Below are positions 1-39,579 of a stretch of 39,579 nt of DNA, one piece after another; positions within the stretch are counted from its first letter, which is position 1; every line of letters starts with the position of its first letter. The DNA lies in NCBI GenBank assembly GCA_023621995.1, contig JAMOAB010000070.1, positions 1 to 39,579 of the forward strand. Direction: 5' to 3'. The notes beneath the pieces were generated by a model. The model had not been told where the DNA came from, did not search any database, and worked only from the letters and a program-made list of their open reading frames with translations. Origin of the DNA: Bacillota bacterium. GTDB lineage: Bacteria > Bacillota > Clostridia > Caldicoprobacterales > Xylanivirgaceae. A program made the position numbers and the translations under genes.

Positions 1-453
1 CCCCACATAGGTAGGTCCTTCGTTAAATCCATTTTCCTTCGTATAGGGGCCGATCTCCCTATTTTGAGAGAATATTGCTCCAGGTTCTACTATCTTTCCC
101 GATAGCAACTTGGCAGCATGGTGAACATTTATTTCTTCGCCAGGCAATGGATCCTTTAATACTGCACAGTAGGCGGCCATAAGTGTGGGAGTGTTGTGCT
201 TATCCTTGGCCTTTAGGAAGGTTTCATCGTCATCCCAAGGGAGTGATGACAATTGCCCTGATTTAATGGGTGGTACATATTTAATATTATCGGTTATATG
301 AGATTTTTCTTCTGCTGCTTCGGCCTTAACTTTATCTTCCATGTTATTTTTTCTATAATCTTTATGATGGTCATCTGCTATTCCAGAACTACATCCTATA
401 CATATTAGACATACGAGTGCTATTATGATGATGTATATATGTCTATTTTTCAA
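1..453 (-). CDS. VanW-domain lipoprotein, C-terminus cut off by window edge
   Basis: The reading frame starts at a TTG (complement of 451-453) with an AGAGGTGA ribosome site about eight bases upstream, and runs off the left edge after 151 codons. Residues 1-20 form a hydrophobic signal with a lipobox-like end (LICIGC), so the mature protein is probably lipid-anchored outside the membrane. A charged linker follows. Near the break the sequence reads G-K-I-V-E-P-G-A-I-F-S-Q-N, then a G-P-Y-T-x-x-N-G-F stretch, which matches the core of the VanW family (PGxxFSxNxxxGxxTxxxGY). VanW proteins are surface proteins of unknown biochemical role, often found with peptidoglycan-binding domains in Clostridia. 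Only the N-terminal part is visible, so further domains cannot be judged. Confidence 0.75.
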   Translation of the reverse strand, partial: MKNRHIYIIIIALVCLICIGCSSGIADDHHKDYRKNNMEDKVKAEAAEEKSHITDNIKYVPPIKSGQLSSLPWDDDETFLKAKDKHNTPTLMAAYCAVLKDPLPGEEINVHHAAKLLSGKIVEPGAIFSQNREIGPYTKENGFNEGPTYVG

Positions 454-493
454 AAGAAAATTCACCTCTATCTATATATAATACTGTAGCTCA

Positions 494-523
494 TATATAC
501 AAGATAGTATTTGCATTTCTCAA
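494..523 (-). promoter_or_regulatory. possible promoter of the VanW lipoprotein gene
   Basis: On the minus strand a TTGAGA (-35-like, 518-523) is followed after 18 bases by TATATA (-10-like, 494-499), about 40 bases before the TTG start. The region is AT-rich, so chance matches are likely. A promoter is expected here because a terminator separates this gene from the upstream isocitrate dehydrogenase. Confidence 0.3.
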
Positions 524-590
524 CTAATTAACCAGGTATAAATTTGTTATAACTAGGTAAGTATAAGACATGATTCTCTATATAATAGAA

Positions 591-620
591 AGAGACCATA
601 GGCTTTAGCCTATGATCTCT
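591..620 (-). terminator. terminator of the isocitrate dehydrogenase gene
   Basis: A 13-bp stem (591-603 with 608-620) with a 4-base loop lies just past the stop codon at 626. On the minus-strand RNA all 13 positions pair, one as G-U. On the plus strand that position would be a C-A mismatch, so the hairpin is better suited to minus-strand transcription. The U-tract is weak (TTCTATTATA). Confidence 0.6.
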
Positions 621-625
621 TAATT

Positions 626-1825
626 TTATTTTATATAAGAATTATATTTATCCTCTAGGTCAGAGGAAGATAGGGTTTCAAGTATATAATCGGCAAACTC
701 TGAAGAGGTGGCTCCTGTGTCCCTACCTGTCATAACTAGTTTCTTTTCAAATTGTCCACATATATCGAGGGCCATCTGAAGTTTTAATGCTTCATTATTA
801 TAGCCAATATGGTCAAGAAGCATTGCAGCAGCCCTTATCATACTGCTAGGATCAGCAAATTGGGCTCTTCCTTCGTCTACCATACGCGGTGCAGATCCAT
901 GTATGGCCTCAAACATGGCATATCTCTTACCTATATTGGCACTACCTGCTGTGCCAACTCCACCTTGGAATTCAGCAGCTTCATCAGTCAATATATCTCC
1001 ATAGAGATTGGGCAGGACTACTACCTTAAAATCGGTTCTTCGCTTAGGATCTATCAGCTTTGCGGTCATAATATCAATATACCAATCGTCCCATTCTACT
1101 CCTGGATAATCCTTAGCAACTTCCCTTGCAATATCTAAAAATTGACCATCGGTAGTCTTTATTACATTTGCCTTTGTGACTACGGTAACCTTGTTCTTTC
1201 CACTCTTTTTAGCATAGTCAAACGCTGCTTCTAAGATTCTACGAGAACCTTCATATGTAGCAACTGTAAAATCGATTGCTAGATCTTCGTTTACATGTAT
1301 GCCATCGCTGCCAAGTGCATATGCACCTTCAGTATTCTCTCGGAAGAATGTCCAATCAATGCCTTCTTCAGGTACTTTTACAGGTCGTACATTGGCAAAG
1401 AGATCCAGTTCTTTACGCATTGCCACATTTGCACTCTCTATATTGGGCCATGGATCACCTGCCCTTGGTGTGGTTGTAGGTCCTTTGAGAATAACATGGC
1501 ATTTTTTCAATTCATCTAATACATCATCAGGTATTGCTTTCATGTGCTCTACCCGATTTTCAATGGTAAGATCATCTATCATATTAAACTGTATCTTACC
1601 CCTATCTATTTCATCTTTCAATACAAACTCTAATACCCGCTTAGCTTGTTCGGTAATATATGGGCCTATGCCGTCTCCGCCTGCTACGCCAATTACTATA
1701 GTATCTAGTGACTTAAAGTCTATAAAATCCTTTGTAGATTTCATCATATCAATTCTGTCAAACTGTCTCTCTAATAGTTTACCGAAATGTTCCTTTGCCT
1801 TATTTATCTGTTCTTGCCTTGTCAT
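626..1825 (-). CDS. icd: isocitrate dehydrogenase (isocitrate/isopropylmalate dehydrogenase family)
   Basis: Oxidative decarboxylation of isocitrate to 2-oxoglutarate is the likely reaction; the protein is a 399-residue cytosolic enzyme. The substrate signature S131-x-N133-x-x-x-R137 with R147 ten residues later reproduces the spacing of Ser113, Asn115, Arg119 and Arg129 of Escherichia coli isocitrate dehydrogenase, which argues against isopropylmalate dehydrogenase. The family motif N-L-Y-G-D-I-L-T-D-E (metal-binding aspartates) and the adenine-side motif HGSAPR are present. The residue after HGSAP is Arg where the E. coli NADP enzyme has Lys344, and the next is Met instead of Tyr345, so NAD versus NADP use is not settled. 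The start ATG has a GGAGG site and a consensus promoter upstream. The gene stands alone: no citrate synthase or aconitase is adjacent. Its 2-oxoglutarate product could in principle feed glutamate synthesis or the oxidoreductase encoded at 8602-11169. Confidence 0.85.
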   Translation of the reverse strand: MTRQEQINKAKEHFGKLLERQFDRIDMMKSTKDFIDFKSLDTIVIGVAGGDGIGPYITEQAKRVLEFVLKDEIDRGKIQFNMIDDLTIENRVEHMKAIPDDVLDELKKCHVILKGPTTTPRAGDPWPNIESANVAMRKELDLFANVRPVKVPEEGIDWTFFRENTEGAYALGSDGIHVNEDLAIDFTVATYEGSRRILEAAFDYAKKSGKNKVTVVTKANVIKTTDGQFLDIAREVAKDYPGVEWDDWYIDIMTAKLIDPKRRTDFKVVVLPNLYGDILTDEAAEFQGGVGTAGSANIGKRYAMFEAIHGSAPRMVDEGRAQFADPSSMIRAAAMLLDHIGYNNEALKLQMALDICGQFEKKLVMTGRDTGATSSEFADYILETLSSSDLEDKYNSYIK

Positions 1826-1863
1826 TGTATACCTCCAGTCTCATAGCTATTTTATATAGGTCT

Positions 1864-1892
1864 ATTATATACGATTTTGATATAAGATACAA
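1864..1892 (-). promoter_or_regulatory. sigma-A-type promoter of icd
   Basis: On the minus strand TTGTAT (complement of 1887-1892) and TATAAT (complement of 1864-1869) are separated by exactly 17 bases. The -10 hexamer is a perfect consensus, about 40 bases before the ATG. Confidence 0.75.
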
Positions 1893-1909
1893 TTTTAATT
1901 AAAAATTGT
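1889..1909. promoter_or_regulatory. 21-bp palindrome over the icd -35 box (candidate operator)
   Basis: ACAATTTT (1889-1896) and AAAATTGT (1902-1909) are perfect inverted copies separated by 5 bases. The left arm overlaps the -35 hexamer of the icd promoter, the usual place for a repressor site. The composition is very AT-rich, so this is suggestive only. Confidence 0.4.
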
Positions 1910-1988
1910 GCATTTTTATACATTGTTCTGGTATCATATTGCCAATTAAAAGATATGGGATGTTCCAATAGTATGTTTATTGAAACTA

Positions 1989-1997
1989 TGGTATAAT
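1989..1997 (+). promoter_or_regulatory. extended -10 promoter for the 2036-3428 gene pair
   Basis: TGGTATAAT is a TGn-extended, perfect -10 hexamer 38 bases before the ATG at 2036. No convincing -35 lies 16-18 bases upstream; a TTGAAA at 1980-1985 is far too close. Extended -10 promoters can work without a -35. Confidence 0.5.
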
Positions 1998-2035
1998 TGG
2001 CATAAATACAATATATATGGAAAGGATGAAAATAC

Positions 2036-2794
2036 ATGAAACTACCTATTGCCTTACAACTCTATACCATAAGAGAGGAGACAGAAAAAGATTTTAGATC
2101 TGCCCTTGAGAAGGTGGCAGAAATAGGATACACTGGTGTAGAGCTTGCTGGATATGGATGTCATACACCAAAGGAGATAAGGAAGATGCTCGATGATCTT
2201 GGGCTTATAGCAGTAAGCTCTCATGTCTCTCTAGAGAATATGGAGCAAGATATTGACAAGGAGATAGAGGATGCCCTAGAATTAGGTGTGAACTGGGTTA
2301 TTGTGCCATGGATTCCCCCTGAGAAAAGGGAAGATATCTTTTCTTATATAGATACAGCAAGAACACTGCAGATAATGAGTAAGAAATGGAAGGCTAGGGG
2401 CATTCAACTTTGTTATCATAACCATGATTTCGAATTTCATGAAATAGATGGTCTCTATCCTCTAGACATAATATTTGAAAACATTGAGGGGGATGAACTC
2501 AAGTGGCAACCAGATGTGTTTTGGATTGAATATGCAGGTGTAGACGCCACAAGCTATTTGGAGAAATATTCGGGTGACGTACCCCTTGTACATATAAAGG
2601 ATATGAAAAGAGATGCCAATCCACCCTTTGCTGAAATAGGGGAGGGAACTTTGGATATGTGTGATATAATAGACGCAGCAGCTAGGGCAGGGGCTGAATG
2701 GCTCATAGTGGAACAGGATGCATGTGCACGTCCACCCCTAGAGAGTGTTGCTATAAGTTTTAAAAATTTAAGGGAGATGGGAATAGTAGATTGA
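2036..2794 (+). CDS. sugar phosphate isomerase/epimerase family protein (xylose isomerase-like TIM barrel)
   Basis: A 252-residue cytosolic protein with the AP-endonuclease-2/xylose isomerase TIM-barrel pattern. It opens with ALQLYTIRE, the usual first strand of this family, followed by a GYTGVELAGYG strand. Candidate metal ligands are the Glu of that strand, the His-rich CYHNHDFEF strand, D/H in LVHIKDM, and the Glu of LIVEQD near the C-terminus. Family members isomerise or epimerise sugars, inositol derivatives or hydroxypyruvate; nothing here fixes the substrate. It starts at ATG with a GGAAAGGA site nine bases upstream and is followed after one base by yigZ, so the two are surely co-transcribed. 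It is transcribed divergently from icd. Confidence 0.8.
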   Translation: MKLPIALQLYTIREETEKDFRSALEKVAEIGYTGVELAGYGCHTPKEIRKMLDDLGLIAVSSHVSLENMEQDIDKEIEDALELGVNWVIVPWIPPEKREDIFSYIDTARTLQIMSKKWKARGIQLCYHNHDFEFHEIDGLYPLDIIFENIEGDELKWQPDVFWIEYAGVDATSYLEKYSGDVPLVHIKDMKRDANPPFAEIGEGTLDMCDIIDAAARAGAEWLIVEQDACARPPLESVAISFKNLREMGIVD

Positions 2795-2795
2795 T

Positions 2796-3428
2796 ATGAG
2801 AGAAGGATATTTTTCGATAGGTAATAGGGCAACTGATGAGATAATAATAAACAAATCTAGGTTCATAGGAGATGTATTTCATGTTTCATCGGAGGAGGAA
2901 GCTCTAGAATATATACAGTCTGTTAGAGATACATATCCTGATGCAACCCATCATTGTTATGCATACTATATAGGTATTGGATCTATAATAAAGAGATTTA
3001 ATGACGATGGGGAGCCAGGAGGAACGGCAGGTATGCCCATACTTCAGGTGATAGAACAACGGGAGATAGTAAACGTATTAGTAGTTGTCACTAGATACTT
3101 TGGAGGAATAAAATTAGGGGCAGGTGGACTAGTTAGGGCATATTCTAAGACAGCTTCCTTGGCACTTGATAGGGCAGGAAGGGTATGGATGGAACTATGT
3201 GACAAGGGTATACTCACAGTGGAATATGAACATTTAGGTTCTGTCCAATATTTTTTAAACCAGAACAATATACCTACTTTAGATACTATATACGAAGATA
3301 AGGTGCATATCTACGTCATAAGTCCAGAACCCTGGGAAGAACTTGTACAACGGGTCAATGATATATGTAGTGGCAAGCTTATAGGGGAAAAAGTAGGAAA
3401 AGTGTATTATCCTATAGATAAAAAATAG
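2796..3428 (+). CDS. YigZ/IMPACT family protein (UPF0029)
   Basis: A 210-residue protein of the YigZ/IMPACT family. The diagnostic block N-D-D-G-E-P-G-G-T-A-G-M-P is intact, followed by the conserved VTRYFGGIKLGAGGL segment. The C-terminal third matches the small ferredoxin-like domain (DUF1949) of bacterial YigZ. The family is linked to translation regulation and ribosome-associated functions in eukaryotes (IMPACT), but its bacterial role is unsettled. The start lies one base after the stop of the upstream isomerase gene, so translation is probably coupled. A strong terminator follows about 100 bases downstream, closing a two-gene operon. Confidence 0.88.
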   Translation: MREGYFSIGNRATDEIIINKSRFIGDVFHVSSEEEALEYIQSVRDTYPDATHHCYAYYIGIGSIIKRFNDDGEPGGTAGMPILQVIEQREIVNVLVVVTRYFGGIKLGAGGLVRAYSKTASLALDRAGRVWMELCDKGILTVEYEHLGSVQYFLNQNNIPTLDTIYEDKVHIYVISPEPWEELVQRVNDICSGKLIGEKVGKVYYPIDKK

Positions 3429-3526
3429 CCATACTTTTATATTAGGTTTATTCAGAATGTTTTTTATAAATGGGAGAAGCAATAGAAGCTTTATGGGATG
3501 TTTATTATACACGTAAGTTGGAAGAT

Positions 3527-3552
3527 GGCAGGGGAAGCCCTGCTATTTTTTT
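3527..3552 (+). terminator. rho-independent terminator after yigZ
   Basis: GCAGGG (3528-3533), a GAAG tetraloop, and CCCTGC (3538-3543) are followed by a run of seven T at 3546-3552. GC-rich stem, stable tetraloop and T-run make a textbook terminator. Confidence 0.9.
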
Positions 3553-3638
3553 GTCATGTCTACCTCTATAATTTGTAATGTGGAAGTAGTAGCCTTTCCA
3601 TAACATTTGACATTTTGTATAATGTGCATAATAGGTAT

Positions 3639-3667
3639 TTGAATCACAATTACTTATATAGTATAAT
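3639..3667 (+). promoter_or_regulatory. promoter of the marR-ABC exporter operon
   Basis: TTGAAT (3639-3644) and TATAAT (3662-3667) are separated by 17 bases, about 50 bases before the MarR start. The -10 hexamer forms the inner end of the left arm of the inverted repeat at 3651-3701, so a protein bound there would block the promoter. Confidence 0.7.
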
Positions 3668-3701
3668 GATTATAATATATAACTATTATACTATATAAGT
3701 A
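3651..3701. promoter_or_regulatory. 17-bp-arm inverted repeat, candidate MarR operator
   Basis: TACTTATATAGTATAAT (3651-3667) is repeated perfectly inverted at 3685-3701 with a 17-base spacer. Each arm also contains its own small dyad (TTATA-3-TATAA), so it could be two MarR dimer sites. The left arm holds the -10 box of the promoter and the right arm ends 13 bases before the marR start codon, right before the ribosome site AGGTGG. MarR proteins bind such palindromes as dimers and usually repress their own operon. Confidence 0.7.
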
Positions 3702-3714
3702 GGTGGTGATCTAG

Positions 3715-4155
3715 ATGGAAGATATTAGGCTAGAGTGTTATGGTAAGCTTATGCACCTTAGTTGGCGAATTATAAGAAGGTCACGCAAAAATTTGTCTAG
3801 TTTGGGCTTTGCTTGGAATCAATACACTGTCTTAAAACATATATGTCCAGGTGAATCGATAACCCTCTCTGAATTAAGTTCCCGAACCTTTAGAGATAGT
3901 AGCAATATAACAGCCCTTGTGGACTTTTTAGAAGATAAGGGATTAGTAGAGCGAATACACGACAAATCAGATAGACGAGTTATACGTGTGGAACTCACTG
4001 ACAAGGGTGAAGATGTACGTAAAGATGTAATAGAAAAGCATGAAACTTTCATAGCATCCATGTTTGAGAATATAGCAGACGAAGATATGGAGGAATTTAT
4101 AAGGCTATTGGATATTATGAATAGGGATATAAACTTGCCTGATAGAGGCTGTTGA
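3715..4155 (+). CDS. MarR family transcriptional regulator
   Basis: A 146-residue winged-helix regulator. The central part has the MarR pattern: a helix-turn-helix (ITLSELSSRTFRDSSNITALVD) followed by a wing with DKSDRRVIRVELTDKG, the D-x-R-D/S-x-R signature of the family. MarR proteins act as homodimers and often release DNA on binding a small phenolic or drug-like ligand. The gene is first in an operon with two ABC exporter genes (14 bases to the next start). A long inverted repeat overlies its promoter, so autoregulation and control of the exporter are likely. The inducing ligand cannot be told from sequence. Confidence 0.88.
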   Translation: MEDIRLECYGKLMHLSWRIIRRSRKNLSSLGFAWNQYTVLKHICPGESITLSELSSRTFRDSSNITALVDFLEDKGLVERIHDKSDRRVIRVELTDKGEDVRKDVIEKHETFIASMFENIADEDMEEFIRLLDIMNRDINLPDRGC

Positions 4156-4168
4156 GGAGGTATGAGGT

Positions 4169-5959
4169 TTGGCGAAACAGAAGCGAAATGGTCAGAGTAT
4201 GCTCTTTTCTTTCTTGAAAGACAATAGATGGAAATATATAACAGGAATACTCCTCTTATTTATTATAAATATTCTACAGCTCATCGTTCCTAGGCTTACA
4301 GGAACTATTATAGATGGTATAAAGGAAGGAGCAATAGGTGAGCAGGCACTTTTAAAGTATTCGGCAATCATATTTATAATATCCATTTTAGTATTCATAT
4401 TAAACTACCTATCTAGAATACAGATAACAGGTTCTTCAAATCTATATGAATTTTTACTGCGAAATAAGATGTTCAGTCATCTTCTCGATATGTCTATGGA
4501 TTTTTATAATAAGAGGGCAATTGGAGATATAATGGCCCTATCTACAAATGACATTGGTGCCATAAGGATGGCCATGGGAAGGGGGATTATGCTCACAGCT
4601 AATACAGTATTCTTAATCACTGCCAGTATATATATAATGAGCACTAAGATAAATCCAAGGCTCACTTTAATCGCTTTCATACCCATGCCTGCCTTGGTAT
4701 ATGTGATGATGAGGTTTGGAAGATCAATACACAAGAGGTCAAAAAAAGTACAGGAATCCTTTGGCCATCTTACAAGAAAGACACAGGAGAACATATCGGG
4801 AATCCGTGTCATAAAGGCATTTGTTCAGGAAGACAATGAGATAAGGAATTTTCAGGAATTAAATGAAGAGGATTACGAGAAGAGTATGGCACTTGTACGT
4901 ATAAGGGGTATATTCTTTCCACTTATAGGCTTTATATCATCACTGTCCTATCTTGTAGTTCTTGTCTATGGGGGAAACTTAGTAGTAGATGGTGCCATAA
5001 CACTGGGAGATTTTGTTGCATTCAATAGCTATCTTGGTATGATAATACGCCCTGTACGTTTTATTGGCATGCTAATAAACTTTATGCAAAGGGGTAAGGC
5101 TTCAGTTGATCGAATAGATGAACTATTGGATGAGAAACCTACCATATATGATGATCCCTCTATACTTAAGGAAGGATTTGAGTCAGAGCGCTTTGAAGGT
5201 AAGATTGAATTTAGGGATTTGACATTTAGATATGCTGAAGGTGAAGAGCCTGTGTTAAAGGGCATAGACCTAATAATAGAACCGGGAGAGACTGTAGCAA
5301 TTGTGGGGAAGGTAGGTAGTGGCAAGACAACATTGGTAAATCTCATATTGAGATTATATAACCCGGAAAATAGGGGGGCGCTCTTCATAGACGATATTGA
5401 TATCATGGATATTCCCCTGGAGATATTGAGACAAAATATAGGCTATGTGCCACAAGACAACTTTCTGTTTTCTACAACTATAAGGGATAATATTGCCTTT
5501 TCCCCAATTCCTATAGAAGACAGGACAGTCAAAGAAGCAGCAAGTATAAGTCAGGTGTACAGCGAGATATTGGAACTTCCTGAAGGCTTTCACACCACAT
5601 TAGGTGAAAGGGGAGTAAATCTATCAGGAGGTCAAAAGCAGAGAGTATCCATTGCCAGGGCTTTAGCTAAAGATCCGTCCATACTCATATTAGACGATAG
5701 CTTATCTGCCGTAGATACTGATACAGAAGAGCGTATACTTGAAGGATTAGGCCAATTTATGAAAGGGCGTACTACAATAATAATTGCCCATAGAATATCT
5801 ACCATAAAGGATGCAGATACCATTGTGGTGTTGGATAGGGGACGTATTGTTGAACATGGTACCCATGAAGAGCTAGTTGCTATGGGGGGAACATATTCTG
5901 AGATGTATGAGAGACAACTCCTGGAAGATAAAATAGCGGTAGGCGAGTATGGAAAGTAG
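4169..5959 (+). CDS. ABC exporter subunit with degenerate catalytic site (heterodimeric multidrug type)
   Basis: A 596-residue fused membrane/ATPase half-transporter. Residues about 20-310 carry the six-helix exporter domain and about 345-580 the nucleotide-binding domain. Walker A is GKVGSGKTT (380-388), the Q-loop Gln is 429, the signature LSGGQ is 485-489 (canonical), and the switch His is 541. Walker B ends L-D-D: residue 510 is Asp where the catalytic Glu should be. That is the hallmark of the inactive-site partner in heterodimeric exporters such as TM287/288, LmrCD and BmrCD. The gene starts at TTG with GGAGG eight bases upstream; a nearby ATG is out of frame. It follows marR and precedes its partner gene by 25 bases. 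Substrate is probably a drug-like or lipid-like compound, inferred only from family and regulator. Confidence 0.9.
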   Translation: MAKQKRNGQSMLFSFLKDNRWKYITGILLLFIINILQLIVPRLTGTIIDGIKEGAIGEQALLKYSAIIFIISILVFILNYLSRIQITGSSNLYEFLLRNKMFSHLLDMSMDFYNKRAIGDIMALSTNDIGAIRMAMGRGIMLTANTVFLITASIYIMSTKINPRLTLIAFIPMPALVYVMMRFGRSIHKRSKKVQESFGHLTRKTQENISGIRVIKAFVQEDNEIRNFQELNEEDYEKSMALVRIRGIFFPLIGFISSLSYLVVLVYGGNLVVDGAITLGDFVAFNSYLGMIIRPVRFIGMLINFMQRGKASVDRIDELLDEKPTIYDDPSILKEGFESERFEGKIEFRDLTFRYAEGEEPVLKGIDLIIEPGETVAIVGKVGSGKTTLVNLILRLYNPENRGALFIDDIDIMDIPLEILRQNIGYVPQDNFLFSTTIRDNIAFSPIPIEDRTVKEAASISQVYSEILELPEGFHTTLGERGVNLSGGQKQRVSIARALAKDPSILILDDSLSAVDTDTEERILEGLGQFMKGRTTIIIAHRISTIKDADTIVVLDRGRIVEHGTHEELVAMGGTYSEMYERQLLEDKIAVGEYGK

Positions 5960-5984
5960 AGATTGAAATAAGGGGGTAATGCAT

Positions 5985-7814
5985 ATGGCAGACAATGGTC
6001 AGGATACTAAATCGGCTAGACGGCAGGGTGATAGAAAACTTATAATGAGGTTAGCTAGCTATGCCAAACCTTATTGGAAGTATTTTCTCATAGCACTTTT
6101 GTTTACAATTATATTATCAGGGTTTAACCTTGCTAGACCGTATCTCATAAAGACAGCAATAGATGATAATATCGTAGCAGCAGATAAGGGGATTATAGAG
6201 GCAAATGAGGCACGACAAGGTATAAAGATTCTAGGTATTATATTTTTAGTACTGGTAATAGGCGAATTTATGTTGGGATATGTCCAAACCTATTTACTTC
6301 AGAGCACAGGCAAAAAGATAATTATGACCCTTAGGAATGAAGCCTTTAGCTGTGTACAACGTCTTCCAGTGGCCTACTTCGATAAAAATCCTGTAGGTAG
6401 GATTGTAACTACAGTGATGAATGACACAGAGGCATTAAATGAGATGTATACAGAAATATTGGTAGGTTTTTTTGAGAATGTATTTATAATGATAGGTATA
6501 CTTGTAATAATGTTTAAAATGAACGTAAGGTTAACCATCATAAGTCTGGCTATGCTTCCCATAATAGCTTTTGTCACCATACTTTTTAGAAAGAAGTCAC
6601 GGGAGATATTTGGTGAGATACGTTCAAGGCTTGGAAGATTAAATGCATTCCTATCTGAAAATCTATCGGGAATGAAGGTCATACAGAGTTTCAATATGCA
6701 AGAAGAGAAGTATAATGAATTTGAAGAGATAAACACCAAGTACTATAGTGCAAGGCAAAGGCAGATAAAGCTTTTTGGCATATTAAGACCCCTTATGGAT
6801 GTGGTTCGTTCTTTGATTCTTTCAATACTACTGTGGTACGGAGGTTTAAATATAATAAGTGGGAAATTGGAGTTTGGTACCCTCTTTGCCTTCATAAACT
6901 ATATCAATCAATTCTTTACTCCTATAATGCATTTCACAGAAGGCTATAATATACTTCAATCGGCCATTGTATCAGGGAATAGACTATTTGCCCTCATGGA
7001 TTATGAGCCAGAACCAGAGCCAAGTGATGATGAACGGGAAGAATTAGAAGAGGTAAGGGGCGGGATTGAGTTTAAAAATGTATGGTTTGCATATGAAGAG
7101 GATAAGTGGGTGTTAAAGGATGTCTCATTTAAGATATCTCCAGGAGAATCTGTTGCCTTTGTAGGAGCTACAGGGGCTGGCAAGACCAGTATTATAAACC
7201 TAATATGCGGATTCTATGAAAACCAAAAGGGAGAGATACTCTTAGATGGAGTCAATATAAAACATATAGAGAAGGCAACTTTGAGAAAGAATATTGGCAT
7301 GGTGCTTCAAGATGTGTTCCTCTTTTCGGGAGATATAGAGACAAATATACGTCTATTTGATAAGACCATTACTACAGAAGAAATTATTAAGGCAGCTAAA
7401 TATGCCAATGCAGACTGTTTTATAGATCAGCTACCAGGAGGATATAAAAACCCTGTAACTGAGAAGGGATCTACCCTGTCCATGGGACAGCGGCAACTCT
7501 TATCCTTTGCTAGAGCACTTGTAATAGATCCTAAGATACTTGTAATGGATGAGGCAACTTCTAATATAGACACAGAGACAGAGGGGCTCATACAGGAGGC
7601 CTTGATAAAACTTATGGAGGGAAGGACGACTATAGCTATTGCACATAGGCTGTCTACCATTCAGAATGTAGACAAGATAATAGTTATACATGATGGTAAG
7701 ATAGAGGAGATGGGTAGCCATGATGAACTTCTAGGAAAAAAAGGTCTCTATTATAATCTATATATGCTCCAATATAAGAATATAGAAGAAACTCTACAGA
7801 AAAATTTAGCGTAG
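5985..7814 (+). CDS. ABC exporter subunit with active catalytic site (partner of 4169-5959)
   Basis: The second half-transporter, 609 residues from this start. The ATG at 5985 was preferred over the one at 5979 because the AGGGGG ribosome site (5971-5976) is only two bases from the earlier ATG but eight from this one. Residue numbers here count from the earlier ATG: six-helix membrane domain about 30-330, Walker A GATGAGKTS (396-404), Gln444, Walker B ILVMDE with catalytic Glu525, switch His556. Its signature motif is LSMGQ (500-504) rather than LSGGQ. The weak signature here and the missing Glu in the partner fall in the same composite site, so the dimer should have one degenerate and one working ATP site, as in known asymmetric exporters. 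Confidence 0.9.
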   Translation: MADNGQDTKSARRQGDRKLIMRLASYAKPYWKYFLIALLFTIILSGFNLARPYLIKTAIDDNIVAADKGIIEANEARQGIKILGIIFLVLVIGEFMLGYVQTYLLQSTGKKIIMTLRNEAFSCVQRLPVAYFDKNPVGRIVTTVMNDTEALNEMYTEILVGFFENVFIMIGILVIMFKMNVRLTIISLAMLPIIAFVTILFRKKSREIFGEIRSRLGRLNAFLSENLSGMKVIQSFNMQEEKYNEFEEINTKYYSARQRQIKLFGILRPLMDVVRSLILSILLWYGGLNIISGKLEFGTLFAFINYINQFFTPIMHFTEGYNILQSAIVSGNRLFALMDYEPEPEPSDDEREELEEVRGGIEFKNVWFAYEEDKWVLKDVSFKISPGESVAFVGATGAGKTSIINLICGFYENQKGEILLDGVNIKHIEKATLRKNIGMVLQDVFLFSGDIETNIRLFDKTITTEEIIKAAKYANADCFIDQLPGGYKNPVTEKGSTLSMGQRQLLSFARALVIDPKILVMDEATSNIDTETEGLIQEALIKLMEGRTTIAIAHRLSTIQNVDKIIVIHDGKIEEMGSHDELLGKKGLYYNLYMLQYKNIEETLQKNLA

Positions 7815-7858
7815 TGAAATGTTTTATAACAGTTCTTATAGATATATATGAGAAAATA

Positions 7859-7867
7859 TGCTATAAT
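7859..7867 (+). promoter_or_regulatory. extended -10 promoter before the ATPase-oxidoreductase operon
   Basis: TGCTATAAT is a TGn-extended perfect -10 hexamer 32 bases upstream of the ATG at 7900. No good -35 is visible at the right spacing. No terminator is apparent after the ABC exporter, so some read-through is possible. Confidence 0.5.
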
Positions 7868-7899
7868 CTATCAATATAGAATTTATATGGAGTGTAGCC

Positions 7900-8574
7900 A
7901 TGATAAATTGTTCAAAGATCGATATAATCACTGGTCACTTTGGTAGCGGAAAGACAGAGTTTGCAATTAACTATAGTATTCAACTTGCAGAGCACAATTT
8001 AAAAATTGCACTAGTAGATTTAGATATTGTGAATCCATTTTTTAGAACAGCAGAGGAAAAAGATATGCTAGAAGACATGGGAATTAAGGTGATTGTCCCA
8101 AATTTCGCAGGAACTACTGTGGACGTACCTTCACTTCCTGCTGAAATCTATAGTGTGTTTGACGATCAATCATATGACAAGGTAATATTCGATGTGGGAG
8201 GCGATGATATAGGTGCTATTGCTTTAGGTAGGTATTATTCTAGAATATCGAAGGAACGGTATAATATGTTCTATGTGATAAACACAAAACGCCCCCTCTC
8301 TTCGACAGACGATCAGATAATGGATATGCTTATCTCCATAGAGAGAAGTTCTCGCTTGGAGGTTACCCATCTTATAAATAATACAAATCTCTCATATGAG
8401 ACAACCATAGAGGATATATTGGAAGGTCAAAAAATAGTAGATAGTATATCAAAAGAGATGGATATACCCATTGCATATGTGACAGGGACAAGTGATATTA
8501 TAGACAAGCTACCTAGTGATATTAAGGGTAAGGCCTTTCAACTTAATTTATATATGCAGCCCATATGGAAGTAA
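7900..8574 (+). CDS. P-loop ATPase of the MinD/ParA/CobQ-like class, linked to oxoacid:ferredoxin oxidoreductase
   Basis: A 224-residue cytosolic protein. Walker A is GHFGSGKT (12-19), followed by the VDLDIVNPFF strand typical of SIMIBI-class ATPases, and a Walker-B-like IFDVGGDDIGA segment in the middle. It lacks the second lysine of the deviant ParA/MinD Walker A. The gene heads the operon of a four-subunit ferredoxin-dependent 2-oxoacid oxidoreductase (27 bases before the delta subunit). From memory such a gene sits beside these oxidoreductases in other Clostridia. A role in cofactor insertion or assembly, as for Mrp/NifH-like ATPases, is a guess from context. Its own upstream promoter suggests it is expressed together with the enzyme. 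Confidence 0.75.
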   Translation: MINCSKIDIITGHFGSGKTEFAINYSIQLAEHNLKIALVDLDIVNPFFRTAEEKDMLEDMGIKVIVPNFAGTTVDVPSLPAEIYSVFDDQSYDKVIFDVGGDDIGAIALGRYYSRISKERYNMFYVINTKRPLSSTDDQIMDMLISIERSSRLEVTHLINNTNLSYETTIEDILEGQKIVDSISKEMDIPIAYVTGTSDIIDKLPSDIKGKAFQLNLYMQPIWK

Positions 8575-8601
8575 GTAGAGCTTTTAAAGGAGGATGTGCA
8601 C

Positions 8602-8808
8602 ATGGCCAAGGTCATATTTGATGAAGAACGCTGTAAGGGATGTGAGCTTTGTACTACAGTTTGTCCCAAAGACATTGTAGTAATGGCTAAGGATCGTATA
8701 AACTCAAAGGGCTATCATCCTGCAACAGTGATGGAGATGGACAAATGTATAGGTTGTGCTTTTTGTGCCCGTATATGTCCAGATGTAGTCATTGAAGTGG
8801 AAAAATAG
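8602..8808 (+). CDS. 2-oxoacid:ferredoxin oxidoreductase delta subunit (2x[4Fe-4S] ferredoxin)
   Basis: A 68-residue ferredoxin-like subunit with two clusters: CKGCELCTTVCP near the N-terminus and CIGCAFCARICP near the C-terminus, each the CxxCxxCxxxCP pattern for a [4Fe-4S] centre. It would pass electrons from the catalytic subunits to free ferredoxin. The ATG at 8602 has AGGAGG eight bases upstream; a GTG two codons earlier would place the site too close. It is the first of four contiguous subunit genes in the order delta, alpha, beta, gamma. Confidence 0.88.
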   Translation: MAKVIFDEERCKGCELCTTVCPKDIVVMAKDRINSKGYHPATVMEMDKCIGCAFCARICPDVVIEVEK

Positions 8809-8829
8809 ATAGAATGGAGGTTTCAATGT

Positions 8830-9894
8830 ATGGCAAAGGTTTTGATGAAAGGGAACGAGGCAATTGCAGAGGCAGCTATACAGGCAGGGTGTAGGTATTT
8901 TTTTGGCTATCCCATAACCCCACAAAATGAGATACCTGCCTATATGGCAAAGAAACTGCCCAAGATAGGTGGAACATTCATACAGGCTGAGAGTGAAGTT
9001 TCGGCAATAAATATGGTATATGGTGCTTCAGGTGCTGGTGCAAGAGTTATGACCTCATCATCTAGCCCTGGTATAAGCTTGAAGCAGGAGGGTATATCTT
9101 ATATTGCCGGCGCAGAGCTTCCATGTATGATAGTGAACATAGTCAGGGGAGGTCCAGGGCTTGGTAGTATACAGCCTGCCCAATCTGATTATTTCCAGGC
9201 TACAAAGGGTGGAGGACATGGTGACTACCATATGGTAGTGTTGGCACCTGCTACTCTTCAAGAGGCTGTCAATCTAGTAATGGAAGGTTTTGACATAGCA
9301 GATCAATACCGAAATCCAGTAATGCTATTAGGTGACGGTATGCTTGGCCAGATGATGGAGCCGGTTGAGTTCTCTGCATATGAGGGTAGAGATCTACCTC
9401 CTAAGACATGGGCAACTACTGGTTATGACGGAAGTAGACAGAGAAATATTATAAATTCTCTTTATATAGATCCCAAGGCATTGGAAGAACACGTACAAAA
9501 GATATATGAAAAATACAAGGCTATAGAGAGAGACGAGGTTAAGGTAGAGTGTTACAACTGCGAAGGAGCTGAGATAATAGTTGCTGCATATGGAACAACT
9601 TCGCGAATAGTAAAAAAGGTAATATCTATGGCAAAGGCAGAGGGGATAGATGTAGGCCTTATAAGACCTATTACGCTATGGCCCTTCCCATATAGTACAT
9701 TCTCCGAATGGGCAGATAGGGAACATGTAAAGGCTTTTCTATCGGTAGAGATGAGTATGGGGCAGATGGTAGAAGATGTACGTTTAGGTGTGGACGGAAA
9801 AAGACCTGTATACTTCTACGGAAGGACTGGTGGAATGGTACCCCATCCAGATGCCATATTGGAAGAGATAAAGAGAATAAGAGGTGATGTTTAA
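8830..9894 (+). CDS. 2-oxoacid:ferredoxin oxidoreductase alpha subunit (VorB/KorA-like)
   Basis: A 354-residue alpha subunit of a CoA-dependent 2-oxoacid:ferredoxin oxidoreductase. It starts [20 protein letters not shown] and continues with the [11 protein letters not shown] motif and a VMTSSSSPG loop, the conserved pyrimidine-binding fold of this subunit. The C-terminal part (domain II, with [15 protein letters not shown]) is present, so it is full length. The complex oxidises a 2-oxoacid with CoA to acyl-CoA, CO2 and reduced ferredoxin. Such four-gene sets are often annotated as branched-chain 2-oxoisovalerate (VOR) or 2-oxoglutarate (KOR) enzymes; the substrate cannot be decided from these motifs. 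A GGAGG site lies eight bases upstream. Confidence 0.9.
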
Positions 9895-9896
9895 TC

Positions 9897-10634
9897 ATGG
9901 CGAAGGTGTTTGAAAGACCAAAATCACTTACTGACAAGCCATTTCACTACTGTCCTGGATGTGCACATGGTATAGTACACAGGCTAGTAGCAGAAGTTAT
10001 GGATGAATTAGGTGTGCAAGACAGTACAATAGGTGTTGCTCCTGTTGGTTGTGCTGTATTTGCCTATGATTATTTTAACTGTGATATGCATGAGGCCTCA
10101 CACGGTAGGGCGCCGGCAGTTGCTACAGGTATAAAGAGGGTACATCCAGATAAAGTGGTGTTCACATATCAGGGCGATGGAGACCTTGCCTCTATAGGGT
10201 TAGCAGAGATAACCCATGCTGCAACACGGGGAGAAAAATTTACAACCATATTTATAAACAATGCCATATATGGCATGACTGGAGGGCAGATGGCCCCCAC
10301 TACTCTATTAGACCAGGTTACAACTACCTCCCCCTATGGCAGGAGTGGGGATCGGGAAGGATATCCAATAAGAATAAGTGAGATGCTATCTACATTAGAG
10401 GGTGTTGCTTATATAGCAAGGGTATCGGTCCACGACATTAAGAATATAACAAATGCCAAGCGTGCCATAAAGAAGGCCTTTGAGGTGCAACTTGAGGGTA
10501 AGGGCTTTGCCCTTGTAGAGGTATTGTCTACTTGTCCTACAAATTGGGGCATGGATCCCATTGAGGCCTTTAAATGGCTAGAAGAGAATATGATCCCCTA
10601 CTATCCACTTGGTACATTTAAGGAGGTTAAATAG
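9897..10634 (+). CDS. 2-oxoacid:ferredoxin oxidoreductase beta subunit (thiamine pyrophosphate-binding)
   Basis: A 245-residue subunit carrying the thiamine diphosphate site. The sequence [14 protein letters not shown] near the N-terminus is the conserved CxxC-HG motif. G-D-G-D-L-A-S-I-G followed about 25 residues later by [12 protein letters not shown] forms the GDG...N signature that binds Mg-thiamine diphosphate. It starts two bases after the alpha-subunit stop with a GAGGTGA site inside the previous gene, so translation is coupled. Only the CxxC cysteines are obvious here, consistent with the clusters residing in the delta subunit. Confidence 0.92.
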
Positions 10635-10635
10635 T

Positions 10636-11169
10636 ATGCATGAAGAGATTATAATGGCTGGATTTGGTGGCCAAGGTGTCATGTCCATGGGTCAACTCCT
10701 TGCATATGCTGGCATGCTTGAAGATAAAGAAGTATCGTGGCTGCCATCATATGGTCCCGAGATGAGGGGCGGAACTGCAAACTGTAGTGTTATAGTATCG
10801 GATGATCTTGTTGCCTCACCCATTGTCACCGACGCAACTGCTGCTATTATCATGAATAAACCTTCTCTAGGGAAATTCCAAGATGTGGTGATACCAGGAG
10901 GCAGTTTATTTGTAAACTCCTCCCTTGTAGATGAAAAGTGTGGCAGAGAAGACATAGATATATACTATATTCCCGCAAATGATGTGGCAGACGAGATTGG
11001 GAATAGTAGGGTAGCAAATATGGTAATGCTAGGTGCATATATTAAAAAGACGGATATTGTAACACCAGATTCTGTCATAAATTCCTTAAAAGAGGTATTA
11101 GGACCATCAAAAGCCCATCTCATACCAATAAATGAAGAGGCCCTAAAAAAGGGGGCAGAATTTATATAA
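10636..11169 (+). CDS. 2-oxoacid:ferredoxin oxidoreductase gamma subunit
   Basis: A 178-residue gamma subunit beginning MHEEIIMAGFGGQGVMSMG, the GxGGQG motif of the family, followed by the SYGPEMRGGTANC motif. The ATG at 10636 has AGGAGG at 10621-10626, nine bases upstream, and lies one base past the beta stop. A longer in-frame start exists inside the beta gene but has no ribosome site and would break the conserved N-terminus. A terminator follows directly, so this is the last gene of the operon. Confidence 0.9.
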   Translation: MHEEIIMAGFGGQGVMSMGQLLAYAGMLEDKEVSWLPSYGPEMRGGTANCSVIVSDDLVASPIVTDATAAIIMNKPSLGKFQDVVIPGGSLFVNSSLVDEKCGREDIDIYYIPANDVADEIGNSRVANMVMLGAYIKKTDIVTPDSVINSLKEVLGPSKAHLIPINEEALKKGAEFI

Positions 11170-11173
11170 GTAG

Positions 11174-11204
11174 AATAAGTCGCAGTTATTTGCGGCTTAT
11201 TTTT
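11174..11204 (+). terminator. rho-independent terminator of the oxidoreductase operon
   Basis: An 11-bp stem (11174-11184 with 11191-11201, one G-U pair, GC core GTCGC/GCGGC) with a 6-base loop runs into a T-run at 11200-11204. It begins five bases after the gamma-subunit stop. Confidence 0.85.
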
Positions 11205-11357
11205 CTGTATAAAATATAAAGTCGTGTCTGTTCGTGAAATATGGGCATTAAAGTCAATGAGTGAAGTAAAAGTTCACTATATCATATGGTTGTTTAATAT
11301 TATTGACTATGATAAAATTATAATGAAAATTTATATGGGAACAAGGGGGTACAGACT

Positions 11358-12125
11358 ATGCAAAAAGCGGTAGAGATAACACGGAATGGTATGACAATGA
11401 GGGGTATGCTCCACAGACCGGACGATGTGGAGGGAAAGGTTCCAATAGCCCTCATATTTCATGGTTTCACAGGCAATAAAATGGAGTCCCATTTTATATT
11501 TGTCAAATTATCTAGACGGCTGGCTAAAGAGGGTGTTGCAAGCTTACGTTTTGATTTTTTAGGCAGTGGAGAGAGTGACTGTGATTTCAGTGATATGACA
11601 CTATCAGGTGAAGTGAAGGATGCAGAGAGAATACTTGAATTTGCAAAGTCTTTAGAGTGGGTAGATAGGAATAGGATATATGCTGTAGGGCTTAGTATGG
11701 GCGGTGCTGTTGCCAGCATACTTGCAGGGCAGCATAGTGATGACATTGCCCGTCTGTGTCTATGGGCACCTGCAGGGAATATGCCGGAGCTCATAATATC
11801 TAGATTAAATGAGTTAAAAGCTACAGAAGATATAGATGATGACTTTGAGCACTACGATCTAGGTGGTTTTCTTCTTGGGAGAGACTTTGTCGAGGATATT
11901 AAGACACTAGATATATATGGTCTAGCCTCTCCTTACGATAAGGAAGTACTTATTATCCATGGTGATGAGGATTTATCGGTTCCCCTTTCTGCTTCCCATA
12001 AATACATGGATATATATGGCGATAGGGCAAAGCTCCATGTAATAGAAGGTGCAGATCATACATTCAATAAATTTGAATGGGAACAGGAGACTATAGGTAA
12101 GACGGTTGAATTTTTGACCAAGTGA
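11358..12125 (+). CDS. alpha/beta hydrolase, feruloyl/cinnamoyl esterase-like
   Basis: A 255-residue alpha/beta hydrolase without a signal peptide. HGFTGNK (35-41) supplies the oxyanion region, GLSMGG the nucleophile Ser113, HGDEDLSVP the acid Asp205, and GADHTF the His234. The HGFTGNK and overall layout resemble small cytosolic cinnamoyl/feruloyl esterases, but general acyl-ester or peptide-ester substrates are equally possible. The start has an AAGGGGGT site eight bases upstream. It is followed after 30 bases by the Mur-ligase-like gene and then three aminopeptidase genes, with no terminator between, so it is probably the first gene of a five-gene unit. Confidence 0.85.
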   Translation: MQKAVEITRNGMTMRGMLHRPDDVEGKVPIALIFHGFTGNKMESHFIFVKLSRRLAKEGVASLRFDFLGSGESDCDFSDMTLSGEVKDAERILEFAKSLEWVDRNRIYAVGLSMGGAVASILAGQHSDDIARLCLWAPAGNMPELIISRLNELKATEDIDDDFEHYDLGGFLLGRDFVEDIKTLDIYGLASPYDKEVLIIHGDEDLSVPLSASHKYMDIYGDRAKLHVIEGADHTFNKFEWEQETIGKTVEFLTK

Positions 12126-12155
12126 TATAACTCTAAGAGTTAGAAAGGTGAAGAG

Positions 12156-13541
12156 ATGATACTCAAACAGTTATTAGCTAGCACCCCAATATTTGAGATA
12201 CGGGGTTCGAGGCAGAATATTATAAAGGGACTGGCTATAGATACTGACAATGTCAGGCAGGATTATCTATATATATACATAGAAGATAGGGAAGATATGG
12301 GCTATGAAGAGAGTATAGAAAAGGCAGTAAGTCTTGGGGCAACTGCCGTATGTATAGGGCAAGAGTATGATATATTGCCCTATGATATAACTTTTGTAAA
12401 AACCTATAACGTAAAAAGGTTTTTATCTGCGGTTAGTAAAAATTTTTATCAGAATCCATCTCAAAGTATAGATATGATAGGTATTACAGGGAGCCATGGG
12501 AAGACCACTGTAGGTACTATGGTTCGATCTATTCTCAAGGCTGCTGGAGTTCCAACTGTCATGATAAATACTTCCTCATGTATATTAGCCGATGGTCCTC
12601 CATACATACATGAGGACATATTAAATCCCATAGTTTTTACTAAATTTCTCAGGGAAGCAGCCGATAGAGGCATAAAGAGGGGTATAATTGAATGTTCATA
12701 TACTACAATAGTAGAGGAACGTCTGAGGCATATATGGTTCGATAGTCTAATATATACTGATCTATATACCTATTTTAAGAATCAGGAAAAAGACTGCCAT
12801 TATCTTGAGATTCGTAAGACACTCATAGATCATCTTAAGCATATAAAATGTCCCATAATAGTAAATATGGATGATTATCATGCTAACCAGCTTAAAAACA
12901 GAAATATAGTAGGCTATGGAGTATATGGCAGATACAGTGTCACTGCAAAGGACATAGTACTTATGCCCGACAGTAGCGAGTTTACAATTCAAACTCCTCG
13001 TGGTTCAAAAGAGATAACTTTAGGTTCACCAGGGCTCCACAATGTATATAATGCAATGGCTGCCATTGGATGGTGTGTTGCCGAGGGTATAGAGTTTCCG
13101 TACATCGAAGAGGGGTTAAAGCGCTTAGAGGGTTTAGAACATATTCAATACAATAAGGATATGGATATAACCAACCCCATATCTATAAAGGTATATAACT
13201 ATTCTACCCCAAACGAAGTTCCTAAGTTGCTAGCAAAGGGATACGATGACAATGGATATGATAATAGAGTAGCAATACTATGTGTTCCCCAATGTGAGGA
13301 TTCTTCTGTATATAAGGATATAGGGAATGCTCTGAATAAGTTTAGCCGCTACTGTGTAATGACTCTAGACCATAATAATATATATAACTTTAAAGATAGT
13401 GCATATTCTATAGTTCAAAATATGCCAGATTCTGCAGTACATTATGAGATAGATCATTATAAGGCACTTAAAAAGAGCAGAAATATTGTAAAAGATGGAG
13501 GATCTATTGTAGTACTTGCCCAGGAAAACTCAGAACATTAA
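12156..13541 (+). CDS. divergent Mur-ligase-family protein (MurE-like)
   Basis: A 461-residue protein with the three-domain outline of Mur ligases: a short N-terminal MurE-like domain (1-100), a central ATPase domain with P-loop GITGSHGKTT (109-118), and a C-terminal domain. The P-loop is closer to the GTHGKT form of MurC than to the GTNGKT form of MurE. The central ECSYTTIVEERL (Glu179) is at the place of the E-V-S-S-H-A-L motif, so the usual Ser-Ser-His is lost. The D-H-L-D-x-H motif that normally follows reads TDLYTYFKNQEKDCH. No D-N-P-R amino-acid recognition motif is visible in the C-terminal domain. It is therefore a paralogue with unknown acceptor and amino acid, not the housekeeping MurE. 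It sits between an esterase-like gene and three M42 aminopeptidases. Confidence 0.7.
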   Translation: MILKQLLASTPIFEIRGSRQNIIKGLAIDTDNVRQDYLYIYIEDREDMGYEESIEKAVSLGATAVCIGQEYDILPYDITFVKTYNVKRFLSAVSKNFYQNPSQSIDMIGITGSHGKTTVGTMVRSILKAAGVPTVMINTSSCILADGPPYIHEDILNPIVFTKFLREAADRGIKRGIIECSYTTIVEERLRHIWFDSLIYTDLYTYFKNQEKDCHYLEIRKTLIDHLKHIKCPIIVNMDDYHANQLKNRNIVGYGVYGRYSVTAKDIVLMPDSSEFTIQTPRGSKEITLGSPGLHNVYNAMAAIGWCVAEGIEFPYIEEGLKRLEGLEHIQYNKDMDITNPISIKVYNYSTPNEVPKLLAKGYDDNGYDNRVAILCVPQCEDSSVYKDIGNALNKFSRYCVMTLDHNNIYNFKDSAYSIVQNMPDSAVHYEIDHYKALKKSRNIVKDGGSIVVLAQENSEH

Positions 13542-13565
13542 TATATATGCGAGGAAGGTGATAAT

Positions 13566-14618
13566 ATGGAGAGTAAAGATTTTTTAGCAAGGCTCATTGA
13601 TATTCCAGGTGTATCTGGATACGAAATGGAAGTTGCCCATGAGGTTTCAAATGTGTTTAAAGAGTATTGTGATGATGTACGTATAGACGATTTCTATAAC
13701 GTATATGGTAGAAAGACTGGTGGTGATCTAGAGGATAGGCCCAAGATAATGCTTGCTGCCCATATAGACGAAATAGGCCTTATGGTTAAAGATATAGACG
13801 AGAAGGGTTTTATAAAATTTACAACCATAGGAGGGGTGGACCAGCGTATTCTCCTATCACAAGAGGTGATAGTGTATGGAAAAGAACCATTATTTGGAGT
13901 TATAGGCGCTAAGCCACCACATCTTCAGCAGCCTGGGGAGAGGGGCCAATCAGTAAAGATAGAAGATATGACTATTGACCTAGGTCTTTCAGCTGAAGAG
14001 GTAAAGGAGCTTGTAAAAGTAGGAGATATAATAACATTTAAAAGTCCACTAGTATCTATGAAAAATGGGTTTGTAAATGGCAAATCCATAGATGATAGGG
14101 CCGGAGTAGCAGTAATGTTAGAGGCCATGAAGGAGCTCAACAGATTACATTTTAATGCTGACGTCTATTTTGTGGCTACAGTTCAAGAAGAGGTAGGAGT
14201 TAGGGGTGGGACTATAAGTACATATAGTGTCAACCCCGATATAGGTATTGCAATAGATGTAACCCATGGTGATACTCCAGATTCTTCAAAGGAGGACACC
14301 CATGCAATGAATAAGGGACCTTCTATAGCAATAGGTCCTAATCTACATCCTAAGCTGACCAAGAGACTTATGGATATTGCTAAGGAATATGGTTTAGAAT
14401 ACCAAATAGAGGTTGCGCCTGGACCTACTGGAACGGATGCACGTGTTATGCAGATAGTAAGGGAAGGTATTCCAACAGTACTTGTAGAGATACCACTTAG
14501 ATACATGCATACCACAGTAGAGACTTTAAACATGGATAATGTCAAAAAGGCAGGCAGAATTATAGCATTATTTATAGCATCGATGGAGGAGGGATGGCAA
14601 AAATGGTTGAGCTACTAA
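13566..14618 (+). CDS. M42 family metallo-aminopeptidase, first of three
   Basis: A 350-residue M42 (TET/FrvX-type) dinuclear metal aminopeptidase. Visible ligands and catalytic residues: H66 and D68 in AHIDEIG, the bridging Asp of IDDRAG (176-177), the catalytic and metal Glu pair E208-E209 in QEEVG, D231 in AIDVTHGD, and H315 in RYMHT. All positions needed for activity are present. M42 enzymes form tetrahedral 12-mers in the cytosol and clip short peptides from the N-terminus. The start has an AAGGTGAT site. It is followed by two paralogues with overlapping or touching ends, so the three are translated together. Confidence 0.9.
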   Translation: MESKDFLARLIDIPGVSGYEMEVAHEVSNVFKEYCDDVRIDDFYNVYGRKTGGDLEDRPKIMLAAHIDEIGLMVKDIDEKGFIKFTTIGGVDQRILLSQEVIVYGKEPLFGVIGAKPPHLQQPGERGQSVKIEDMTIDLGLSAEEVKELVKVGDIITFKSPLVSMKNGFVNGKSIDDRAGVAVMLEAMKELNRLHFNADVYFVATVQEEVGVRGGTISTYSVNPDIGIAIDVTHGDTPDSSKEDTHAMNKGPSIAIGPNLHPKLTKRLMDIAKEYGLEYQIEVAPGPTGTDARVMQIVREGIPTVLVEIPLRYMHTTVETLNMDNVKKAGRIIALFIASMEEGWQKWLSY

Positions 14619-15619
14619 AAAAATTGACAGAGGCAAGTGGTGTATCTGGAAATGAAGACGAAGTTCGAGACATAATAAGAGAAGAGATAACGCCTTTAGT
14701 AGATAAAATATATATAGATGGCATAGGTAATCTTATAGCCTATAAAAAGGGTAAGGGCGAAGACGTTAAGAAGATAATGCTATGTGCCCATATGGATGAA
14801 GTAGGATTTATAATAACATCAATAAGTGACAACGGTATGCTCAAATTCAAGCCTGTAGGAGGTATAGACCCGAGAGTACTCATATCAAAGAGGGTATATA
14901 TAGGAAAAGACAAGATACCAGGCGTCCTTGGCATAAAGGCAATTCATCTCCAAGAACCAAGTGAGAGGAAGAATGCTGTCAAAGTAGAGCAGATGTATAT
15001 TGACATTGGTGTCAGTTCCAAGGAAGAAGCTGAGAAACTGGTGAATCTAGGCGATTACGCCATATTTGCAAGTGATATGGTGGAATTCGGTGACAATAAG
15101 ATAAAGGCCAAGGCACTCGATGATAGGGTAGGGTGCTTAACTCTTATAGAGGCATTGAAGGAAGAATATGACCACGACTTATATGCCTGCTTCACTGTAC
15201 AGGAGGAAGTGGGGCTAAGAGGTGCCGGAGTTGCTGCATATCATGTAGAGCCTGATATTGCAGTAGTGGTAGAAGGGACTACTTGTTCCGATGTGTCAGG
15301 AGTAGATGAACATATGTATTCCACCATAATGGGTAGTGGGCCTGCGATTACAATAATGGATGGAAGTTCAATTTCCAACAAGGCATTGATAGAAAAACTG
15401 AAGGCTACCGGTGATGCTAAGGGCATACCTTATCAGATAAAGAAGGGAACAACGGGAGGCAATGATGCAGGTAAGATACATATATCAAGGGAAGGTGTGG
15501 CAACCTGTGTAGTGTCTGTACCCTGTAGATATATCCATTCACCTTCATCTGTAATGGATATGGATGATTTGAAAAACACAATAGAATTGGTAAAAGAATT
15601 TGTGAAGGGATGTGAATAG
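14603..15619 (+). CDS. M42 family metallo-aminopeptidase, second of three
   Basis: A 338-residue M42 paralogue. Metal and catalytic residues: H63 and D65 in AHMDEVG, Asp173/174 in LDDRVG, E201-E202 in QEEVG, and a His in RYIHS near the end. At the position of D231 in the first copy it has Glu (E224, in VVEGTT), a substitution also used in other M42 subfamilies, so specificity may differ. The ATG at 14603 was preferred over 14594 because the GGAGGAGGG site touches the earlier ATG but is nine bases from this one, and the resulting N-terminus aligns with the other two copies. It overlaps the end of the upstream gene by 16 bases. Confidence 0.88.
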   Translation: MVELLKKLTEASGVSGNEDEVRDIIREEITPLVDKIYIDGIGNLIAYKKGKGEDVKKIMLCAHMDEVGFIITSISDNGMLKFKPVGGIDPRVLISKRVYIGKDKIPGVLGIKAIHLQEPSERKNAVKVEQMYIDIGVSSKEEAEKLVNLGDYAIFASDMVEFGDNKIKAKALDDRVGCLTLIEALKEEYDHDLYACFTVQEEVGLRGAGVAAYHVEPDIAVVVEGTTCSDVSGVDEHMYSTIMGSGPAITIMDGSSISNKALIEKLKATGDAKGIPYQIKKGTTGGNDAGKIHISREGVATCVVSVPCRYIHSPSSVMDMDDLKNTIELVKEFVKGCE

Positions 15620-15620
15620 T

Positions 15621-16619
15621 ATGAGGGAGTTACTTGCGAAATTAACTGGGACATATGGACCATCAGGTAATGAAGAGGAGATATCCAAGGTAATAGAGGA
15701 CGAGATAAGGGATTATGTAGATGAGATAAAAACAGATGTCATGGGTAATCTTATAGCTTTTAAAAAAGGCAATGGACAGGGTAAGCGAGTCATGTTATCG
15801 GCCCACATGGACCAGATTGGACTTATGGTAACCCATATTGATGATAATGGGTTTTTGAGGTTTTCCAATGTAGGTGGAATAAGTGTTTTGAATACTATCA
15901 ATAGCAAGGTCATATTTAAAAATGGCACTATAGGGAATGTAAGCTATGAAAGTGAGATAGATAATATAAAAGATATTAAGTTAAATAGGATGTATATAGA
16001 TATTGGTGCCAAAAGTTCAGAGGAGGCTTCTAACAAGGTATCTATAGGTGATGTGGCTGTATATTACTCACCGCTTAGTGATAGTAATGGCAGATACATA
16101 GGTGGTGCCATGGATGATAGGGCAGGTTGTGCTCTGCTTATACAGACTATAAAGGAACTTGAGGATTGCAAGAATGATGTATACTTTGTATTCAGTGTAC
16201 AGGAAGAAGTAGGGCTTAGGGGTGCAAAGACATCGGCTTATTCTATAAATCCTGATGTAGGTATTGCAGTAGATGTAACATCTACCGGTGATACGCCTAA
16301 GGCACGGACTATGGCTGTTAAATTAGGTGCTGGCCCTGCCATAAAGGTTAAAGATGGGTCGGTAATCTGTCATCCCAAGGTAAAGGGTCTTATGATAGAT
16401 AGGGCAGAAGAGCTAGGTATTCCCTACCAGCTCGAGGTACTAGAGTGGGGAGGCACTGATGCCGGCGCTATACATCTTACAAGAGAAGGTGTACCCTCGG
16501 GTGCAGTTTCTGTTCCATGTAGATATATACACAGTGCAAATGAAATGGTAGATGGCGCTGATCTTGAAAATGGTGTAAAACTTCTAGTTGCCATATTAGA
16601 GCAGGAGATAGAACTTTAA
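15621..16619 (+). CDS. M42 family metallo-aminopeptidase, third of three
   Basis: A 332-residue M42 paralogue starting MRELLAKLTGTYGPSGNEEE. Active-site residues: H62 and D64 in AHMDQIG, Asp165/166 in MDDRAG, E195-E196 in QEEVG, D218 in AVDVTSTGD, and His in RYIHS. The ATG at 15621 has GAAGGGA ten bases upstream and sits one base after the previous stop; the GTG at 15612 would leave no room for a ribosome site. The Asp at the fifth ligand position matches the first copy, not the second. The three copies have clearly diverged, so this is an old duplication. Confidence 0.88.
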   Translation: MRELLAKLTGTYGPSGNEEEISKVIEDEIRDYVDEIKTDVMGNLIAFKKGNGQGKRVMLSAHMDQIGLMVTHIDDNGFLRFSNVGGISVLNTINSKVIFKNGTIGNVSYESEIDNIKDIKLNRMYIDIGAKSSEEASNKVSIGDVAVYYSPLSDSNGRYIGGAMDDRAGCALLIQTIKELEDCKNDVYFVFSVQEEVGLRGAKTSAYSINPDVGIAVDVTSTGDTPKARTMAVKLGAGPAIKVKDGSVICHPKVKGLMIDRAEELGIPYQLEVLEWGGTDAGAIHLTREGVPSGAVSVPCRYIHSANEMVDGADLENGVKLLVAILEQEIEL

Positions 16620-16634
16620 ACAAATTTTTGCATA

Positions 16635-16672
16635 CCTCCTTGGCCTATGAGGGATAATATAGGTCAAGGAGG
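16635..16672 (+). promoter_or_regulatory. hairpin that hides the YkuS ribosome site
   Basis: A 14-bp stem pairs 16635-16648 with 16659-16672 (one G-U) around a 10-base loop. The 3' arm ends in AAGGAGG, the only ribosome site of the gene starting at 16681, so the folded RNA would block its translation. Only three T follow the stem, which makes a terminator unlikely although it stands 15 bases after the aminopeptidase stop. Confidence 0.6.
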
Positions 16673-16680
16673 TTTGATAT

Positions 16681-16941
16681 ATGAAGAATATCGCGGTGCA
16701 AAAAGGTTTAACGCCTGTGGCGGAATATTTGTCTGACGCAGGATATAAGGTATATGAATTTGATTCTAGGCAAAGGGCGAGAAAAGATTTTTTAGATGGG
16801 TTTGATGCAGTAGTTATAACTGGAATGGACGACAATATAATGGGGATACAAGATACTATAAACAATATTCCCTTTATAGAAGCCAGAGGGATGACGCCGG
16901 AGGAGATAAGAGATATACTTGAAAGACGAATGCAAGGTTGA
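16681..16941 (+). CDS. YkuS family protein (UPF0180)
   Basis: A short, 86-residue protein matching Bacillus YkuS: an N-terminal IAVQKGLTPVAEYLSDAGYKVYEF half, then DAVVITGMDDNIMGIQDT, then an E-A-R-G-M-T-P-E-E-I end. The V-x-T-G-x-D-x-N-x-M-G-I core is the family hallmark. Function is unknown. The start ATG has AGGAGG eight bases upstream, but this site lies in the arm of a strong hairpin. A terminator follows. Confidence 0.82.
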   Translation: MKNIAVQKGLTPVAEYLSDAGYKVYEFDSRQRARKDFLDGFDAVVITGMDDNIMGIQDTINNIPFIEARGMTPEEIRDILERRMQG

Positions 16942-16958
16942 GCCATATATTGATTTAA

Positions 16959-16991
16959 AAGGACCTTTAATGCAAGGGTCCTTAATTTTTT
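16959..16991 (+). terminator. rho-independent terminator after ykuS
   Basis: A 10-bp stem (16959-16968 with 16974-16983, one G-U) with a 5-base loop is followed by six T at 16986-16991. Confidence 0.85.
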
Positions 16992-17068
16992 GTCCTTTTC
17001 TTTTCATACTTTTCATGTATAATATCTATGTAGATGTAAAAACAATGGATTTTTTTGGAGGTACTATT

Positions 17069-17482
17069 ATGCTATACGATTTGATAAGTGCAGGATATGG
17101 AGAAGAGGCAGATTTAAACTGTGCTGAAAAGATATTATGGGGTGCCAATGAAGCATATAACCTTGGCTTAGATAAGAATGCATTAAAAATAGCATCTGGA
17201 TTTGGTGGAGGTATGGGTGTAGAGGGAATATGTGGTGCCCTAACAGGAGCTATAATGGTGTTAGGTGTACTGTTTGTAGATGAGAAAGCCCACGAGAGTA
17301 CAAAAATAAAAGAATTGTCAAAGGAGTTCTTAGGCAGATATGAAGAGACAATGGGGAGTATTGATTGTGCTCCACTTAAGAAAAACTATAGGACAGTAGA
17401 GGAAAAATGTGAGAACATTATCTTAAAGTCAGCAGAGCTATTAGATTATATAGTAGCAAGGGAATTAGAGTATAGACACTAA
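17069..17482 (+). CDS. C_GCAxxG_C_C family putative redox protein
   Basis: A 137-residue protein with the pattern of the C_GCAxxG_C_C family: C18 in LNCAEKIL, GFGGGMG (44-50), C55 within ICGALTGA, C100 in IDCAPLK, and C114. The four spaced cysteines suggest a redox-active or metal-binding role, sometimes linked to selenium or electron-transfer functions, but no activity is established. The ATG at 17069 has GGAGG seven bases upstream and matches the conserved N-terminus; the frame stays open 50 codons further upstream across the terminator, which is not credible. A TATAAT at 17018-17023 may be the -10 box, without a clear -35. Confidence 0.85.
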   Translation: MLYDLISAGYGEEADLNCAEKILWGANEAYNLGLDKNALKIASGFGGGMGVEGICGALTGAIMVLGVLFVDEKAHESTKIKELSKEFLGRYEETMGSIDCAPLKKNYRTVEEKCENIILKSAELLDYIVARELEYRH

Positions 17483-17514
17483 GGATTAATATTTATATGG
17501 ATAGGAGAGTAGAT

Positions 17515-18288
17515 ATGCATACGAAACAGAGCCTTTTAGATGATCTTGAGAACTTAGGTATTGATAGAAGGGGAACACTTCTCGTCCATTCCTCTATGAA
17601 GAGTATTGGTGAGGTAGAAGGGGGAGCAGATACTGTCTTAGATGCCCTATCTGAATATATGAAGGATGGACTATTAGTAATGCCAACTCATACCTGGTCA
17701 TATATAAATGCAGACAACCCACGGTTTTATGTTGAAGATTCCCCATCATGTGTAGGCATACTCACAGAGCTCTTTCGGAAGCGTCCTGGGGTGGTACGTT
17801 CCCTACATCCTACACATTCGGTGGCAGCCTTAGGGAAGGATGCCAAAGAATTTGTTGAAGGAAATGAGCTCTTTGATACCCCATGTGCAAGGGGTTCATC
17901 ATGGGGAAAGCTGTTGGATAGAGAGGCTACCATAATGCTCATAGGTGTGGATTTGACGCGTAATACATACATACACGGAGTAGAGGAGTGGCTTGATATA
18001 CCAGGACGGCTTACAGACACACATGAACAGTTATATGTAGTTCTTCCCGATGGTACTGAAATTTCTGTACCTTCTAGGAGACATCGTGGATATCCATCTG
18101 ATAATTTTGGCAAGGTGGAAGAGATATTTTTGAAAAATGGTATCATGTATAAGGGTGTATTTGGCGATGCAGAGGTTCGTATATGTGATACAGTGAGTAT
18201 GACAAATTGTCTTTTCCATATGCTTAGTATTGATCCACATCTCTTTTCTGACAACAGTCCCCTGGATGGGGGTTTTTACCAAACATGA
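17515..18288 (+). CDS. AAC(3) family N-acetyltransferase
   Basis: A 257-residue member of the aminoglycoside 3-N-acetyltransferase family. Typical blocks are LLVHSSMKSIGEVEGG near the N-terminus, LVMPTHTWSY, VRSLHPTHSVAALG and GVEEWLDIP in the middle. The enzymes move acetyl from acetyl-CoA to an amino group; chromosomal clostridial members often have unknown natural substrates, so resistance should not be assumed. The ATG at 17515 has AGGAG seven bases upstream; an in-frame ATG at 17497 is possible but its AAGGA lies eleven or more bases away. It follows the C_GCAxxG gene by about 30 bases and may share its transcript. Confidence 0.82.
   Translation: MHTKQSLLDDLENLGIDRRGTLLVHSSMKSIGEVEGGADTVLDALSEYMKDGLLVMPTHTWSYINADNPRFYVEDSPSCVGILTELFRKRPGVVRSLHPTHSVAALGKDAKEFVEGNELFDTPCARGSSWGKLLDREATIMLIGVDLTRNTYIHGVEEWLDIPGRLTDTHEQLYVVLPDGTEISVPSRRHRGYPSDNFGKVEEIFLKNGIMYKGVFGDAEVRICDTVSMTNCLFHMLSIDPHLFSDNSPLDGGFYQT
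18259..18277 (+). terminator. terminator-like hairpin inside the end of the AAC(3) gene
   Basis: CCCCT and GGGGG pair around a 4-base loop and are followed by TTTTT at 18273-18277, 11 bases before the end of the gene. The short G-C stem with a T-run looks like a terminator placed within the last codons. No other terminator is seen after this gene. Confidence 0.4.
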
Positions 18289-18629
18289 GACGGCTAGCTA
18301 CATAAATCTATATTTCCATGTATGTTCAAATTTCTGAAAATAAATTGCCATGACTTATATAAGATAGGGAAACTTTTGCTAGGTAAAGTAAAGACAAAAG
18401 AATATGACATATTTTAGGTGCATATTTTTGAAATAAATGGTATAATGTTAAATAGTTCTAGTATGGATAAGTTTTATCATTTCAGTGACCTACCATATTT
18501 CATTCTTATATTTATATACAGTCAGCAAAGATAAAAATTACCCACTGAATTAATCAACCATGTAGAATTTGAATTTCTATTTATGGGTCGTCAGGAAAGG
18601 TATTCACAAGTGTGGGAGGAGGCAATATG
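18289..18629 (+). other. 340-base non-coding stretch before the DUF2804 gene
   Basis: No credible gene is seen here. The left part is AT-rich. An extended -10 promoter lies at 18438-18446, which would give a leader of about 175 bases before the start codon. I compared the leader by eye with common riboswitch cores and recognised none; a conserved leader RNA cannot be excluded. Confidence 0.5.
18438..18446 (+). promoter_or_regulatory. extended -10 promoter upstream of the DUF2804 gene
   Basis: TGGTATAAT is a TGn-extended perfect -10 hexamer. No -35 is visible 16-18 bases upstream. The same TGnTATAAT form occurs at 1989, 7859 and 25461 in this window. Confidence 0.5.
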
Positions 18630-19694
18630 ATGAATTTAGAAAGAAGAACATATTATAGACCTATTGATGAGCCTATCGACAGCTTGGTAGATGATGATGG
18701 GATATTTAACTTCGGTACGTACAATAGAGTCATTCCCAACATAAATATGTTGGACGCTAAAAGTCCTATACCCTTTTTCCCTATAAGACCCTTCAAGAAC
18801 TTTCGTCTTAAGGAATGGGAAGCTTTTCAGGCGGGTAATAGTAGAATTTTTATATTTGGAGCAATATACAATGCTAAGATAGCAGGAATTGTACTTTTAT
18901 ACATATATGACAGACAGAAACAGAAATTATATAGATATGAAAAGCTTACTTCATGTTTTAAGTTACCCACCATAGCATCAGGGCTTATAGATACATGCAC
19001 ACAATATAAATCGGACAAGTACGGGATGTCCATCTATAACAACATAGAGAAAGATGAAATAAAGGTTATGGCAGAAATAAACTCCATGGATGGATTACCT
19101 AACATTCAACTTATAATTAAATGCTATCATACTACAGAGCCCATAGTCATATGTCAACCCTTCGGGGAGAATAGGGCACTATACTCACATAAGAGTTTTA
19201 TGCCTATGGAAGGTTATATGATAATAAATGGAGAGAATATACTCTTTGACATAAATGATTCATATATGATAATAGATGATCATAAGGGTTATTATCCATA
19301 TAACTTGAAATACGATTGGACAACAGGCTGGGGGGAGGACAGTAGGGGAAATGTATTTGGTTTTAATCTTACAGATAATCAGGTGATAGACAGTGAGGCC
19401 TATAATGAGAACTGTATATGGCTTGATGGCAATATGCACACCTTGCCACCAATAAAGTTCTATAGATACAATGATACAGAAGGGGAAAGGTGGCATATTA
19501 AAGATAATTACGGTATGGTAGATATAAACTTTTATCCTGAGGTCAAAGCCCAGCTCAAAGTAAATTTGCTTGTCATAGCAGTGGACTATGAAGCACCTAT
19601 AGGAAGAATAGAGGGAGAGTTTAGATTGGTTGATAGGAAAGTGGATTTTACAAACTGCTTTGGCATGGGAGAGAAAAAGCGGTTTAGGCTATAG
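18630..19694 (+). CDS. DUF2804 domain protein
   Basis: A 354-residue protein resembling DUF2804. Landmarks are the R-P-F-K-N-F-R-L-K-E-W-E-A-F segment near residue 55, a DWTTGWGEDSRGNVFGFNL block in the middle, and NCFGMGEKKRFRL at the very end. No signal peptide or membrane segment is evident. The family is thought to have a lipocalin-like beta-barrel fold, but no activity is known to me. Two ATGs (18627 and 18630) follow the GGAGGAGG site; the second has the better seven-base spacing. The gene precedes the rhomboid-like gene by about 100 bases in the same direction. Confidence 0.75.
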   Translation: MNLERRTYYRPIDEPIDSLVDDDGIFNFGTYNRVIPNINMLDAKSPIPFFPIRPFKNFRLKEWEAFQAGNSRIFIFGAIYNAKIAGIVLLYIYDRQKQKLYRYEKLTSCFKLPTIASGLIDTCTQYKSDKYGMSIYNNIEKDEIKVMAEINSMDGLPNIQLIIKCYHTTEPIVICQPFGENRALYSHKSFMPMEGYMIINGENILFDINDSYMIIDDHKGYYPYNLKYDWTTGWGEDSRGNVFGFNLTDNQVIDSEAYNENCIWLDGNMHTLPPIKFYRYNDTEGERWHIKDNYGMVDINFYPEVKAQLKVNLLVIAVDYEAPIGRIEGEFRLVDRKVDFTNCFGMGEKKRFRL

Positions 19695-19797
19695 GGAATA
19701 TGCTATTGGAGAAATTATGTTTATGTGGTATTATAGGGAGCAGTGCTGCTACAGACTAGGCAGTCTAAAATTTAAATGAGGGGAGAATTATAGCACT

Positions 19798-20460
19798 ATG
19801 AAGTGGTTAGATAGGCTAGAGAGAAAATATGGGCGATATGCAATAAAAAATCTCATGCTATATATTGTAATATTAAACGCAGTAGTATATGTGCTTATGA
19901 TGATACCAGGAACCAATCTTATAAATAAATTTATATTAGATCCACAATTAGTACTCAAAGGTGAAATATGGAGGCTTGTCACATATATATTTATCCCCCC
20001 AAATGCTTCTCCTATATTTATCATATTTGTATTATATTTTTATTATATGATTGGCAGCAATTTAGAGAATGAGTGGGGAAGTTTTAGATTCAACCTCTAT
20101 TATTTCTTAGGTATGCTTGGCACTACAATTGCTACCTTTATAACTAAGGGGGGAGCTACACCCACATATATAAATCTGTCTCTCTTCTTAGCCTTTGCCC
20201 ATCTTTACCCAAATTTTCAGGTACTATTATTTTTCATACTGCCTATAAAGGTAAAATATTTGGCATGGCTGAATTGGATATTTATTGGATATACTATAAT
20301 ATTCCAATCAGTGCCCTATAAAGTAGCCGCTATTGTGTCGGTGATAAACTTTTTAATATTCTTTGGTCCTGATATTATAAGTGATATAAAGCTCCGGCGT
20401 CAAGTTCATAAGAATAGAAAGCAATTCTTTAGCGAAATAGAGAAGAGTAAGAGGGATTGA
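19798..20460 (+). CDS. rhomboid-like membrane protein lacking the catalytic serine
   Basis: A 220-residue protein with about six hydrophobic segments and a basic tail. The KGEIWRLVTYIF segment (54-65, W58-R59) is the conserved WR motif of the L1 loop of rhomboids, and the E-N-E-W-G region followed by FNLYYFLGMLGTT fits helices 2-3. Where active rhomboids have G-x-S-G the sequence reads YINLSLFLAFAH, and no catalytic His in a final helix is apparent. It is best called a pseudo-rhomboid, probably binding membrane proteins rather than cutting them. A GGGGAG ribosome site lies about twelve bases upstream. A very strong terminator follows. Confidence 0.75.
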   Translation: MKWLDRLERKYGRYAIKNLMLYIVILNAVVYVLMMIPGTNLINKFILDPQLVLKGEIWRLVTYIFIPPNASPIFIIFVLYFYYMIGSNLENEWGSFRFNLYYFLGMLGTTIATFITKGGATPTYINLSLFLAFAHLYPNFQVLLFFILPIKVKYLAWLNWIFIGYTIIFQSVPYKVAAIVSVINFLIFFGPDIISDIKLRRQVHKNRKQFFSEIEKSKRD

Positions 20461-20461
20461 C

Positions 20462-20509
20462 AAGACCTACTAAAGTGAAGTTGTACTTCATTTTAGTAGG
20501 TCTTTTTTT
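20462..20509 (+). terminator. strong rho-independent terminator after the rhomboid-like gene
   Basis: A 20-bp stem (20462-20481 with 20485-20504, one G-U) closes a 3-base loop and ends in a T-run to 20509. It begins directly after the stop codon. Confidence 0.93.
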
Positions 20510-20582
20510 ATGTAATTGTTGTCATCTTAGATCCATCTATAAAATATTAGTATAAAATGAAATAGAATTGGTACTGTTTTGT

Positions 20583-20647
20583 AACCATTTTTGAATGGTT
20601 TAATAATACACTATAATATAGTGGCTTTTTTATTTGGAAAAAGTCAC
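20583..20647 (+). promoter_or_regulatory. promoter region with nested dyads before the surface-acylation cluster
   Basis: AACCATT (20583-20589) pairs with AATGGTT (20594-20600) and contains a -35-like TTGAAT (20591-20596). CACTAT (20609-20614) pairs with ATAGTG (20618-20623) and contains TATAAT (20612-20617), 15 bases from that -35. GTGGCTTTTT (20621-20630) can pair with AAAAAGTCAC (20638-20647) instead. The block is either a promoter with operators or, if transcription starts upstream, a terminator hairpin with a competing stem. A promoter is needed here because a strong terminator precedes it. Confidence 0.4.
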
Positions 20648-20723
20648 TTCTAAATATAGTAAATAAGAATTAAATTCATATATATCTATCAATCATTGCG
20701 AAAGGAGTAGGTGTTTCCATATT

Positions 20724-21686
20724 ATGATATTAGCAAGACGAAGTAAAAGTATATTTTCAAGACGAAAAAGGAGTATCAGAATAGCAAATCAGGGTAGGTT
20801 TGTGTTTTTTGTATGTCTAGTTGCAGCTTTAGTTTTATTTTTTTGTTTTAGGACAATCTATGCCGTGAGGAAGAAGGTAGAAGAATACAATAGGGAACTA
20901 GAGGCTAGCATTAATATGGAGATAGGAGATTTACCAGGGACTAAGGTTGAGAATGGCTCTTCTGTGGGAAAATTGCCATCTCATCAGGGGCAGAATGGGC
21001 CTGTTAAAAGTGCTGAGAAGATAATTCAAGAAGGAGATGCTGGCAAAGGCAATGAAGAGATAGCTGAAGTTAACGATAATGAAGAGTCAGCTGAAGTTAT
21101 GGATGGCGAAAAGATAACTGGAGTAGAGAAGGAGACACCTATAAAGGGGAAAGCTTCTTACAAGGAGCTATTTGCTGATACAGTGTTTTTAGGAGATTCT
21201 ATAACAGAGAGTCTAGGATATTATAAATTCATTGATAAATCCAATGTGATTGCAGATAAAGGCCTTACTGTCTCAGACGCAATTAAGAGGGTGGAAGAAG
21301 TAGCCAATCTTAAGCCAAAAAATATATTCATAATGTTTGGAATGAATGATGTGCTGTCATTGGACAAGAGTGAGGGCTTTATAAAAAATTATACTAAATT
21401 AGTAGATGAATTGCAGGCTAGGCTACCTGATACCCATATATATGTGCAATCTATACTTTATGTAGATCCCAAGGTTAGGCAGAAAAAACCTCGCCTTACC
21501 AACGATCGGATAGATGAATTCAATAATGCATTGCAGAGTATGTCATCAGGGATGAAAAATGTAGACTATATAGATTTAAATACTATAGTAAAAAACTATA
21601 ATGAAGACTTGCATGAGAAAGATGGAATACATTATGTCTATAAATTCTATAAACTATGGCTAAATTATATAAAGGAATATGTATGA
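20724..21686 (+). CDS. membrane-anchored SGNH/GDSL hydrolase
   Basis: A 320-residue protein: a basic N-terminus, one membrane helix (about 25-45), a low-complexity acidic linker (about 60-140) and an external SGNH domain. Catalytic features are GDSIT with Ser159, GMND with Asn208 and the DGIH block with Asp300 and His303. SGNH hydrolases of this kind remove or transfer acetyl groups on polysaccharides. The gene opens a cluster with an MBOAT acyltransferase and a DHHW protein, which suggests O-acetylation or de-O-acetylation of a surface polymer. The ribosome site is not ideal: AAAGGAG is 16 bases and a weaker AGGTG ten bases before the ATG. Confidence 0.85.
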   Translation: MILARRSKSIFSRRKRSIRIANQGRFVFFVCLVAALVLFFCFRTIYAVRKKVEEYNRELEASINMEIGDLPGTKVENGSSVGKLPSHQGQNGPVKSAEKIIQEGDAGKGNEEIAEVNDNEESAEVMDGEKITGVEKETPIKGKASYKELFADTVFLGDSITESLGYYKFIDKSNVIADKGLTVSDAIKRVEEVANLKPKNIFIMFGMNDVLSLDKSEGFIKNYTKLVDELQARLPDTHIYVQSILYVDPKVRQKKPRLTNDRIDEFNNALQSMSSGMKNVDYIDLNTIVKNYNEDLHEKDGIHYVYKFYKLWLNYIKEYV

Positions 21687-21712
21687 TATGAAGAAAGGGG
21701 AATAGTAGAGCT

Positions 21713-22189
21713 ATGAAAAACAAGGGGAGTTTTTTAGCATTTTGCCTAATAATTACTATGGTATTGGTAGCCGGATGTTCAGACGATAGGGCTACTACCA
21801 AGAACCCAACGGTAGAGGGTATATGGAAAGAGATAGAACAGGCTGTAGATGTATCGGATATGCGGAAGGGCTATGATGAAGATCTAAAAGAACTATATGA
21901 CATAGACGCAAATGATATTGAAGAATATATACTATATACTGCCCCTTCAAATATTGAGGCTGATGAGATTGCAATAATTAAGGTTAAGGCTAAAGATGAC
22001 TTAAAAGAGGTTGAGAATAAGATAGGCAGAAGGGTGGAGGCCCTTGGTACAAGCTTTAAGGATTATATACCTGAGGAGTATTATTTGATAGAAAAACATA
22101 TAGTGAATACTAAGCAAAACTATGTGCTCTTTGTAGTATCAGAAAGGGCAGACGAGATTGCAGATGTATTTGATAGCTGTTTTAAATAG
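21713..22189 (+). CDS. DUF4358 lipoprotein
   Basis: A 158-residue lipoprotein: signal with lipobox VLVAGC (Cys21) and then a DUF4358 domain, recognised by DIEEYILYTAPSNIEADEIAIIKVK and the KDYIPEEYYLIEKHIV segment. Such proteins recur beside MBOAT/SGNH pairs in Clostridia and are of unknown function. It lies outside the cell, anchored to the membrane, so it may be an accessory factor of the acylation machinery encoded on either side. It starts 26 bases after the SGNH gene, with an AAAGGGG site about fifteen bases upstream. Confidence 0.8.
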   Translation: MKNKGSFLAFCLIITMVLVAGCSDDRATTKNPTVEGIWKEIEQAVDVSDMRKGYDEDLKELYDIDANDIEEYILYTAPSNIEADEIAIIKVKAKDDLKEVENKIGRRVEALGTSFKDYIPEEYYLIEKHIVNTKQNYVLFVVSERADEIADVFDSCFK

Positions 22190-22274
22190 ACTTGCTTGGT
22201 GATATATCATTTATTTTTTGGTAATTGTGCATTGCAGTAAGTAGATACAGTATTTGACATAGGAGGTACAGAGC

Positions 22275-23684
22275 TTGGTATTTAGCAGCCTTATATTTTT
22301 ATTTGTTTTTCTTCCCATAACCCTTATAGCCTATTATATTTCAAGTAGGAGAGTCAAAAACTTCATACTTCTAATTGCCAGCCTAATCTTTTATGCATGG
22401 GGAGAACCTGTATATATATGGGTAATGGTGTTTTCTATTATATTTAACTATACTAATGGACTTATGATGGATAAGCATAGTGGCAATAAAGCAGTAAGTA
22501 AGGCTATATTGACATTATCCATTGTGGTCAATGTAGGTATACTCTGTTACTTTAAGTATTACGGTTTTTTCATTGAAAATATAAATACTCTTCTAGGTTT
22601 AAAGCTTAACTACAGAGAAGAACTTCCATTGCCAGTAGGGATATCTTTCTATACATTTCAGACAATGTCTTATATAATAGATGTTTACCTTGGCAAGGTC
22701 AAGGTACAGCGAAACATAATAGACTTTGGCACCTATGTAACAATGTTTCCCCAGTTAGTAGCAGGTCCAATAGTCAAATATGGAGATATTGAAAGGCAGT
22801 TAAAGGACAGACGAGAGAATAGAGAAAAATTTTCACTTGGGGTGGAGCGATTCATAATAGGCCTTGCTAAAAAGGTGCTTCTTGCAAATAATATAGGGCT
22901 CCTTTGGAGCTCTATAAAAGGTATTCCCCTAGAAGGGATTTCTATGCTATCGGCGTGGCTAGGGATCTTGGCATTTACATTTCAAATATATTTCGACTTT
23001 AGTGGATACTCAGATATGGCTATAGGACTGGGGAAGATGTTTGGTTTTGACTTTATGGAAAACTTTCAATATCCATATATCTCAAGGAATATTACTGAGT
23101 TTTGGCGAAGATGGCATATATCATTGGGTGCTTGGTTTAGAGAATATGTATATATTCCCCTAGGGGGCAATAGGGAGGGAAAACTTAAGCAATATAGAAA
23201 TCTGTTCGTAGTGTGGTTATTGACAGGGTTTTGGCACGGAGCAAATTGGAATTTTATATTATGGGGTCTATATTTTGGCATTGTTTTGGTCATTGAAAAG
23301 ACATTTTTAAAGGAGTGGTTAGACAGTAAGCCTAAAGCTCTAGGTCATATATATACTCTTCTTATTGTAATTATTGGATGGGTATTTTTTGAGTCAGATA
23401 CTATATATGACGGACTAATATTTATAAAAACTATGTTTGGCTTTGGCGGAGCTAAACTTGTAGATAGTGTGGCACTCTACTATCTAAGAACTTATTGTGT
23501 CTCCTTTATAATTTTAGCGCTGTGTTCAACTCCCATTCCAAGGAAGTTAAAAGCTCGCATGAGGGATAGGTTAATTGTCATAGAACCTATAATCATACCA
23601 ATATTGTATTTTATACTCTTGTTTCTCTCCACTGCCTACTTAGTAGATGCCAGCTACAACCCTTTTTTATATTTTAGATTTTGA
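22275..23684 (+). CDS. MBOAT family O-acyltransferase (AlgI/DltB-like)
   Basis: A 469-residue multi-spanning membrane protein of the MBOAT family. The catalytic His lies in LLTGFWHGANWNF (His321), and the second conserved region NITEFWRRWHISLGAWFREY (His281) is complete. MBOAT proteins such as AlgI, PatA and DltB pass an acyl group across the membrane to an extracellular carbohydrate acceptor with a DHHW/SGNH partner. The start is TTG with AGGAGG (22261-22266) eight bases upstream. The DHHW gene follows about 95 bases later. Acetyl is the likely cargo, as DltA-type D-alanine genes are absent here. Confidence 0.92.
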   Translation: MVFSSLIFLFVFLPITLIAYYISSRRVKNFILLIASLIFYAWGEPVYIWVMVFSIIFNYTNGLMMDKHSGNKAVSKAILTLSIVVNVGILCYFKYYGFFIENINTLLGLKLNYREELPLPVGISFYTFQTMSYIIDVYLGKVKVQRNIIDFGTYVTMFPQLVAGPIVKYGDIERQLKDRRENREKFSLGVERFIIGLAKKVLLANNIGLLWSSIKGIPLEGISMLSAWLGILAFTFQIYFDFSGYSDMAIGLGKMFGFDFMENFQYPYISRNITEFWRRWHISLGAWFREYVYIPLGGNREGKLKQYRNLFVVWLLTGFWHGANWNFILWGLYFGIVLVIEKTFLKEWLDSKPKALGHIYTLLIVIIGWVFFESDTIYDGLIFIKTMFGFGGAKLVDSVALYYLRTYCVSFIILALCSTPIPRKLKARMRDRLIVIEPIIIPILYFILLFLSTAYLVDASYNPFLYFRF

Positions 23685-23778
23685 TAAACTAACGCCACAT
23701 ACACTTGTGACTTTAGTCGTGGGTTAGTGGTGTATCTATATTTGATTATGATTTTGTTAATATGAGAGGAGTTCTGTT

Positions 23779-24921
23779 TTGGGTAGACATAATAATATAT
23801 ATGTAAACTCTATGGTTATAATGTTTATATGTTTTATATTTGGAATATCCATACTCCATATAGGCATCCCTGACAGGGAGTTTTCTGAGGAGGAGAATAG
23901 AATACTTGAAAAGAGGCCACACATTTCCTTCAATAAGATTGTAAATGGGAGGTTTGCCTCTGACTTTGAAAATTATGTATCGGACCAATTCCCTGGTAGG
24001 AACATGTGGATAGGTGTAAAATCGGATGTAGAGAGGGCAATGGGAAAGAAGGAGAACAATGGAGTGTTTCTAGGTAGGGATGGATATATGTTTCAAGGAT
24101 TTAAAGCACCAGATGGAGAGGAAGTAGATAAGAAGCTTGAAGCAATAAATTCTTTTGCCTACTCCATGGAAGGTGTAAACAAATATTTTATGTTGGTACC
24201 AAATTCGGTGAAGGTACTTGAAGATAAGCTTCCTAAAAATGCCCCTATTCCAGATCAACTCATGTATATGGATTATATAAGAGAGGGCCTCCATGACAGT
24301 GTGGAATTTGTAGATGTATATGATATGCTCTACTCTAAAAAAGACCAATATATATATTATAAGACGGATCATCACTGGACTTCTAAGGGGGCGTATTATG
24401 GATATAGAGTACTTGCAAAGGATATGGGGCTTATACCTAGGGATGAAGATTACTTTGAGGTTGAAAGAGTTACAGACGAATTTTATGGTTCCTTATATTC
24501 AAAAAGTGGCTTTAGGCATATTGCTCCAGATGGCATAGATATATATATACCTAGGAAAGCTAGGGATTGTAAGATAGAATTTTTGGATGATAATAGGGTT
24601 GTAGATTCTATTTATGATATGGATGCATTGAAGAAAAAGGATAAATACGAGATTTTTCTTGGCGGTAACTATCCACTTGTAAAGATAACTGTAGGGAACA
24701 AGACATGTAAAAGTCTTCTTATGGTTAAAGACTCCTATGCAAATAGCTTGGTGCCATTTCTTATGGAACACTACGACCGAATTTATCTAGTAGATCTTAG
24801 ATATTTTAGAGGAGATTTGAAAGAACTCATAGGGACAGAGGATATAGGAGATGTATTAATATTATATAATGTCATTACCTTTTTCGAGGATAGATATATA
24901 GAGGGGATAAATAAATTATAG
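23779..24921 (+). CDS. DHHW family protein (AlgX/AlgJ-like O-acetyltransferase partner)
   Basis: A 380-residue protein with one N-terminal membrane helix (about 10-29) and an extracellular SGNH-like domain. The name-giving DHHW motif is at 197-200, and its Asp197-His199 pair together with Ser319 in VKDSYANS forms the expected catalytic triad, as in AlgX and AlgJ. It would take the acyl group delivered by the MBOAT protein and place it on a polymer outside the cell. It starts at TTG with AGAGGAG seven bases upstream. A gene with this architecture next to MBOAT is the standard two-component surface acylation pair. Confidence 0.88.
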   Translation: MGRHNNIYVNSMVIMFICFIFGISILHIGIPDREFSEEENRILEKRPHISFNKIVNGRFASDFENYVSDQFPGRNMWIGVKSDVERAMGKKENNGVFLGRDGYMFQGFKAPDGEEVDKKLEAINSFAYSMEGVNKYFMLVPNSVKVLEDKLPKNAPIPDQLMYMDYIREGLHDSVEFVDVYDMLYSKKDQYIYYKTDHHWTSKGAYYGYRVLAKDMGLIPRDEDYFEVERVTDEFYGSLYSKSGFRHIAPDGIDIYIPRKARDCKIEFLDDNRVVDSIYDMDALKKKDKYEIFLGGNYPLVKITVGNKTCKSLLMVKDSYANSLVPFLMEHYDRIYLVDLRYFRGDLKELIGTEDIGDVLILYNVITFFEDRYIEGINKL

Positions 24922-25013
24922 ACTGGAGATTTACTGTGTCCATTGGATGCTGTATAATAATACTATCTATGGCATACAATATTTTAGAAGGCATGGGAAG
25001 GTAGTGATGAAAA

Positions 25014-25041
25014 GATGAAGCGTAGGTGATGAAGCGTAGGT
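25014..25041 (+). repeat. 14-bp tandem duplication spanning a start codon
   Basis: GATGAAGCGTAGGT occurs twice head to tail at 25014-25027 and 25028-25041. The first copy gives an ATG followed by only three more codons and a TGA at 25027-25029 that overlaps the real ATG (25029-25031). Confidence 0.9.
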
Positions 25042-25325
25042 ATATGCTATTAATTATATTATTATTAGTAGTGCCTATTGTCATTACAGGATGTGTTCCT
25101 GGTGATGGACGTAATACAACGAATAAACCTGCAGGTTTTTTCTGGGGAGTTTGGCATGGCTGGATTGCCCCTATATCTCTTGTAATAGAGCTATTTGATA
25201 AAAATATACGTATATATGAAGTACATAATAGTGGTTGGTGGTATGATTTTGGATTTTATATAGCGGTCATAAGTGGATTTGGTGGCATATCATTTTTCCG
25301 TAAGAAAAAGAGAAAAAGGCTGTAG
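25029..25325 (+). CDS. small conserved lipoprotein/membrane protein of unknown function
   Basis: A 98-residue protein with an N-terminal signal and lipobox VITGC, then GFFWGVWHGWIAPISLVIELF, then an IYEVHNSGWWYDFGFYIA segment, a second hydrophobic stretch and a very basic tail (KKKRKR). I recall similar small proteins with WHG-x-x-API and NSGWWYDxGF motifs in other Bacillota, but know of no function. The start lies in the second copy of a 14-bp tandem duplication. It is the last gene of the acylation cluster, followed by a terminator. Confidence 0.7.
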   Translation: MKRRYMLLIILLLVVPIVITGCVPGDGRNTTNKPAGFFWGVWHGWIAPISLVIELFDKNIRIYEVHNSGWWYDFGFYIAVISGFGGISFFRKKKRKRL

Positions 25326-25353
25326 CCAATATTACAGCTAAACTGACTAATTT

Positions 25354-25397
25354 CGCTAGCCGTACAGGTATGTAGTGTACGGTATAGCGGATTTTTT
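25354..25397 (+). terminator. rho-independent terminator after the acylation cluster
   Basis: CCGTACA (25360-25366) pairs with TGTACGG (25376-25382), and the flanking CGCTA/TAGCG extends the stem past a small internal loop. Six T follow at 25392-25397. Confidence 0.85.
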
Positions 25398-25440
25398 ATA
25401 CCTACTCGTGAAAATAGTTTACCAAAAATCATAGAATATA

Positions 25441-25469
25441 TTGAAAATTATTTACGTATATGTTATAAT
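25441..25469 (+). promoter_or_regulatory. promoter of the peptidoglycan-sugar salvage operon
   Basis: TTGAAA (25441-25446) and TATAAT (25464-25469) are separated by 17 bases, and the -10 is TGn-extended (TGT at 25461-25463). It lies 37 bases before the MurR/RpiR regulator start and is the best promoter in the window. No other comparably good promoter was found downstream to 39406. Confidence 0.85.
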
Positions 25470-25505
25470 CAAAACACAGACAAATTAATTAAAGGATGAA
25501 CCATT

Positions 25506-26348
25506 ATGAGAGACATATTATTCAACATCGCTGAACTCAAAGACTCCTTTAGACCTTCAGAACATAAGATAGCCAAATACATACTAGACAATCCAGAACA
25601 AGTCGTAGATTCCACCATAACAGAACTTGCCACAGCATGTGATACTAGTGAGGCAAGTATAGTAAGGTTTTGTAAAACTTTAAACCTAAAAGGATTTCAG
25701 GACCTTAAAGTAAAAATAGCTGCATCTCTTGCTATGAAACATAGATCATTGGATGGTGGTATAGATAGGGATGATTCAATCGCTGATATTGTACAGAAAA
25801 TTGTAGATTTCAATAAACAGGCAATAGAGCAGACGTCACATGTTACAGATTTAGAAGCCTTAGAGCAGGCTGTGGACATCCTATCAGAGGCAAAGCGAAT
25901 AGATTTTTGCGGTATGGGTGCGTCAGGCATAATTGCATACGATGCCATGACTAAATTCATGAGAATAAACATACCATGCAATTACTATCAAGATAGCCAT
26001 CTACAACTTACATCGGCAGCAAATCTATCAAAAGATGATGCGGCGGTAGGTATCTCATATTCAGGGACTACCAAAGAAGTAGTTGAGGTGTTAAAGGCAG
26101 CCAAGGAGAAGGGAGCTTCTACTATTAGCATAACTAAGGTAGGTAGTTCGCCTTTAGTAGACGTAGCTGATATAAATTTATTTGTATCATCTCAGGAGGC
26201 TATATTTAGAATGGGAGCTATGGCATCTAGAATAGCCCAGCTCAATTTAATAGATATATTGTTTGTAAGTGTGGCAATCAAAAAATACGATGAAGTTATT
26301 GAATATTTAGAGAATACTAGTGGGGCTACCTCCATTAGAAAAGTTTAG
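25506..26348 (+). CDS. murR: MurR/RpiR family transcriptional regulator
   Basis: A 280-residue regulator with an N-terminal RpiR helix-turn-helix (about 1-75, with LATACDTSEASIVRFCKTLNLKGF) and a C-terminal SIS sugar-phosphate-binding domain (about 110-250, with ISYSGTTKEVVEVLKAAKEKGA). In MurR the SIS domain senses MurNAc-6-phosphate and relieves repression of MurNAc genes. Its place directly before murQ supports the MurR assignment; other RpiR proteins sense other sugars. It starts at ATG with an AAAGGATG site nine bases upstream, downstream of a near-consensus promoter. Confidence 0.82.
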   Translation: MRDILFNIAELKDSFRPSEHKIAKYILDNPEQVVDSTITELATACDTSEASIVRFCKTLNLKGFQDLKVKIAASLAMKHRSLDGGIDRDDSIADIVQKIVDFNKQAIEQTSHVTDLEALEQAVDILSEAKRIDFCGMGASGIIAYDAMTKFMRINIPCNYYQDSHLQLTSAANLSKDDAAVGISYSGTTKEVVEVLKAAKEKGASTISITKVGSSPLVDVADINLFVSSQEAIFRMGAMASRIAQLNLIDILFVSVAIKKYDEVIEYLENTSGATSIRKV

Positions 26349-26366
26349 GACAGGGGATGATAATAG

Positions 26367-27278
26367 ATGGACGACGCACTTTACTCATTGGTGACAGAAC
26401 AACAGAATGAGCATAGCTTAAATATTGATATCATGGATACTATAGATGTACTAAAGATAATGAATGATGAAGATAAAAAAGTAGCATATGCAGTTGAAGA
26501 GTGCTTAGACGATATAACTCTTGCCGTAGATAAGATAGTTGAGAGGATGAAAAAGGGAGGTAGGCTTTTATACTTTGGTGCAGGTACAAGCGGTAGATTG
26601 GCCATATTAGATGCAGCAGAATGTCCCCCCACATTTGGCACTGAGCCTGAACTGGTGCAGGGTATTATGGCAGGTGGGAGTGGCGCATTCAACATTGCAA
26701 AGGAGGATATAGAAGACTATAAAGAAGAAGGAGCGGCAGATGTCATAGCGAAAGGTATTACAGAACTCGATTCAGTTGTAGGCCTCTCTGCAAGTGGTAG
26801 GGCACCATATGTTGTAGGAGCAATGGAGGAGGCAAAGAAGCGGGGGGCACTTACCGTATCCATAACATGTAATGAAAGATCTGTAATGGATGACATAGTA
26901 GATGTGCCCATCAATATAGTTGTAGGGCCGGAGGTCATAATGGGTTCTACTAGGCTGAAGGCAGGAACGGCGCAAAAGATGGTGCTTAATATGATATCTA
27001 CAGCTACCATGATAAAACTAGGGAAGGTATATGGAAATTTGATGGTAGATCTAAAACCTAAGAATAAAAAACTCATTGAAAGGGCTAAGAGAATTATAAT
27101 GCTTGCTACAGATGTATCGTATGAGGAAGCAGAAAAATACTTTGAGCTTAGCAGGAGAAATCCTAAGGTTGCAATAGTTATGATAGAAACTGGAACCGAC
27201 TATGATACGGCATGTAGGTTATTAGATAAGGGTAATGGATTTGTAGCAAAGGCAATAGAAATCTACCAAACAGTATAA
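26367..27278 (+). CDS. murQ: N-acetylmuramic acid 6-phosphate etherase
   Basis: A 303-residue SIS-domain enzyme that splits the lactyl ether of MurNAc-6-phosphate to give GlcNAc-6-phosphate and D-lactate. The signature GAGTSGRLAILDAAECPPT (71-89) contains the catalytic Glu85, and the second signature G-S-T-R-L-K-A-G-T-A-Q-K is intact. Length is normal for the family. It follows murR by 18 bases with a GGGG ribosome site, as in many MurNAc operons. The product feeds GlcNAc-6-phosphate deacetylase and glucosamine-6-phosphate deaminase, which are not in this window. Confidence 0.95.
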   Translation: MDDALYSLVTEQQNEHSLNIDIMDTIDVLKIMNDEDKKVAYAVEECLDDITLAVDKIVERMKKGGRLLYFGAGTSGRLAILDAAECPPTFGTEPELVQGIMAGGSGAFNIAKEDIEDYKEEGAADVIAKGITELDSVVGLSASGRAPYVVGAMEEAKKRGALTVSITCNERSVMDDIVDVPINIVVGPEVIMGSTRLKAGTAQKMVLNMISTATMIKLGKVYGNLMVDLKPKNKKLIERAKRIIMLATDVSYEEAEKYFELSRRNPKVAIVMIETGTDYDTACRLLDKGNGFVAKAIEIYQTV

Positions 27279-27333
27279 CTTTAAAGAATATGGCTACAAA
27301 TCTAGAATATTATAGATAGAAAGAGGGGGCAAA

Positions 27334-28293
27334 ATGGAGGTCACAGGTGTAGAGAGACAAAAAAAGATAAGTCAGCCTAAAGTAAACCATAAGAAAGTTA
27401 GGGCAAAAATATGGGCAGATCGCTATATGTACCTCATGATATTGCCGGTTGTGATATATTTTGTATTATTTCACTACTGGCCAATGTTATGGCTTAGAAT
27501 TGCATTTTATGATTATAAGATCTTGAAGGGGTTTGAAGGAAGCAAGTTTGTGGGGCTGAAACATTTTAAATCCTTTATACAAAGTCCTGATTTTCTAAAC
27601 ATTATATGGAATACATTATATCTCAATCTATTAAGTTTAGCTTTTGCATTTCCAGCTCCAATTGTGTTTGCACTCTTATTAAACGAACTTGCAGCTGGAA
27701 AGTTCAAGAAAACAGTTCAAACTATCAGTTATCTACCACACTTTTTATCTATGGTAGTTGTTGTGAGTATGATCAAAAACATTTTATCTCCTTCTATTGG
27801 AATAGTAAATTCTATAATGAAGAATATGGGAATGGAAGAGATATATTTCCTAGGTGAGGCTAAATATTTCAGACCTATAATGATAATATCAGGTATTTGG
27901 CAGGAGATGGGATGGGGATCGATAATCTATCTATCGGCCCTATCGGGGATAGATCCCGAACTGTATGAGGCAGCTGTAATGGATGGTGCAGGGCGCTTTA
28001 AGCAGGTTATATATATAACACTACCAGGAATTGCACAGACTATAATAGTTATGCTAATCTTGCGGATTGGAACCCTGCTATCGGTAGGATTTGAAAAAGT
28101 ATATTTGATGCAGAATGCATACAACCTTTCAGTATCGGAGGTTATATCCACATATGTATATAAAAGGGGAATGATAAATAACAACTACAGTCTAGCGACA
28201 GCGGTTGGTATGTTTAATGGAATAATAAGCTTAATCTTAGTGTCACTGGCTAATAGCTTGAGTAGGAAATATACAGAGATAAGCTTAATATAG
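27334..28293 (+). CDS. ABC sugar transporter permease (LplB/YtcP-type), first of two
   Basis: A 319-residue inner-membrane permease of the LplB-like carbohydrate uptake family, with about six membrane helices. The cytoplasmic EAA loop that docks the ATPase reads ELYEAAVMDGAGRFKQVIYI (near residue 210). A charged, soluble N-terminus (about 30 residues) precedes the first helix. It pairs with the permease at 28315. Position after murQ suggests MurNAc, disaccharide or muropeptide uptake, which is an inference. No ATPase gene is next to it; a shared MsmX-type ATPase encoded elsewhere is the usual solution. Confidence 0.88.
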   Translation: MEVTGVERQKKISQPKVNHKKVRAKIWADRYMYLMILPVVIYFVLFHYWPMLWLRIAFYDYKILKGFEGSKFVGLKHFKSFIQSPDFLNIIWNTLYLNLLSLAFAFPAPIVFALLLNELAAGKFKKTVQTISYLPHFLSMVVVVSMIKNILSPSIGIVNSIMKNMGMEEIYFLGEAKYFRPIMIISGIWQEMGWGSIIYLSALSGIDPELYEAAVMDGAGRFKQVIYITLPGIAQTIIVMLILRIGTLLSVGFEKVYLMQNAYNLSVSEVISTYVYKRGMINNNYSLATAVGMFNGIISLILVSLANSLSRKYTEISLI

Positions 28294-28314
28294 TAGAATG
28301 AGAGGAGATTATAG

Positions 28315-29208
28315 ATGTCAGTTCTCGGAAAAAAATCTACAGGGGAAAAAATATTTGACGTATTTAATATAGTTCTCATGTGCCTTTTGACTATGGCATT
28401 TCTCTACCCAGTATTGAATGTGTTGGCCATATCCCTTAGTGCAAGTTCGCCTGTTCTACGGGGAGAAGTGACGTTTTTTCCGAGGAGGCCTACTGTCAAG
28501 GCATATGAAAATATATTCACAAATAAATATATATGGAGATCCTACGGTAATACTATTTTCGTAGCGATTGTTGGATGTGTTCTAGGTCTAATAATGAGTT
28601 CTCTTGCTGCATATCCCATGGCATTTGGTGATTTCTATGGGAAGCAAGTATATAGTTTCATGATATTATTTACAATGTGGTTTAGTGGTGGCTTGATCCC
28701 CACATATCTAGTCATGAGGAAGTTAAAACTTTTAAATACTTATTGGGCCTTGATTTTCAACTTTTTAGCTCCGGCCTATTACATCATAATATTGAGGAGC
28801 TTTTTTGTAGGTATACCTATATCATTAATTGAATCGGCCAAGCTAGATGGTGCAAATGACTTTGTATGTTTGACCAGGATAGTGCTTCCAGTGTCAAAGC
28901 CTGTACTCGCCACTGTAGCGCTATGGTTCATAGTAGGTCATTGGAATAGCTTTTTACCAGCCATAATGTATCTAAATGATAGGAATAAATATACTCTACA
29001 GGTAGTATTACATGATATCGTACTTCAAGCATCAGGCAAATTATATGACATCGATGCGGCAGTTCATGCTGGTGAGGGTAGTATGGTCATACCCCAACAG
29101 ATACAAAATGCAGTTATATTCGTATCACTTATACCCATGCTCATAATATATCCATTTTTACAACAGTATTTTGTTAAGGGTGTAATGATCGGCTCTGTAA
29201 AGGGTTGA
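28315..29208 (+). CDS. ABC sugar transporter permease (LplC/YtcP-type), second of two
   Basis: A 297-residue permease with about six helices. The EAA loop is present as S-A-K-L-D-G-A-N-D-F (near residue 180), with Ser in place of the first Ala and the conserved G retained. It begins with the usual LplC-type short cytoplasmic tail (KKSTGEKIFDVFNI). The start follows the first permease by 21 bases with a GAGGAGA site. The two permeases together form the heterodimeric channel. Confidence 0.88.
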   Translation: MSVLGKKSTGEKIFDVFNIVLMCLLTMAFLYPVLNVLAISLSASSPVLRGEVTFFPRRPTVKAYENIFTNKYIWRSYGNTIFVAIVGCVLGLIMSSLAAYPMAFGDFYGKQVYSFMILFTMWFSGGLIPTYLVMRKLKLLNTYWALIFNFLAPAYYIIILRSFFVGIPISLIESAKLDGANDFVCLTRIVLPVSKPVLATVALWFIVGHWNSFLPAIMYLNDRNKYTLQVVLHDIVLQASGKLYDIDAAVHAGEGSMVIPQQIQNAVIFVSLIPMLIIYPFLQQYFVKGVMIGSVKG

Positions 29209-29254
29209 TCTTGCATATAAATAATTATGAGAAAGAAAGGAGTATAAAGATAGC

Positions 29255-30889
29255 ATGACTAAGATGAAGGCTAAGAGAATTATAGGTTTAATATTGGCCA
29301 TTATGATGTTAGCAACCATATTTGTTGGTTGTAAGGGAAAGGATGCTGACACCGAGATAGACCAGAAGCCAGATGTGTCAGATGCAAAGGATAAGGAGGA
29401 CGATAATAAAGAGAAGGAAGACGACGATGATGGGGAAGAAGGAGATACTCTGTTCAAAGAGACCTTTAAGTTCAGCTATATGGGTAGTATATGGGGAGTA
29501 CACCCAGATGGTGGAACTCCAATCTTTGATGAACTCATGAAGAGGACCAATACTGAGATAGACTTCCGCTGGTATCCTACAGACCAATATCAGGATAAGG
29601 TCACAGTGACATTGGCATCGGATGATATACCAGATATGATTGCCAATGCTTCTATTCCAACATTGATCGATGAAGGGGCCATCATTCCTCTAGACGACCT
29701 TCTTGAGGAGCATGGACCAAATATCCTTGCTAATTTACAGGAAGATGACTATCCCTATATGCGTGCAGCTATAGACGGAAATATCTATGCTGTACCGTTC
29801 ATACTCGATTTTCCACCTGCATATGCTATGCAGATTCGTAAGGATTGGCTAGACAACGTGGGAATTTCTGAAGTACCGGAGACATGGGATGAATGGAAAG
29901 CAGCATGGAAAGCTTTCAAGGAACAGGATGCCAACGGCGATGGTGATCCTACAAATGAGATTCCTTATGCAGGAGATATCTATGGGCTATTGCCAGCCTT
30001 TGGTATAAACGTATCCAATAAGATTGGATTTACAACAGATGCCGATGGAAACTACACAATTATGTACGAACTACCAGAGTTTAGAACATTCTTAGAAGAG
30101 ATGCGAGAACTATATAAAGAAGGTATCCTAGATAAGGAGTTTGCTACACGAGGAACATATATCGACAATCCAGAGCTTGAGAAGGTATGTGATGCAAACT
30201 TAGCAGGTTCTGTTATGACGTGGGCAGCTAATACCAGGAGAACTACAGAGGTACTCCAAGAGCTAGATGAAAATGCAGCAATGATTGGAGTAAAACCTGT
30301 TCAAGGCCCTGATGGGAAACAGGGTATACCATCTAGGGTAAGGGTTACTCCTACTGCAGCAATTACAGTTGCAGGTGAAGATAAGGCAGAGGATATTATA
30401 AAGTTCTTTAACTATGTATTCAGTGAAGAGGGTATTAAACTTATGTCCTATGGAATCGAAGGCGAACACCATGAGATGGTTGACTCTGAGCCCATGCTTA
30501 AGTCACCTTATGTGGATTCCTTCGAGAATGCTAGGGAAGCTGGCCTTAACTTTACACCTTTCCCCCATCTATTTGCTGAAGAGGCATTCTTACAGATAAT
30601 GATGGGTGGACAAAAGTATGATGAGCTTCCAGATGCAATGAAATACTTCCATGACGCCCTATATGTAGGTGAAGATTATTTCTTTACTCCAACACCTACT
30701 CTAAACACAGAGGCCTATACTGAAAAACAAGGTGAGATTCTACCTAAGATAGAATCCCTATTAGCACAATGTGTAACAGGAGAAATCTCCATTGATGACT
30801 TTTATGCTGAGTATGAGAAACTCAAACCAGTAGGCCTACAGGATATATTAGATCAGGGTGCTGAAGCTTGGAGCAAGATAAGTAAATAG
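29255..30889 (+). CDS. extracellular solute-binding lipoprotein of the sugar ABC importer
   Basis: A 544-residue family-1-like binding protein. The signal ends in a lipobox TIFVGC (Cys26). Residues about 27-65 are an unusually acidic, low-complexity linker rich in Asp, Glu and Lys, typical of a long tether across the wall. The binding domain follows, starting near FSYMGSIWGVHPDGGTPIFDEL, and is longer than E. coli maltose-type binding proteins, as in LplA relatives. It lies 46 bases after the second permease, with AAAGGAG twelve bases from the ATG. A 36-bp palindrome follows and probably marks an RNA stability or partial termination point. Confidence 0.88.
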   Translation: MTKMKAKRIIGLILAIMMLATIFVGCKGKDADTEIDQKPDVSDAKDKEDDNKEKEDDDDGEEGDTLFKETFKFSYMGSIWGVHPDGGTPIFDELMKRTNTEIDFRWYPTDQYQDKVTVTLASDDIPDMIANASIPTLIDEGAIIPLDDLLEEHGPNILANLQEDDYPYMRAAIDGNIYAVPFILDFPPAYAMQIRKDWLDNVGISEVPETWDEWKAAWKAFKEQDANGDGDPTNEIPYAGDIYGLLPAFGINVSNKIGFTTDADGNYTIMYELPEFRTFLEEMRELYKEGILDKEFATRGTYIDNPELEKVCDANLAGSVMTWAANTRRTTEVLQELDENAAMIGVKPVQGPDGKQGIPSRVRVTPTAAITVAGEDKAEDIIKFFNYVFSEEGIKLMSYGIEGEHHEMVDSEPMLKSPYVDSFENAREAGLNFTPFPHLFAEEAFLQIMMGGQKYDELPDAMKYFHDALYVGEDYFFTPTPTLNTEAYTEKQGEILPKIESLLAQCVTGEISIDDFYAEYEKLKPVGLQDILDQGAEAWSKISK

Positions 30890-30908
30890 TAAATTAGGAT
30901 ATTCATAA

Positions 30909-30944
30909 ACTAGGAGGTAATTGACATGTCAATTACCTCCTAGT
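30909..30944 (+). repeat. 36-bp perfect palindrome after the binding-protein gene
   Basis: Two 18-base halves (30909-30926 and 30927-30944) are exact inverted copies with no spacer. In RNA they form a long hairpin with a minimal loop. No T-run follows, so a full terminator is unlikely; a 3' stability hairpin limiting downstream expression is more likely. The left half contains AGGAGGT and the centre an ATG seven bases later. Confidence 0.85.
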
Positions 30945-31037
30945 AATATTATTCTGCATATTATATTTATACATAAGGGAAAGGGACATCGTAATATATT
31001 GAAAATTCAGTTATATACTATTGTAGGTGAGAAATAT

Positions 31038-32030
31038 ATGCAAATAGTAAGATTTGATGATAGTCATACCGCCCATGTGGTGGCTCTATGGAATAAACAT
31101 GCTGGCACAGAGATGCCATATAAACCATTTACAGAAGAAAGCTTCAAACAAACATTTATAGACAACCCCCATTTTAGCTATGAGGGTACATTTGTAGGCA
31201 TAGAAAACGGCAAGATAATAGCCTTTGCAAATGGGGTATTCAAAAGAGAATTCTTGCCCCATGAAACTCATGAGAACACACCTGGATATCTGACCTTTAT
31301 ACTAGTAGATAGGGAGCACAGAGAAAAGGGCTATGGAACTGCTATGCTAAGGGCAGTGGAGGCCTATTTTAAAGAGAATGGAAAAAGGGAGATACAGGTA
31401 ATATTCTTTAATCCTATAAACTTAAGTTGGAATATACCTGGCACCTGTGGACATGATCATCCAAATGCACCAGGTGTGGATATTGGGGGATTAGGATATG
31501 AGTTTTTAAAGGGTCATGGCTATAAGGAGCGGACTAGAGAAGTGGCAATGTATCTAGATCTATCTGAGTTTAAACTTCCTGATAAGACTAAAGAAAAATT
31601 GAAAGAACTGAGATCTAAAGGCATAGAAATAGAGTACTATGACGCTATAAAACACCCCAAAGGCTTTGATGAGCTATTTGACAACTTAAGACATGAGCAC
31701 TGGAGACGGGATATACAGGATAACTTAGAATTGGATGACCCCCATCCTATACTTGTGGCAAGCGATAGGGGTAAGATCTGCGGTTTTGCGGGACCTATAG
31801 CAGCTGAGCCCAGTGGAAGAGGATGGTTTTGTGGCATAGGAGTAGACCCAAATTATGGAGGTCATGGGATTGGCACTACTATGTTTTTTATGCTCATGGA
31901 TAGCTTTAAGGAGGTAGGGGCCAAGTTTAGCTCTTTATTTACTGGTGAGAATAACCCTGCTAAGAAGATGTATGATCGTGCAGGGTTTAAAGAGGTAAAG
32001 ACTTGGGCAGTTATGGGAAAGGAGATATAG
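31038..32030 (+). CDS. protein with two GNAT acetyltransferase domains
   Basis: A 330-residue cytosolic protein made of two GNAT units. The first (about 1-175) has VDREHREKGYGTAM, the second (about 190-330) VDPNYGGHGIGTTMF, both containing the R/Q-x-x-G-x-G acetyl-CoA pyrophosphate loop pattern. The end (NNPAKKMYDRAGF) is typical of active GNAT enzymes. Substrate is unknown; within a peptidoglycan-sugar operon an amino sugar or peptide amine is plausible. The ATG at 31038 has AGGTGA about seven bases upstream and matches the start of the first domain; the longer frame back to 30921 passes through the palindrome and is not credible. Confidence 0.78.
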   Translation: MQIVRFDDSHTAHVVALWNKHAGTEMPYKPFTEESFKQTFIDNPHFSYEGTFVGIENGKIIAFANGVFKREFLPHETHENTPGYLTFILVDREHREKGYGTAMLRAVEAYFKENGKREIQVIFFNPINLSWNIPGTCGHDHPNAPGVDIGGLGYEFLKGHGYKERTREVAMYLDLSEFKLPDKTKEKLKELRSKGIEIEYYDAIKHPKGFDELFDNLRHEHWRRDIQDNLELDDPHPILVASDRGKICGFAGPIAAEPSGRGWFCGIGVDPNYGGHGIGTTMFFMLMDSFKEVGAKFSSLFTGENNPAKKMYDRAGFKEVKTWAVMGKEI

Positions 32031-32033
32031 ACT

Positions 32034-32735
32034 ATGGATAGGGAAAAACTTCATATAATGGCCATTGGCGCCCATATAGGCGATGTGGAGCTGTCTTGTG
32101 GCTTGACGCTGGCTAAGCATGCTGTATTGGGAGATGACATAACAACTGTGGCTCTCACTGCAGGAGAGAGGGGTGCACCACCTTCTATACCAGTAGAAGA
32201 ATTTAAAGAGCTGAATATAGAGTCTGCAACTGAATTTGCCAATATGCTGGGAGGGGATTCTATAGTTTTAAACTATAGAGACGGAGAAGTACCAGAGAAT
32301 GAGGATATAAAGTTTGAAGTCTGTGATATCATTAGAGCCTATAAACCAGATGTCATACTAACCCATTGGAAAAACAGTATTCATAAGGATCATATAACAT
32401 GTCACAGAGTCGTAGTAGATGCTCACTTCTATGCAGCTCTTCAGCATATGGAGAGGGAGCTACCTGCACACTGGGCAAAGGGCCCATATTTTGCCGAAAA
32501 TTGGGAGGACTCCCACGAATTTATCCCATATGTATTTGTAGATGTCACTGAAGGGTATGAGCTATGGTATGATGCCGTGAGAAAGCTCTGGCTTACAGAG
32601 AACTCTCCCTGGTTTAAATATCTCGACTATTATGATGCCCTTAGTAGGACAAGAGGTGCTCTCATACACAAAGAGCGAGGAGAGACATTTATGGTGGCGC
32701 CATCACAGATGAGGACAGTAATCGATTCTTTTTAA
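32034..32735 (+). CDS. PIG-L/LmbE-family deacetylase homologue with altered active-site motif
   Basis: A 233-residue protein of the PIG-L/MshB fold, which normally removes N-acetyl groups from GlcNAc-type sugars using zinc. The first motif is AHIGDVE (13-19) instead of AHPDDxE: His14 and Asp17 can still bind metal, but the position of the general-base Asp (Asp15 in MshB) is Gly16. The second motif IHKDH (Asp119, His120) is kept. The protein may be inactive, may use another base, or may catalyse a different reaction. It starts three bases after the GNAT gene, so they are translationally linked, an interesting match of an acetyltransferase with a deacetylase homologue. Confidence 0.8.
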   Translation: MDREKLHIMAIGAHIGDVELSCGLTLAKHAVLGDDITTVALTAGERGAPPSIPVEEFKELNIESATEFANMLGGDSIVLNYRDGEVPENEDIKFEVCDIIRAYKPDVILTHWKNSIHKDHITCHRVVVDAHFYAALQHMERELPAHWAKGPYFAENWEDSHEFIPYVFVDVTEGYELWYDAVRKLWLTENSPWFKYLDYYDALSRTRGALIHKERGETFMVAPSQMRTVIDSF

Positions 32736-32751
32736 AGGAAAGGTGTGAACA

Positions 32752-33819
32752 ATGATAGATAGTGAAAAACTAAAAAAAGCTTTAAAGTCAGTAGACAAGG
32801 CCGTAGACAGGGGAGATTTTCCTGGTGCTACAATAGCCATTGGCAGTAGTGACGGTGTAGAAGAGATATATCAATATGGGAAGGCGGCCCTATATCCTAA
32901 AGCTTTAGATCTCAACATAGATACACTATATGACTTAGCTTCACTTACTAAAGTTGTAGGAACGACAACCCTATATATGAGATTTATAGAGAAGGGTCTA
33001 GTGACCCTTCACGATAGAGTGGCAGACTATATTCCAGAATTTAAGGGTGGAGAGAAAGATAAGGTTACTCTATTTAACCTACTGACACATACATCAGGGC
33101 TACCAGATCATCTGCCCTTTTATGAACTCTGTAGTGATTATAGGGACACAATAGACTATATAGCGAATATAGAACTAGAATACCTACCTGGCACTAGGGT
33201 AATATATAGTGATTTAGGATTTATATTACTAGGTTATATATTAGAAGAGATAGGAGGCAGTAGGTTAGATCATCTATTCAATAAATATATATTTACCCCA
33301 CTAGGTATGAAGAATACCTGTTTTAATCCTACCACAGATAATGTAGCAGCCACAGAGGTAGATAAGTCAACGGGTAAGGCAATAGTGGGAAAATGTCATG
33401 ATGAAAATGGAAGATTTTTTGGCGGCGTATCAGGGCATGCAGGCCTATTTTCAGATATTGGTGATATGGTGAAGTTCTCCAATATGCTTATTAATGGCGG
33501 GAGGATAGGCGAAGATATATTTCTCTCTTCGGCTGCCTTTGAAACAATGATCAGAAACTATACCCAAGATCTAGATGAAGATAGGGGCATAGGTTGGTGT
33601 GTAAAGGGAGATAAGGGAAGAATTTCTTCTGGTGGAGACCTCATATCTCCAAGTGCATTTGGGCATACAGGCTTTACGGGAACGTCTATATGGACTGATA
33701 TAGAGCAGGATATATATATAGTGCTCCTTACAAATAGGGTGCATCCGACGCGCGAGAACAATGCTCTGCTTAGGTTTAGGCGGACTTTTCACAACTCAGT
33801 GTTGGCAGCCAAGATTTGA
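32752..33819 (+). CDS. serine hydrolase of the beta-lactamase/PBP4* family (YbbE-like)
   Basis: A 355-residue class C beta-lactamase-like hydrolase. Motifs are SxxK in ASLTKV (Ser64, Lys67), YSD (152-154) in place of YxN, and GHTGFTGT in place of the KTG box. No signal peptide is seen, so it should work in the cytosol. The B. subtilis MurNAc locus contains a similar gene, ybbE, beside nagZ and namZ, and this gene keeps that neighbourhood. Possible roles are removal of peptide or ester groups from imported muropeptides. The start has an AAAGG site. Confidence 0.85.
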   Translation: MIDSEKLKKALKSVDKAVDRGDFPGATIAIGSSDGVEEIYQYGKAALYPKALDLNIDTLYDLASLTKVVGTTTLYMRFIEKGLVTLHDRVADYIPEFKGGEKDKVTLFNLLTHTSGLPDHLPFYELCSDYRDTIDYIANIELEYLPGTRVIYSDLGFILLGYILEEIGGSRLDHLFNKYIFTPLGMKNTCFNPTTDNVAATEVDKSTGKAIVGKCHDENGRFFGGVSGHAGLFSDIGDMVKFSNMLINGGRIGEDIFLSSAAFETMIRNYTQDLDEDRGIGWCVKGDKGRISSGGDLISPSAFGHTGFTGTSIWTDIEQDIYIVLLTNRVHPTRENNALLRFRRTFHNSVLAAKI

Positions 33820-33842
33820 TATCTAGAGAAGGGGGTAGAAAA

Positions 33843-34919
33843 TTGAAACTTGGAATATCTATATATACAGGAGATAACTATACCCACAAGTCCAATATAG
33901 AATATATTGAGATGGCCAGTAGTTTGGGGATAAGGAGTATGTTTACATCCCTTAATATATCTAGTGATAGGAATCAGACGGAAAAGACAATGGAATTAAT
34001 TAAATATGCCAAGTCTAAGGGGTTATACACTTCGGTAGATGTGTCATCTCGTGTATTTGATCTACTCAATATAAAACCCAATGACCTATCGGCTTTTCAT
34101 GATATTGGCATAGATGAGATTAGGCTAGACTATGGCTTTGATGCAAAGACAATTGCAGCCATGTCAAATAATGACATTGATATGGGCATTGTGTTAAATG
34201 CCTCTACTATAGAGGAGTCGGACATAGAGAAGTTATTTTTCAATGGAGTGAACAGGAGGAATATAAAGGCCTGTCATAACTTCTACCCAAGACCTTTTAC
34301 TGGTCTATCCTATAGCTATTATATGAAGAAGACAACTATGCTGCAACAACACGGTATAGGAGTTTCTGCATTCATACCATCAGATACAGGAAAGCGTGGA
34401 CCTTTGTATGAGGGATTGCCTACAATTGAAACACATAGGAAAATTCCATCCTATATAGCTGCAAAGCAGCTCATATATGATAATGTTCTAGATACTATAT
34501 ATATTGGAGATGCCTATGCAAAGGAAACTGAGCTAGAGAGAATCTTAGGCATAGACCCAGAAGTGATTGAACTATATGTGGATATATTTGATGGTGCATC
34601 AGAAACAGAAGAAGGAATTTTGCTAAGAGACTATCATACAAATAGAAGGGATTCCTCAGAATACATAGTTCGGTCAGCAGAGTCTAGAGGAGATCATATT
34701 TCCACTATAGAGCCCTCTAACTGCAAAGAAAGGGAGTATGGCAGTATTACTGTGGACAATGTAAATATGGGACGCTATATGGGAGAGCTTCAAATAGCAA
34801 GGGCAGACCTTCCTTCTGATCCTAGAGTAAATGTTGTAGGCAAAGTGGCTAAAGATCATATGATGTTTCTAGACTATATAGAGCCGGGTACTAAATTTAG
34901 ACTTATAAAGAGTAAATAA
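33843..34919 (+). CDS. mupG: MupG-type TIM-barrel protein (DUF871), 6-phospho-N-acetylmuramidase
   Basis: A 358-residue protein starting MKLGISIYTGDN, with the DUF871/MupG layout: a TIM barrel (about 1-235) followed by a cyclophilin-like small domain (about 250-358). Conserved stretches include GIDEIRLDYGF, IVLNAST, ACHNFYPRPFTGLS and FIPSD. In Staphylococcus aureus MupG splits MurNAc-6-phosphate-GlcNAc inside the cell. The TTG at 33843 has GGGGG seven bases upstream; the longer TTG at 33816 overlaps the previous gene and has no site. The required 6-phosphate would come from a phosphotransferase or kinase; no phosphotransferase gene is in the window. Confidence 0.85.
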   Translation: MKLGISIYTGDNYTHKSNIEYIEMASSLGIRSMFTSLNISSDRNQTEKTMELIKYAKSKGLYTSVDVSSRVFDLLNIKPNDLSAFHDIGIDEIRLDYGFDAKTIAAMSNNDIDMGIVLNASTIEESDIEKLFFNGVNRRNIKACHNFYPRPFTGLSYSYYMKKTTMLQQHGIGVSAFIPSDTGKRGPLYEGLPTIETHRKIPSYIAAKQLIYDNVLDTIYIGDAYAKETELERILGIDPEVIELYVDIFDGASETEEGILLRDYHTNRRDSSEYIVRSAESRGDHISTIEPSNCKEREYGSITVDNVNMGRYMGELQIARADLPSDPRVNVVGKVAKDHMMFLDYIEPGTKFRLIKSK

Positions 34920-34932
34920 CACAAAAATTCTA

Positions 34933-35690
34933 GTGAATGTTATGGAGGGTATAGATCCATGTACTAATCGAGAATTAGGCCGGAAAATGACTCAAGTTAG
35001 CATGGCCTTTGATAGCATGACAGGAGAGCTTATAGAACTTGTGAATATGAAAAATGGGGACAATTTATTAAAAAACTGGAGTGCCCTTAAGAGTATGCCC
35101 TTTTCTATTGAGGTAAGGACGACTAGTGGCGCAACAGAGACCTTAACTCTCCCTAAGCAAAACCTTTTATTAAAAAAACAGCCATTTAAAGCCCGAGATT
35201 ATCATGAAAGAGACAGAGACCAGTACATGTAGGTCAGGCTTCAAGGGCAATGATAAACAAGGACTTTGCAATAGGCACATATCTATGGATATATGACTTA
35301 GAGGAGGACAATACATTCAGGAGAGACCCGGAGCAGCTTAAGCATCTAAAAAAGGTTATAGGGCTTAGAGCGGTCTGGCTAAAATTATATGGTCAGGGAA
35401 TATTTAGGGATACCGTAGGTGTAGAGGTGAGCCACCCTGATATTATGGCAAAGCTCTATAACTTAGAGGATGGTTCTAAACTGGTGGCTATAAACAAAAT
35501 AGATAGATTAGCAGGAGAGAGTATAAGGATAGACTGCACAGATCTAAATGTTAAAGAGGTAATATGGCATTCTCTCTATGAGCCAGAGACACCAATTAAT
35601 ATAGATTGGAATATGGTAGTCCAAGGAGAAAGTAGATATATGGAGCTGGAACTGAAAGACTGTGAATTGGCTCTTATATATCTGACTTAA
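34933..35690 (+). pseudogene. decayed gene, N- and C-terminal remnants of one larger protein
   Basis: Two short frames lie side by side without ribosome sites. The first (34933-35232) reads like the start of a carbohydrate-active or DUF6259-like protein (SMAFDSMTGELIELVNMKNGDNLLKNW is a usual opening, split here for length: SMAFDSMTG then ELIELVNMKNG). The second (35250-35690), in another frame that stays open back to 35205, reads like a C-terminal beta-sandwich ending in LELKDCELALIYL. A middle part of perhaps several hundred residues is missing. The simplest explanation is an internal deletion with frameshift of a gene that once belonged to this operon. Two real small proteins cannot be ruled out. 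Confidence 0.55.
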
Positions 35691-35719
35691 ATTTAGACTA
35701 TAAAAAGAGGTGAAGTTTT

Positions 35720-36871
35720 ATGGAAACTGTAAAGTGTGGAATCGATAGGATAAAAGAAGATAGTAGCATTCTAAAGGGACTTAGGCTAGGGCTTATAACT
35801 AACTATACTGGTGTAGATAGAGAATTAAAGAGCACCATAGATATTTTAAACGAGCTTGGCGAGCTTGTATGTATGTTCTCACCGGAACACGGGATTAGAG
35901 GTGATGTCCAGGCAGGTGGGGAGGTACCAGACTATATAGACGAGAAGACAGGGGTCAAAGTATATAGCCTATATGGGGATAAGAAAAAGCCTACAGAAGA
36001 TATGCTAAGGGATGTAGATGCACTGGTATTTGATATACAGGATGTGGGAGCCAGATTCTATACCTATCTATATACTATGTCTTACAGCATGGAGGCAGCC
36101 AAAGAGTTTGATAAGAAGATTATAGTACTAGATAGGCCCAACCCCTTAGGTGGCCTAAAGACCGAAGGGGCAATACTTGATACCAAGTTTTCCTCATTTG
36201 TGGGTATGTACTCTGTTCCAACTAGGTATGGGCTTACCATTGGAGAGGTGGCTAGGCTCTTTAACAGCGAATTTGATATAGGCTGTGACCTAGAGGTGGT
36301 GGAACTTGAGGGCTGGAAGAGGGATATGTACTTTGAGGATACAGGTCTTGACTTTATAGCTCCATCTCCCAATATTCCTACAATGGACACTGCTCTCGTC
36401 TATATTGGCACATGTCTATTTGAGGGGACAAATGTGTCTGAGGGTAGGGGCACAACTCAGCCATTTCAAACTATTGGAGCACCTTGGATAGATGCTGAGA
36501 AATTGGCTTGTGATCTAAATGATATGGGTTTAAAAGGTGTTAAATTCAGACCCCACTACTTTACCCCAACCTTTTCAAAGTACGAGGGAGAGCTATGTAG
36601 AGGTGTGCAGGTGCATGTTAGGGACAGGGAGACTATAGAGCCCTATAAGGTAGGCGTGGCTATAGTAGATAATTTGGCTAGAAACTATGAAGAGTTTGAG
36701 TTTTTACCACCCTATAATGAAGGAGGAAGGCAATTCTTCGATCTTTTAGCCGGAACTGACAAGTTGAGAGAGTCTATACTAGATGGGACTGTGGATAAGT
36801 TCTTAGAGGGTTTAGATGCAGGCCTTAAGGCTTTTGAGCAGATTAGAGAGAAATATATCATATATAGATAA
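35720..36871 (+). CDS. namZ: exo-beta-N-acetylmuramidase NamZ (DUF1343)
   Basis: A 383-residue member of the NamZ/YbbC family, which releases MurNAc from the non-reducing end of peptidoglycan fragments. Landmarks are FSPEHGIRGDVQAG (near residue 53), DIQDVGARFYTYLYT, LDRPNPLGG and PSPNIPTMD. Unlike B. subtilis NamZ it has no signal peptide: the protein starts METVKCGIDRIKE. It should therefore act on imported fragments in the cytosol. The start follows the decayed gene by about 30 bases with an AGAGGTGA site. The NagZ gene follows directly. Confidence 0.92.
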   Translation: METVKCGIDRIKEDSSILKGLRLGLITNYTGVDRELKSTIDILNELGELVCMFSPEHGIRGDVQAGGEVPDYIDEKTGVKVYSLYGDKKKPTEDMLRDVDALVFDIQDVGARFYTYLYTMSYSMEAAKEFDKKIIVLDRPNPLGGLKTEGAILDTKFSSFVGMYSVPTRYGLTIGEVARLFNSEFDIGCDLEVVELEGWKRDMYFEDTGLDFIAPSPNIPTMDTALVYIGTCLFEGTNVSEGRGTTQPFQTIGAPWIDAEKLACDLNDMGLKGVKFRPHYFTPTFSKYEGELCRGVQVHVRDRETIEPYKVGVAIVDNLARNYEEFEFLPPYNEGGRQFFDLLAGTDKLRESILDGTVDKFLEGLDAGLKAFEQIREKYIIYR

Positions 36872-36901
36872 TGAATTTTAAGTAGCGCAGGAGGTTTTGA
36901 A

Positions 36902-38482
36902 TTGAATATAGATGACTTGACATTAGAACAGAAGATAGGCCAGATGATAATGGCAGGATTTCCATCTGATAGCTTTGATGATCATGTAAGAGAGCTCATA
37001 CATGAGCACCATATAGGAAATATAATACTATTTTCTAGGAATGTAGGAGATAGCAATCAGATCCAAAGTCTGACTAGAGAGATTCAAGGGAATATGATGG
37101 AGGGCATAGGACTACCAGCCCTTATATCTATAGATCAAGAAGGGGGTATGGTCACTAGAATATTTGATGGTGCCACTTTGCTCCCCGGTAGCATGGCCAT
37201 ATCTGCTACAGGAGATGTGGATAACGCAAGAAAAATTGGAGAGATTATGGGAAAAGAGTTAAAGGCCCTGGGGATAAATATGAATCTAGCACCTACCCTC
37301 GATGTAAATAACAATCCCCTAAACCCTGTCATAGGAGTCAGATCCTATGGTGAGGATCCACAGCGGGTGGCGGAATTTGGCCTTGAGTTTATAAAGGCAC
37401 TTCAGGGCGAGGGAGTAATTGCAACGGGCAAGCATTTCCCAGGACATGGGGATACACAGGTGGATTCCCATTTAGATCTTCCATTGGTACCACATACTAT
37501 GGATAGGCTAAATGAGGTGGAGCTCTATCCATTTAAGGTAGCCATAGAGGGCGGTATAGATGCCATTATGACTGCACATATACTATTTAAGGAACTGGCA
37601 GAAGAGGATAGACCGGCTACCCTGTCTTATAATATTATAACTAAACTCCTTAGAGGGGATTTAGGCTTTGAAGGTTTGGTTATAACAGACTCTATGGAGA
37701 TGGACGCAATATCTAAATACTATGGGACTGCTAAGGCAGCTGTTATGTCTATTTGCGCCGGCGCGGATCTCATACTAGTATCCCATACTCTAAAGACTCA
37801 GATAGAGACTGTGGATAAGATAAAAAAGGCAGTGGATAATGGAGTTATCCCCATGGAGCGAATAGATGAGTCGGTGGAGAGAATATTAGCGATGAAGAGA
37901 AAGTATGGAATCTTAGACGCTAAAAAGCCAGCCATAGAAAAGCCAGCTTATGACAGTGAGGCTCATGTAACCATAGCACAGAGGATAAGCGAAGACAGTA
38001 TAACCGTGGTAAAAGATGAGAAGAATTTACTTCCCATAAAGGTAGAGGATATACTTACAATATCTCCAACACCTGCACTTATGACTGGTGTGGAGGACAG
38101 TAGCAAGATGGTAGACCCGTTTGCCAAGATGGTGGCAAATAGGCTAGGTGGAGACTACAGTGTGATGGAAGTGGATCCTGATGATAGCTATATAGAGGCT
38201 ATGGCAAAGAAAGCAGAAGGTAGGGGTCTAGTTATAGTGGGAACCTATAATGCAAACTTAAATCCAGGGCAGGTCAAACTGATAGAAGAGATCTACAGGC
38301 GCAATGAGAATATAATAGTGGTGGCCCTTAGAAACCCATATGATGTATTAGAGTTTCAGTATATATCCACCTATATATGTGCATATGAATATACTCCCCT
38401 ATCTATATATAGCCTGCTAGAGATCTTGTCTGGAAGTAGAGAGCCAGTGGGTAAACTTCCTATTTCACTGGAGATGAGGTGA
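36902..38482 (+). CDS. nagZ: beta-N-acetylglucosaminidase NagZ (GH3)
   Basis: A 526-residue family GH3 enzyme. Residues 177-190 (KHFPGHGDT, then DSH with Asp188-His190) are the NagZ acid/base dyad, and Asp263 in VITDSMEMD is the nucleophile. A C-terminal GH3-like domain (about 355-526) is present. It removes GlcNAc from muropeptide fragments. No signal peptide is seen, in contrast to B. subtilis NagZ, so it should be cytosolic like the E. coli enzyme, but with the two-domain length of Gram-positive members. The start is TTG with AGGAGG (36889-36894) seven bases upstream. Confidence 0.93.
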   Translation: MNIDDLTLEQKIGQMIMAGFPSDSFDDHVRELIHEHHIGNIILFSRNVGDSNQIQSLTREIQGNMMEGIGLPALISIDQEGGMVTRIFDGATLLPGSMAISATGDVDNARKIGEIMGKELKALGINMNLAPTLDVNNNPLNPVIGVRSYGEDPQRVAEFGLEFIKALQGEGVIATGKHFPGHGDTQVDSHLDLPLVPHTMDRLNEVELYPFKVAIEGGIDAIMTAHILFKELAEEDRPATLSYNIITKLLRGDLGFEGLVITDSMEMDAISKYYGTAKAAVMSICAGADLILVSHTLKTQIETVDKIKKAVDNGVIPMERIDESVERILAMKRKYGILDAKKPAIEKPAYDSEAHVTIAQRISEDSITVVKDEKNLLPIKVEDILTISPTPALMTGVEDSSKMVDPFAKMVANRLGGDYSVMEVDPDDSYIEAMAKKAEGRGLVIVGTYNANLNPGQVKLIEEIYRRNENIIVVALRNPYDVLEFQYISTYICAYEYTPLSIYSLLEILSGSREPVGKLPISLEMR

Positions 38483-38488
38483 GTGGGC

Positions 38489-39406
38489 ATGAGATATGTA
38501 ATAGGTATAGATGGTGGTGGGACAGGCAGTGTACTTAAGCTCTTCTCTATAGAGGGAGAGGAGATTTTAAGTAGGGAGGGGGGACCTACAAATTTAAGTG
38601 CACAGTCTAAGGAGAGCGTGCAAGAAGTGCTTACGGATCTTATTGTAGGTGCTATAGAGGAGGCAGGACTTAGGATAGAGGACTGTGAAGCCCTTTGTAT
38701 AGGCACTGCCGGAGCTGATAGGGACTATCAGCGGGAGACCTTAGAGGCTATTATAGAGGGCATTGGCATAGAGGGAAATATAGTTATAAAAAATGATGCA
38801 GAGATTGCCCTAGTTGCCGGCGCTGGCAAACTAGAGGGCGTAATAGTTATAGCAGGCACAGGTTCCATAGGCTATGGCAGAACTGCCAAAGGTGAAAGTT
38901 TTAGAGCAGGTGGCTGGGGACATATAGTGGGAGACGAAGGCAGTGGTTATTATCTTGGCATGAGGGCTTTAAATGCAGCGCTAAAGGGCTATGATGGGAG
39001 GGCTGAGGAGACCATATTACTCCCTAAACTATTAGAGGCTCTAGGTATAGAGAGTATAGATGAACTTATAAAGTATATTTATTCCGATATAACTTCTAAG
39101 GGCAGGATAGCAAGACTTGCAAAGGTAGTAGATGATGCCTATGCTGAAGGGGATGCCGTAGCGAAACAGATATTAGAAGATAGTGCCTATGAGCTCTTTC
39201 TCATAGCAGAGGCTATTATAAGGGAGCTAGATTTTGAGGACAATATAAATCTAGTGGTACATGGAAGTGTACTTAAAAAGAGTGATTATATATTTAGCTC
39301 CTTTTGTGAACTAATAAAAAAGAAACATGACAATGTGGATATCATCAAATTAGATAGAGATGCTGCATACGGAGCTGTGGAGATTGCCTTGGGAGTTGCG
39401 AAATAG
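38489..39406 (+). CDS. N-acetylmuramate/N-acetylglucosamine kinase (BadF/BcrA-type, MurK-like)
   Basis: A 305-residue sugar kinase of the BadF/BadG/BcrA/BcrD ATPase family. The phosphate-1 motif is GIDGGGTGS (6-14), the catalytic Asp is D103 in KNDAEIAL, the phosphate-2 motif is AGTGSIGYG, and GGWGHIVGDEGSG is the family signature. MurK of Clostridium acetobutylicum phosphorylates both MurNAc and GlcNAc at C6, and NagK-type enzymes only GlcNAc; motifs alone do not separate them. It would supply MurNAc-6-phosphate to MurQ. The ATG at 38489 has AGGTGA (38477-38482) six bases upstream, which contains the stop of nagZ; the GTG at 38483 touches that stop and has no spacing. Confidence 0.85.
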   Translation: MRYVIGIDGGGTGSVLKLFSIEGEEILSREGGPTNLSAQSKESVQEVLTDLIVGAIEEAGLRIEDCEALCIGTAGADRDYQRETLEAIIEGIGIEGNIVIKNDAEIALVAGAGKLEGVIVIAGTGSIGYGRTAKGESFRAGGWGHIVGDEGSGYYLGMRALNAALKGYDGRAEETILLPKLLEALGIESIDELIKYIYSDITSKGRIARLAKVVDDAYAEGDAVAKQILEDSAYELFLIAEAIIRELDFEDNINLVVHGSVLKKSDYIFSSFCELIKKKHDNVDIIKLDRDAAYGAVEIALGVAK

Positions 39407-39413
39407 CTTAGAC

Positions 39414-39471
39414 AAAGCAACTGTTGGTTAGTTTAACTGGCAGTTGCTTTAAAGTTTTAGAGAACTTTTTT
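39414..39471 (+). terminator. double hairpin terminator at the end of the salvage operon
   Basis: A 17-bp stem (39414-39430 with 39434-39450, three G-U pairs, 3-base loop) starts eight bases after the kinase stop. A second short hairpin (AAAGTT 39451-39456 with AACTTT 39463-39468) follows and ends in a T-run at 39466-39471. The remaining 108 bases to the window end show nothing recognisable. Confidence 0.8.
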
Positions 39472-39579
39472 CATATAGACCATTTATATATTGTATAAGT
39501 AGTTTGCAGCCGATATACCTTTATTAAAGGACATGGTACGTATTTTAAAATAACTCACAATTTTTGGTTTTCAATAAAC

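Follow-up and report, generated by a model that had tools for sequence, protein, structure and literature searches.

What does a gene related to the cell-wall ligase MurE do directly in front of three aminopeptidase genes? The question is posed by a locus in the window, which here means the whole stretch of 39,579 nucleotides that was analysed from a Bacillota bacterium. The gene, for which we coin the name MurX, lies among the following features:

11358 to 12125, plus strand: alpha/beta hydrolase (from the annotation), 30 bp upstream of MurX and in the same operon
12156 to 13541, plus strand: MurX, a putative MurE-derived pseudo-ligase of 461 amino acids with a PF08245 domain and a MurE-type fold, in its own clade outside MurE
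13566 to 14618, plus strand: M42 aminopeptidase a (PF05343, 309.6 bits), with metal and catalytic motifs
14594 to 15619, plus strand: M42 aminopeptidase b (PF05343, 333.7 bits), overlapping a by 25 bp
15612 to 16619, plus strand: M42 aminopeptidase c (PF05343, 309 bits), overlapping b by 8 bp
16959 to 16983, plus strand: terminator-like hairpin with a T-run downstream of the operon, from a consensus scan in which the number of sites was not above that in shuffled sequences

A MurE-derived lineage confined to one order

The MurX reading frame begins with ATG and its bounds are exact. A first-pass annotation had taken it for an extra Mur-ligase paralogue, and this proved correct. The Pfam Mur_ligase_M domain (PF08245) matches residues 110-305 with 83.2 bits (E 3.1e-23), which is far above chance, and this domain together with a GxxGKT/S P-loop places the protein in the Mur superfamily by homology only. 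The host genome encodes seven Mur_ligase_M proteins, the other six being MurE, MurF, MurD, MurC, a CphA-like protein and FolC; MurE, MurF and MurD share one contig, and the MurE there is normal. Since the host has normal MurC, MurD, MurE and MurF, MurX is a true additional paralogue. Only PF08245 was matched among the Pfam profiles: there was no match to the PF02875 C-terminal domain at E<=0.001 and none to the MurT C-terminal domain. CapB was not among the 23 NCBIfam matches, drawn from a set whose inclusion of a CapB model is unconfirmed, and neither a GatD-like neighbour nor capC or capA was present among the annotated genes.

The AlphaFold2 model (27 sequences; mean pLDDT 86.9, pTM 0.87) retains a MurE-like C-terminal domain despite the missing PF02875 match. 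Its top structural match by Foldseek and VIA-align was PAP11, a MurE-like protein of plastids (Z 35.1, residues 1-330, rmsd 2.5 over 323 residues), and MurE structures were also at the top (Z about 29-34), extending up to residues 1-456 of MurX. The full-length rmsd of 10-12 probably reflects a different orientation of the domains in the model. The shared fold by itself shows no function.

In a tree of 52 proteins MurX forms a single clade (support 100/100) that is sister to MurE plus MurE-like proteins; its stem measures 1.95 changes per site, a length that leaves the exact branching depth uncertain. The family numbers 17 members in the 61 genomes searched, including the window's own, to which the other 16 are 39-70% identical; a separate scan of genome contigs yielded just one close orthologue. 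A search profile built from 14 members scored 688-767 bits in all 17 genomes of three families (f1, to which the window belongs, f2 and f3) of one Clostridia-type order, so that MurX is present in every sampled genome of these families. It occurs in 0/13 genomes of the fourth family, f4, where the best scores were at most 252 bits, the level of MurE. No orthologue-level MurX was found outside the order in 391 genomes of the class or 398 of the phylum (about 760 altogether). A search of the open-licence literature on Mur ligases with M42 aminopeptidases, Mur pseudoenzymes and MurE paralogues returned nothing matching. MurX is a real variant within a known fold family, restricted to the order and apparently undescribed.

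In f4 genomes there is a second MurE-like paralogue (L057:9355-10887, L058:448-1929 and L130) that reads DNCR for DNPR and has its other catalytic motifs intact; a normal MurE coexists with it in at least one f4 genome.

Residues lost, kept and gained

An alignment of 16 full-length MurX proteins with 24 MurE proteins revealed that 27 MurE-invariant columns are kept in MurX and 101 are changed, and that 49 clade-specific invariant columns have been gained. More than 80 residues are invariant across the MurX family. The main motifs in the window are these:

12489 to 12509, plus strand: P-loop GSHGKTT, residues 112-118, with Lys116 invariant in the family
12690 to 12704, plus strand: ECSYT, residues 179-183; the Mg-binding Glu is kept and the SSH of MurE is replaced by invariant Y182 and T183
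12756 to 12839, plus strand: new invariant block TDLYTYF..N...D.HY...R..LIDHLK, residues 201-228, replacing TNL.xDHLD..H.....Y..AK..LF
13032 to 13058, plus strand: G.HN.YNA motif, residues 293-301, kept in the alignment
13137 to 13541, plus strand: relic MurE C-terminal domain, residues 328-461, with Arg, Asp, DNPR and GKGHE lost and the end shortened

The first-pass annotation had described an intact P-loop alongside changed or missing MurE motifs, and the alignment bears out both observations. The P-loop residues G112, G115 and K116 are retained together with E179 and N299 (16/16), and HN stands at 295-296, a pair that is F-S in most MurE proteins. The window protein reads ECSYTTI from E179 at the SSH motif, YTDLYTYFKN where DHLDxH has gone, and DHNN (405-408) at DNPR. 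The losses go further than had been noticed: the carbamylated Lys is gone, as are the Arg and Asp of the C-domain, GKGHE, the UDP-binding DSR...DGH and the last ~30 residues. DHL with the catalytic His is found in 24/24 MurE proteins and 0/16 MurX proteins, which have the YTYF block instead, and the position of the carbamylated Lys is K in 24/24 MurE versus R in 16/16 MurX (R220). Nearby, there is an acidic gain at D202, which is Asn in all MurE. The residues common in MurX include no Arg at Ec R342 (GRxE) and no Asp at Ec D357 (DYAHTP), in alignment numbering; SSH and GKGHE are lost, and DSR, DGH, the TTP loop and DNPR are lost as motifs. None of the 16 full-length members retains the DHLD His, the carbamyl-Lys, the Arg or the Asp of the C-domain, DNPR, GKGHE or the DSR/DGH UDP motifs.

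The list of catalytic invariants of the Mur superfamily reportedly comes from Bouhss and co-workers. DNPR is the amino-acid motif of MurE, and in Staphylococcus aureus MurE the replacement N407A, at the equivalent Asn, yields a totally inactive enzyme (PMC3829189). The carbamylated Lys is essential in MurD, MurE and MurF, while in MurC and Mpl it is replaced and its absence is compensated by a Glu (PMC3060825); no such Glu was seen in MurX, which has no acidic residue at 180-183. These replacements make a good case that ordinary ligation has been lost. The earlier idea that MurX joins an amino acid to a non-UDP acceptor is unsupported and the less likely one: the second-Mg His, the carbamyl-Lys and the C-domain Arg and Asp, on which Mur ligases depend to form the acyl-phosphate and to position the amino acid, are lost in 16/16 members, and the C-domain, which holds the amino acid, is the least constrained part of the protein. 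The small peptide-like product proposed with it is unsupported, if conceivable. The view of MurX as a specialised paralogue outside cell-wall synthesis, also taken at that stage, is borne out; a place within MurE or MurC with a full catalytic set, which would have spoken against it, was not observed.

Constraint is distributed unevenly along the protein. Identity to the window protein across the family is 43-68% in the N-terminal domain, 46-78% in the middle domain and 17-56% in the C-domain, which is always lowest; outside the two nearest relatives the C-domain is only 17-25% identical, against about 50% for the remainder, whereas MurE from these genomes is most conserved in its C-domain (67-83%). 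For the closest pair dN/dS is about 0.12 overall, 0.08 in the middle domain and 0.17 in the C-domain, approximate values at a dS of 1.7 that is near saturation. Together these figures place MurX under selection, mainly in its N-terminal and middle domains.

Two simple explanations were rejected on the profile cut-off, the alignment, the tree and dN/dS. An ordinary cell-wall function as a genuine MurE or MurC is hardly tenable for MurX: MurE is indeed its best NCBIfam match, but the 162.9 bits fall far under the curated cut-off of 373 (TIGR01085 gave 109.1 bits against a cut-off of 257.3), a normal MurE is encoded beside MurF and MurD, and tree and alignment place MurX outside the MurE clade and without the catalytic residues. 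A decaying or non-functional murE copy would account for those losses and for the fast evolution of the family (tree length 4.9, compared with 3.4 for MurE). It is very improbable all the same, given retention in 17/17 genomes over three families, intact frames and the many invariant residues, and the low dN/dS indicates purifying selection and so argues that MurX is no pseudogene.

The operon with M42 aminopeptidases

The first-pass annotation had pointed to an esterase-like hydrolase and three peptidases as the partners of the gene, and these are the alpha/beta hydrolase and M42 genes listed above. The hydrolase and MurX are 30 bp apart and MurX and M42a 24 bp, followed by overlaps of 25 and 8 bp; this tight arrangement indicates a single operon. 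The metal ligands and the catalytic Glu (H.D, DDR, EE, [DE], RY[MI]H) are present in M42a, M42b and M42c. At one metal-ligand position the Asp of M42a and M42c is replaced by Glu in M42b, a substitution that may mark a different substrate class.

MurX directly precedes M42a in 17/17 genomes of f1-f3, and the order M42a-b-c follows it in 16/17, the remaining contig ending after M42a. The gene upstream varies. All f1 genomes and some of those of f2 have the alpha/beta hydrolase ahead of MurX; in six f2/f3 loci the order is MgtC-MurX-M42abc (PF02308, 149.7 bits in one of them). Family f1, the window included, has no MgtC at this point but the hydrolase instead. The 13 f4 genomes keep the M42 genes without MurX, and an MgtC-family gene is usually directly before M42a (ten loci). 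The comparison suggests that the link between MgtC and M42 is older than MurX and that MurX was probably inserted between them. A MurE-like ligase would thus have given rise to MurX, which would have joined a pre-existing M42a-b-c operon in the ancestor of the three families; alternatively, MurX may have been lost later from the fourth.

Tests for an interface between MurX and the peptidases gave no clear sign of one and are weak: genomes with and without MurX differ by 1, 4 and 0 fixed differences in M42a, M42b and M42c, respectively, and evolutionary rates covary weakly between MurX and M42b (rho 0.47) or M42c (rho 0.45), with uncorrected p about 0.02-0.03, and not between MurX and M42a.

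Elsewhere in the window a peptidoglycan (MurNAc) recycling cluster (25506-39406) encodes an RpiR regulator, a MurQ-like SIS protein, an ABC sugar transporter, a PIG-L deacetylase, a beta-lactamase-like protein, MupG, NamZ, NagZ and a BadF/NagK-type kinase. A link between MurX and this cluster (25.5-39.4 kb) was considered and rejected: the two are near each other only in the same genus, and in six other genomes the cluster is not within about 30 kb. The gene at 17497-18288 encodes an Antibiotic_NAT protein (aminoglycoside 3-N-acetyltransferase-like; Pfam 224.6 bits) that scores far under the NCBIfam cut-offs for resistance genes.

A possible nucleotide-dependent partner of the peptidases

We put at roughly one in two the probability that MurX is an ATP-binding, MurE-derived pseudo-ligase that has been repurposed and now serves the M42 system as an accessory or regulator. 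With the Mur fold and the P-loop middle domain kept, it probably binds ATP or ADP-Mg. The UDP-MurNAc-peptide site, the second-metal/acyl-phosphate site and the amino-acid site have all been lost, and from these losses we infer that MurX has given up Mur-type ligation of amino acids. The probable present working site consists of Y182, T183, W194, Y200, D202, Y206 and R220 with the LIDHLK helix; placed by homology, this conserved new set would adjoin the old gamma-phosphate site. Because MurX always precedes the three peptidase genes in the order, it probably has a new job with them, a role deduced from synteny alone. It would most likely act as a nucleotide-dependent accessory protein, whether regulator, adaptor or assembly factor, for the TET-type M42 peptidases with which it is co-expressed, in parallel with the recruitment of PAP11 into an RNA polymerase. 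A sharper version is a tentative possibility: the three paralogues would make up one M42 (TET) aminopeptidase, possibly a hetero-oligomer, and MurX would be its nucleotide-dependent subunit for regulation or assembly, an ATP-sensing partner.

The retained P-loop Lys and Mg-binding Glu could point to catalysis rather than binding alone, and it is conceivable, if doubtful, that MurX remains an ATP-dependent amide ligase. Its site would have been rebuilt, R220 and D202 standing in for the carbamyl-Lys and Asn, and its acceptor would be a new one, perhaps among the peptides on which the M42 enzymes act. The invariance of the P-loop Lys, the Mg-binding Glu and HN..N, and the new invariant set in the middle domain, would fit such an enzyme, as would the precedent of MurC and Mpl, in which Glu makes up for the carbamylated Lys (PMC3060825). 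Yet no member keeps the superfamily's catalytic His, Arg or Asp, the C-domain drifts, the compensating acidic residue of MurC has no counterpart at 180-183, and, peptidases aside, no ligase-accessory gene is conserved next to MurX. Loss of the C-domain is not absolute proof against ligation: CapB/PgsB is a working ligase although it lacks a normal Mur C-domain, and a partner might supply that function here too. A binder of nucleotides or metabolites with an envelope-related role, for which the M42 linkage is merely an inherited operon position, is rather unlikely; MurE ancestry and the MgtC-family membrane protein upstream in several f2/f3 genomes, and before M42a in f4, speak for it, but MgtC is missing from this position in f1 and M42a-b-c is always there.

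Should the repurposed pseudo-ligase reading and its strict link to three M42 peptidases be true, MurX would be a candidate ATP-responsive partner of these self-compartmentalised peptidases; little is understood of how bacteria control them. Automatic pipelines would probably label such proteins as MurE or Mur ligase, and their annotation calls for caution. Among bacterial Mur ligases, loss of ligation with retention of P-loop and fold has rarely been documented.

Among known systems, MurE is the nearest family by profile and tree and shares with MurX the three-domain fold (residues 1-456), the P-loop and the Mg-binding Glu; unlike MurE, MurX has lost the residues for the UDP-sugar, the second metal and the amino acid as well as the catalytic ones of the C-domain, and its C-domain is weakly constrained. 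MurC resembles it in a GxHGKT-type P-loop with His, and both Mpl and MurC lack the carbamyl-Lys, but they keep the other catalytic residues and have the compensating Glu. Like MurX, CapB/PgsB and MurT have the Mur middle domain but do not match a normal Mur C-domain profile, and their acceptors are specialised, non-UDP or lipid; MurX differs in having no CapC/CapA or GatD neighbours among the annotated genes. The well-known case of lost ligation is PAP11 of plant plastids (8r6s chain Q, 8w9z, 8xzv), which is among the top sequence matches of MurX as well as its top structural match. PAP11 belongs to a separate lineage, has a long N-terminal extension and, in the sequence alignment, keeps a Lys near the position where MurX has Arg; like MurX it is derived from MurE, and it works outside the cell wall as a subunit of the plastid RNA polymerase.
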